Shown here: piece after piece, positions 1 to 45,384 of the stretch
How positions within the stretch are numbered: the stretch's first letter is position 1
How the letters are laid out: every line of letters begins with the position of its first letter
The notes under the pieces: generated by a model
What the model saw: the letters and a program-made list of their open reading frames with translations, nothing else
Database searches by the model: none
Told to the model about the DNA's origin: nothing
Assembly: GCA_017439555.1 (NCBI GenBank)
Contig: JAFSIZ010000191.1
Coordinates: 1 to 45,384, forward strand
DNA: 45,384 nucleotides
Reading direction: 5' to 3'
DNA from: Oscillospiraceae bacterium
Lineage (GTDB): Bacteria > Bacillota > Clostridia > Oscillospirales > JAAYXM01
Position numbers and translations under genes: made by a program

Positions 1-23
1 AAATATGCCGGTGGCATATTTTT
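1..23 (+). terminator. Hairpin at window start, probable terminator
   Basis: A perfect 9-bp stem (AAATATGCC / GGCATATTT) with a 3-nt loop is followed by further T residues. It looks like the intrinsic terminator of a gene lying to the left of the window. There is no gene in 24-328; that stretch holds a repeat copy and a possible promoter. Confidence 0.55.
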
Positions 24-80
24 AGCAATCGACCGCAGCGGCTATGCCGCGAGGAACTCTGTTATTTAAAGAGTATAACG

Positions 81-258
81 CTTTGCCGAAAAGCAAAGAA
101 GATACGTGTCTTTTATAAATCAACAACATGCGTTGTTGCATATGGGATAACGTTTAACCACCTCATCACCGCCTGCGGCGGAGCTTCCCCTCAAGGGGAA
201 GCCTTTGGGTTAGTGCGCTCCGCTGCCTTTGACACAAATGGGAGGCTTTCGGGGGTTG
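81..258 (+). repeat. Interspersed palindromic repeat, copy A (partial)
   Basis: From about 81 this matches the copies at 45147-45384 (same orientation) and 31758-31997 (opposite orientation) almost base for base. It carries the AAGATACGTGTCTTTT segment, a palindrome around the AACAAC/GTTGTT bases, and the GC-rich module with the internal palindrome CTTCCCCTCAAGGGGAAG. It ends near a GGGAGGCTTTCGGG motif that recurs at the other copies. The left, G-run part present in the other copies is missing. No ORF of its own is evident. Confidence 0.85.
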
Positions 259-265
259 GGCAAAT

Positions 266-294
266 TTGAAATCATTTATGTATATTTTTAAATT
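266..294 (+). promoter_or_regulatory. Possible promoter of the lipoprotein gene
   Basis: TTGAAA (266-271), a 17-bp spacer and TAAATT (289-294) lie about 35 bases upstream of the 329 start, just after the repeat. The -10 match is weak. Confidence 0.35.
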
Positions 295-328
295 CAATCG
301 GCGATAATATACCCGAGGTGATTTGAAA

Positions 329-820
329 ATGAAAAAAATCTTATTTGTTCTCATAGCTTCGCTCCTGCTGTTTGCCTCCTGTGCAGATAGGGCAAGCGAA
401 AACAGCGGCGACACTCCTGTGGAAAACAGCGCACCCGGCGGCGAGCGGATAGCAATGTATGACAAGGACGGGCTGAGCTTTGATGTTCCCGAGGCGTGGC
501 AGCAGAATTTCAAGGCTGTCACGCGGGAGGTCGGCTCAACCGGCAACACATATCCGCAAACGGATTTCTACTACACAGACGGCTCACGCGATATTCTTCT
601 CATGTCCATCGGGAAATATACGCGCGACCAATGGGAAAACCTCAAAAAGACAGGCGAGGATTTAAAAGACGCGATGCTCGGTGAATCGGGTGATAAGAAC
701 CACGTCTATTCAATCCGCTACGAAAACCACGATTATATCGAGGAACGCGACCTGCGCGATATGCTGAACAGCCTGAAGGCTGAGGCGCAAAAGCTTCGCG
801 ACAAAATAAAAATATCGTAG
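329..820 (+). CDS. Small putative lipoprotein, function unknown
   Basis: The protein has 163 residues and an N-terminal hydrophobic segment ending in a lipobox (LLFASC), so it is probably diacylated at that Cys and anchored outside the membrane. The next residues are low-complexity Ser/Glu/Asn, followed by a mixed alpha/beta domain containing YDKDGLSFDVPEAWQ. This resembles the PsbP-like or DUF-type folds of small Clostridial lipoproteins, but I recognise no family. I chose ATG 329 because GAGGTG at 315-320 sits 8 bases before it; an in-frame TTG at 323 is too close to that site. The gene stands alone and is convergent with mgsA, with a shared terminator overlapping its stop. Confidence 0.8.
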   Translation: MKKILFVLIASLLLFASCADRASENSGDTPVENSAPGGERIAMYDKDGLSFDVPEAWQQNFKAVTREVGSTGNTYPQTDFYYTDGSRDILLMSIGKYTRDQWENLKKTGEDLKDAMLGESGDKNHVYSIRYENHDYIEERDLRDMLNSLKAEAQKLRDKIKIS

Positions 821-845
821 AGTTTTTACTCTACGATATTTTTTA
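811..845. terminator. Bidirectional intrinsic terminator
   Basis: A perfect 12-bp stem (AATATCGTAGAG / CTCTACGATATT) with a 6-nt loop is flanked by T residues on the plus side and an A-rich tract on the other side. It overlaps the stop codon of the lipoprotein gene and serves the convergent mgsA as well. Confidence 0.85.
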
Positions 846-861
846 TTGCCATATTATAAAT

Positions 862-1275
862 TTAAAAAAGCTCCTGATTCGGGGTTACATTATCTCTCCA
901 ATCCATATCGCCGCGCGCAAGACCGAGCACGAGCACCTCTGCTGTTGCAATGTTTGTCGCAACAGGCACGTTATGCACATCACACAGGCGCAAAAGAGAA
1001 TTTATCGCCGGCTCGTGTGGCTGCTCGGAGAGCGGATCGCGGAAAAACAGCATCATATCTATCTCATTATATGCAATTCTCGCGCCGATCTGCTGGTCAC
1101 CGCCCTGCGCTCCCGAAAGGAACTGGCGCACGTTGAGCCCTGTCGCCTCAGATACGAGCTTTGCCGTTGTGCCCGTGCCGCAGAGCGAATGCTTTTCAAG
1201 CACGCCTTTATACGCTATGCAGAACTGAATCATAAGTTCTTTTTTCTTGTCGTGTGCAATAAGTGCTATGTTCAT
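862..1275 (-). CDS. mgsA: Methylglyoxal synthase
   Basis: This 137-residue protein converts dihydroxyacetone phosphate to methylglyoxal and phosphate, a bypass that relieves sugar-phosphate stress in the cytoplasm. The full family pattern is visible: [10 protein letters not shown] at the N-terminus (His8, Asp9), the phosphate-binding GTGTT around 33-37, [11 protein letters not shown] with the catalytic Asp60 (Asp71 in E. coli), and FFRDPL...PHEP with His87. Length is normal for short MgsA proteins. AAGAGG lies just upstream of the ATG. It is the last gene of the cell-shape cluster, 32 bases after minD. That position matches the mre-min-rodA-mgsA order of many Clostridia, although rodA and minE are missing here. 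Confidence 0.95.
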
Positions 1276-1307
1276 ATCTTATCCTCTTATTTTCTCTGAA
1301 GCCTTAG

Positions 1308-2066
1308 TTATATCTTTCTCGGAATTTTCATAAGCGGCACGCTTTCGCCGCATATTCTTCTTGCAATGTTGCGGTATGCCTTTGCCGCAGGCGAGCGGAG
1401 ATCGGAAAACAGGAGCTTTCCGCGGTTTGCCGCCTCTATAACCTTTTTGTCCTCCGGCACGATGCCGATAAGCTGAGTTGATGTGCGGTCTATCGCCTCA
1501 TCTATGTTTGCAGAGGCGAGCCTGCGTATCAGCGACGGCCTGACGCGGTTTACAACAAGGCGTATGTCCGATATTCCGCGCGAGCGGAGTGCCGCGCGTG
1601 TCAGCTGTGCATCGCGGAGGCTGACCGTATCCGGCGTTGCTACCAGAAGCGCAGCATCAGCCGCTGCTGCTGCAAGCTTGAAGCCAAAATCCAGCCCTGC
1701 CGGGCAATCGATGATGCAGAAATCGCAGAGCTTCTTTATCTCGCGGATGAGCTCTGCCATCTGCCCGACCGAGGTTTCTCTTCCTGCGTTTTCGCCAAGC
1801 GGTGCGGAGAGCAGCGAAAGCCCCGATATCAGCGGATGCGCAAGCAGCGCGCGTGAGAGCGGAACGTTTCCCGACAAGACATCCGTAAAATCAAAGAGCG
1901 CGGAATCCGAAACGCCGAGCACGATATCCATATTGCGAAGCCCGACATCGGCATCGACGACGACAACTTTTTTGCCGAGCGCCGCAAGACAGCAGGCAAT
2001 CCCTGACGCAACCGAGGTTTTACCTGTGCCGCCCTTGCCCGATGCAACGCATATCGCACGTGACAT
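1308..2066 (-). CDS. minD: Septum-site determining protein MinD
   Basis: This 252-residue ParA/MinD-type ATPase normally recruits the division inhibitor MinC to the membrane at the cell poles. The deviant Walker A motif GKGGTGKT is at 10-17, switch I follows in VVDADVGLRNMDIVLG, and Walker B is IIDCPAG. MinD rather than ParA or FlhG is supported by the RNMD sequence and the mre context. The C-terminal residues are a short basic stretch with some hydrophobics, so the membrane-targeting helix is less obvious than in classical MinD. Neither minC nor minE is present in the window. It has its own promoter, and GAAAGGAG and GGGAG lie before the ATG. Confidence 0.9.
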   Translation of the reverse strand: MSRAICVASGKGGTGKTSVASGIACCLAALGKKVVVVDADVGLRNMDIVLGVSDSALFDFTDVLSGNVPLSRALLAHPLISGLSLLSAPLGENAGRETSVGQMAELIREIKKLCDFCIIDCPAGLDFGFKLAAAAADAALLVATPDTVSLRDAQLTRAALRSRGISDIRLVVNRVRPSLIRRLASANIDEAIDRTSTQLIGIVPEDKKVIEAANRGKLLFSDLRSPAAKAYRNIARRICGESVPLMKIPRKI

Positions 2067-2100
2067 ATCGCTCCCGCTCCTTTCTCAGCATATCAATTAT

Positions 2101-2129
2101 AGTATACAATATAAAAAATAATTTGTAAA
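2101..2129 (-). promoter_or_regulatory. Promoter of minD-mgsA
   Basis: On the minus strand TTTACA (2124-2129), a 17-bp spacer and TATACT (2101-2106) lie in the AT-rich 121-bp gap between the PBP2 gene and minD. It suggests that minD and mgsA can be transcribed separately from the mre genes. Confidence 0.65.
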
Positions 2130-2187
2130 TTCTTTTTTCGGCATCTTTGAAAAACAGATTGATTTAAACCTGCGATTTTCATTTTTC

Positions 2188-4242
2188 TTATCCGATAAGT
2201 GCGCCTTCATAGGTGCGCCTGTCGTTTTCAAAGCTCGCCCCGAAATATGCATCAAACACAGCCTTTGCAACAGACGGTATTCTACTTCCCTGACCGCCGT
2301 TCTCGACAACTACCGCAATAGCTACCTCAGGGTCATCTATCGGCGCAAATGCGACATAGAGCGCGTGAGAGCCGCCCGGAGCCTGGGCAGAGCCCGTCTT
2401 TCCGCCGACTGCCACGCCATAGCTTCCGAACACTGAATAGGACGTGCCGCCGACCTCCTGCGCACCTGCGTGAAGCCCGTCTATGACCGCCTGATATGTG
2501 CTGTCGCTCATCTCGATGCGGCTCACCACCTCGGGAAGCGGCGCTTCTATTTCCTCGTTTGTATCCGGATCGCGCACGCTTTTGAGCAGATGCGGCTTAT
2601 ATCTGACACCGCGGTTCACAAGCTGTGCGACATAGTTCGCGAGCTGAATCGGTGTTACCATCGTGTCAGACTGACCTATCGCGGCGGACAGTGTCTCGCC
2701 CGGATACCAGGTCTTGCCCTTCTCCTCACGTGCGACGCGGCTTGCCACCTGCCCCGAAACCTCGCCTGCAATCTCAATTCCCGTTTTCTGCCCGAGCCCG
2801 AAGCGGCCTGCCCAATCGGCGAGACTGTCTATTCCTACCTGACGCCCCACATCATAGAAGAAATAGTTGCACGAGACCTTTATCGCCTCTGAAACGTCTA
2901 TTTTTCCGTGTGTCTTTCCATATTGGCGGAAGATATCACACATCGGCGTTGTGCTCGGCGCATAATACATATACTTACCGGTTGTGAGCATCTTTTCATC
3001 AGGGCCGATTACCCCCTGCTCAAGGCCTGCAACCGCCGTTATCATCTTGAATGTCGAGCCTGGCGGAAACGTTCCCTGTATTGCGCGGTTGAAGAGCGGA
3101 AGATATTTGTCTTTCGCAAGCGCATTATACTGCTTTTTATATTGTGTTATATCATATGTCGGATATGAGGCTGAGACGAGCAGCCCTCCCGTCTTGACAT
3201 CTATAGCGACAACGGCCGCGCCCTTGGCGTTATCTCCGCCCCAGCGCGAATTTGTCTTTCCCTCTGCGCGAAGTCTCGGCACGAGCTCGGCAAGCGCCTT
3301 TTCCGCCGCCTCCTGCATCTTGAGATCTATCGTCAGCACGCAGTTTTTCCCGAGCACGGGCGGCTCCTCATAGAGCACCGTCGTCGTCTTTCCGGTTGTT
3401 GTCGTCTCTGTTGTCTTCGAGCCGTCGATACCGCGGAGATAGTGTTCATATGATTTCTCAACGCCGTCTTTTCCGACCATATCCGTCATCTTATATCCCT
3501 TTTCGCGAAGGGCAGCATACTCCTCGCGATAGATGATATCGACGCGCCCGAGTATGTGTGCGGCGGCGGACGTTTTATATTCGCGTATCGGCTCGACATC
3601 TATGAGCACGCCGGGCAGCGAGCGCGAATGCTCTTTTATTCTCGTTACAAGCTCGCGGTCAACGTCTCTCGCAAATGTATACGGCGCGGATTTTGAAAAG
3701 CCGCGCGTTTCCATCTCATAGCACACGCCGCAGAGCTTTCGCAGCAATGCAGAGTCCTGCGTTTTCAGGTCATATCTCTCGGCAAGAAGGCGGATAAGCT
3801 CATCAGCCGTTGTGTTCTCCTCCCATTTTCTGTCATCGAGATATGCCGCGACAGCCTTCTGGTCACCCGAGCCGTCCTCATAGGTATAGGCAAACGGCGA
3901 CGCGGCAGACACAGGCAGCGTATCGATATATTCCTGCCCTGCTCCGTCGCAGAGCGCGATGAGCGCGGTGAGCACCTCTTCGCGGCGCTCCTTGTCCCAG
4001 GTCATCGCATCGAATACAACAGAGAAGCTCATCCTGTTTGTCACGAGAGGGCGGCCGAATCTGTCAAGAATCTCGCCGCGCGGCGCTGTTACCGTAACCG
4101 TTCGCGCTGTGCGCTTTGCCGAGCGCTCGAGATATTCCTCGCCCGATACTATCTGCAAAAAATAGAGACGCCCGACAAATACAACCGCGGCGACGAGCGC
4201 AACCGCGACGAGAACCCAGACCCTCGCCTTGTTTCTGTTCAT
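2188..4242 (-). CDS. mrdA: Penicillin-binding protein 2, elongation transpeptidase
   Basis: This class B PBP of 684 residues cross-links peptidoglycan during elongation with the MreCD/RodA complex. A single N-terminal membrane anchor (about 8-33) is followed by the dimerisation domain with VTAPRGEILDRFGRPL, then the transpeptidase domain. The active-site motifs are intact: STFK (Ser396), SCN (457-459) and KTGS (615-618). A Thr-rich insert lies before the transpeptidase domain. A GTG start at 4254 is possible but overlaps AAGGAGG; ATG 4242, 11 bases downstream of that site, fits better. It follows mreD by 40 bases. The missing partner RodA must be encoded elsewhere, if present. Confidence 0.93.
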   Translation of the reverse strand: MNRNKARVWVLVAVALVAAVVFVGRLYFLQIVSGEEYLERSAKRTARTVTVTAPRGEILDRFGRPLVTNRMSFSVVFDAMTWDKERREEVLTALIALCDGAGQEYIDTLPVSAASPFAYTYEDGSGDQKAVAAYLDDRKWEENTTADELIRLLAERYDLKTQDSALLRKLCGVCYEMETRGFSKSAPYTFARDVDRELVTRIKEHSRSLPGVLIDVEPIREYKTSAAAHILGRVDIIYREEYAALREKGYKMTDMVGKDGVEKSYEHYLRGIDGSKTTETTTTGKTTTVLYEEPPVLGKNCVLTIDLKMQEAAEKALAELVPRLRAEGKTNSRWGGDNAKGAAVVAIDVKTGGLLVSASYPTYDITQYKKQYNALAKDKYLPLFNRAIQGTFPPGSTFKMITAVAGLEQGVIGPDEKMLTTGKYMYYAPSTTPMCDIFRQYGKTHGKIDVSEAIKVSCNYFFYDVGRQVGIDSLADWAGRFGLGQKTGIEIAGEVSGQVASRVAREEKGKTWYPGETLSAAIGQSDTMVTPIQLANYVAQLVNRGVRYKPHLLKSVRDPDTNEEIEAPLPEVVSRIEMSDSTYQAVIDGLHAGAQEVGGTSYSVFGSYGVAVGGKTGSAQAPGGSHALYVAFAPIDDPEVAIAVVVENGGQGSRIPSVAKAVFDAYFGASFENDRRTYEGALIG

Positions 4243-4282
4243 TATCGGACGCACCTCCTTTTATCTTTTCCTTCTCTCGAAA

Positions 4283-4801
4283 TCAATCGTCGAGCCGCAG
4301 GAAGCTCTTTTCAATCTTTTTTATCAGCATATATAAAAACGGCGTAAACGGTGCCGTTGTTATAATCTCACCCGGAATTACATATGCAAGCGACACGATA
4401 CTTCCCACGCCGTTTGCAAGCATATAGAGGCAATAATGCACAAAGTGCATTGCTATTATCAGCACTGCCCAGTCAAGCAGAGCCATACCGTAGCTCTTCC
4501 AATACATAACCGTGTTCATAAGGCAGATGAGAAACGCAAGCACGCAGAGCGAAACCGTATAGAAGCCCTCGTGGTCTGAATATATCGCATCGCACATAAT
4601 TCCGCCGACAAGCCCTGCCGCCATACCGTCTGCCACGCCCTCGTGAAGCGCGATGCAGGCGACAATGAACGGAATCAGCGACGGCGCACACGAAAACACA
4701 CGGAATCCCGAAAGCAGCGTTGTCTGCAGGACAACGGAGATAAACATCAGGATGCCGTAGCATATCCATTTATAAAATTTTCGGCGCACCTCAAGCGTCA
4801 T
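4283..4801 (-). CDS. mreD: Rod shape-determining protein MreD
   Basis: The protein has 172 residues and five or six hydrophobic membrane segments, is positioned between mreC/maf and PBP2, and has the usual MreD length. MreD is an inner-membrane partner of MreC in the elongasome. Its sequence is poorly conserved as a family, so the call leans on topology, size and gene order; the segment HEGVADGMAAGLVGGIMCD matches the region of best conservation. GGAGGC precedes the ATG by 4-5 bases. The gene ends with charged residues after the last helix. Confidence 0.88.
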   Translation of the reverse strand: MTLEVRRKFYKWICYGILMFISVVLQTTLLSGFRVFSCAPSLIPFIVACIALHEGVADGMAAGLVGGIMCDAIYSDHEGFYTVSLCVLAFLICLMNTVMYWKSYGMALLDWAVLIIAMHFVHYCLYMLANGVGSIVSLAYVIPGEIITTAPFTPFLYMLIKKIEKSFLRLDD

Positions 4802-4821
4802 ATAAGCCTCCGTCTTTCAAA

Positions 4822-5373
4822 TCAGAAATTATTTTCAAGCATCTCAACAAGGCGTTTCATCGGAAGCCCGATGACGTTGAAATAATCTCCCGATATTTCG
4901 CAGACAAATTCGCCTGCGCCTCCCTGGATTCCATAGGCTCCTGCCTTGTCCATACATTCGCCCGTGGCGACATAGGCATCTATCTCCTGCTCGGAAAGCT
5001 CGCGGAAGATGACCTTTGTGCAGACGGCATCAAGAAGCTCTGCTCCGTCTTTTATAACGCACACGCCTGTATAGACCTCCTGCACGCCTCCCGACATAGA
5101 CATAAGCATTTCCTTTGCATGGGCCTCACTTTTCGGCTTGCCGAGCACAGCGCCGCCAAACGCAACAACCGTGTCTGCGCCGATTACAGTGTCACCCGGG
5201 TGGCGCGATGCGACCTCGCGCGCCTTGATTGCGGCAAGGCTCATGACATAATCTCGGACGCTTCCGCCCTCAAACTCAGGCTCAAAGGCATCCGAAACAT
5301 CTATCACAAACTCTTTTGTATACAAGCCGAGAAGCTCGCGCCGTCTCGGCGATTTTGATGCAAGAACAAGCAT
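4822..5373 (-). CDS. maf: Maf family nucleoside triphosphate pyrophosphatase
   Basis: Maf proteins of 183 residues hydrolyse dTTP/UTP or modified nucleotides to monophosphates and may restrain division. The signature is complete: LASKSPRRRELL at residues 4-15, the DTVIGADTVV motif with its catalytic Asp, GKPKSEAHAKEML, and YTGVCV. The gene lies between mreC and mreD, whereas in many Firmicutes maf precedes mreB, so the order here is rearranged. It is separated from mreD by 20 bases and from mreC by 13, consistent with co-transcription. Confidence 0.93.
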   Translation of the reverse strand: MLVLASKSPRRRELLGLYTKEFVIDVSDAFEPEFEGGSVRDYVMSLAAIKAREVASRHPGDTVIGADTVVAFGGAVLGKPKSEAHAKEMLMSMSGGVQEVYTGVCVIKDGAELLDAVCTKVIFRELSEQEIDAYVATGECMDKAGAYGIQGGAGEFVCEISGDYFNVIGLPMKRLVEMLENNF

Positions 5374-5386
5374 AGAACGTCCTCTC

Positions 5387-6226
5387 TTATTCCGTTATCT
5401 GAAAGCTCTTTATAACGAGCACGTGGTTTACCTTGTCAAGATCCACAGCCGGGCGCACCGTTGCATATTTTGAGATGCCGTGGCTTTCGTTTCTGACCTC
5501 GACAACGCTGCCGAGCACTATTCCCTTCGGGAAGAGCCCACCGACGCCCGAAGTCTCAATCATATCGCCTGCCAGAAGCTCTGTGTTCCTCGGAAGATAG
5601 CTTAAGCGGAAAAGCCCCTCTGACATAAGCTCAAAATCACCCTCCGCGCTTGCAACATCACGCGTGCGCGAAGCTATTGCCGATGCCTCCATCGTCGTGT
5701 CCGTGATGGCTGTAACCGTCGCCCACGTTGCCCCGACCTCGCTTACATAGCCGACCATACCGTCTGACGTGATGACGCAGTTGTCCGGAGCTATGCCTGC
5801 GCTCGAGCCCTTGTTTATCGTGAACGAGCGCGTCCAGTTGTCGGCGTTTTTCGCGACAATCTCAGCCGCCTCAAACACAAACGAAGAATCGCGCTCACGA
5901 AGGCCGAGTGCGGCACGCAGCTGCTCGTTCTCCTTCGCCATCGCCTCGCGCTCACGAAGCGCCTGCTTCACGACGGAAAGCTCCTCGCGCAGACGCGCGT
6001 TCTCTTTCTCCGCCTCGTCATAGCGCAGCGCACGGTCAGCGCGCTCGGAAAAATATTCGGTAACGTTTGAGACAACGCCCTGTATCGGTTTTGTTATTAT
6101 GTTGATAAGAGAGCCTATCGGCGATATCCTGCCGCCCGAAACCGCAGACAGAATCGCAAGGATAAGCGACAGCAGGACGGCAATGAGAAATATAATCACC
6201 GTCTTTTTCGAGAAAAATTCATTCAT
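5387..6226 (-). CDS. mreC: Rod shape-determining protein MreC
   Basis: This 279-residue bitopic protein has one N-terminal membrane helix (about 8-28), a coiled coil rich in Glu/Arg/Ala (about 60-108), and the periplasmic-type beta-barrel domain with FTINKGSSAGI, GMVGYVSEVG and GVGGLFPKGIVLG. These are diagnostic MreC sequences. It scaffolds MreD and PBP2 in side-wall synthesis. No mreB precedes it; the next gene upstream is dut, 50 bases away. AAGGA lies before the ATG. Confidence 0.95.
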   Translation of the reverse strand: MNEFFSKKTVIIFLIAVLLSLILAILSAVSGGRISPIGSLINIITKPIQGVVSNVTEYFSERADRALRYDEAEKENARLREELSVVKQALREREAMAKENEQLRAALGLRERDSSFVFEAAEIVAKNADNWTRSFTINKGSSAGIAPDNCVITSDGMVGYVSEVGATWATVTAITDTTMEASAIASRTRDVASAEGDFELMSEGLFRLSYLPRNTELLAGDMIETSGVGGLFPKGIVLGSVVEVRNESHGISKYATVRPAVDLDKVNHVLVIKSFQITE

Positions 6227-6276
6227 AGAAATCCCGTTCCTTCAATGCGTGATCAGTGAAAAAGCTATTTGCGACC

Positions 6277-6717
6277 TCAGCTCTTCCCTGTGCTTCCGAA
6301 GCCGCCGCTTCCGCGCTCCGTCTCCGAAACCTCGTCGGTCACGACAAGCTCAGGCGTTTCAACCGGCATTATGAGAAGCTGGGCAATCCTCTCGCCCGGG
6401 GCGATTTCAAAATCCGCGCCGCCGAGGTTGATGAGCCCGACCTTTATCTCTCCGCGATAGTCGCTGTCGATTATGCCGACGCCGTTTGCAAGCGAGATGC
6501 CGTGTTTTATCGCAAGTCCGCTTCTCGCGCAGACCACTGCCACGAGGTTTTTATGAGGAAGCTCGATGCACACCCCTGTCGGCACAGGGAATATTTCGCC
6601 GCGCGGGATAGTTATCGGCTCTTTTATATCGGCGCACAGGTCATAGCCTGCGCTGCCCTCTGTTGCGCGCTTTGGCAGACGCGCCGTTTCTGTCAGCAAT
6701 TTTATCTGAATATTCAT
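6277..6717 (-). CDS. dut: Deoxyuridine 5'-triphosphate nucleotidohydrolase (dUTPase)
   Basis: This trimeric dUTPase converts dUTP to dUMP and pyrophosphate, preventing uracil incorporation and supplying dTMP synthesis. All five motifs are visible: AGYDLCA, RSGLAIKHGI, the GVGIIDSDYRGE uridine-binding hairpin, RIAQLLI, and the Gly-rich C-terminal GSGGFGSTG. The 146-residue length is typical. I set the start at ATG 6717 because GGAGG lies 5-6 bases upstream; a longer reading frame adds ten residues without a ribosome site and without homology to the family N-terminus. Confidence 0.95.
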   Translation of the reverse strand: MNIQIKLLTETARLPKRATEGSAGYDLCADIKEPITIPRGEIFPVPTGVCIELPHKNLVAVVCARSGLAIKHGISLANGVGIIDSDYRGEIKVGLINLGGADFEIAPGERIAQLLIMPVETPELVVTDEVSETERGSGGFGSTGKS

Positions 6718-6771
6718 AAAAACCTCCGTTTTATTCATACTCCGCAAAAGCAGGCATTGCCGCCGCTTTTT

Positions 6772-8871
6772 CTATTCCACACCTCTGTAATAGAGACCAC
6801 GCGTATATTCATGGGGCATATAATCGCCGCGGCCGAGATACGCATCATATACCTGCACACATTCGCGCGCGTTCTCACTCGTGAATTCGAGCCTCGCATA
6901 TGCAAGACCGCACCGCTCCCAATCGCGGCGCTTGTCTCCGAGATATATCTTCTGTGAGTTGAGGATGACCGTCCTGTGATTGAATTCGCGAACAATCGGA
7001 AACGAAACGCCCGTTCTGTCAACAAGGACGTGGTGATTGTCGCACACACACGCGCCCGTCTGCGCCCTGATGACGCAATTTTCGCATATCATAAGCGGAA
7101 GCCGCCCATAGACGATGGCCTCTGTGTCTATAATCTTTGAGACATCGCGTATCTGCGCAAAGGTAAGCTCCGGCGAGAGCAGCGCCGAAATCGCACCGCG
7201 CCGCCTTATCTCACGCAAAGCATGGGAATTTGTTATATTGAGGCCGTAATCTGCGCGGATATCCGAAAATCCACATTCGGAGGAGAGCCTGATATGCCCG
7301 ATATTTCCGACAGAGGCGCACGCTATTCCCATATCTGCAGCAAGCTTTGCAAGCCTCTTTATCTCATCGGCCTCAGTGTCCTTTATTATGCGCGGAAAGC
7401 GCGCAACAACCTTCGTTTTCTTTGCCGCTGCGGCGATTGCTTCTGTGTTGTTCTCAAACTCCGTGAGCGGAATATATATGAGCTCCGGCGCTCTTTCTAT
7501 CAGCGCATCGCTTATCTGCGAGACGCTTCTGACGCTGACCGTAAGCTTCGGCGGCTCCTTGCGGTTGACGAGCTTGAAGCCGACATTGAATTTGCCCTCA
7601 CACCGTTCCTTTTTCGGGCTGTAATGCTCCTCAAGCTCCCCGAGACATTCGCGGCGCATTGCGTTTATCGCAGACAGCGCAAGCGCAAGCCCTTCGCCAA
7701 CCTTCACGTTTATGCTCTTTGCGACAAAGCGCGTACCGCCCGTTTTCTGAAGCTGGGCGCACACGTTTTCCTCGCTCAGTGGAACACGCAGCGCAGGCTC
7801 TGGCACAGGACCCTGAACAAGAACGCGCCTGCCATGCATATCACCTGCCGCCAGAAGCGCAGGCTTGTCTTTTTCTATTATGCAATAGAGCTCAATATCC
7901 TCGCGCAGCTCGGGGATATCGCCCTCATATGTCTTTCTCATCGCCGCAAGAAGCCCTTCCGGCGCAGCGGTTTCCGCGCGGATGCCGAACATATCGCGGC
8001 CGAGACGGTTTTTATAATAACCGTCTGTAAAGCCCTCACGCGAGAATATATCGGCAAGGACCTTTTTCTCTTTGTCTGTCGCCGCCCTTCCCTCGCGCAG
8101 GACGCGTGAATATATTCCCGTCACCGCGGCGACATATTCGGGGCGCTTCATACGCCCTTCGATCTTGAGCGATGCAACCCCCATCTCGGAGAGCTCTGTT
8201 ATATAATCGACAAGGCAGAGATCGCGCAGCGAAAGCGGATATCCGGGCGCCGCCGTTTCGCCGAGCTTGTATTGCATACGGCAGGGCTGAGCACAGAGGC
8301 CGCGGTTGCCGCTTCTTCTGCCGATAACGGCGCTCATCTCACACTGCCCCGACCAGCACATACACAACGCACCGTGGACGAAAACCTCAAGCTCCACAGG
8401 GCTCGATTTGCAGATGTGGCGTATTTCCTCGTGCGAAAGCTCGCGCGCGAGCACCACGCGCGAAAAGCCGAGCTCCGAAAGCGTGATGACGCCCTCTAAG
8501 TTGTGGACTGTCATCTGCGTGGATGCGTGAATCGGGAGCTCAGGTGCAACCTCGCGGAAAAGCCGCGCAACGCCGAGATCCGCAACAATTACGGCATCGA
8601 CACCTGCACGGTTGATATCGCGGCAGAGCTTTTCCACCTCCGCAAGCTCGCGGTCGCGCACGAGTGTGTTTACCGTGACATAGACACGAGCCCCGCGCTT
8701 ATGACAAAAGTCGCACGCGGAGCGGAGGTCGTCTGCTGTGAAGTTTTTCGCAAGACGGCGGGCGTTGAAATCGCCATAGCCGAGATAAACGGCGTCTGCG
8801 CCGTTCGCCACAGCTGCGCGGAGAGCCTCGGGGCTTCCTGCAGGGGCGAGGATTTCAGCACGCTTTGCCAT
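6772..8871 (-). CDS. Large U32 family peptidase (RlhA-like, with C-terminal extension)
   Basis: The protein has 699 residues. The N-terminal U32 domain starts AEILAPAGSPEALRAAV and contains VFVHGALCMCWSGQC and the GNRGLCAQPCR segment, with the conserved cysteines that bind an iron-sulfur cluster in studied U32 proteins. A long C-terminal part carries a second Cys group (ICENCVIRAQTGACVC), as in two-domain U32 proteins of Firmicutes. E. coli relatives such as RlhA hydroxylate 23S rRNA, while others are annotated as proteases, so the activity is open. The ATG follows the zapA stop by only 3 bases, implying coupling. The ribosome site is weak. Confidence 0.9.
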   Translation of the reverse strand: MAKRAEILAPAGSPEALRAAVANGADAVYLGYGDFNARRLAKNFTADDLRSACDFCHKRGARVYVTVNTLVRDRELAEVEKLCRDINRAGVDAVIVADLGVARLFREVAPELPIHASTQMTVHNLEGVITLSELGFSRVVLARELSHEEIRHICKSSPVELEVFVHGALCMCWSGQCEMSAVIGRRSGNRGLCAQPCRMQYKLGETAAPGYPLSLRDLCLVDYITELSEMGVASLKIEGRMKRPEYVAAVTGIYSRVLREGRAATDKEKKVLADIFSREGFTDGYYKNRLGRDMFGIRAETAAPEGLLAAMRKTYEGDIPELREDIELYCIIEKDKPALLAAGDMHGRRVLVQGPVPEPALRVPLSEENVCAQLQKTGGTRFVAKSINVKVGEGLALALSAINAMRRECLGELEEHYSPKKERCEGKFNVGFKLVNRKEPPKLTVSVRSVSQISDALIERAPELIYIPLTEFENNTEAIAAAAKKTKVVARFPRIIKDTEADEIKRLAKLAADMGIACASVGNIGHIRLSSECGFSDIRADYGLNITNSHALREIRRRGAISALLSPELTFAQIRDVSKIIDTEAIVYGRLPLMICENCVIRAQTGACVCDNHHVLVDRTGVSFPIVREFNHRTVILNSQKIYLGDKRRDWERCGLAYARLEFTSENARECVQVYDAYLGRGDYMPHEYTRGLYYRGVE

Positions 8872-8874
8872 TTC

Positions 8875-9186
8875 TTATTTTCCCGAAAGGCGAGCAATCT
8901 CTCGCTTTAAGTCCATAATCTCAGACTTCATGCGGCTGCCGTCCTCAAGATAGTCCTTAAGCTGGGTCCTGAGGTTTTCGGCAGTCTCAAGTGCCTTATA
9001 GTATTCATCGGAAATGTTTACCGCGGAAAGAATTGCCGCCTCGATGAGCGAGAAGTTGCCTGCCTTTAAAACCTCGCTGACCTTTGCATCAACATGGGCA
9101 GCCACACGGCGTGTGTATTCTTCGTTCTCACCGCTTACAAGACGCAGCTCCACGCCGCCGATATTGACAGAAATCGCATTTTTCAT
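8875..9186 (-). CDS. zapA: Cell division protein ZapA
   Basis: This 103-residue protein has the ZapA pattern: a short beta hairpin, VNIGGVELRLVSGENEEY, then HVDAKVSEV, then a long C-terminal coiled coil. It binds and bundles FtsZ at the division ring. I chose ATG 9186 because GGAGG lies 8 bases upstream; the in-frame GTG at 9201 lies upstream of that site. It is the first gene of the minus-strand run that continues through the U32 peptidase, dut and the mre genes, and the zapA-U32 neighbourhood is common in Clostridia. Confidence 0.92.
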   Translation of the reverse strand: MKNAISVNIGGVELRLVSGENEEYTRRVAAHVDAKVSEVLKAGNFSLIEAAILSAVNISDEYYKALETAENLRTQLKDYLEDGSRMKSEIMDLKREIARLSGK

Positions 9187-9231
9187 AACCTTTACCTCCA
9201 CATAATTTGCGCAATTATATTATATACAGTA

Positions 9232-9260
9232 ATTATATCATACCGCGCAGCATATTTAAA
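9232..9260 (-). promoter_or_regulatory. Probable promoter of the zapA run
   Basis: TATAAT (9232-9237) on the minus strand is preceded by a 17-bp spacer and TTTAAA (9255-9260). A second TATAAT-like box lies at 9214-9219. The gap to the tRNA promoter holds nothing else evident. Confidence 0.45.
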
Positions 9261-9297
9261 CAGAAATTTTGTAAAGTTAACAACTTTTTTTGCGCCC

Positions 9298-9326
9298 TTG
9301 ACAATCGCGCCGCCGTGGGGTAAAAT
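9298..9326 (+). promoter_or_regulatory. Strong promoter of tRNA-Arg
   Basis: Consensus TTGACA (9298-9303), an exact 17-bp spacer and TAAAAT (9321-9326) lie 21 bases before the mature tRNA 5' end. Confidence 0.85.
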
Positions 9327-9347
9327 ATATTAGTATCGTCTGCATAC

Positions 9348-9422
9348 GCCTGCATAGTTAAATGGATATAATAAACCCCTCCTAAGGGTTAGTTACAGGT
9401 TCGATTCCTGTTGCGGGTGCCA
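9348..9422 (+). tRNA. tRNA-Arg (anticodon CCU)
   Basis: The cloverleaf folds by eye. Acceptor GCCTGCA pairs with TGCGGGT through two G-U wobbles, the D arm is GTTA...TAAT, the anticodon arm is AACCC-CTCCTAA-GGGTT, the T arm is ACAGG-TTCGATT-CCTGT, the discriminator is G, and CCA is encoded. It reads AGG codons. It closely resembles E. coli argW, a known integration site for mobile elements. The promoter is upstream and a hairpin terminator follows. Confidence 0.92.
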
Positions 9423-9430
9423 AAGGCAGA

Positions 9431-9464
9431 ACAAAAGACCGTACCGAAAGGTATGGTCTTTTGT
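9431..9464 (+). terminator. Terminator of tRNA-Arg
   Basis: A 15-bp stem with a GAAA tetraloop is formed by ACAAAAGACCGTACC and GGTATGGTCTTTTGT, with one G-U pair. The 3' arm contains a TCTTTTGT tract rather than a separate U run. Confidence 0.75.
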
Positions 9465-9466
9465 CA

Positions 9467-9533
9467 GTTAAATGGATATAAGGACTGCACTCCTAAGGGC
9501 AAATCGTACGTTCGACTCGCGCCGGGGATGCCA
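9467..9533 (+). pseudogene. Degenerate second tRNA-Arg(CCU)
   Basis: The sequence GTTAAATGGATATAA at the D arm is shared with the intact tRNA 119 bases upstream, and CTCCTAA (anticodon loop) and a terminal GCCA are also present. The anticodon stem does not pair, the T stem has a mismatch, and the 3' acceptor strand CGGGGAT has no complementary 5' strand because the upstream hairpin occupies that place. The acceptor differs from the upstream tRNA, so this is not a simple duplication; it may be the 3' part of another tRNA-Arg brought by an element integrated here. It is unlikely to be functional. Confidence 0.7.
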
Positions 9534-9536
9534 AAA

Positions 9537-9586
9537 AGACAGAACGATTCAGGTTTCAATTTTGAGCGTTCTGTCTATTATTTTAT
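9537..9586 (+). terminator. Hairpin following the degenerate tRNA
   Basis: Arms AGACAGAACG (9537-9546) and CGTTCTGTCT (9567-9576) enclose a 20-nt loop and are followed by a T-rich tract (ATTATTTTATATTG). It is plausibly the old terminator of the second tRNA. The stretch 9587-9691 is AT-rich and shows nothing else that I can name. Confidence 0.55.
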
Positions 9587-9691
9587 ATTGAATAGGTTTT
9601 CTTTATACTAACAAGGCTCTCATTAAAAAATAGTAGGAGTCAAAAAAATCTTTTCAGTGCATAATAATAATTATATCTTTTATTTTATAAT

Positions 9692-9728
9692 TCAACATCC
9701 AACTCTGAAAATTTGAGTTGGATGTTGA
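9692..9728. repeat. Perfect inverted repeat, left flank of the AlbA_2 gene
   Basis: Arms TCAACATCCAACTC and GAGTTGGATGTTGA (14 bp, no mismatch) enclose a 9-nt loop. The right arm supplies the first bases of the TTGACA -35 box of the next gene, so the site could be an operator. A sister hairpin with compensatory changes lies just past the gene's stop (11435-11470). Confidence 0.9.
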
Positions 9729-9753
9729 CAATTCGAAATTTTCGCGTTAGAAT
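9725..9753 (+). promoter_or_regulatory. Promoter of the AlbA_2/ATPase gene
   Basis: Consensus TTGACA (9725-9730), a 17-bp spacer and TAGAAT (9748-9753) are followed by AGGAGG at 9763-9768. The -35 box overlaps the end of the inverted repeat, which suggests autoregulation or control by a palindrome-binding protein. Confidence 0.8.
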
Positions 9754-9775
9754 ATTTACATTAGGAGGTGACTAT

Positions 9776-11428
9776 ATGGAAAGAATAATTCCTTTAAAAG
9801 AAACTCTTACAATAGAATTCAAAAGCGATCTTTCGAAACTAGCAAATTCCGATTTTTTTGAAGCCATTGTTGCTTTTGCCAATACAGAAGGCGGAGAGTT
9901 ATATGTTGGCGTTGAAGATGACGGGACAATCACCGGCGCCCATCAAGAGCATTTAAATCCCACTACATTAAGTGCCTTTATTGCAAATAATACTATACCA
10001 CCAATCTCGGTGCGCACAGAAGTGGTTGAAGATTTATTACCTGTCTTAAAAATATCTGTTCCAAAATCCTATAATAATGTTGTTGCAACAAGTTCTGGTA
10101 AAATATTACGTCGTAGATTGAAAGCAGATGGAACTCCTGAAAATACTCCAATGTTTCCATTTGAATTAGCAACAAGACTTTCAGACTTGCGCTTATTGGA
10201 TTACACAGCACTTCCAATTCAAGAATCAAAAATTGACGATTTGGATCCAATTGAAATAGAGAGACTAAAAAAATTGATACTTGCTTATAACGGGGATAAA
10301 ACGCTACTTGATTTGGAAAATGTGGAATTGCTTAAGTCTCTGGGGTTTGTTCGAGAAGTAGGCGATGCAGTTTTACCTACAATAGCTGGGGTATTAATGG
10401 TTGGAAAAGTTGATGCTTTAAAAAGGCACACTCCTACCATGCATTCCGCATTTCAGGTCACTGAAGGGACGAATGTTAGGGTGAATGATGACTTTGTTCT
10501 ACCAATTTTAGCTTCTATCGAAAAACTGACATCCTATTTAGAAGCATGGAATCAAGAACGTGAAATTGAAATTGGACTTTTTAGAATGCCTGCTCCTGAT
10601 TTTGATAAACGAGCTTTGCGTGAAGCTATTGTTAATGCATATAGCCATCGCGACTATTCTAAGATGGGAAGAGTAAGAGTAGCGTTTTCTGATGATGGAC
10701 TTACAATAGCAAACCCTGGTGGGTTTATCGAAGGCATTTCTGTTCAAAATTTATTAACTGCAGAACCACACGGAAGGAACCCATTACTTGCTGACGCACT
10801 TAAACGAATTGGCTTAGCAGAAAAAACTGGTCGAGGCATAGATCGTATATATGAAGGTTCATTAATATATGGTCGTATGTTGCCAGATTATTCTTCATCC
10901 ACAACCGTCACAGTTTCGTTATTTATTCCAAAATCAAATCCTGATATTCAAATAGTTCGAATGATTTCAAACGAGCAAAATCGCACAGGAAGACCTCTAC
11001 CTATAAATACATTGTTAGTTCTTAACGCTTTGAAAGATGCGCCTCGCGCAACCGTAGAAGAATTAGCAATAGTTGTAAATCTTACAGAAACCATTGTGAA
11101 AATTATTTTAGAAAAATCGGTAGAAAATGGGTTGGTTGAAGCTTTCGGAAACGGAAAAGGAAGAGGATATATTCTTTCTCGTTCTGTTTATAGCGATGAT
11201 TCTCAGCGAAGGGGATATGTCTTGCAAAAAGATATTGACAAAACTCGCCACTTAGAGTTAATTCAATCGTTAGCAAGAGAAAATGAGTTTATTTCAAAAT
11301 CTGATGTGGTGCAACTGCTGCATGTCTCTGAAGATAGAGCATATTATCTAATAAAAAAATTAGTTGAAACCAATGTTTTAAAAATTGTGCAAAAGGGGCA
11401 TTACGCAAAATATCAAATAGTTAATTGA
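9776..11428 (+). CDS. AlbA_2 (Schlafen-type) domain protein with RecG-like ATP-binding region
   Basis: The protein has 550 residues. The N-terminal AlbA_2 domain includes TIEFKSDLSK, FFEAIVAFANTEGGELYVGV and DDGTITG. The middle part is the HATPase_c_4-type region (REAIVNAYSHRDY, then IANPGGFIEG and EKTGRGIDRI). The C-terminus has two likely winged-helix segments. These proteins are usually called transcriptional regulators or ATP-binding proteins and are frequent in mobile and defence islands; the function is not established. ATG 9776 has AGGAGG 7 bases upstream. Base composition is clearly more AT-rich than in all neighbours, and the gene sits between paired hairpins next to tRNA-Arg and an integrase remnant, so it is probably acquired. 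Confidence 0.88.
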   Translation: MERIIPLKETLTIEFKSDLSKLANSDFFEAIVAFANTEGGELYVGVEDDGTITGAHQEHLNPTTLSAFIANNTIPPISVRTEVVEDLLPVLKISVPKSYNNVVATSSGKILRRRLKADGTPENTPMFPFELATRLSDLRLLDYTALPIQESKIDDLDPIEIERLKKLILAYNGDKTLLDLENVELLKSLGFVREVGDAVLPTIAGVLMVGKVDALKRHTPTMHSAFQVTEGTNVRVNDDFVLPILASIEKLTSYLEAWNQEREIEIGLFRMPAPDFDKRALREAIVNAYSHRDYSKMGRVRVAFSDDGLTIANPGGFIEGISVQNLLTAEPHGRNPLLADALKRIGLAEKTGRGIDRIYEGSLIYGRMLPDYSSSTTVTVSLFIPKSNPDIQIVRMISNEQNRTGRPLPINTLLVLNALKDAPRATVEELAIVVNLTETIVKIILEKSVENGLVEAFGNGKGRGYILSRSVYSDDSQRRGYVLQKDIDKTRHLELIQSLARENEFISKSDVVQLLHVSEDRAYYLIKKLVETNVLKIVQKGHYAKYQIVN

Positions 11429-11434
11429 TTTAAC

Positions 11435-11470
11435 TCAGGATCCAACTCGAAATTTAGAGTTGGATCCTGA
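11435..11470. repeat. Perfect inverted repeat, right flank of the AlbA_2 gene
   Basis: Arms TCAGGATCCAACTC and GAGTTGGATCCTGA (14 bp) enclose an 8-nt loop, 6 bases after the stop codon. It shares the core ATCCAACTC/GAGTTGGAT with the left copy, and both are followed within 15 bases by a related ATTTTnGCGTTA segment, so the two flanks are degenerate direct repeats of about 55 bases. No U tract follows, so it is not a typical terminator. Confidence 0.88.
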
Positions 11471-11520
11471 CTTGATTTTAGCGTTAACTGAATTGAATAA
11501 AAAGCATGCAATCCAATGTT

Positions 11521-11703
11521 TTATTCAAATATCTGCTCCAGCTTTTCTGCTGCGGTTTTATCCGAGCTCTTTAGGAAGTGGCTATATATATCTGTTGTGG
11601 TACTTGTCCTTGCATGGCCTGCTCTGCCTGCGACTGTTACCAGCGGGACGCCTGCCGCTATTTGCATTGTTATGTTTGTGTGCCGCAAGCTGTGTACTGT
11701 TCT
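11521..11703 (-). pseudogene. C-terminal remnant of a tyrosine recombinase/integrase
   Basis: On the minus strand this open stretch of about 60 codons reads as the catalytic C-terminus of a phage-type integrase. It has HSLRHTN (box II HxxR), ITMQIAAGVPLVTVAGRAGH (box II His in the GH pair) and STTTDIYSHF with the nucleophilic Tyr, then a helical tail ending at a stop codon. Upstream of 11703 the frame stays open a little but the similarity stops, and no start is seen, so the N-terminal and core domains are lost. It is the best evidence that the AT-rich island derives from an integrative element in tRNA-Arg. Confidence 0.8.
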
Positions 11704-11724
11704 ACCCCTCGCGGAGAGGATAGC

Positions 11725-11764
11725 AAAACAACTCCGAACCGAAAGGTTTTGGAGTTGTTTTTTA
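11725..11764. terminator. Bidirectional terminator after ugd
   Basis: AAAACAACTCCGAACC and GGTTTTGGAGTTGTTTT form a long stem with a GAAA loop, similar in style to the tRNA terminator at 9431. T runs occur on both sides. It lies 12 bases beyond the stop of the minus-strand sugar dehydrogenase gene and closes the 19-gene operon. Confidence 0.8.
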
Positions 11765-11775
11765 TATTCTCTTTA

Positions 11776-12990
11776 TCAATCGCGGCCGAAGATGTCTCTT
11801 GTATAAACCTTGTCCCTGACGTCGCAAAGCGCGTCTTCATAGCGGTTTGCGATAATGATATCACACATCGATTTGAAGACTGCGGCGTCTGTGACGACCT
11901 CTGTGCCGCCAAAGTCCTTTATATCGCCGAGCGTCGGTTCAAAAATCACGACCCTTATCCCCTTCTCCTCGAGGCGCTTCATAACTCCGCGGATAGAGCT
12001 CTGGCGGAAGTTATCCGAATTGCTCTTCATCGTGAGCCTGTAGATACCGACGACACAGCCCTCTCTGCTGACATTTTCTCCAGCCTTCTTCAAGACGCTT
12101 TCCGCAATGAAATCCTTTCGCGTCCTGTTGCTTTCAACGATTGCGCTGATGAGCCTTTCCGGCACATCGCGATAGTTTGCGAGCAGCTGTTTTGTATCCT
12201 TCGGCAGGCAATATCCGCCATAACCGAAGGACGGGTTGTTATAAAAGTCTCCGATGCGCGGATCGAGGCAGACGCCTTTGATAATCTGCGTTGTGTCAAG
12301 CCCCTTCATTTCCGCGTATGTATCCAGCTCGTTGAAATAGGCGACTCTCAGCGCAAGGTATGTATTGGAAAACAGCTTGACCGATTCCGCCTCTGTCGCT
12401 CCCATATAGAGAATATCGACATCTTCCCTGATCGACGCTTCTTTCAGGAGCTCCGCGAAGCTGTGTGCGACCGCTCCGTTTTCTTCCGAACAGCCGACGA
12501 TAATTCTGCTCGGATACAAATTGTCGTAGAGCGCCTTTGATTCTCTCAGAAATTCAGGGCTGAACAGAATATCCGCCTTACCGTATTTTTCAATCAGCGA
12601 TTCCGTGTAACCGACAGGCACTGTCGATTTTATGACGATTGCCGCCTTCGGGTTTAACTCAATAACCTGCTCTATGACCTGCTCCACCGCGGATGTATCG
12701 AAAAAGTTCTGCTCCGCGTCATAATTCGTCGGCGTTGCCACGATGACGAAATCCGCCTTGCGATATGCTGCCGCGGCGTCTGTTGTCGCAGAAAGGCTGA
12801 GCTTTTTTTCGCGCAGATATTCTTCTATATATTCATCGCGTATCGGCGAAATGCGCGCATTTATCAGCGCGACTCTTTCCTCACACACGTCAACGGCAAT
12901 GACCTCATTCTTCATTGCCAGCAAAACGGCGAGGCTCATCCCGACATAACCTGCACCTGCGACTGCTACGGTATATTTTTTTGCTTGCAT
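11776..12990 (-). CDS. ugd: UDP-glucose 6-dehydrogenase
   Basis: This 404-residue enzyme oxidises UDP-glucose to UDP-glucuronate with two NAD+. The N-terminal Rossmann motif [11 protein letters not shown], the central [11 protein letters not shown] and FSPEFLRE segments, and GGYCLPKD with catalytic Cys261 (Cys260 in the Streptococcus enzyme) are all present. The length matches the short HasB/Ugd group. I start at ATG 12990; a longer frame overlaps the upstream gene and lies before the Rossmann fold. It is the last gene of the operon. UDP-GlcA from this enzyme is the substrate of the UDP-xylose synthase two genes upstream. Confidence 0.95.
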
Positions 12991-13006
12991 CCCCGTCTTA
13001 TCCCCC

Positions 13007-14275
13007 TCATCCAAGGATATCCTTAAAGGCACGATAGTTTTCGCTCTCTGTGCCGCGAGAGCAATAGATTGCAAATTCTACCTTCCGAAACACCTCAGGA
13101 AACTCTGAAAGCGCGGTTTTAAAGGCTTTTGCGACTATGTTCGGATCGTTTTTGAAGGCTCCGCAGCCAAAAGCACCGAGAACGAGAATTTCCGCGCCCT
13201 TTGATGCGGCCACTGCAAGCATACGCTTTGCGCGCCTTACGTGCACCTCATAGAGCCCGTCTGCATCGAGCAGCGTGTCGGGGCTGCAAAGCCCGTTTTC
13301 CGCTTCTCCCGTATATGGCGCGGCGGCGGTTATTACATCGACCTTCACCCAAGCCTCTTTTCCGATTATCTCCGCGGCGGCGCCGTCTTTCCTGAACACA
13401 ACAACATCCTTTGTATAAATCAGGGAATCGGACGCTGCATATGATCCCAGACTTTTGTTATATTGATAATAGCCGCCGCAGATTTCTTCGTCGCTCAGGA
13501 TCCTATAGAGCGTTGAACATCTGCACAGGCTTTCCTCCTGCCCCTCAAAGCCCTCCTTCACGGCGCCGCCCGGCTTTATCGGGTTTGCGAAATTGAGCAC
13601 AGCCACCCTGCTGCCGGGATATTCCCTGTGAAGGTCTGCAGCAGCTTCAAAGCTCTTTTTCCTGCTGACCTCAACCTCCTGCCCCGGCGACGGCACGGCA
13701 TCAAAAACAAGCTCGTCGCCCTCATAAATTACGGATGTATTCTGTTTTGAAAAAAGAACGGACCCGGAGAGCTCAGGCTCCTCATCAATCAGGCGCATTG
13801 TTTCCTCAAACACTTCTTTATTGAGCTCTCTTCTCCTGTTACGCGATGCTGTATCCCGGGCATCAGACGTGCGCGTGACAATGCCGATACGCCCCGTCTG
13901 CCCGCCTGACTTTTCACAGATGACGACAGAACAGCCCTGCTGCTCCAGAACCTTAAGGAGCATCGGGTGGATTTTATCGCCCTCCGAAAAGCCTTTTGGG
14001 ACAACGCCTTCGCCGCTGACTTTTATATTGAATACGTCAAACAGCTCTCTGTGGCTTATTTCCCTGATATATTCGGGAAATCCCCTCCACGCACGCTCAT
14101 TCTCTTCGCCAATCAGATATTCCATCATCTCATACGGGTCACGATAGGCCGTGGAGGCGATAAATCTTCGGCAGATATCTCCATAAAACTCAGGACTGCA
14201 ATGGAGGCAGCGCAGCTGCTCCATATCAATCGCCATCAGCTCTTCCGAAAGCCCTGCTTCGCTTGTTTGCTTCAT
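13007..14275 (-). CDS. TIGR02452/DUF2263-type poly(ADP-ribose) glycohydrolase-like protein
   Basis: This 422-residue protein has the macrodomain-like core of bacterial-type [21 protein letters not shown] followed by the catalytic GQEE (second Glu), CSTLY, then late in the protein [16 protein letters not shown]. Such enzymes cleave ADP-ribose polymers or related ADP-ribosyl links. The first 150-160 residues are an extra region ([17 protein letters not shown] leads into the standard domain) that I do not recognise. ATG 14275 has AGAGG 5 bases before it; ATG 14290 is upstream without proper spacing. Its place between ugd and UDP-xylose synthase, 16 and 22 bases away, is unusual for a DNA-repair-type enzyme. 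Confidence 0.85.
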
Positions 14276-14297
14276 TATATCCTCTCTCATATCCTTA

Positions 14298-15227
14298 TCA
14301 ATATTTTGATCTGAAATATTCTATAGTTGCATCAAGCCCCTCGTCTATGCCGATCTGAGGCTCCCACCCGAGCTCGCGCTTTGCAAGCGATATATCGGGC
14401 TTTCTCTTGATCGGATCATCGACAGGCAGCTCCCTGTATATGAGCTTTGATTCCGACTCTGTTTTTCTGATGATGAGCTTTGCAAGCTCAAGAATCGTCA
14501 TCTCACAGGGGTTTCCGATATTTACAGGGCCTGTGAAGCCGTCTTTTTCCATCGTTGCGATCATTCCGCTGACAGTATCCTCAACATAGCAGAAGCTTCG
14601 CGTCTGCGAGCCGTCGCCATAGATTGTTATATCCCTGTTGTGCAGAGCCTGCACGATGAAATTCGAGACAACGCGCCCATCGTTCTCAAGCATATTCGGG
14701 CCATAGGTGTTGAATATGCGTATCACGCGGATGTCGACGTGTCGGCGGCGCTTGAAATCAAAGAACAGCGTCTCCGCGACTCTTTTGCCCTCATCGTAAC
14801 ACGCTCTCGGGCCTATCGTGTTGACATTTCCCCTATAGCTCTCGCTCTGCGGATGCATAAGCGGATCTCCATAGATTTCGCTCGTGCTCGCCTGGAGAAC
14901 TCTTGCATTGCATTTCTTTGCAAGCTCGAGCACATTCAGCGCACCCATAAAGCTTGTCTTTGTCGTCATTATCGGGTCATACTGATAGTGCACCGGGCTT
15001 GCCGGGCAAGCAAGATTATATATTCTGTCAACCTCGAGCTGTATCGGATGTATGACATCTGCGTGGACATATTCAAAATTCGGGTCGCGGTCAAGCTCGC
15101 TGATGTTCTCATATGTTCCGGTGAACATATTGTCAAGGCATATGACCTTGTTTCCCTCGTGCAAAAGGCGTCTGCACAGATGCGAGCCGATGAAGCCTGC
15201 GCCGCCTGTTACCAATATTCTTTTCAT
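14298..15227 (-). CDS. UDP-glucuronate decarboxylase (UDP-xylose synthase)
   Basis: This 309-residue extended short-chain dehydrogenase has GGAGFIGSH at 8-16, STSE at 114-117 and the catalytic Tyr144/Lys148 in [11 protein letters not shown]. The segment [16 protein letters not shown] is diagnostic of UXS enzymes, which convert UDP-glucuronate to UDP-xylose through a 4-keto intermediate. The C-terminal part, with [12 protein letters not shown] and NIGNP, is complete. It overlaps the PHP gene by 4 bases (ATGA), so the two are translationally coupled. With ugd it gives a two-step UDP-glucose to UDP-xylose route inside the operon. Confidence 0.93.
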
Positions 15228-16660
15228 ATTTCTTCTCTCTGTTTCATCAGATATTTCTTTTTGACAAGCCGCGCCTGCGCTCTTGCGTCCTCATCCCTTT
15301 CAGGGAAATAATAGCGGACAAGGAAATCTGCCAGCTTGACGAGGCGATGCTTTCCATAGCAGAACGGAACGCCGTTGACCGTTTCAACAGCGACGCAGCT
15401 TCCCTCCTTCAGCGCGCGGATAACGTCTTTGTCCTCTCTCGAGTCTGCCGCGACGATTGTGAAGTGCTTGCCGCAGATGCCGTCTGTCGTGTAGCGATGG
15501 GAATCCGTTATGCCGATGAGCGGCACGCCGCTGAAATCGCCGAGCATCTCCCTCACAAGCGAGGTCTGCAGGTTTGCCACATTCCATTCTCCGTAAGGCG
15601 AGCCCGAAACGAGCTCGACGCCGTCAAAACGCTTGTCCTTTCCGAGCGCAGCAAACAGCTGCTCGGGCGTATCCTTGCGGCTGCCGTCAGCATAGACGGG
15701 TTTCCAATAGGGATGAGCCAATATGCTGATTCCTCCCATACGCTTGACCTCGTCGAGAACAGCCTGTGTGTAGGCATAGCTCTCGACGTTACAGCCGATA
15801 TCCTCCGCTTCTCTGATAATTTTTCTGACGGTCTCCGTCTTTGCGAGAGCGGCGCTGAGAAATGTGCGGTCTATCGGCTTTTCCGTGCCAAGTGCCAGAA
15901 TGTGCATCGGTGAAAACGAGAAGGCATATTCCTCGCCGAGGATTACCGTCAGCTCAAGCCCGAGCTCCTTCGCCCTCTGCTTTGCGACGACAGAGCCTTC
16001 AAAGTTGTTGTGGTCTGTCACCGCGATGATATCCATACCCCGCTCTCTTGCCGAGGCGGCGACAAGCTCAGGCTCTTCGATTCCGTCTGAATACGTCGTG
16101 TGCATATGAAAATCAGCCTTGTAGAATTGCTTGCAGGCAAGGTCGTCCTCAAGCGCATAGACGCAGGTCTCGAGCATAAGAGCCTCCTGCCCGTCGAGAA
16201 TATAGAACACGCTGATGTTATAGCGGTCCTCGTGGTCAAACTCGCAATCAAGCTCAATCACCCTGTTTTCCGCGCGGACAACGGCAGAAAACGGCGTATA
16301 TCCCTCTGCCGGATGATACGGATAGTCATAATAAGGCGATACAATAACCCTGAACTCTCCCGAAAGCCGCTGATGCTTATACCTGCTTCCGATGCGCAGT
16401 CTGACAGGCTTTCTGACGGGATAGATAAGCTCCTCCGGCGCATAATACGCCGTCTCCTTTGCTATCAGCGGAAGATGCTTTGCAAAGAACGCCTTTTCGC
16501 CATCGAGGCGAGCGATGTTCTCATCGATTATCTTCTTGACCTCTTCGCGCGAAAGCCCCTTCTTTTCGACTATATCCTCAAGGGCTTTTTTATATTTTGC
16601 CCTTATCCACATATTGTCTTCATAGACCTGCGCGATATATTCAAGCGCTTCATTTTTCAT
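15224..16660 (-). CDS. PHP domain metal-dependent phosphoesterase with N-terminal extension
   Basis: The protein has 478 residues. The first 190 or so contain a helical region and a beta-rich module of unknown type. The PHP domain then shows the full metal set: [26 protein letters not shown] and GITDSHR. Related proteins hydrolyse phosphate esters (polyP-, histidinol-phosphate- or nucleotide-type substrates), and the substrate here is not predictable. ATG 16660 is preceded by AGGAG 10 bases upstream; longer frames run into the upstream gene. It may release a phosphate from a pathway intermediate or process a nucleotide by-product. Confidence 0.88.
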
Positions 16661-16667
16661 CGTTTTC

Positions 16668-17399
16668 TCACTCCTGTATTCTGCGTATGAGCTCTGCCGA
16701 CGGGATGTCGCAAAGCTCCTCTGTATCATACGGCTGTGCTCTCCGATATTTTTTGCCGAGCATAAAGCCATCTACCGTCATCTCATATTCGCCGTTTTCC
16801 TCTCTCAGGCTGTAGCAGCCCTTGCGGCACAGCAAGGGATCGCATCTCCCTGTCTCATATTCGAGATAGCATACTCTTCCGACCGTCTGATACCCTATCA
16901 CGGCATCGGAGAAAAACGGCACAAGCCCGAAGCCTGCAAGCCTTTTGGCAAGAGCCCCGTCGCCCGTTTCCATTCCGCAGAAATTCCTTTTGCAAAGAAA
17001 TTTAAGAAACTCATCGGAAAAGCGAAGCTCCCTGACGCGCCCGAGTTGCCCCCAGACTGTCCTTAAATTTTTAAACTCGCGCGAGATAAGCTCTGCTGTG
17101 CCGAAATCCTGAACGATGACGAAGGACTCCTTTTTATAACCGTCCATCATTCCGAGGATTGATGCGACCTCGTCTCTGTTGCGCGAGGTTACATACAGCG
17201 GCGCCTGATATATGGCAGTCTTTTCCGAGGAAAGGACTCTGTTCATCATAAGCACAAGCTCTGAGATGCCGCCGCGGAACATACGTTTATTACACAGCGC
17301 ATCACCGAGAATTATGCCCTTGACATCGCCGTCTCCGCAAAGGCTTTCGAGGATCTTCGCATCATAGCTCTCATATGCCACAAAATATTTATCCATCAT
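16668..17399 (-). CDS. U32-like protein, UbiV-type partner
   Basis: This short (243-residue) U32-like protein lacks the classic N-terminal APAG signature but has the TIM-barrel rhythm and a late Cys group, CYLEYETGRCDPLLCRKGC. It is immediately downstream of, and 4-base overlapping (ATGA) with, a U32 protein resembling UbiU. In proteobacteria UbiU and UbiV form a heterodimer with [4Fe-4S] clusters that hydroxylates the ubiquinone ring without oxygen. I infer an analogous pair here; Cys spacing is similar but not identical to UbiV. The start is chosen at ATG 17399, five bases after GGGGAG. Confidence 0.7.
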   Translation of the reverse strand: MMDKYFVAYESYDAKILESLCGDGDVKGIILGDALCNKRMFRGGISELVLMMNRVLSSEKTAIYQAPLYVTSRNRDEVASILGMMDGYKKESFVIVQDFGTAELISREFKNLRTVWGQLGRVRELRFSDEFLKFLCKRNFCGMETGDGALAKRLAGFGLVPFFSDAVIGYQTVGRVCYLEYETGRCDPLLCRKGCYSLREENGEYEMTVDGFMLGKKYRRAQPYDTEELCDIPSAELIRRIQE

Positions 17400-18253
17400 C
17401 TGCGCTCCCCATACCAATTACTGCGTCTTATATAATGCATCATTCCGGGGATTTCCCTCAGATGCTCAAGAAAGAATTTCTTACTGCTGACGACATCCTT
17501 CACCCTTTGCAGGATATAGCCGAAATCGTTTGTTCTTCCCTCTATCTTAAAGGAGCTGATGCCCATTCCGAGATATATTCCCATCGTGCGATGGAGCTTT
17601 CCCGGATAATTGCCGATGCGCTTTGCGCGACCGAGGCTTTTGCCCGAAAGCAACAGCTCATATTCCTTCTGGCAATAGACATTATAACATTCCTTCTGCC
17701 CGAAATGCGGAAGCAGACACTGGCGATTTGAATTGAAGCATATGCCGCCGTCTGCCACAATCTCATAATCTGCCTCGGGAACGCGGTCTATGATGTCGGC
17801 AATTTCATCCACATACAGGTCGGAGGAAAGTATGATGCGCCGCACTCCCATATCACAGAGGAGCCTTACATCCTCCGCGTTATATGTTCCCGAAAGTGTG
17901 CTTGCATGGAGCTCTGCGTTTTCAATAAACTCCGACACGCGGTATATAAGCCCATAGTCGGCAATTATTATCGCATCTGCGCCCATCTTATCGAGCTTTT
18001 TTATAAGCTCACACAGCTCATCGATTCTCTCGCCCTCGACATTGGCATTGACGGCGACAAACAGCTTTTTGCCGGCGCCGTGGATTATCCCGAGCGCCTC
18101 TTCTATCTCACCGACAGAAAAATCCGACGATTCGGGCCTTGCGCTATAGCCCGAAAGCCCGACATAGATTGCATCTGCACCGACCTCGAGCAGAGGCGCA
18201 ATATCGCTCATTCTGCCTGCAGGCGCGAGCACCTCACATCCCCCAAAACTCAT
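17396..18253 (-). CDS. U32 family protein, UbiU-type
   Basis: This 285-residue U32 protein starts CEVLAPAGRMSDIAPLLEVG and contains ADAIYVGL, ELHASTLSGTYN and a Cys-rich segment in which ICFNSNRQC has the seven-residue Cys spacing of UbiU (Cys169/Cys176), followed by ECYNVYC. It ends with FKIEGR, a U32 signature. It likely carries an iron-sulfur cluster. It is single-domain, unlike the 699-residue U32 protein at 6772. ATG 18253 has AGAGG seven bases upstream. Pairing with the following short U32-like gene and the operon's UbiA/IDI genes points to a biosynthetic hydroxylase rather than a protease; that is inference. Confidence 0.82.
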   Translation of the reverse strand: MSFGGCEVLAPAGRMSDIAPLLEVGADAIYVGLSGYSARPESSDFSVGEIEEALGIIHGAGKKLFVAVNANVEGERIDELCELIKKLDKMGADAIIIADYGLIYRVSEFIENAELHASTLSGTYNAEDVRLLCDMGVRRIILSSDLYVDEIADIIDRVPEADYEIVADGGICFNSNRQCLLPHFGQKECYNVYCQKEYELLLSGKSLGRAKRIGNYPGKLHRTMGIYLGMGISSFKIEGRTNDFGYILQRVKDVVSSKKFFLEHLREIPGMMHYIRRSNWYGERR

Positions 18254-18265
18254 TTCCATACCTCT

Positions 18266-19633
18266 TTATTCATCACAAAATATTTCTCTGAACACGCGCA
18301 GATATTCAAGACACAAATAATAATCGAGCTCAGACTCGCCCGGCCCGTATTTATATGAGATGCGGAATCCCGGATCATAAAACGGGTTTGTCTCCTGTAC
18401 TCTGCGGACAAATGCCGCCTCTTCCTCCTCATCCGCAAACAGCGCACAGAGAGAGGAGCTGCCCGGCAGCTTCTCTATCAGACTTCTGATTTTATCATCA
18501 AAGAAAGCATCGCACATCTGCCTTTGTCTGATTTTCGATGTTCCGTTTTCCTCATATATCTCAGCGCCGAGGCGGAGCATATCGCCGTCTGTAAACGGAT
18601 AGATCCCCGAAATACCGAAGGCATCGAGCATCAGCACACTTTTTTTGAGCACGACCATTGTGCCCAGCTCATATGGGTGTTTTATATAATCCGTGAGATA
18701 ATCCGGCTCTTTTAAATCATAGAAATTGCGGTTGAACACCTGATCTGCACATTCACCGAGCAGAACGCAGGAAACGCCGTTTTGAGAAAGCAGCTTTGCA
18801 AGCTCATATTGAAGAAATACGCCGCGCTCATAAACGCTGCCCTCGAGAATCCGCACAATGCTTTCAAGCTCGCCGAGCGTGTTGCGCGTGACATATGCCG
18901 TCTCAAGGCTTGTCTCTTCCGCCGCATCGCATATGCGCGCAGCGGCGGCCGTCTCGTCCTGTCCGCGGCTTCCGCCTATCGAAAAGGCGCGCGCCTTCTT
19001 TCCGCTCTGCCTCAGGACATGGAGAATGAGATTTGAATCATAGCCGCCCGAAACCGCGATGTTCAGGGCACTGTCATTCCTTTCTGCAAGCGCGATATAG
19101 CGGCCTATTATGACGCGTTCAAGCTCATAAAGCTCAGCCGTTCCGATATTCTTCGGCGCGGCCGTGAACCTCTCAAAGGAGCAGACCCTGAGCCTTCCGC
19201 CCTCGATTCTGAGATACTCATCCGCGAGAAGCTTATATACGCCGCAGATGAGCGTATCTCTTGTGCGGATGAAGCCGTTGTAGATAAACTCACAGACAAT
19301 GTCGTGATTATCATTGAAGCGGCACGCGATGCCGAGCTTTGAAAGCAGCTTTATTGATGTGAACACATAGGTCTTTCCCCCGTGCTCCATATAGAATACT
19401 GTCTTGTTGCCGCCGAGCCTGCTTTGAATCACGCGGCAGACGCCTTCGCGCTTTTCAAACTCAACTGCAATGAAGGCTCCTGCAAGGCTCTCGCGCAGGT
19501 CGGAGAAGGCAGAGCCGTCCGTTATGCCAAAGATATATATGCATTTGTCATCGCGCTCAAAAACCCTTTCGCCTTCACAATGCAGAAATCGGGGAGCGGC
19601 GTTTTCGCTTATCTCCAACAAAAAATCAATCAC
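18266..19633 (-). CDS. Asparagine-synthetase-like adenylating ligase lacking a glutaminase Cys
   Basis: The protein has 455 residues. The C-terminal half is an Asn_synthase/PP-loop domain with AVSGGYDSN (SGGYDS at 195-200) and LLGECADQVF. The N-terminal half keeps the beta-rich shape of class II glutaminase domains (GDNK-like SRLGGNKTVFY) but has no Cys at position 2, so glutamine hydrolysis is unlikely. Such proteins form amide bonds with other amines, for example beta-lactam and lasso-peptide cyclases. The start is GTG 19633, the first possible codon after an in-frame TGA, and overlaps by 4 bases the stop of an 18-codon ORF. A substrate with a carboxylate and an amine is implied but unknown. 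Confidence 0.82.
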   Translation of the reverse strand: MIDFLLEISENAAPRFLHCEGERVFERDDKCIYIFGITDGSAFSDLRESLAGAFIAVEFEKREGVCRVIQSRLGGNKTVFYMEHGGKTYVFTSIKLLSKLGIACRFNDNHDIVCEFIYNGFIRTRDTLICGVYKLLADEYLRIEGGRLRVCSFERFTAAPKNIGTAELYELERVIIGRYIALAERNDSALNIAVSGGYDSNLILHVLRQSGKKARAFSIGGSRGQDETAAAARICDAAEETSLETAYVTRNTLGELESIVRILEGSVYERGVFLQYELAKLLSQNGVSCVLLGECADQVFNRNFYDLKEPDYLTDYIKHPYELGTMVVLKKSVLMLDAFGISGIYPFTDGDMLRLGAEIYEENGTSKIRQRQMCDAFFDDKIRSLIEKLPGSSSLCALFADEEEEAAFVRRVQETNPFYDPGFRISYKYGPGESELDYYLCLEYLRVFREIFCDE

Positions 19634-19686
19634 GTCTCGTCAGCCTGCCTTACCTTGTCTGTAAAATATTTTCTGTATTCCTGCAT
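19630..19686 (-). CDS. Possible 18-residue leader or precursor peptide ORF
   Basis: In the only sizeable gap of the operon an ATG (19686) opens an 18-codon ORF beginning MQEYRKYFTDKV, ending in TGA that overlaps the GTG start of the asparagine-synthetase-like gene (GTGA). An AAGGA lies about 11 bases upstream. The peptide is charged, without Cys. It may just ensure translational coupling, or be a tiny substrate; both are inference, and a chance ORF is possible at this length. Confidence 0.4.
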   Translation of the reverse strand: MQEYRKYFTDKVRQADET

Positions 19687-19713
19687 ATTTATAACATTCC
19701 TTTTTGCGCGGCG

Positions 19714-20787
19714 CTATTCTTCGCCGTTGATGAGCATCGTCAGCTCGCCTGTGCAGAGCAGCCAGCAGCCCGGGCAGCGGCACTGCGCCATACGCTTTCT
19801 CAGCTCCGTATATTTTTCGCCATACCATATATCGGAAAGCGAGTTGTCCTTCAGGTTATCGACAGGGCCGAAGCTTCCGCTCCAGCAGGGCAGCACGTTT
19901 TCATATGCGTCAACATAGACCGTTGCATAGCCTGCAAGGCAGCTATAGCCATCGGGAAGTATTTTCCCTTCGTTCATAAACGCCTTGAAATGGCGCAGAA
20001 ATGCGATAGAATTTGCAATCAGATATCCCTCACGCTTCATTTCAATCAGCCTGTCGGTAACGCGGTTTGCCTCATCGGCATCAAACTCTGCAAGCTCATC
20101 GCGCATATGTGAGGTAAACCTGTGGTATGGGCTGAACTGAACGGATATTCCCTTTGCGGAAAAGTGCCTTACCATATCCTCCATCTGCCCGATGTTCTTC
20201 GCCGTGATTACAGGCGTTATATGAAGCCTGACGCTCTCATCCTTTTCCATAAGCCTGCGCACCGCCTCAATGCCCTCAAGCACCGGGGTGAGCGGCGTTC
20301 TTCTCTGCGCGAAATAATCGTGCTCGTCAAGCGAATCGAGCGAGATGACGAAATAGCGCAGGCCGCTTTCATAGAGAGACTGCGCCCTTTCCTTCAGCAG
20401 ACATCCGTTTGTGAGAAGCGCCGGCACAATACGATGAGCCGTTATCCTTCTGACGATTTGTTCTATATCGTTTCTCACAAGAGGCTCGCCTCCGCTGAGG
20501 CTTATCGCCCTGATGCCGAGCGCGGCCGCATCGTCGATGATTTTCTCAAGGTTTCCAAGCGGAATTTCCTGCTTTTGCTCCTTGTCCGCCCTGCTCCTTG
20601 CGTGTTTGCAATAGACGCAATCGGAGTTGCAATAGTTTGTGATTTTCATCATCATATATTGCGGTGGCATATCGACAAGCTCTTTTCCGAGCTCCGCTCT
20701 GATTGATGCTCTCGCCGCATCAAAGCCGACACCCTTTTCACCGAACAACATCTCTTTGATGTCGTCCACATAATCATATATGGTCAT
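19714..20787 (-). CDS. Radical SAM/SPASM enzyme
   Basis: The protein has 357 residues. CNSDCVYC places the three [4Fe-4S] ligands at Cys53, 57 and 60, and SGGEP follows at 98-102. A C-terminal Cys set (283, 301, 336, 338, 341, 345) is the SPASM domain binding auxiliary clusters. SPASM enzymes act on peptides or on small and sugar substrates. ATG 20787 has AAAGGA 8 bases before it. It is one of three SPASM-type proteins in consecutive genes and is the closest to the classical GGEP architecture. Confidence 0.93.
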   Translation of the reverse strand: MTIYDYVDDIKEMLFGEKGVGFDAARASIRAELGKELVDMPPQYMMMKITNYCNSDCVYCKHARSRADKEQKQEIPLGNLEKIIDDAAALGIRAISLSGGEPLVRNDIEQIVRRITAHRIVPALLTNGCLLKERAQSLYESGLRYFVISLDSLDEHDYFAQRRTPLTPVLEGIEAVRRLMEKDESVRLHITPVITAKNIGQMEDMVRHFSAKGISVQFSPYHRFTSHMRDELAEFDADEANRVTDRLIEMKREGYLIANSIAFLRHFKAFMNEGKILPDGYSCLAGYATVYVDAYENVLPCWSGSFGPVDNLKDNSLSDIWYGEKYTELRKRMAQCRCPGCWLLCTGELTMLINGEE

Positions 20788-20810
20788 TTTCCCAATCCTT
20801 TCAAACGCCG

Positions 20811-21959
20811 TCAGAAAACAGGGTTTTTTATCCAGCAGCAGCTCTCACACCATTTCGGGAGCTTCCCCTTCATCATGGCAAGGCGAAGCTTTTTATAGAG
20901 CGGGCCGTTCCATATTTCGGAAAAGCTCTGTTCCATAAGATTTCCATAGCGGTGTATCGGGTCATAGCAGCAGGTGGTCATATTGCCCGAAAGGTCGATA
21001 TAGCATCGCTCTGCCGCCCATCTGCACATAGCTCCGCAGTCATATGTGTTCTGCTCAAGCTCCTCTTCCCTGACCAGCTCGCTCAGATATTGCCGCGAAA
21101 GCTCATCGCGCCTTTGCTCCGCTCTCAATATTCTTTCGCGAGAGAGAGTTTCCTCCTCTTCGATTTCCCGAAGCTCTTTTTTTGCGTCTCCCTCTTCCGA
21201 AGGAATCGCAGGAAGCTGAAGCTCTATGCCGAGCCTTTGCGCCTCCTCCTTTGCCGCTCTTGCATTTGCGGCAAGGGTTTGCGGATACAGCCCGGGCGCA
21301 TCGCGGAAGTTTCCGATAACAGGGTTTACCCCGAGCGGATGAAAGCGTACGGAAGCAAAACCGTTATCTGCCGCAAAGCGCACAAGCGCCGCCATATTCC
21401 CGAGGTTATGGCGCATCAGCACGCAATCAAGATTCTTGCGAAGCTTCGGCGCAACGCGGTTGAGTTTTCTGAGATTATCTGTAAACACATCAAAGGAGAG
21501 CCCTCTCCTTATCGTTTCAAAAAGCGCCTTTTCAGAGCCGTCACACGAGACGTTGATGAAGGAGAACCCGTCTTTGAGATATTCCCAGACGTTGTCGGGA
21601 ATCACGGTCAGGTTCGTGTTCGTGCCGATGCTGACACCATATTTGCGGAACAGCGCGAGCGATTTATCTATATCCGCACAGAGGAACGGCTCACCGTCGC
21701 CGTTGAGCATAACCGTCTCCGCATATCTGAGGATATCCTCAAGCGCACAGAGAACCCCGACATCAAGGTCACGGCAGCCGCGGTTGGCTGTATAGAGGTG
21801 ATTGCACATAATGCACCTTGCGTTACAGCGCGTCGTGTGTTCTATCTGGAGATAGCGCGGAAAGAAGGAGACCGAGCCGTCCCAGTCCGCAGGCGGTGCG
21901 CTCTCTTCAAATTCGCGAATACGGCGCAGGTTTTCGCGCTTTTCTTGTTCAAAAATCAT
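20811..21959 (-). CDS. Radical SAM/SPASM enzyme, second
   Basis: The protein has 382 residues. CNARCIMC has its Cys at 45, 49 and 52; the second motif is NGDGEP instead of GGEP; the SPASM Cys set lies near the C-terminus (YDCGAMC, ERC, TTCCYDPI, WCESCC). The start is ATG 21959, with GGAG six bases upstream, one base after the stop of the preceding gene. The overall plan with long SPASM and GDGEP matches that of its upstream neighbour, so the two are probably paralogues. The substrate is unknown. Confidence 0.92.
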   Translation of the reverse strand: MIFEQEKRENLRRIREFEESAPPADWDGSVSFFPRYLQIEHTTRCNARCIMCNHLYTANRGCRDLDVGVLCALEDILRYAETVMLNGDGEPFLCADIDKSLALFRKYGVSIGTNTNLTVIPDNVWEYLKDGFSFINVSCDGSEKALFETIRRGLSFDVFTDNLRKLNRVAPKLRKNLDCVLMRHNLGNMAALVRFAADNGFASVRFHPLGVNPVIGNFRDAPGLYPQTLAANARAAKEEAQRLGIELQLPAIPSEEGDAKKELREIEEEETLSRERILRAEQRRDELSRQYLSELVREEELEQNTYDCGAMCRWAAERCYIDLSGNMTTCCYDPIHRYGNLMEQSFSEIWNGPLYKKLRLAMMKGKLPKWCESCCWIKNPVF

Positions 21960-21960
21960 A

Positions 21961-23481
21961 TCATTCTCCAAGCATAGCTATCATTTTCTGCTTTTGCTGA
22001 CGTTTAAGCTCCGAATCCTGATAGAAATCGGGCTGTATTTCCACATCGAGATATTTAAGCTCGCCGCCCTCTATCATTCCGCATTTGAGGCAGGCCTCGG
22101 GAAGATAGCCCGAATAGAATATTTCCCTGCTCTTTTGCATCAGCGGCGCATTCCACACAGAGAGAAAGCCGCCGTCACTGCACACGTTGCCTGCGCGGTA
22201 TATAAGATTTCTGCAGCAGAGCGAGATATCGCCGTGGAGATTTGTATAACAGCTCTTGAGAAGCCAATCGCAGACGCCCGAGCATTTCACCTTCGTCGCT
22301 ACCGTCGTGTTCTGCTCCTGGCTGTTTTCGGCAATATAGTCCTCTGCGATTTTCGCAATCCTCATCATCTCCCGCTCTTCCTCCTCGCTCTTCCAGAACG
22401 GAATACTCTGCATACGGGAGAGCTCCTCTTCTATTTCCCCGAAGGTGATGCTGCGGTTGAGCGATGCGGCATTTGCGACAACGATTCTCACGCCGAGCTC
22501 CTCGCCCTTTTCAAGCGCCTTGACGGAATAATATTCCGCGACCTTCGGCCAGTTGAGCATAACATCCTGCATATTTCCGATGATAAGGCTCGGGTTGAGG
22601 TTTAAAAATACGACCTGGTCGATGCCGACGCTGTGTGCCAGCTCGACGAGCTGCGGCATCTCACAGACATTCTGGCGCATCATTACCATCGACATAATCT
22701 TTTTGACGTGTGGCGCGCGCTCCTTCAGCAGGCGGAGATTTCCGATGACCTTCTCAAACGACATTCCGATGCGGATTCTTTCATAGGTCTCCTTCGTCGC
22801 CCCATCGACGGAAATTGCGAGCCATTCAAAATCCCTTCCGATATATTCGATGAGCTCGTCATCGAGCACCGACATATTCGTGTTTGCAACGATCCTGTTG
22901 CCATAGCCGACATACATATCTATCTGCTGTTTTAAATATTTGCTTATAAACGGCTCGCCGATGCCGTTGAGGTTTATGCGGCGGCTGAGCTGTATGGCGT
23001 CGCGCATATGCTCAAGCGTCTCCATACTCAGAAGCTCCGCTTTTTTGTTGTGGGAATGATAGTGCTCACACATAATGCATCTGCTGTTGCAATAGTTTGT
23101 GGACTCTATCTGAAAAAAATCGGGGTATGACCTGTTGACTGTGTTTTTGCAAAGGAAATCAATGTCACACAGAACCTCGTTTATGTCCTTTGCGGTCTCC
23201 CAGTCGCCGCGGTTTATATATTCCGCTCTTTCGCCGACGAGCGCATCGGCATCAGCGACGGCATATATGCGCCCCTTGAAATATATGTATACAGACTCAA
23301 AGTGTGAGGTTTCGTCCTTTTTGAGCTTCGGCACGAGCTCATGATCGACAACCAGCGCAGCTCCGCCGCGCGAGAGCTCCTCATATCCGACAGACTCTGC
23401 CTTCTCTGACGGAAAGCGCACACTCATCGCCGCGAAAAGCTCATCACGGCTGTTTTCCTGACAATAAATCAATATGCTCAT
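21961..23481 (-). CDS. Radical SAM/SPASM enzyme with N-terminal extra domain
   Basis: The protein has 506 residues. About 120 N-terminal residues form a separate domain (starting MSILIYCQENS, with YIYFKGRIYAVAD) that I do not recognise. Then comes CNSRCIMC (Cys131, 135, 138), GIGEP, and a C-terminal SPASM Cys set (CSGVC, SCYTNL, LCCRN, CLKCG). The start ATG 23481 overlaps the upstream UbiA gene stop by 4 bases and has GAGG 4 bases before it; longer frames have no ribosome site. Its tight coupling to UbiA suggests that both act on the same intermediate. Confidence 0.92.
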   Translation of the reverse strand: MSILIYCQENSRDELFAAMSVRFPSEKAESVGYEELSRGGAALVVDHELVPKLKKDETSHFESVYIYFKGRIYAVADADALVGERAEYINRGDWETAKDINEVLCDIDFLCKNTVNRSYPDFFQIESTNYCNSRCIMCEHYHSHNKKAELLSMETLEHMRDAIQLSRRINLNGIGEPFISKYLKQQIDMYVGYGNRIVANTNMSVLDDELIEYIGRDFEWLAISVDGATKETYERIRIGMSFEKVIGNLRLLKERAPHVKKIMSMVMMRQNVCEMPQLVELAHSVGIDQVVFLNLNPSLIIGNMQDVMLNWPKVAEYYSVKALEKGEELGVRIVVANAASLNRSITFGEIEEELSRMQSIPFWKSEEEEREMMRIAKIAEDYIAENSQEQNTTVATKVKCSGVCDWLLKSCYTNLHGDISLCCRNLIYRAGNVCSDGGFLSVWNAPLMQKSREIFYSGYLPEACLKCGMIEGGELKYLDVEIQPDFYQDSELKRQQKQKMIAMLGE

Positions 23482-24500
23482 AAATCCTCTGCTCCCTTCT
23501 GTTTTTCCCTCGAAAGCTTTGATTTCACAAAAACGGCCGCGATACCGAGCTTTATCTTCATCATACTGTAGCAGCAGATGAGGATGAACAGGGAAAAAAG
23601 CCCCGCCCATCTGTTTATTTTCATCATACACAGCCCGAACATAAACGGCATTATCGCATTGAGGAACGCCTCGAGCGGCACGGAATCAAACGAAACGATC
23701 CAATCCTTCTTCGCATAGACATTGAGCACCATCCAGATGCAGAACTCGAGCGCGATATTGAACATCACGCCTGCGAGAATGATTGCCTTATGCGCCGCAA
23801 ACAGCGGTATCATAAGCAGCAGACAGCAGATGCCCTCCGATATTGCGAGAGCTATCACAAACCTTCTGATATTTACCCGGCCGTCTGCTACAAACGTGTG
23901 TGTGCCGCTGAGCCTATCGTTCTCGCGGTCTGTATACTGATGGATGAGAATATATCTCAGCCCGTCAAAGAACGAGAGAACAAACCATATAATCCACACA
24001 AAGGCATTCGTCCCGTCGAACCCGAAGAACAGGAACAGGGGTGTGAGCGGCAGGCAATGCTGCGCGACAGAGCATTGTATGAGACCGAGCACTCCGCGCT
24101 CCTTGAAGCGTATTCCCGGTATTGAATATGCAACGCCCATAAATGTCGTCACTATGATAAGCGCCGCGCACAAAAGCTTGTTTTCCGCGCAGAGCATAAT
24201 CGGAATATCGCCGATAAGCGCCATAATCACAAACGACAGCCATATGACAGGGCGCGGAAGGCTTGCAATTACCTTTTTCTTTCCGACCTTCATATCCGCT
24301 TCCATATCCGAAAAATCGTTTGCGACATAGCTTATCGCCGCAAGCATCGACAGAAACAGGAAATAGGCGCCGAGGATTTTTGCTGCATCATATATGCCGA
24401 CATTGCCGAGGCACATGAAATATGCCGCGACGCCGAGCATCATCGTCACCTTTGAGCTTATCCATTCATCGATGCGGAGATATCTGAAAAGATTTTTCAT
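23478..24500 (-). CDS. UbiA family prenyltransferase
   Basis: This 340-residue polytopic membrane protein has about eight or nine hydrophobic segments. Both Asp-rich motifs that bind Mg-diphosphate are present: NDFSDMEAD at 61-69 and YTDREND at 189-195. UbiA enzymes transfer a prenyl group to aromatic acids, quinone precursors, glycerol phosphates or sugar phosphates. The acceptor is not predictable. It overlaps idi by 4 bases upstream and the SPASM gene by 4 bases downstream. This coupling to an isoprenoid isomerase strongly suggests a prenyl-transfer step in the pathway. Confidence 0.93.
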   Translation of the reverse strand: MKNLFRYLRIDEWISSKVTMMLGVAAYFMCLGNVGIYDAAKILGAYFLFLSMLAAISYVANDFSDMEADMKVGKKKVIASLPRPVIWLSFVIMALIGDIPIMLCAENKLLCAALIIVTTFMGVAYSIPGIRFKERGVLGLIQCSVAQHCLPLTPLFLFFGFDGTNAFVWIIWFVLSFFDGLRYILIHQYTDRENDRLSGTHTFVADGRVNIRRFVIALAISEGICCLLLMIPLFAAHKAIILAGVMFNIALEFCIWMVLNVYAKKDWIVSFDSVPLEAFLNAIMPFMFGLCMMKINRWAGLFSLFILICCYSMMKIKLGIAAVFVKSKLSREKQKGAEDL

Positions 24501-25015
24501 CCTCTCTCCCCCTCAACGAGCTTTATGACCCGGGGCGCAGCTATGAGAAACCAGCTTGAATACCTCTCGGGATGGGTGACAAGCTCGTCTCCCAGCTTCC
24601 CGATATCAATCCACCTGTATTCCGAAGCCTCTTCCTCATTCAGCGAAACAGGGCCGTCATAGCTTCCGAGAAGCACGTGGTCAAATTCATATTCATAGAG
24701 GTTTTCGGCAAAGGCCGTCCTATAGGTGAAGCTGAACACCTCTTTTACCTCACAGTCGATCCCGAGCTCCTCCGCCATCCTGCGATGAACGGCACACTCA
24801 AGCGTCTCACCCTTTCTCGGATGTGAGCAGCAGGCATTTGCCCAGAGGCCGCCCGAATGATATTTGTTGACGTTGCGCTTCTGAATAAGCATTTTGTTGC
24901 CGTTTACGAGAAACACGGAAAAGGCGCGGTGGAGCAGACCCTTTTCGTGGGCATATGCCTTTTCCGCAGAGCCGATTTCCCTGTCATATATATCTACAAG
25001 AATCAGTTCATCCAT
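24497..25015 (-). CDS. idi: Isopentenyl-diphosphate delta-isomerase, type I
   Basis: This 172-residue Nudix-fold enzyme converts IPP to DMAPP, providing the allylic primer for chain elongation. WANACCSHPRKG contains the catalytic Cys63 (aligned with E. coli Cys67), with His29 in GLLHRAFSV; AVHRRMAEELG is the Nudix-like helix, and YEYEFDHV holds the metal/acid Glu pair (108, 110). Type I is less common than type II in Firmicutes. It overlaps the APH-like kinase gene by 8 bases and UbiA by 4. Confidence 0.95.
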   Translation of the reverse strand: MDELILVDIYDREIGSAEKAYAHEKGLLHRAFSVFLVNGNKMLIQKRNVNKYHSGGLWANACCSHPRKGETLECAVHRRMAEELGIDCEVKEVFSFTYRTAFAENLYEYEFDHVLLGSYDGPVSLNEEEASEYRWIDIGKLGDELVTHPERYSSWFLIAAPRVIKLVEGERG

Positions 25016-25970
25016 TTATCTGTCCCTTTTCCTCTTTCTCCATCTGTGTCCACCAATGCGGAACGGGGTTTTCATAGTTATCGAATACCTCGATGAAGTT
25101 GTTTGCCTGATTGACGATCATCTTCCCCGTTTTGTCATATTTATATATCGCATAATCGAGAAGCTTCATTATGCTGAAATAGAGGTTTGTTTTCCAGAAT
25201 TCAAGCGGAACTCCGCCGCCGAAATATGCTTTTATCAGCGCATAGGAAAACGGTCTGTATTTCGCCTCAGACATTACCGTGAGATAGGTAAAATCAGCAA
25301 AGGCATCGTTGAAGGTTCCCGAATCGAAATCATAGATATAGAGGTTATCGGGCGTGAGGATGAAATTCTCAGGTCTTACATCGTTGTGAACAATGCAGGC
25401 GCGCTCCTCGGATATGAGGCCCGCGTTTTCCTCAAGATAGGCAATGGCCTTGTCCATACCCGAAAAATCAATGCCGCACTGCCTTATTTTCTCTCTCAGC
25501 GCATCCGCCGTCCTCGTTACCCACGGCGCAATCCTTGCTCCGTTCTGCGCCAGAGCCGCTGTCACGAATTCCTGATGATGCACGGAATACAAAAGCCTTC
25601 CGAGCCTTTCTCCGTATTCCTTCATAAGCTCCGGCTTTTCCGAAAACACGGAGTTGAGCTGCTCGCCCGATATCCATTCCGTGAGCGTGACCACATGGCA
25701 GTTTATAAAGCCATAGCGCACAGGCCCGAGCACACACGGGTCCTTGCTGCGCATCATCGCAAGCGCCTGATACCAGGCAACTCTTGCGCGGTTGCTTTCG
25801 TCTTTTTCAAGGTTGCCTTCAATGACCTTCAAGATATAATCACTGCCCTCGCAGGATACCTTTACCTTGATATCATAGGAGCGGCCGCCGCTCACCTCGG
25901 CAAGCGTATACGGCTTTCCCTCAAAGCATTCCTCAAGAAAAGGAATATATTCCGCTATCTTTTCCCTCAT
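25008..25970 (-). CDS. Aminoglycoside-phosphotransferase-fold kinase
   Basis: This 320-residue APH/choline-kinase-like protein has Lys48 in ILKVI, the catalytic loop VHNDVRPEN (His195, Asp197, Asn202) and metal-binding DFDSG (Asp214). Such kinases phosphorylate aminoglycosides, choline, homoserine or other small hydroxyl substrates. In this operon it is more likely to act on a biosynthetic intermediate than to confer resistance. An 8-base overlap with idi places it in the prenyl block. ATG 25970 is preceded by AAGGGG. Confidence 0.9.
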   Translation of the reverse strand: MREKIAEYIPFLEECFEGKPYTLAEVSGGRSYDIKVKVSCEGSDYILKVIEGNLEKDESNRARVAWYQALAMMRSKDPCVLGPVRYGFINCHVVTLTEWISGEQLNSVFSEKPELMKEYGERLGRLLYSVHHQEFVTAALAQNGARIAPWVTRTADALREKIRQCGIDFSGMDKAIAYLEENAGLISEERACIVHNDVRPENFILTPDNLYIYDFDSGTFNDAFADFTYLTVMSEAKYRPFSYALIKAYFGGGVPLEFWKTNLYFSIMKLLDYAIYKYDKTGKMIVNQANNFIEVFDNYENPVPHWWTQMEKEEKGQING

Positions 25971-26001
25971 TTCTCATTTCCCCTTATGATTTTTGCGGCT
26001 T

Positions 26002-26913
26002 TTATCGCACAGGCGGCAGCTGCTCACCCGAGATGATTGTCGCAGGTTTTCTCTCGCAATAGCTGCACGCAGGCAGATGCCTTATCGCAAAGAATTTCCT
26101 TATCTTTTCCTTTGCCTCTTCCTTGCTCTTTATTTCGTCAAAGCAGATGACATCGTCTCCGCCGCTCTCTATTCCATGCTGTGCGAGATAGCTCGCGCGG
26201 CCGCAGCGATAGAGCGTTTTGTTGTTATAGATCGAGCAGCTGTTCATCGTGCAGTGAATAAACATATCATCGAGCTCGCGCCTGCTGTGGGCGCGCTTTT
26301 CTATCTCTCCGAAATCCAGCCACTCAGGATGGAACTGTGATACATAGAAAATCCCATATTCCCGAAGCTTTTCGCGCAGCTTCTCACGCGTTTCGATGTG
26401 ACGCGCGTCTATGTGTTCATATTCCGAAAGGTGAACAGACGCGCCGCTGTCCCTTATCGCGCAAAGTGTTTCGTCATCCGGAATTATCGTTCCGTTTGTC
26501 GTTACCTCAAGATGCTCTATCTTTTCATATGATGCGCAGATTCTTATGATTTCCGCAAGCTGCGGATTGAGAAACGGCTCACCGCCGATAATACTTCCGA
26601 CGCATATCCTGTCAACGTATTTTGTCAGCAGGTCAAGATTTTCGCGTATTTCCTCAGGCGGCATATGGCGCTTTTCCCGATAATAGGGAATGCATTTCGC
26701 ACATCTTTTACAGCGCAGGTTACAATGCGTTGTCACATCTATGTCGATAAACGGAATAACCGTCTCCGATTCCGTGTTCATCACAAGCTTCAGCTTCTCA
26801 TACAGCGTGCGCTTGATTTTGCGCTGTCTGTCAAACCCGAAGATGCGGATTCTGCCATAATATCTGAACCGCCCGAGCCGCGGCAGGATATATCTGAGTT
26901 TTTTACGAAACAT
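26002..26913 (-). CDS. Radical SAM enzyme, fourth of the operon
   Basis: The protein has 303 residues. CNLRCKRC carries Cys64, 68 and 71 and an extra CAKC follows; IGGEPFLNPQL is at 109-119. After the barrel come HCTMNSC, YRCGR and ACSYC, which could ligate an auxiliary cluster. The N-terminal 40 residues are very basic (KKLRYILPRLGRFRYYG), unlike the other three, and may contact membrane or nucleotide-charged surfaces. GGAGG is 6 bases before ATG 26913. It differs in family from the SPASM trio and is separated from them by the UbiA/idi/APH block. Confidence 0.92.
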   Translation of the reverse strand: MFRKKLRYILPRLGRFRYYGRIRIFGFDRQRKIKRTLYEKLKLVMNTESETVIPFIDIDVTTHCNLRCKRCAKCIPYYREKRHMPPEEIRENLDLLTKYVDRICVGSIIGGEPFLNPQLAEIIRICASYEKIEHLEVTTNGTIIPDDETLCAIRDSGASVHLSEYEHIDARHIETREKLREKLREYGIFYVSQFHPEWLDFGEIEKRAHSRRELDDMFIHCTMNSCSIYNNKTLYRCGRASYLAQHGIESGGDDVICFDEIKSKEEAKEKIRKFFAIRHLPACSYCERKPATIISGEQLPPVR

Positions 26914-26937
26914 CCCTTACCTCCGCAATATATAAGG

Positions 26938-27798
26938 CTAAATGTTGATTATGCCGCACTTTATGCTTCCGTGGTATTTCCCGGCAAGGTGGCATATGAT
27001 TTCCACAACGAACAGCCACGCGAACTTCCTGCCGAGGAGCGTTCCCCATATGTTTTTGAAGAGCGCACCGTATAGCCTTGTGTCTATGCAGAATTTCTTC
27101 CCCGAATAGACCTTCTGCAGCTTTGAGCTTGAAACGCCGTTGCGGAAGCTCTTTCTGCAGATTCCCTTGAGATTTCTCGGCGAATGTGCAATGATTTTTG
27201 CCGACGGCACATATTTGAGCACAGCGCCTTCGTCCAGCGCTCTCCAGCAGATATCGATATCCTCTGCATTGTTTGCAAAGTAATCGCTGAAGCCGCCTAT
27301 TTTTTCGAGCAGCTCGCGCTTATACGCACAGCTCGCCGTGATAAACGCCGTGTTGAGCGTTTTGTCCTTGACATAATATGGCTCGTCGCCATAGGACATC
27401 AGAATCTGGAGCGACAGATGCCCCCAGAATTCTTCATAGATATTGTCTGTCTCCGCAGGCTCGATATATGTTCCGAGCCCGTCTATATTGTCCTCACAGA
27501 AAGCCTTTCTGATTTCTGCAAGCCATTCTTTATCCGGGATGCAATCGGCATCTATGAATGCGATCACATCGCCCTTTGCCGCCTTGATGCCTGCGTTTCT
27601 GCCGCCTGCCGCGTGCCTTTTCTCATTGTCGATGACGATTGCGCCATATTCCTTTGCAATCTCAACCGTGCGGTCCCGGGATTTTCCGTCAGCAACGATG
27701 ATTTCATATGGCTTTTCCGAGCCTTCCGACAACGCCTGCAGGCAGTTGCCGATGCAGCTTTCCTCGTTATATGCAGGAATAACAACCGAAATATTCAT
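26938..27798 (-). CDS. Glycosyltransferase family 2
   Basis: The protein has 286 residues with GT-A fold signatures: SVVIPAYNEESCI at the start, VADGKSRDRT, the metal-binding AFIDADC, and ADA/ED-type NNAEDIDICWRA with the catalytic Asp. A C-terminal hydrophobic segment around LFVVEIICHLAG may associate with the membrane. GT2 enzymes transfer a sugar from a nucleotide donor, here perhaps UDP-GlcA or UDP-xylose, to a lipid carrier or an acceptor. It is 24 bases from the fourth radical-SAM gene. Confidence 0.92.
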   Translation of the reverse strand: MNISVVIPAYNEESCIGNCLQALSEGSEKPYEIIVADGKSRDRTVEIAKEYGAIVIDNEKRHAAGGRNAGIKAAKGDVIAFIDADCIPDKEWLAEIRKAFCEDNIDGLGTYIEPAETDNIYEEFWGHLSLQILMSYGDEPYYVKDKTLNTAFITASCAYKRELLEKIGGFSDYFANNAEDIDICWRALDEGAVLKYVPSAKIIAHSPRNLKGICRKSFRNGVSSSKLQKVYSGKKFCIDTRLYGALFKNIWGTLLGRKFAWLFVVEIICHLAGKYHGSIKCGIINI

Positions 27799-27816
27799 TT
27801 TCCCTCTGTTCGCCCC

Positions 27817-29001
27817 TTATTTATTTTCCGTTATAAATCTTATTGCGTGTCCGTCATACATCAGCGCATCGCCCGACGCAAACTCAAGCTCAACCTCGCA
27901 TTTGAACAGCGCGTCTATATCCTGCTTCAGCTGCGGCAAGACGCGGAAATCCCCCGTCTGCTCCAGAATCACGCGCACCCTTTCGCCACGGATTGCGCGG
28001 TATTCGCCCATAAAGCCGTGTCTGAACAGGACCTCCTCAAGCATAGCCGGGAATATATATTCTCCGCCGATTTCGATGGAATCCGCCATTCTTCCCTTAT
28101 AGCGGAAGCGCGGCAGCCCTCTGCCGCAGAGGCAGGGTGTTGTATCCACAGCGATATAATCGTCAGTCCAGTATCTGAGTATCGGAAATCCCTTGTCCCA
28201 GAGCGTGGTATATACAGCGACTCCATATTCACCGGGCCCGACGGGCAGCCCCGTCTTCGGGTCAACGACCTCGATGAGCAGATATTCATCCGGATAGTGG
28301 ATGCCGCACTTGTGGCGGCATTCGCCGCCCATAGGTCCGAACACCTCGCTCATTCCGAACATACAATAGCAATCCGCGCCCCACGCCTTTTCGAGAGCAC
28401 GGCGCCTCCCCTCTGTCAGGAAGCCGCCGCCGAGAAGCATCATTCTGACATCTGATTCCTGCGCGGTTTTTTCAAATTCAGGGTTGCCGATTATCGAGCT
28501 CACGACGCTCGGCCTCGTCGCAACGATGGAGACCGGTAGCTTTGTTATGAAGTCCATCATATTGTCAGGCGATGGCTCCGGGCAGTTGACATAGCCGCTG
28601 CCCATAGTCGTGAACTGCCACATCATCGAATGTGCCATAACGCCTGTATCAACAGGCGCGAACACGCCGCCGAGGTCATCCGCCCTGACGCCGAGTTCCT
28701 CATAGAAGAGCTTTACAAACCTTTCGTGAACGGCCTTGTCCCTGTTGCTGTAGACATAGAAGGTCTTTTCACCTGTCGTGCCGCTGCTCGAGAAGATGCC
28801 ATAGACCTCGCCGGGGGAAGCAAAGCACCTGTCAAACGGCTTTGTCGCCCTTATGTCTTCCTTTTTCATAAAAGGAATTTTTGTAAACTGCTCATAGCTT
28901 TCAAAGGCATCAACTCCGCCGAGCCTGTCTGCATAGAAGCTTTTTTCAAAAACGCCTTGCTCATAAAGCGAGCGCAATTTCCCCATCACTTTTTCGTACA
29001 T
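27817..29001 (-). CDS. Phenylacetate-CoA ligase (PaaK)-like adenylate-forming enzyme
   Basis: This 394-residue ANL-superfamily protein has IFSSSGTTGEKTFYVY as the phosphate-binding P-loop, MFGMSEVFGPMGGEC as the adenylate motif and RYWTDDY as the hinge-region Asp. It is closest in style to PaaK and its shortened relatives, which activate aryl or acyl acids to AMP esters and then thioesters. The C-terminal domain is short but present. Similar truncated PaaK-like proteins load aryl groups in natural-product and capsule clusters. In this operon an aromatic or short acyl acid is a reasonable guess. Confidence 0.88.
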   Translation of the reverse strand: MYEKVMGKLRSLYEQGVFEKSFYADRLGGVDAFESYEQFTKIPFMKKEDIRATKPFDRCFASPGEVYGIFSSSGTTGEKTFYVYSNRDKAVHERFVKLFYEELGVRADDLGGVFAPVDTGVMAHSMMWQFTTMGSGYVNCPEPSPDNMMDFITKLPVSIVATRPSVVSSIIGNPEFEKTAQESDVRMMLLGGGFLTEGRRRALEKAWGADCYCMFGMSEVFGPMGGECRHKCGIHYPDEYLLIEVVDPKTGLPVGPGEYGVAVYTTLWDKGFPILRYWTDDYIAVDTTPCLCGRGLPRFRYKGRMADSIEIGGEYIFPAMLEEVLFRHGFMGEYRAIRGERVRVILEQTGDFRVLPQLKQDIDALFKCEVELEFASGDALMYDGHAIRFITENK

Positions 29002-29025
29002 ATTCTTATCCCCTTGTTTTCCCCT

Positions 29026-30138
29026 TTATAATACTATCATCATAACCGCCGCTATCACCATCAGCAGAACGAGCTGAAGCCACGTGTTATATGAACCGAT
29101 CTCAAGCATTCCGCCATATTGACCGAGATAATAGACCATCTGCCTGCGGATTTCCGAAAAGCGCCCCGAGGTCACACAGCGCCTGAGATATGCAAAATCG
29201 CTGTCGTGGATTAAAAGCTGTGCAACAAACTGCTGGAGCAAGGTCGCCTTCTTTTCCTTTGAAAGGCTGTTGACGAGAGCAGACATCACAAGATTTTCGG
29301 CAAGGAAAACCAGAGGTATGCCCGCAAGCACCCACCAGGCCTTTGATGCTATTGCTATCGCCGCAATCAGCAGCGAATAGATTATATAGAGCATACTGCG
29401 CTTCGGCAGAACGGTATCACCCCTGTCGGGATGCTTATGTATGAGATCGCAATCTGCAGTTCCATAGAAATTTAGCCTGCGGAACATCGCCCTGACGGGT
29501 ATCCACGTCTTTTTGCTGTGGTATACGCCTGCCTCCGATGCCGCGTTGATGACATAGCCCTTATCGCAGATTTTCATGCCGAGGTCAACATCCTCTCCTG
29601 CAGGTCTCCGGAACGTTTCGTCAAAGCCTCCCACCTCGAGGAATACGCTCTTTCTGACAGAGAAGTTTGCCGTCACGCCCCATTCTACACGAGGCAGAAA
29701 TCTCGGCAGATAGAAGCAGGTGAGAAACGGCGTCGCCTCTATCGCCTTCCAGAACCACGTATCCTCTCCGACAAACTCGAGAGGGCCTGCAACGGCGGCG
29801 ACCTTTTCATCCGTATATTTCTCGGCATAGCGCTCGAGTATGTGCTCTGTGCAGATGCAATCTGAATCGAGGAACAGGATGACATCGTTTTTCGCAAGCG
29901 TTACGCCATAGTTGCGCTTTGCGGCAACGCTGTTTTCATAGAACACATATTCACAGGAGTGCTCCTCACATACCTTCCTGACAGCTTCGCTCTCTTCGGG
30001 AATGCTGTCATCCACGATAAGCACTTCACATTCTCCGCAATAGTTCTTTCCGGCAACGTCTATGCTTTCGATAAGCTCTGTCAGAAGCTTTACTCTGCTC
30101 TTTGTTGCCACAACAATGCTGAAACTAATATTTTCCAT
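29026..30138 (-). CDS. Membrane-associated glycosyltransferase family 2, copy 1
   Basis: The protein has 370 residues. The N-terminal GT-A domain has FSIVVATKSRVKLL, ILFLDSDCI (DxD), and RRPAGEDVDLGMKI as the acceptor/catalytic region, then HSKKTW. The C-terminal third holds hydrophobic segments at about 248-290 and at the extreme end (354-370). It is clearly paralogous to the next gene upstream (shared HS-x-TW, layout and membrane segments). ATG 30138 follows AAAGGA. Two membrane-anchored GT2 enzymes suggest glycosylation of a lipid-bound acceptor on the cytoplasmic face. Confidence 0.93.
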   Translation of the reverse strand: MENISFSIVVATKSRVKLLTELIESIDVAGKNYCGECEVLIVDDSIPEESEAVRKVCEEHSCEYVFYENSVAAKRNYGVTLAKNDVILFLDSDCICTEHILERYAEKYTDEKVAAVAGPLEFVGEDTWFWKAIEATPFLTCFYLPRFLPRVEWGVTANFSVRKSVFLEVGGFDETFRRPAGEDVDLGMKICDKGYVINAASEAGVYHSKKTWIPVRAMFRRLNFYGTADCDLIHKHPDRGDTVLPKRSMLYIIYSLLIAAIAIASKAWWVLAGIPLVFLAENLVMSALVNSLSKEKKATLLQQFVAQLLIHDSDFAYLRRCVTSGRFSEIRRQMVYYLGQYGGMLEIGSYNTWLQLVLLMVIAAVMMIVL

Positions 30139-30153
30139 CTTTATATCCTTTCA

Positions 30154-31281
30154 TCAGCCTATGATAAGCTTATATACCGCCATCGCAAGAATCATCGAGA
30201 TGATTGAAATATAATAGAGCCAGGTTTTTCTCACACCGTTGCGGTAATCGTCTCTTATATGGTAGATTCCGAAATACTGCCCCTTGAAGGCCAGCGAGAG
30301 ATCGCGCTTTTTAAGCGACATCACAAGCCTCCAGAACCTGTATTTGCCCTGCTGGATGACACCCATCGTCCAGAAGAACGGATTTGTCTTTCCCTTGGTT
30401 GCGACGTGATAGCCATACATCATTCCATAGAGCAGCACATACCAACCGCCGAGAAAGACAAGCGGCACAAGCGATTGCTTCAAAAGCGCCATAAGTCCGC
30501 ATACCGCAGTTACGAGAGCGACCACATCACCTGTCATCGGAAGCCTTCTGTGAACAAGCTCCGGGTATCTTTTGAGGATATGGTATTCCATCGTGCCCCA
30601 GCGCTTTGCGCGGTCATTTACCGCCTTGCGCGAATTCCAGGTTTCCCTCGAATGATAGGTCACAGCCTCAGGTGTTGTCTTGATGAGGTTTCCCTCTTTT
30701 GTATAACGATAAGTCATATCGAGGTCGTCGCCGCCGAGCTTGAAGGGGAAATTCTCCTCAAACTTGCCGATTTTCAAAAGCTCGTCGCGGCGCAGTGCTA
30801 TGTTGTTGCCTATAGCCCAGGACACAAACGGCATCTGCTTTGCAAAGGCGAAGGAATCGAGAAAGGACGTATGCTCGATGACTCTGCCCCAGAATTTCTT
30901 TTTGCCGACAAACTCCGTCAGCCCGAAGGATGCTGTGATCTTCGGGTTTTCCTTGCCCTCGCGGAGCGTTTCGGCATGGTGATGCAGAAGCCCGGGCTTG
31001 ACCGTGACATCCGAATCAATGAACAGGATATATTCATATTGAGAGAGATCAATTCCTTTGTTTCTCTTCTTTCTCACACTGTCCACGCCATCTATGTAGC
31101 GCGCATCATATTTCTCACACGATGCAACAATGCTCGCCTTTTCTTCGTCCTTGCTGCTGTCAACGATCAGAACCTCTGTCTCGCCCTCGTCATAGCGCTG
31201 CCTCTCTTCGTAAAGAGATTCGAGCAGCGCATCGACAAGCTTCGAGCGGTTCCACGTCGGAATAACGATTGAAAAATTCAT
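30154..31281 (-). CDS. Membrane-associated glycosyltransferase family 2, copy 2
   Basis: The protein has 375 residues: FSIVIPTWNRSKLVDALL, ILFIDSDVTVK (DxD), KLGGDDLDMTYR (catalytic Asp) and YHSRETWN. Hydrophobic stretches lie at about 255-293 and at the C-terminus. Paralogous to the copy at 29026, but divergent in the first half, so it probably has a different donor or acceptor. It starts 3 bases after the XRE regulator stop, with GAGG upstream of ATG 31281, and is the first enzyme gene of the operon. Confidence 0.93.
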   Translation of the reverse strand: MNFSIVIPTWNRSKLVDALLESLYEERQRYDEGETEVLIVDSSKDEEKASIVASCEKYDARYIDGVDSVRKKRNKGIDLSQYEYILFIDSDVTVKPGLLHHHAETLREGKENPKITASFGLTEFVGKKKFWGRVIEHTSFLDSFAFAKQMPFVSWAIGNNIALRRDELLKIGKFEENFPFKLGGDDLDMTYRYTKEGNLIKTTPEAVTYHSRETWNSRKAVNDRAKRWGTMEYHILKRYPELVHRRLPMTGDVVALVTAVCGLMALLKQSLVPLVFLGGWYVLLYGMMYGYHVATKGKTNPFFWTMGVIQQGKYRFWRLVMSLKKRDLSLAFKGQYFGIYHIRDDYRNGVRKTWLYYISIISMILAMAVYKLIIG

Positions 31282-31284
31282 ATC

Positions 31285-31572
31285 CTAACCTCTCTTTTCA
31301 ATTAACCATTCTTTCAGCTCCGCATATGGAATATTGATGCATTTCAGATATTCCGAAGTCTGATAATCAAGAGAGCAGATGAACAGTATTGCCAGAAATA
31401 CCGACCATTTCATCGCGCTTTTTCCGCTCTCGATATTGACGATGGTCTGGCGGCTGACGCCGATGATATCGCCGAGATCCTGCTGTGTGAGATTGTTCAT
31501 TTTTCTGAGAACGGGCAATTCCTTTGCCAATTTTTCCGTGCACGATTTAAACAGTTCTTCCCTTTTTTCCAC
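31285..31572 (-). CDS. XRE-family helix-turn-helix regulator, head of the operon
   Basis: The protein has 95 residues. A Cro/C1-type HTH spans about 25-55 (NLTQQDLGDIIGVSRQTIV, then NIESGK). The C-terminal 40 residues (a Leu/Ile/Phe-rich segment, then charged) may be the dimerisation part. The start is GTG 31572 with GGAGGG seven bases upstream; no ATG is better placed. As the first gene of the 19-gene operon, with repeated motifs in its promoter region, it is likely an autoregulator of the pathway. Confidence 0.88.
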   Translation of the reverse strand: MEKREELFKSCTEKLAKELPVLRKMNNLTQQDLGDIIGVSRQTIVNIESGKSAMKWSVFLAILFICSLDYQTSEYLKCINIPYAELKEWLIEKRG

Positions 31573-31616
31573 AATGTTTCCCTCCGATTCAATATAAGAT
31601 CAGTGAGCTAATATCT

Positions 31617-31656
31617 AATATATACTAATATGTCGAAAAATTCAATATTTTGTCAA
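31617..31656 (-). promoter_or_regulatory. Promoter region of the 19-gene operon
   Basis: On the minus strand, TTGAAT (31640-31645), a 17-bp spacer and TATATT (31617-31622) form the best-spaced promoter. An alternative is TTGACA (31651-31656) with CATATT (31627-31632) at 18 bp. Both are upstream of GGAGGG and the GTG start. Confidence 0.6.
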
Positions 31657-31715
31657 AATTTTTTTCATTAATATGTCGCCTTTTTTGCCATTTTGATAAA
31701 TATTGCGACATATTG
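31625..31715. promoter_or_regulatory. Candidate operators for the XRE regulator
   Basis: Two direct copies of TAATATGTCG (within 31625-31635 and 31668-31678) and an inverted CGACATATTG (31706-31715) lie in the operon promoter region, with the first between the -35 and -10 boxes. They are the kind of repeated half-sites bound by XRE proteins. Experimental binding is not known. Confidence 0.55.
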
Positions 31716-31757
31716 CCGAGACTCACCTTTTTGCTCGTTTTCTGCATGGGGAGGAAT

Positions 31758-31997
31758 GCCAAAAGAGCCTTCCCCTTGAGGGGAAGGTGCCGGAGCAAAG
31801 CGGAGGCGGATGAGGTGGTAAAACGTTATCCCTTTTACAAGAACGTATGTTGTTAATTTACAAAAGACACGTATCTTCTTTGCTTTTCGGCAAAGAAGCA
31901 AAACGAATTCAAGGGGGGATTTCGATTTCCCCCCTTAAAAAACCCCCTTAAAACGATTGGGGCTCATCGCCCCAAACCCACAATCAAATAACAATGG
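31758..31997 (-). repeat. Interspersed palindromic repeat, copy B
   Basis: This is the reverse complement of copy C (45147-45384) along nearly its whole length. It contains the AAGATACGTGTCTTTT module, the GGGGGGATTTCGATTTCCCCCC palindrome, GGGGC...GCCCC, and the CTTCCCCTTGAGGGGAAG palindrome. It lies in the 31716-32060 stretch between operon and kinase gene, which has no convincing ORF. Confidence 0.9.
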
Positions 31998-32064
31998 TGG
32001 GAGAGGAAGCCTTTCGGGTAGAGCTACAACACCGCCATTACATAACGCAAGCCCGAAACACAAC

Positions 32065-32098
32065 AAAACACAGCGGCTTTATTATCAAAACCGCTGTG
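32065..32098 (-). terminator. Terminator of the kinase/isomerase pair
   Basis: On the minus strand CACAGCGG and CCGCTGTG enclose a 14-nt loop, and the stem is followed by a TTTT tract. It lies a few bases past the kinase stop. Confidence 0.8.
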
Positions 32099-32110
32099 CC
32101 TTTGCCTTAT

Positions 32111-33055
32111 TTAATTGTTGACTATCTCTTCAATCTCGCTCTGTGTGGGCATCGACCTGAGCGCACCCTTGCGCGAGGTTATGATTGATGCCGCGGCATT
32201 GGCGCGCCTGATGCAAACGTCAAAATCTTTAAAGCCATTGTCGAGAATATGGTTTATACAGCAACCCATAAACGTGTCTCCGGCGCCCGTTGTATCGACT
32301 GTGTCCTCACGCAGGAAGGCCGCCGCCTCAAAGCGTTCGCCGCCGTAAAATGCGCGGCTGCCGTCGCGCCCCATCGAGAACAGGATCAGCGGAATGTTAT
32401 ATTTCTCGCGCAGCTTTTCTATGCCCTTTTCATAATCCTGCTCACCTGTAAACCAGACAAGCTCATTATCCGAAATTTTGAGAATGTCGCAGAAGCGCAT
32501 CCCATAATCAAACGCTGCCCTTGCATCCTCCATTGAATCCCAGAGCATTTCGCGGAGGTTCGGATCAAACGATATTATACAGCCTGCGCTCTTCGCCACG
32601 TCAAGCGCCTTTTTCGTCGCACTGCGCACAGGCTCGTGCGTCATTGAGAGCGTGCCGAGGTGGAACACTCTCGACGCCTTTATAACCTCTTCGTCAACCT
32701 CATCGGCTGTCAGCATAATGTCTGCGCCCGAGTTGCGATAGAACGAAAAGCTGCGGTCGCCCGTCTCATCGTTTTCGACGAACGCAAGCGTCGTCCTCAC
32801 GTCCTTGTCAAGCCTGAGGTTTTCCGTATTTATCGAAAGCGCCTGAAGCTCGCTTTTAAGGCGACGCCCGAAAATATCATCGCCAACCTTTCCGATAAAC
32901 GCGCAGGATTTGCCCGAGCGCGCAAGCATCGCGAGCACATTACACACAGCGCCGCCCGGGCTCGCCTCAAAGGTGTTGTTGCCCTGCTCGCTCACGCCGT
33001 TGTTTATAAAATCTATAAGCAGCTCTCCGAGCGCCGTTATATCAAACCTTTTCAT
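32111..33055 (-). CDS. PfkB-family sugar kinase (probable fructokinase)
   Basis: The protein has 314 residues. PGGAVCNVLAMLARSG holds the PfkB signature 1, and DTVDTTGAGDTFMG the second, with catalytic Asp260. SFDPNLREMLW is typical of fructokinase-like members. It phosphorylates a ketose or related sugar in the cytoplasm. The upstream gene is a D-lyxose/D-mannose-type isomerase, 3 bases away, so mannose to fructose to fructose-6-phosphate is a reasonable two-step route. It has its own terminator. Confidence 0.9.
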   Translation of the reverse strand: MKRFDITALGELLIDFINNGVSEQGNNTFEASPGGAVCNVLAMLARSGKSCAFIGKVGDDIFGRRLKSELQALSINTENLRLDKDVRTTLAFVENDETGDRSFSFYRNSGADIMLTADEVDEEVIKASRVFHLGTLSMTHEPVRSATKKALDVAKSAGCIISFDPNLREMLWDSMEDARAAFDYGMRFCDILKISDNELVWFTGEQDYEKGIEKLREKYNIPLILFSMGRDGSRAFYGGERFEAAAFLREDTVDTTGAGDTFMGCCINHILDNGFKDFDVCIRRANAAASIITSRKGALRSMPTQSEIEEIVNN

Positions 33056-33058
33056 AGA

Positions 33059-33748
33059 TCAGTCCTCCGCCTTCGGGTATTCGTTGCAGAGCAGGCGATA
33101 TGGCGGCTCGTCCTCCTCGATTTCGGGGAATCGCCCGACAGGCGGATTGAAGCGGTTATCGTTGCTGTCATCGTTACACTGGCTGACCTCGCCGAGAAGC
33201 ACAGCGCCAGAGCCCGTCTCAACCTCAAAATCGTGATAGAGATATTGCTGTATCATAATGCTCTCGCCCGGCTTCAAGCGGATCTGCGTGCCTGCAGGAA
33301 CTGTATAGGTGCGGCCGTCGACATGGACGGTTACATCCGATTCATAATCAATCTCCTCATCCGGCAGGCTGTTGTAGACGCGGATAAGCACGTTTCCGCC
33401 GCCGCGGTTGATTATATCCTCCGTCTTATACCAATGGAAATGGTTCGGCGCATATTGCCCCTCCATCAGATAGAGCAGCTTTTCCGCATATGCCTTCGGG
33501 TATTTTTCCTCCATCGCGCGGTTGCCGTTGCGGATTGTGATGAGCGAAAAGCCGAATTTTTCAAACTCGCCCTTGCCATAGTCAGTTATATCCCAGCCGA
33601 GCATACAATCGCGCACCTCGTCGTATTCATGACCCTTTGTCTTCCACTGCTCAGGTGTGAAATGGCAGAACGGCGGCAGATAGCAGCAATGCTTCTCACA
33701 CATCGCCTCAAGCTCGCGAAGGGCTTTGTTTATCTCGCTTCTTTTCAT
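33059..33748 (-). CDS. D-lyxose/D-mannose ketol-isomerase (cupin)
   Basis: This 229-residue cupin-fold protein has the metal set His103/His105 (NHFHWYKTED), Lys108/Glu110 and His172 (YHDFE). It resembles D-lyxose isomerases of the YdaE group, which interconvert lyxose and xylulose and often mannose and fructose. The promoter lies upstream and the PfkB gene 3 bases downstream. The ribosome site is GAAAGGAAAG-like. The actual substrate should be checked; lyxose and mannose are both possible. Confidence 0.88.
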   Translation of the reverse strand: MKRSEINKALRELEAMCEKHCCYLPPFCHFTPEQWKTKGHEYDEVRDCMLGWDITDYGKGEFEKFGFSLITIRNGNRAMEEKYPKAYAEKLLYLMEGQYAPNHFHWYKTEDIINRGGGNVLIRVYNSLPDEEIDYESDVTVHVDGRTYTVPAGTQIRLKPGESIMIQQYLYHDFEVETGSGAVLLGEVSQCNDDSNDNRFNPPVGRFPEIEEDEPPYRLLCNEYPKAED

Positions 33749-33783
33749 ATCAGATCTTTCCTTTTCATATCATATTTGGATAT

Positions 33784-33812
33784 ATTTTACAATTATTTAT
33801 CCCCGGCGTCAA
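33784..33812 (-). promoter_or_regulatory. Promoter of the isomerase/kinase pair
   Basis: TTGACG (33807-33812), a 17-bp spacer and TAAAAT (33784-33789) on the minus strand, 36 bases before the isomerase start. Confidence 0.8.
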
Positions 33813-33841
33813 GGTTATATTCGAAAAATACAATATGTTCG

Positions 33842-33883
33842 AAAAAAAACATTCTCCGCCTGCCATTTTTGCAAACGGAGAAC
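33842..33883 (-). terminator. Terminator of the acyltransferase operon
   Basis: On the minus strand a stem pairs TTCTCCG with CGGAGAA (and adjacent bases), followed by an uninterrupted run of eight T. It lies downstream of the DHHW gene. Confidence 0.85.
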
Positions 33884-33897
33884 GAAATATTTACACA

Positions 33898-34980
33898 TTA
33901 TTTGAACGCAAGGCTTGCATTGAGCATTGATGTGCTGTATAAAAAGAGCACGTCCGCGTTTTCAAAATCGACAAAATTCCCGAGCATCGCGCTCTGTATA
34001 TATCTGATATCGACAAGCGTTATCTTGCTGTATCCCGGCACAAGCAGCGGTGCAAGCGAGCTTGCAAACGAGTCGCGGAATATGACGAGCTCGCGCTTCT
34101 CCTTTGCGTTCGGGTTCTCGATAGTCAGCAAAGACGAGCCACCCGAGAGAAACATCTCATAAGGGTCTCTGCCTTTCGCCTTTTCCATATCATACATCTC
34201 CGCTTTTTCGGGCTTGCCCGTGTCAAAGCTTGTGACCGTGCAGGAGGAGAGCGTGTCGTTCTCAAGATATATGATGGAATCGGGCATAACCTTCAACGCC
34301 GATTGCCCTGCATAGACGCCATAGAACGGATCGGGCAGAAAGCTTTCGCTATAGGTCGCCGATATATCCGCGCCGAGAGCGTTTGCTATCGTCTCCGCAA
34401 CGGGATATATCCTGTTCTGCCGCCAATGGCTGTCTGTGAGGTAATAGTGCTCAAGCTCGAGCTTCGGGAAGATGTCTATATAGCTTGCATATGGCATCTT
34501 CTCGCGCATATAGCTGCAGAGCTTTTCGTAATCGAGCTTCAACACATCGAGAAAATAGTTTTTATCGGGAATGATGGAGAGGAACACGCGAGTGTTCTTT
34601 CCTTCGAGATAGGTCCTGTTTATAAAATCAAAACGCTCTGCCGCGTGGTCAAGCATCGGCATATTCAGCGGATAATCGAGCTTCGTTATGTGAGCGTTTT
34701 CCTTGAAAATTCCGTTGTTGTCGGAAAGGTTGAATACCGCTCTCGAAACGTGAGCCTTGACAGAGCGAAGATACTCACGGAACGGAAAGGTGTCTGTCGC
34801 ATATTCCTCAAAGCCGTCTGCGAAATCGCCGGAAAAGAAGCTTTGCGCCGTGGTTTCCGGGAATTTGGCAAGCACGCGCCTCTCGCTCTCAGAAAAATCG
34901 GGCTTCTCCCGGAAAAGGCAGAGCAGCGAGCCGCAGAGCAGGCAAAGCGCAAGTGCAAAGCACGTTATTCTATCCTTCAC
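33898..34980 (-). CDS. DHHW-family/AlgX-like exported protein
   Basis: This 360-residue protein starts with a hydrophobic segment that could be a signal anchor (about 5-23). It contains the family motif as TDSHWRQN and a later FRDSFASSL, matching the catalytic Asp/His and Ser of AlgJ/AlgX-type SGNH hydrolases. Together with the MBOAT gene 15 bases upstream it forms a polysaccharide O-acetylation module outside the membrane. It is the second of two genes and has a terminator after it. Confidence 0.88.
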   Translation of the reverse strand: MKDRITCFALALCLLCGSLLCLFREKPDFSESERRVLAKFPETTAQSFFSGDFADGFEEYATDTFPFREYLRSVKAHVSRAVFNLSDNNGIFKENAHITKLDYPLNMPMLDHAAERFDFINRTYLEGKNTRVFLSIIPDKNYFLDVLKLDYEKLCSYMREKMPYASYIDIFPKLELEHYYLTDSHWRQNRIYPVAETIANALGADISATYSESFLPDPFYGVYAGQSALKVMPDSIIYLENDTLSSCTVTSFDTGKPEKAEMYDMEKAKGRDPYEMFLSGGSSLLTIENPNAKEKRELVIFRDSFASSLAPLLVPGYSKITLVDIRYIQSAMLGNFVDFENADVLFLYSTSMLNASLAFK

Positions 34981-34995
34981 AAAGACACCCCTTTC

Positions 34996-36387
34996 CTAAA
35001 ATCTGAAATACAGGAACGGATTGAACGAGCCGTCTGCAAGATATGCCGTCACGAGGAGCAGGAGTATTATCAAAAACACTGTTTCAAACAGCGTCTTGAG
35101 AGTGATTCCAAACGAGTTTTCGCGGAAGAACAGCTTGCAGAACGGCGTTGCGCCGATGATTGCACATATGATAAGCAGCCCATAGGAGCGCAGATAATAG
35201 AGAAACTCTGTGCTGATAAGCGGATAGTCCCCCGCCCCGAACATCGAGCCGACATAGTGCAGCATCTCGGGAAGGCTGCGCGAATCGAATATGACAAAGC
35301 TCACAAGAGTTATGACAATGACATAGATATGCGGCAGTATCGGCACCTTTGAGAGCGCATCACCCCACAAGAGCTTTTCGCCTATCAGGAACACCGCGAA
35401 AAACAACCCCCATATGACGAAATTCCAGGCCGCGCCGTGCCACAGCCCCGTCAGCGACCACACAACGAGCAGGTTTATAATCTGCCTGCCCTCGCCGCAG
35501 CGGTTGCCGCCGAGCGGAATATAGACATAATCGCGGAACCACGAGCCGAGCGAGATGTGCCAGCGCCGCCAGAAGCCGCTTATACTGCGCGATATGAACG
35601 GATAGCGGAAATTTTCCGTAAACTCAAACCCGAATATCTTTCCGAGGCCGATAGCCATATCCGAATAACCTGAGAAGTCAAAATACACATGAAGCGTAAA
35701 CGCCACGGCATAGAGCCAGAAATATGCTACGGACTTATCAGGCGAGACGCGGAATATTTCGCAAAGCTCGCCGAGCTGGTTTGCTATGAGCACCTTCTTT
35801 GCAAGGCCGATGATAAGGCGGCGCACACCGCGCGAGGTCTGATAGAACGAAAGCTCGCGCTCGTCAAGCTGTGTGGCAATGTCGCGGTAGCGGACGATAG
35901 GCCCGGCAATCAGCTGTGGGAAGAAGGATATATAGGTCGCAAGCTTCAGCGGATCGCGCTGTGCCGCAACATCGCCGCGATAGACATCGACAGTGTAGCT
36001 GAGGATCTGGAAGGTATAGAAGCTTATTCCTATCGGCAGTATGACATTGAGAAGCGGCACGGAAAGCCCCGTTGCCGCATTGAAATTTGATATGAAGAAA
36101 TCGGTATATTTGAAAAAGCCGAGAAGAGCAAGGTTGAACACAACCGACACGATAAGCCAGGTCTTTGCCTGTTTCTCTCCTCGATGCTTTTCGATGAGAC
36201 GCCCGAGAACATAGCCGCAGGCGTTGGACGCAAGCATCAGAAACACATATACAGGCTCACCCCAGGCATAGAAAACGAGGCTTGCAAGCAGCAGAACCGC
36301 ATTTTTGAGCTTATAGGGCACTGCATAATAAAGGAGCAGCACCGCCGGAAGAAAATAATATAAAAATGTAACGCTTGAAAAAAGCAT
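34996..36387 (-). CDS. MBOAT-family O-acyltransferase, AlgI/DltB-like
   Basis: This 463-residue polytopic membrane protein has TDFFISNFNAATG, the conserved FDFSGYSDMAIG, WRRWHISLG (His277) and GLWHGAAWNF with catalytic His317. MBOAT enzymes pass acyl groups across the membrane to partners such as AlgX/DltD. The DHHW protein downstream is the likely partner. ATG 36387 is preceded by AAGGAG. No promoter is clear in the repeat-filled region upstream. Confidence 0.94.
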   Translation of the reverse strand: MLFSSVTFLYYFLPAVLLLYYAVPYKLKNAVLLLASLVFYAWGEPVYVFLMLASNACGYVLGRLIEKHRGEKQAKTWLIVSVVFNLALLGFFKYTDFFISNFNAATGLSVPLLNVILPIGISFYTFQILSYTVDVYRGDVAAQRDPLKLATYISFFPQLIAGPIVRYRDIATQLDERELSFYQTSRGVRRLIIGLAKKVLIANQLGELCEIFRVSPDKSVAYFWLYAVAFTLHVYFDFSGYSDMAIGLGKIFGFEFTENFRYPFISRSISGFWRRWHISLGSWFRDYVYIPLGGNRCGEGRQIINLLVVWSLTGLWHGAAWNFVIWGLFFAVFLIGEKLLWGDALSKVPILPHIYVIVITLVSFVIFDSRSLPEMLHYVGSMFGAGDYPLISTEFLYYLRSYGLLIICAIIGATPFCKLFFRENSFGITLKTLFETVFLIILLLLVTAYLADGSFNPFLYFRF

Positions 36388-36439
36388 GGTAATCTCCTTT
36401 CGGAAAATCGGCGCTATTTGGGGAGTTATATGAGGCTCG

Positions 36440-36665
36440 TGTCATTCCGGGCACCAAAGGCTCCACTTGAAGTGCAAGGGGCGCTGTCGAGTTGACACGC
36501 AGTGTCAGCGAGACTGAGGGGATTCGTTGTTGTGGTATCCTTAAATGTTGTGTAGAGACAATATGTCTGATCCCCTGTAGGGACAGGCCTCCCGGACTGT
36601 CCACGAAAACAACAAAAACGGGAGGATGTGGGCATCCTCCCCTACAAGGGACACACAAAGGGGAG
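36440..36665. repeat. Tandem pair of intergenic palindromic repeats
   Basis: The first element (about 36440-36530) has GGCTCCACTTGAAG, TGACACGCAGTGTCA and CTGAGGGGATTC. The second (about 36567-36665) has CCTGTAGGGACAGG, then GGAGGATGTGGGCATCCTCC. Similar palindromic elements are widespread between genes of gut Clostridia to my knowledge. They fill the whole gap between the acyltransferase operon and the next lipoprotein and contain no supported gene. Confidence 0.7.
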
Positions 36666-36681
36666 GCTTTATTCTTCTTGC

Positions 36682-37479
36682 TTATTCCTCGAAGCTCTTC
36701 GGGCACATCAGGAAGAACACCTTGTTGCCGCTCTTTCTGACGATTGTTTCTTCTGCCTCTGTGCAGATGTTCCAGCGCGGATTTGCGCTTGATTTGAGAG
36801 TGCTTACAAATGCATCTGCGTCCGTGCCGTCAGCAAGCTCGAAAACATAGCCGACGAACGGTATTGTTCCGATGCCGGGCGCAAACATCGTTGCGCTCTT
36901 GAAGCCCTTTATCTCAGTGTTGTCAAAGCCTGTCAGGAGGCCTTCCTCGACAGGCATTGTCGCAGGCATAAACTGGATGCACTCGTGGGAGAGGATTGCG
37001 TTTGCAATCTCGTCTGTGCTCTTTCCGCTGTTTGCCGCGAAAACGGCAGCGAGCTTTGAGCCTATTGTATCACCTGCGGACGGAGCTTCCTGAGCAGGCG
37101 GTGTCACCGGTTCAGCAGGCTTCTCCTCAGGCTTTGCCTCGGGTTTTGTTTCAGGCTTTACTTCGGGCTTTACAGGCTCAGCAGGCTTCTCTGCCGGCTT
37201 GTTCTCAGGCTTTGCCTCGGGCTTTGCTTCCGGCTTTGCCGAAGGCTTCTTGTCCTCAGCCTTTTCTGCCTCTTCTTTTTCGTTTTCCGGAGCTTCTTCG
37301 GGAGTCTCCGGTGTCTCAGGGACTTCGGGTGCGTCAACGTCCGGGGACTCATTGTTCTCCGGGGTCTGCTGCTCTTCGGAAATATCCGCATCCGGCTCAG
37401 GCTTTTCCTGAGTCTGCGAGCAAGCCGCAAGCGAGAACACCATCATCATTGCGAGGATAAGACATAACATTTTTTTCAT
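36682..37479 (-). CDS. Lipoprotein with a Pro/Glu/Lys repeat linker
   Basis: The protein has 265 residues. The lipobox SLAACS follows a signal segment, so it is anchored at the outer face of the membrane. Residues about 22-130 are a low-complexity linker with many PEAKPE/PETKPE units that would span the cell wall. The C-terminal domain of about 130 residues (ELADGTDADAFVSTLKSS) is small and unrecognised, similar in style to DUF4358-type lipoproteins. The start has AAGGAG upstream and the promoter is clear. Confidence 0.82.
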   Translation of the reverse strand: MKKMLCLILAMMMVFSLAACSQTQEKPEPDADISEEQQTPENNESPDVDAPEVPETPETPEEAPENEKEEAEKAEDKKPSAKPEAKPEAKPENKPAEKPAEPVKPEVKPETKPEAKPEEKPAEPVTPPAQEAPSAGDTIGSKLAAVFAANSGKSTDEIANAILSHECIQFMPATMPVEEGLLTGFDNTEIKGFKSATMFAPGIGTIPFVGYVFELADGTDADAFVSTLKSSANPRWNICTEAEETIVRKSGNKVFFLMCPKSFEE

Positions 37480-37509
37480 TTTACATTTCTCCTTTTCTTT
37501 GTTATGTAT

Positions 37510-37538
37510 AGCATACCTTAATACATATACTTTGTCAA
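37510..37538 (-). promoter_or_regulatory. Promoter of the linker lipoprotein
   Basis: TTGACA (37533-37538), a 17-bp spacer and TATGCT (37510-37515) on the minus strand. It is divergent from the next gene's promoter. Confidence 0.75.
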
Positions 37539-37639
37539 CTTTTTACAGCAAACACATCTGTATTTATTCTATAAATTGCAGATTCCCGTATTGCTCCGTA
37601 TGCGTTTCGTATATTAGATGCAAAAAGACACGAAAAAGT

Positions 37640-37668
37640 TTGCATATACAAAAAAATTATGTTACCAT
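37640..37668 (+). promoter_or_regulatory. Promoter of the secreted-protein gene
   Basis: TTGCAT (37640-37645), a 17-bp spacer and TACCAT (37663-37668) precede AAGGAG and the ATG at 37708. The spacer contains an A tract. Confidence 0.55.
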
Positions 37669-37707
37669 ATAAAGGCAGACAATTTTTTATGACAAAGGAG
37701 CAAAAAA

Positions 37708-38496
37708 ATGAAAATAAAAGCCTTGAAAATATGCGCAATCGCATCAGCCTTCGCGCTTCTGCTCTCCTCTGCCGCAAGCGCTGCCACACTCCCCGAGTCT
37801 TCGCTTTCCGCGCTTTTTGCAGGCTCCGGTGCGCCGCTTCTCGCAGCACCTGCTTATGCAGCGCCATATCTCCTCTCCCTCTCCCCTTCGGAAACGCCCG
37901 AAGAGGACACAAAGGAAGAGCTCGTTGACCGCGGACATTTTGCCTATGTCGTCTCGGCAGAGCAGAAATACAACAAGGACACAGACCGTTATTATGCTGT
38001 CCTCGACCTCATAAACGAGACGGGCGGCTTCACAGTCACAACGGTTGACGATGTCGAGAACTATAATTTCCAGCCTATGCTCAAAGAGGGCTTTATCGGA
38101 AAGCTTTCATCTCTTGAGGGCAGATTTATCCAGTTTGACATGAGAAAGACCGATAAAATCCAGAAGCTTGAGCCGCGCAGAAGCGCAGTTTCAAAGAGCT
38201 TTTCGGAGGCTGACGGCTTCTATCTCGTCAACATCATCGCAGAGCGCGGCGGAATAATCTCCTTCTATGACACAGCTTCTGATATGGCAATCGGCGAGAA
38301 TGCACTGAATGCGGCGCTTGACGAAGACGGACACGCCATCATCGCCATCGACGGAGACAGCTATTGCGGAGCGCAGCTCTCAAAGCTTTCAAGAGGCGAA
38401 ACAGAGCTTTATGAGGGCTCGGGCAACGCTGTCATCCAGATGATCAAAGGTAAGGTCGTCCGCATATTCTCATTTGCCGATGGCTATGAAATATAG
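37708..38496 (+). CDS. Secreted protein of unknown family
   Basis: The protein has 262 residues. A signal peptide with a cleavage-like ASA/A site is followed by an Ala/Pro/Ser-rich stretch, then a domain containing RGHFAYVVSAEQKYNKDT and DFRGE-like HAIIAIDGDSYCGAQLS. I do not recognise the family. It has AAGGAG before ATG 37708 and its own promoter. The next stretch downstream holds the relic of a dehydrogenase. Confidence 0.75.
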   Translation: MKIKALKICAIASAFALLLSSAASAATLPESSLSALFAGSGAPLLAAPAYAAPYLLSLSPSETPEEDTKEELVDRGHFAYVVSAEQKYNKDTDRYYAVLDLINETGGFTVTTVDDVENYNFQPMLKEGFIGKLSSLEGRFIQFDMRKTDKIQKLEPRRSAVSKSFSEADGFYLVNIIAERGGIISFYDTASDMAIGENALNAALDEDGHAIIAIDGDSYCGAQLSKLSRGETELYEGSGNAVIQMIKGKVVRIFSFADGYEI

Positions 38497-38535
38497 AAAA
38501 TCAAAATATTTATATATAATAAGGAGGATTTTATC

Positions 38536-38637
38536 ATATTAAACGGAAAAATCGCCGTTGTCACAGGCGGCACACGCGGTATCGGCTATGCTATAGTCAA
38601 AAAATTCCTCTCTGTTGACGGCGCGATGAGAACATAA
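38536..38637 (+). pseudogene. Collapsed short-chain dehydrogenase (FabG-like) relic
   Basis: A good AAGGAGG (38521-38527) precedes a frame reading LNGKIAVVTGGTRGIGYAIVK, the start of an SDR enzyme with its GxxxGIG nucleotide motif. The expected ATG is ATA. After about 26 codons the frame jumps directly to VDGAMRT and a stop, which resembles the last residues of FabG-type proteins. About 210 internal codons must be missing, so an internal deletion and loss of the start codon are the simplest reading. Confidence 0.75.
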
Positions 38638-38657
38638 CACACAAAGCAAAACAAAGC

Positions 38658-38693
38658 AAACTCCCTTGAAACCGAGGTTTCAAGGGAGTTTTT
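38658..38693. terminator. Intrinsic terminator
   Basis: A 16-bp stem AAACTCCCTTGAAACC / GGTTTCAAGGGAGTTT with a 2-nt apex is followed by more T. It serves the plus-strand relic and the convergent lipoprotein gene. Confidence 0.85.
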
Positions 38694-38703
38694 ATGATAT
38701 TTT

Positions 38704-39105
38704 TTATTCTGCCTTTCCGAATTCACGTGATACTATGAGGTCTCCGTCCTCCTCATAATATTCATATATAACCGATTCAACCTCAGGCACCTCGGCCTTT
38801 ATTTCCTCAAGCCAGCTCAGAGCACTTTCATCAAGCGACGTTGCCATTTCCTCAATATCAGCCTTCTTGTCCTCAGGGATATTATCGACGCCGAGGAGCG
38901 TATATTTATATACCAAAGCCGTCTTACGCGCCTCTATCTCGCAGGTGTAGCTCTCTGTGGACATTTCCGATTCCACAAGCTTTTCGACGCTTTCCACATA
39001 ATCGGCAACTGCGCGCTCCTGCTCAGACATTGCGCACGAACAGAGCGAAAGAAGCATAACGCCTGCCAGACAAAGCAAAACCGCCCTTTTAAAAGCATTC
39101 TTCAT
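38704..39105 (-). CDS. Small lipoprotein, function unknown
   Basis: The protein has 133 residues. The lipobox LLSLCSC follows an N-terminal signal segment. The rest is a helical, acidic region (VADYVESVEKLVESE). No family was recognised. ATG 39105 has AAGGGGG 8 bases upstream; the in-frame TTG at 39111 is less likely. The promoter at 39135-39163 is strong. Confidence 0.78.
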   Translation of the reverse strand: MKNAFKRAVLLCLAGVMLLSLCSCAMSEQERAVADYVESVEKLVESEMSTESYTCEIEARKTALVYKYTLLGVDNIPEDKKADIEEMATSLDESALSWLEEIKAEVPEVESVIYEYYEEDGDLIVSREFGKAE

Positions 39106-39134
39106 TTTCAATTCCCCCTTTTTGTATTATTGCT

Positions 39135-39163
39135 ATGATACCATTTTGTGAGCAAAAAGTCAA
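39135..39163 (-). promoter_or_regulatory. Promoter of the small lipoprotein
   Basis: TTGACT (39158-39163), a 17-bp spacer and TATCAT (39135-39140) on the minus strand. The 39164-39265 stretch upstream of noc holds no other clear promoter; a TATCAT at 39228-39233 lacks a good -35. Confidence 0.75.
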
Positions 39164-39265
39164 TGACTGCGGCGGCGCAAATGCTCATAAAAGACGCATT
39201 TCTGCAAAATTTTCACAGCTTGTGTGCTATCATCCGATTATGAAGCTTTAAGGAGGAAACCACAT

Positions 39266-40069
39266 ATGAAAAAACGAGATGACCTCATCACAAGAAAAGG
39301 GAAAATAATATATCTTCCGCTCGGGAAAATAACTCCGAACCGCGAACAGCCGCGCAGAGTATTCGACCGTGAAAAGCTTTGTGAGCTTGCGGCGAGCATC
39401 CGTGAAAACGGTCTGCTGCAGCCGATAACCGTCAAGCGGCACGAAAGCGGATACCTTCTCATTGCAGGTGAGCGCAGGCTTCGCGCCGCGCATATTGCCG
39501 GGCTTACAAAAATCCCGTGTATTGAGATTGAAGCAGACGATGCACACACGGCGGCGCTTGCGCTTCTCGAAAACCTCCAGCGCGAAGGGCTCTCTTTTTT
39601 TGAGGAGGCCGATGGAATCGCCCATCTGATGCAGATTTGCGGCATCACACAGGAGGAGGTTGCAAAGCGACTCGGGAAATCCCAATCTGCAATCTCAAAC
39701 AAGCTGCGTTTGCGAAAGCTCGGAAGCGATATAATCGGCCGCATAACGGAGACAGGTCTGACAGAGCGCCACGCCCGTTCCCTTCTCCGTCTCGAGGAAA
39801 GCGAGCGCAAAAGCGCGCTTGAGCACATAATAGAAAACGAGCTCAACGTCTATGAGACGGATGAATATATAGATTCTCTCACTGAAAAAAAGGAAACGCA
39901 ACACGCTTCAAAACGGCGCCGCCAGCAATATGTCATACGCGATGTGCGCCTTTTTTACAATACTGTTGACCGCGCAATCGACACAATGCGCCGCGCCGGC
40001 TGGCGCACAGATATTCTGAAGGACGAGGACGACACCTGTCTCAGCCTGAATATAAAGATATTCAAATAG
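39266..40069 (+). CDS. noc: Noc-type ParB paralogue (nucleoid occlusion protein)
   Basis: This 267-residue CTP-binding protein of the ParB clan has AGERRLRAA (68-74) and ENLQRE (102-107) as CTP-box elements, and an HTH in GITQEEVAKRLGKSQSAIS. At the three residues that separate Noc from ParB (Caulobacter ParB numbering 173, 179, 184) it has Gln, Lys, Lys, the Noc set. Noc binds NBS DNA and prevents division over the nucleoid. It starts at ATG 39266 (AGGAGG 9 bases upstream); no amphipathic N-terminal helix like that of Bacillus Noc is obvious. It is the first gene of the partition locus. Confidence 0.88.
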   Translation: MKKRDDLITRKGKIIYLPLGKITPNREQPRRVFDREKLCELAASIRENGLLQPITVKRHESGYLLIAGERRLRAAHIAGLTKIPCIEIEADDAHTAALALLENLQREGLSFFEEADGIAHLMQICGITQEEVAKRLGKSQSAISNKLRLRKLGSDIIGRITETGLTERHARSLLRLEESERKSALEHIIENELNVYETDEYIDSLTEKKETQHASKRRRQQYVIRDVRLFYNTVDRAIDTMRRAGWRTDILKDEDDTCLSLNIKIFK

Positions 40070-40090
40070 AACACACGCCCCCCGGCCAAA

Positions 40091-40106
40091 TGTTCCACGT
40101 GGAACA
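40091..40106. other. parS site 1
   Basis: TGTTCCACGTGGAACA is a perfect 16-bp palindrome matching the bacterial parS consensus TGTTNCACGTGNAACA. It is just past the noc stop codon. Confidence 0.93.
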
Positions 40107-40168
40107 TTGACGAAAGGAGCATCATCACTTTGCTCCGACAGCTGCTACAACATTCCGCGTGTCATTCC

Positions 40169-40210
40169 GAGCGCAGCCGAGGAATCTTTCAAGATCCTTC
40201 GGTTGCGCTC
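40169..40210. repeat. Imperfect palindromic repeat of another family
   Basis: GAGCGCAGCCGAGGAATCTT pairs with AAGATCCTTCGGTTGCGCTC through two G-U-type replacements. It is the TCATTCCGAGCGCAGC-type intergenic repeat, to my knowledge common in Clostridia. It lies between the two parS sites. Confidence 0.65.
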
Positions 40211-40263
40211 TGCTACATCTCCGGGTGCAGGGTCGTTTCCTACGGGGGTGGGGATATCAACAA

Positions 40264-40440
40264 GAGCCTTCCCCTTGAGGGGAAGGTGCCGGAGCAAAGC
40301 GGAGGCGGATGAGGTGGAATCGTAGAGCTGTATAACGTCGGAAACACCTCATCACCGCCTGCGGCGGAGCTTCCCCTCAAGGGGAAGCCTTTGGATAGTG
40401 CGCTACGCTACTTTTGGCACAAAGGGGATGCTTTCGGGCG
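40264..40440. repeat. Inverted pair of the GC-rich repeat module (copies D and E)
   Basis: Module D (about 40264-40317) is in minus orientation, module E (about 40345-40440) in plus orientation, with a spacer of about 28 bases. Each carries the CTTCCCCT...AGGGGAAG palindrome and CACCTCATC. The pair could form a long hairpin. This fills the noc-parA interval, with no ORF between. Confidence 0.8.
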
Positions 40441-40493
40441 GACGCTGTCGCTTCACATCTGCACAAGCCCCCAACGCGAGACTTACTGAGGAA

Positions 40494-40509
40494 TGTTCCA
40501 CGTGGAACA
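40494..40509. other. parS site 2
   Basis: A second identical TGTTCCACGTGGAACA lies 13 bases upstream of the parA -35 box, so bound ParB could influence parAB transcription. Confidence 0.93.
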
Positions 40510-40521
40510 TTGATATTTCTG

Positions 40522-40550
40522 TTGCACTTTACCTCGCGAAGTGCTATAAT
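40522..40550 (+). promoter_or_regulatory. Promoter of parA-parB
   Basis: TTGCAC (40522-40527), a 17-bp spacer and TATAAT (40545-40550), 37 bases before the parA start. Confidence 0.85.
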
Positions 40551-40586
40551 ATACACAACACTATTTATCAGCGAGGTGGATAGCGA

Positions 40587-41357
40587 ATGGCAAAGATTAT
40601 CGCAGTTGCAAACCAGAAGGGCGGCGTCGGCAAAACCACGACGTGCGTCAACCTTGCAGCTGCTCTTCATATATTAAAAAAGCGCGTTTTGCTCGTGGAT
40701 ATGGACCCACAGGGACATTCAGGCATCGGCTTCGGCGTCAACAAACACGACAAGCTTCCGACAGCATATGACCTGATGATAAATTCCGCAAGCGCCGCAG
40801 AGGTCATAAGAAAAACCCCTTACGGTGATCTTCTTCCTGCAAGCACAAGCCTTGCCGCGGCAGAGGTTGAGCTCATAGCCGTCAGCAATCGCCATTTCAT
40901 TCTGCGCGATGCGCTCGCCGCAGTTTCCGACAGATATGACTATATAATAATCGACTGCCCCCCTTCCCTCGGTATGCTTACGATAAATTCGTTGTGCGCA
41001 GCAAGCTCCGTCATCGTTCCGGTTGATTGCGGCTTCTATGCCCTTGAGGGCTTGTCCGCGCTCACATCGACGATTTCGACAATCAAAAAGAGCCTGAACA
41101 CAAAGCTCGATATCGAAGGAATACTTCTCACGATGTTTGATTCGCGCACAAATCTTTCTGTGCAGATTGCTCAGGAAATCAAGAGGTATTTCCCGAACAA
41201 GGTTTTCTCCGTCACAATTCCGCGCAACGTGCGCCTTGCAGAAGCGCCGAGCCACGGAAAGCCGATTATGGAATATGACAAACATTCACGCGGTGCAGAT
41301 TGTTATCTGAGGCTCGCGGCAGAAATAATTGAAAATAACGCTAAGGAGGCGCAGTAA
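40587..41357 (+). CDS. parA: ParA/Soj chromosome partition ATPase
   Basis: This 256-residue ATPase has the deviant Walker [10 protein letters not shown] (10-18), LVDMDPQG and [14 protein letters not shown] as Walker B region, typical of chromosomal ParA/Soj. It dimerises on DNA with ATP and is stimulated by ParB to release. Starts at 40587 with a GAGGTGG site. Its stop overlaps the parB start by one base (TAATG), so the two are coupled. A parS site is upstream of its promoter. Confidence 0.95.
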
Positions 41358-42229
41358 TGGCAAAGAAAGGTCTCGGAAGAGGTCTCGACGCGCTTTTTGC
41401 AGATGATTCTCAGGAAACCCAATCATCCCCACAAAGCACCGAGCAGACCAACGTTATAAAAATCACAGACATTGACCCAAACAAAAACCAGCCGAGAAAG
41501 CTGTTTTTTGATGATTCTCTCGAAGAGCTCGCGGAATCAATCAGGACACACGGAATTCTCCAGCCGCTTGCAGTGCGCAGAACGGAAGGCGGAAGATACC
41601 AGATAATCGCAGGTGAACGCCGCTTCCGCGCGGCAAAGCGCGCAGGGCTCACAGAGGTTCCGGCAGTTATCGTCGATGCGGACGACCGCGAGGTCGCAGA
41701 GCTTGCGCTCATCGAAAATCTTCAGCGTGAAGACCTAAACCCCGTCGAAGAAGCAGAGGGCTTCAAGGCTCTTATCGAAGAATTCTCGCTCACGCAGGAG
41801 GAGGCCGCAGAAAGGCTCGGCAAATCGCGCTCGACGCTCACAAACGCAATGCGCCTGCTCGCCCTCTCCCCCGAGGCTCTTGCGCTTCTCCGCGAAGGCA
41901 GGATAGAGCGCGGACACGCAAAGGTCATCCTCGGGCTTTCCGATAAGGACAAGCAGACAGAAGCGGCAAACATCGTCGCCGAAAGAAATCTCAACGTCCG
42001 CCAGACAGAAGAGCTCGTCAGAAGAATGAACAAGGCAACGCTCACGCCCCCCGAAGACGAAAAAGAGCCTGAGGTTGATTATATCGCAGTTCTCGAGCGC
42101 GACCTGACGAAATCTCTCGGGCGCAGAGTAAAGCTCACACACGGCAAGAAAAAAGGCAAAATTGAGCTTGAGTATTACGGAAACGACGACCTCGACCGCC
42201 TTATCGCGGCGCTGAGCCGTATGAAATAG
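41357..42229 (+). CDS. parB: ParB/Spo0J chromosome partition protein
   Basis: This 290-residue protein has the N-terminal KGLGRGLDALF motif (4-14), AGERRFRAA (86-92), ENLQRE (120-125) and the HTH with GKSRSTLTNAMRL. At the discriminator positions it has Arg, Ala, Ala, the ParB-like set, against the Gln, Lys, Lys of noc at 39266. It loads at the two parS sites and slides as a CTP clamp. Together with ParA it segregates the replication origin. Confidence 0.95.
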   Translation: MAKKGLGRGLDALFADDSQETQSSPQSTEQTNVIKITDIDPNKNQPRKLFFDDSLEELAESIRTHGILQPLAVRRTEGGRYQIIAGERRFRAAKRAGLTEVPAVIVDADDREVAELALIENLQREDLNPVEEAEGFKALIEEFSLTQEEAAERLGKSRSTLTNAMRLLALSPEALALLREGRIERGHAKVILGLSDKDKQTEAANIVAERNLNVRQTEELVRRMNKATLTPPEDEKEPEVDYIAVLERDLTKSLGRRVKLTHGKKKGKIELEYYGNDDLDRLIAALSRMK

Positions 42230-42240
42230 GAGGCTTCATT

Positions 42241-42684
42241 ATGGACAATCCATCAAAGAAGAGCACAAAACGCTTTCTTATCATCTATAGCATAGCAATC
42301 TTCCTCTTCGCCGTGTCTCTCATATTGATTGCATCCTTCTCACAGATGCGCATCAACCGCGAAGCGGAGCAGATCAGAGAGCAGCTCAACAGTGCGGAAA
42401 TTCTCGCCGCAGACAAAAATACAAAGCTTGATGCCGCGATGACCGAGAACTCGCGCCTCAAAACAAAGGTTGAAGAGCTTGAAGCTCAGCTTGAAACCCT
42501 CACAACACAAAAGGAAGAGGACACAAAGAAGCTCGCCACATACAACTCTTTTGCGGAAATCATAAACCTCGACCGTCTCGGCAAAAAGACAGCGCTCAAA
42601 GAGGCAATAACCGCTTTTGAAGACGCAGGCTACCCAGCACTACTCTCCCCCGAACATCTCGAAATTTATAACTCTATAAAATAA
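42241..42684 (+). CDS. Bitopic coiled-coil protein of unknown function
   Basis: The protein has 147 residues. One membrane helix at about 12-33 is followed by a long coiled coil (about 40-100) and a short C-terminal helix with NLDRLGKKTALKEAI. It is 11 bases after parB and 43 before serS, so likely co-transcribed. Similar small proteins (for example DUF4446-type) occur in parB-serS loci, but I cannot assign this one to a family. Confidence 0.8.
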   Translation: MDNPSKKSTKRFLIIYSIAIFLFAVSLILIASFSQMRINREAEQIREQLNSAEILAADKNTKLDAAMTENSRLKTKVEELEAQLETLTTQKEEDTKKLATYNSFAEIINLDRLGKKTALKEAITAFEDAGYPALLSPEHLEIYNSIK

Positions 42685-42721
42685 AAAACAACCATAAAAT
42701 ACAAAAAACAAAGGAAAGTGA

Positions 42722-43999
<1,278 letters not shown>

Positions 44000-44023
44000 A
44001 AACATTTTGTATATAGCATAACA

Positions 44024-44060
44024 AAAACAACGCTGTGTTATCAAATCACAGCGTTGTTTT
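44024..44060. terminator. Bidirectional terminator between serS and the LRR gene
   Basis: AAAACAACGCTGTG and CACAGCGTTGTTTT form a 14-bp perfect stem with a 9-nt loop. A short direct repeat of AGCGTTGTTTTAATA follows (about 44050 and 44069). Confidence 0.85.
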
Positions 44061-44077
44061 AATATTATAGCGTTGTT

Positions 44078-45001
44078 TTAATAGTCTTTTTTCTTGCCGC
44101 AGCGTTTGCAGCTTTTTGTAAAAATACCGCCCAGTTCTCCGCCGCAATGCCGGCAACGCTTCATATTCATCCATATCGCGCTCTGCTCGGAAAGCTTTCT
44201 TTGCTTAAAATTTAAATACCAGGGCGATTTTTCCGCCTCCTTCTCCGCGGCATACTCCGGTTCAAAAACATACCATTTCCATAAATCCGCGGCGCCTATC
44301 TTCGGCATAAGACGTTCAAGCGTGGCGTCTGATATCTCAATTTCCACGAGGCTTCCACATCCCAAAAACCTCGGGTAGCTATCATACTCGTCGTCCTTCA
44401 GCTCAACTATGCTGTCCGGAATGTTTATTTTTTCAAGAGCTGCGCAACGATTAAACGCCCCCTTCGCAATCCTCTCAACTCCGTCCGGAATCCTTACCCG
44501 GCGAAGAGCGGCACAGCACTCAAAGGTGCTTTGCTCTATCCTTTTCAAGCCTTTCGGAAGCTTTACCTCGCAAAGTGCCTTACACCGGGAAAAGGCATGA
44601 GGGCCAATGACCTGCACACTATCGGGAATATCAATTTCGCGAAGGCTCTCACAACCCGAAAATGCACCTAACTCTTCCCAATTTTCATATCCTCCGCAAA
44701 TTTCCAGAAGACCTTCAGGCAGAATCACTTTTTCGAGCTGCTTCATATTCTTAAAACAGCCCCTCCATATCGCCTTTACATTCTCAGGAATTGTAACAAC
44801 TGTATCATTGCCGGTATATGCAATGAGCACACCCTCTACTATTATAAATTCCGTTTCTTCGGATTTCGCGAAGTTTTCAGCCTTTTCGCGGAGGTTTCCT
44901 AATATATTTTTTATTCTGCAATATTCGCAAACAGCGCTGCCGTCCTCTTTGATATCAAGAACAGCACCGCAGATATCACATTTCAACGGTGAATTTGTCA
45001 T
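44078..45001 (-). CDS. Cytoplasmic BspA-type LRR protein with zinc ribbons
   Basis: The protein has 307 residues. An N-terminal ribbon (CDICG...CEYC) is followed by at least five LRR_5 units, each with LPEGL/IPDSV and IxxxAFxxC, then a C-terminal CRHCGGE...CKRCGKK ribbon. No signal peptide is present with this start, so it is probably intracellular, unlike the usual secreted BspA proteins. ATG 45001 has GGGAG 8-9 bases upstream. ATG 45022 would be nearly leaderless, because the promoter at 45032-45060 places transcription close to it. Longer starts overlap the repeat. Confidence 0.82.
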   Translation of the reverse strand: MTNSPLKCDICGAVLDIKEDGSAVCEYCRIKNILGNLREKAENFAKSEETEFIIVEGVLIAYTGNDTVVTIPENVKAIWRGCFKNMKQLEKVILPEGLLEICGGYENWEELGAFSGCESLREIDIPDSVQVIGPHAFSRCKALCEVKLPKGLKRIEQSTFECCAALRRVRIPDGVERIAKGAFNRCAALEKINIPDSIVELKDDEYDSYPRFLGCGSLVEIEISDATLERLMPKIGAADLWKWYVFEPEYAAEKEAEKSPWYLNFKQRKLSEQSAIWMNMKRCRHCGGELGGIFTKSCKRCGKKKDY

Positions 45002-45031
45002 TTTTCCATACTCCCAATACATTTTTCCTAC

Positions 45032-45060
45032 ATTATACCACCCATCATGATGTTTTTCAA
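45032..45060 (-). promoter_or_regulatory. Promoter of the LRR gene
   Basis: TTGAAA (45055-45060), a 17-bp spacer and TATAAT (45032-45037) on the minus strand. The spacer includes CATCATGATG, a small palindrome. Transcription should start near 45025. Confidence 0.75.
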
Positions 45061-45146
45061 GGATATATGACGGGGTGGTGCAAACGGGAGGCTTTCGGGT
45101 ACAATCTGCAATTTTCAGAACAACACATAAAATTAAATTCAAAACC

Positions 45147-45384
45147 GCCATTGTTATTTGATTGCGGGTTTGGGGCGGTAAGCCCCAATCGTTTTAAGGG
45201 GGTTTTTCAAGGGGGGAAATCGAAATCCCCCCTTGAATTCGTTTTGCTTCTTTGCCGAAAAGCAAAGAAGATACGTGTCTTTTATAAATTAACAACATAC
45301 GTTGTTGCATATGGGATAACGTTTAACCACCTCATCACCGCCTGCGGCGGAGCTTCCCCTCAAGGGGAAGCCTTTGGGTTAGTG
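45147..45384 (+). repeat. Interspersed palindromic repeat, copy C (runs off window)
   Basis: Nearly identical to copy B read in reverse and, from 45250 on, to copy A. It contains G-run palindromes around GGGGGGAAATCGAAATCCCCCC, AAGATACGTGTCTTTT, the AACAAC/GTTGTT palindrome, and the GC-rich module with AGGGGAAG. Window end at GGGTTAGTG falls inside the repeat. Confidence 0.9.

Follow-up and report, generated by a model that had tools for sequence, protein, structure and literature searches.

What do two short, adjacent U32 proteins do beside a UbiA prenyltransferase in a gut member of the Clostridia with no ubiquinone genes in view? To our knowledge, all characterised U32 iron-sulfur hydroxylases act on quinone precursors or RNA, while the original prediction for this locus was a UbiU/UbiV-like pair outside a ubiquinone pathway. 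In the following, the pair is traced through its surroundings, its relatives and its residues, in the 45,384-nt stretch of Oscillospiraceae DNA given above (the window) and in the other genomes that carry it.

The gene pair and its cluster

Both genes of the predicted pair are present on the minus strand as adjacent reading frames whose overlap is an ATGA, indicating that U32B is translationally coupled to U32A. For U32A, ATG 18259 (287 aa) and ATG 18253 are start candidates, with an AGAGG at better spacing for 18253, and the stop codon is TGA 17398-17396. U32B is preceded by a GGGGAG ribosome site, may start at ATG 17399 (within the ATGA) or at 17396, and stops at 16668. The pair belongs to an operon-like minus-strand run (31572 to 11776) in which no gap exceeds 80 nt and whose genes follow in this order:

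31285..31572, minus strand: HTH regulator, the cluster's first gene (PF01381; same-place homologue in two relatives, 67-72% identical)
30154..31281, minus strand: GT2c, family 2 glycosyltransferase (77-79% identity in homologous clusters)
29026..30138, minus strand: GT2b, family 2 glycosyltransferase (80-84% identity in homologous clusters)
27817..29001, minus strand: CapK/PaaK-like AMP-dependent ligase (PF00501; NF045666 below cut-off)
26938..27798, minus strand: GT2a, family 2 glycosyltransferase (71-80% identity in homologous clusters)
26002..26913, minus strand: rSAM4, radical SAM protein (domain match; motif CNLRCKRC)
25008..25970, minus strand: APH-like kinase (PF01636, 6.2e-15)
24497..25015, minus strand: type I isopentenyl-diphosphate isomerase, IDI (NF002995, 141.9 bits, cut-off 127)
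23478..24500, minus strand: UbiA-family prenyltransferase with both Asp motifs, NDFSDMEAD and DREND (PF01040, 2.5e-10)
21961..23631, minus strand: rSAM3, radical SAM/SPASM protein (domain match; motif CNSRCIMC)
20811..21971, minus strand: rSAM2, radical SAM/SPASM protein (domain match; motif CNARCIMC)
19714..20787, minus strand: rSAM1, radical SAM/SPASM protein (domain match; motif CNSDCVYC; conserved in the cluster)
18266..19633, minus strand: asparagine-synthetase-like ATP-dependent ligase with motif SGGYDS, without the N-terminal glutaminase Cys (PF00733, 1.7e-15)
17396..18259, minus strand: U32A, U32-family protein (PF01136, 3.4e-30; family alignment; best fold match 5D88)
16668..17399, minus strand: U32B, UbiV-like partner of U32 fold (hhalign to UbiV, E 5.5e-6; tree; best fold match 5D88)
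15224..16660, minus strand: PHP-domain metallohydrolase, 7 nt past U32B (PF02811, 5.2e-12; conserved in the homologous loci L009 and L010)
14298..15227, minus strand: NAD-sugar SDR (72-77% identity in four homologous clusters), which from sequence motifs and general knowledge we take to be UDP-glucuronate decarboxylase (UDP-xylose synthase)-like
13007..14290: TIGR02452-family (macrodomain/PARG-like) gene, flanked by the genes for the UDP-xylose synthase-like SDR and UDP-glucose dehydrogenase
11776..13074, minus strand: UDP-glucose 6-dehydrogenase, a nucleotide-sugar dehydrogenase (TIGR03026, 314 bits, above cut-off)

The vicinity of UbiA and IDI, already pointed out in the original prediction, is a real and conserved link: both genes lie upstream of the pair in the run, within a larger prenyl-lipid/glycosyl cluster. 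Within this cluster, no aromatic-ring-making gene was clearly recognised. The search for conserved small ORFs yielded the HTH regulator only, and on this ground a RiPP cluster was rejected. The open-licence papers searched held no description of such a cluster.

Several further features of the window were recorded. An RlhA-like U32 protein, unrelated to U32A and U32B, is encoded at 6772-8871 and adjoins a short zapA-like gene. Repeat copies of about 60-230 bp with 85-98% identity are dispersed over the window (81-201, 31769-32000, 40258-40317 and 45145-45370) where no genes were recognised, and one of them lies a short way upstream of the HTH gene that opens the cluster. Additionally, the palindrome AATGTTCCACGTGGAACATT is found twice (40089-40108 and 40492-40511) just upstream of a parA/parB pair; both copies are probably parS sites, which suggests a region near the replication origin.

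Distribution of the pair

Scanning of genome contigs showed that five other species, Claveliimonas bilis, Candidatus Mediterraneibacter excrementavium and three uncultured Clostridia known from metagenome-assembled genomes (MAGs), encode the same two proteins next to similar neighbours, at protein identities of 48-74%. A sixth species has a more distant version (L022, from a genome in the Lachnospiraceae sample). Since pair and neighbours recur in other species, U32A and U32B are not a chance find. In the window and all six other genomes, the two genes are always adjacent and reside in the same kind of cluster; identity to the window in the five close carriers amounts to 67-73% for U32A and 48-62% for U32B. 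The whole cluster, in near-identical order, is also found in the complete genome of the named species Claveliimonas bilis, together with a GT4 glycosyltransferase, one more radical SAM protein and a geranylgeranyl (GG)-reductase-like flavoprotein. The latter, often present in related clusters, scores 94.5 bits with TIGR02032, below the cut-off of 158.8. Two local peculiarities were noted: in L010 (11600-14572), the PHP-domain gene downstream of U32B exists in two tandem copies, and the distant cluster version is adjoined by a gene for a 1253-aa protein that combines a TIR domain with beta-propeller repeats (L025 13759-17520, genome G519).

Among 398 genomes of the phylum Bacillota, the only U32B match was the window's own; a weak match at class level (G348, E 4e-4) was set aside, as it falls in an unrelated frame of 362 aa. 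In a sample of 397 genomes from the family of C. bilis, the cluster's UbiA was present in four genomes, three of which also gave U32B in a search of equal size. The cluster occurs sporadically among gut Clostridia. In the fourth UbiA carrier (G549, contig C16, L072/L073), a sister cluster contains PaaK, IDI, GT2a-c, UbiA, several radical SAM proteins and the GG-reductase-like protein, and no U32 pair was found in it. As the core pathway thus occurs without the pair, U32A and U32B are most simply an added tailoring step, that is, an optional module of a core prenyl/glycosyl pathway.

U32A retains the hydroxylase motifs with three cysteines

The Peptidase_U32 model PF01136 recognises U32A with 105.5 bits (3.4e-30), well past its gathering cut-off of 22.4. 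The TrhP model (NF011996) gives 131.8 bits (3e-38) over residues 8-187 only, below its cut-off of 534, and no C-terminal TrhP domain is found in U32A; the UbiU model (NF047963) gives 90.3 bits (1e-25), below its curated cut-off of 440. The CX6C spacing (C174/C181) and FKIEGR originally noticed in the first protein are both there. In the alignment, every U32 hydroxylase motif is present, with E166-x7-C174-x6-C181, H118-x-S120 and KIEGR. The invariant residues E166, C174 and C181 correspond in the alignment to E162, C170 and C177 of TrhP; hydroxylation requires these TrhP residues and likewise their counterparts in RlhA (PMC6599085).

All seven U32A sequences share C174, C181 and C196 (CX6CX14C), while C8 occurs only in the window and the five close relatives, L022 having lost it, and C191 varies even among the six close homologues, the window's included. 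Of the UbiU ligand set CX6CX16CX38C, the U32A family keeps CX6C and C196 only: it lacks the third canonical Cys and, through a deletion, the region of C232. H185 is invariant across the family at a position where UbiU has Ser. Judged by this alignment, U32A is a protein with three candidate Cys ligands and without the fourth Cys of UbiU or of the canonical set, and this departure is real. As fourth ligand, C8 (in the close relatives), H185 or a residue of U32B could serve, or the position could stay empty. Since a conserved fourth Cys is lacking in U32A, its iron-sulfur cluster may differ from that of UbiU.

U32B is a divergent UbiV-like partner

U32B has no match in Pfam or NCBIfam, so the UbiV model NF047965 (cut-off 275 bits) is not reached either, and it is admitted to the U32 superfamily by profile and fold only. 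The CX8CX4CX3C group ascribed to it is indeed present in the window (C176, C185, C190, C194), but C194 varies among homologues and C35 is conserved instead. In the six close homologues, window included, C35, C176, C185 and C190 are invariant; in all seven sequences, C35, C176 and C190. The distant L022 protein has lost C185 and retains C194. For comparison, the published cysteines of UbiV (C39; C-X12-C-X3-C) served as standard (PMC6747719). C35 is located in LGDxxCxKR, the counterpart of LGExxCxKR with C39 in UbiV, and the C-Xn-C-X12-C-X3-C of L022 is exactly the UbiV spacing, the close homologues showing CXnCX8CX4C with a variable last Cys. By alignment, the U32 catalytic Glu is absent from U32B.

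Relationship to known U32 proteins

Profile comparison (hhalign) relates U32B to UbiV with an E of 5.5e-6 over 162 columns and to UbiU with 8e-4, the alignment with UbiV having LGxxxCxxR and the C-X12/13-C-X3-C region in common. For U32A, the corresponding values are 9e-26 to UbiU vs 1e-7 to UbiV. In a joint tree, a 100/99.7 branch splits U32B and UbiV from all other U32 proteins, a placement limited by long branches; the two are separate groups, U32B not being nested in UbiV. U32A forms its own 100/100 clade on a long branch, and UbiU is a separate 100/100 clade. Which of UbiU, TrhP and RlhA is nearest to U32A is decided neither by the tree nor by AU tests (p 0.27 with UbiU, 0.73 with TrhP as sister group). 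A recent duplication of one U32 gene was considered as well and discarded, since a clade of U32A with U32B is rejected (p 0.034). Given the long branches, these placements are taken as support, not proof. The two proteins do not jointly fall in the peptidase/RlhA branch, the alternative placement named beforehand: U32B lies elsewhere and U32A on its separate branch. A collagenase-like/peptidase identity found no support from motif or context.

AlphaFold models of U32A and U32B (mean pLDDT 74-76) both have the U32 protein 5D88 as best PDB match (E 1e-6 and 3e-5, TM about 0.5), the Cys-loop segments of both models being below pLDDT 50. Hence, the designation as a UbiU/UbiV-like pair stands for the resemblance, with U32B joining UbiV in tree and hhalign and U32A carrying the motifs, but it does not extend to the curated cut-offs of UbiU and UbiV, which neither protein reaches. 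By these models and trees, neither U32A nor U32B is UbiU or UbiV proper.

No quinone pathway found with the pair

No UbiT-type SCP2 match was found in the window's genome (84% complete) or near the cluster in its relatives, and no ubiquinone pathway genes were found with the pair. In six of the seven cluster-bearing genomes, including the window's, the sole UbiA-family gene found is that of the cluster; the seventh, a fragmented MAG, has its single UbiA on another contig. The quinone prenyltransferases UbiA, MenA and MqnP are all UbiA-family proteins. With the cluster's UbiA as the only one, a complete quinone pathway is unlikely in those genomes, and the carriers appear to make no quinones, in agreement with a survey in which quinone pathways are missing from many Bacillota (PMC13386864). 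The location outside a ubiquinone pathway, as originally claimed, is thus borne out by the lack of UbiT/SCP2 and by the single UbiA within the cluster.

Proposed function and alternatives

UbiU and UbiV bind one [4Fe-4S] cluster each and form a heterodimer (PMC6747719). U32A and U32B would form a heterodimeric iron-sulfur protein of the same build, in which U32A, with its Glu-x7-Cys-x6-Cys motif, would be the catalytic and U32B the divergent, UbiV-like supporting subunit. By family analogy, this complex would hydroxylate an intermediate of the cluster's own product without O2, as a tailoring step outside the backbone machinery. The product is most likely a prenylated lipid: IDI would supply the prenyl group and UbiA attach it, the GG-reductase-like flavoprotein of related clusters would probably saturate it there, and the GT2/GT4 enzymes would decorate the product with sugars from UDP-xylose-type donors. 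The oxygen donor would, by analogy only, most probably be prephenate. A prephenate dehydratase gene in six of the seven cluster-bearing genomes makes prephenate available in the cell; this is, however, a general housekeeping gene, and prephenate use by the pair is argued from analogy only. That the pair is an O2-independent hydroxylase of the U32 oxidase type, UbiU-UbiV-like, tailoring the cluster's prenyl lipid and most probably dependent on prephenate, we consider about evenly balanced between right and wrong. A far more specific version is rather improbable: that fermentative gut Bacillota, regarded as quinone-free, make a so far undescribed prenylated, ring-hydroxylated, glycosylated, possibly quinone-like lipid by means of an O2-free hydroxylase in whose three-Cys cluster an iron site remains accessible to substrate or prephenate.

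The same complex in the same pathway might instead catalyse another O2-free redox step, such as dehydroxylation, dehydrogenation or electron transfer to the radical SAM enzymes, a reading that is possible though on the unlikely side. The three cysteines of U32A family-wide and its invariant His185 in place of the UbiU Ser could mean changed chemistry, as could the position of U32A outside every characterised clade; yet it retains all residues needed for hydroxylation in TrhP and RlhA (PMC6599085), and each characterised U32 iron-sulfur protein is tied to hydroxylation (PMC11574389). Should the pair modify tRNA in the manner of TrhP1/TrhP2, its place in the cluster would be happenstance. TrhP is the best-scoring model for U32A, a U32A+TrhP clade survives the AU test, and TrhP1/TrhP2 of B. 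subtilis is likewise an adjacent U32 pair (PMC6599085). This explanation is nevertheless highly improbable: the genome already encodes a TrhP-like protein (C88) besides the RlhA-like one, U32B resembles UbiV, and the pair is rare and bound to one cluster, unlike housekeeping RNA modification.

Very unlikely, too, is a role as U32 peptidases in the maturation of a radical-SAM-modified peptide. Four radical SAM proteins (three with SPASM) and the asparagine-synthetase-like ligase stand nearby, as in some RiPP clusters, but the HTH gene is the only conserved small ORF, the hydroxylase motif is retained, and the UbiA, IDI, glycosyltransferase and GG-reductase-like genes suggest a lipid. The hydroxylase pair proposed here most likely works like UbiU/UbiV and is yet distinct from it, as a new variant among U32 oxidases. 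If so, O2-free U32 hydroxylation would extend beyond quinones and RNA to specialised lipids of gut anaerobes, a natural three-Cys variant would bear on the role of the iron-sulfur cluster in U32 hydroxylases, and the cluster would point to an undescribed class of prenyl lipids in gut bacteria.

Comparison with known systems

The closest parallel is UbiU-UbiV, the O2-independent ubiquinone hydroxylase of Pseudomonadota such as E. coli, which shares the adjacent short U32 genes with a canonical-like first and a divergent second protein, the tie to a UbiA prenyltransferase and, in UbiV, the upstream Cys motif of U32B as well as the exact CX12CX3C of the L022 protein. In contrast, the present pair comes without UbiT and ubiquinone genes, in gut Clostridia; U32A is outside the UbiU clade and has no equivalent of C232, and U32B has diverged far too much to be recognised by the UbiV model. 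TrhP and TrhP1/TrhP2, acting in prephenate-dependent hydroxylation of tRNA U34, share with U32A the best single-model score and E-x7-C-x6-C, and in B. subtilis the tandem arrangement, whereas U32A lacks the C-terminal TrhP domain, has X14C instead of CX15CX3C, and is accompanied by a UbiV-like partner in a biosynthetic rather than an RNA context. RlhA, which hydroxylates C2501 of 23S rRNA, has the U32 domain and catalytic motif in common, but U32A and U32B carry no further domain, and the window encodes its RlhA-like protein elsewhere. MK0906 (PDB 5D88), finally, is the best fold match of both models, and no other reported match belongs to the U32 family; at about 12% identity to the pair, the likeness is one of predicted fold.
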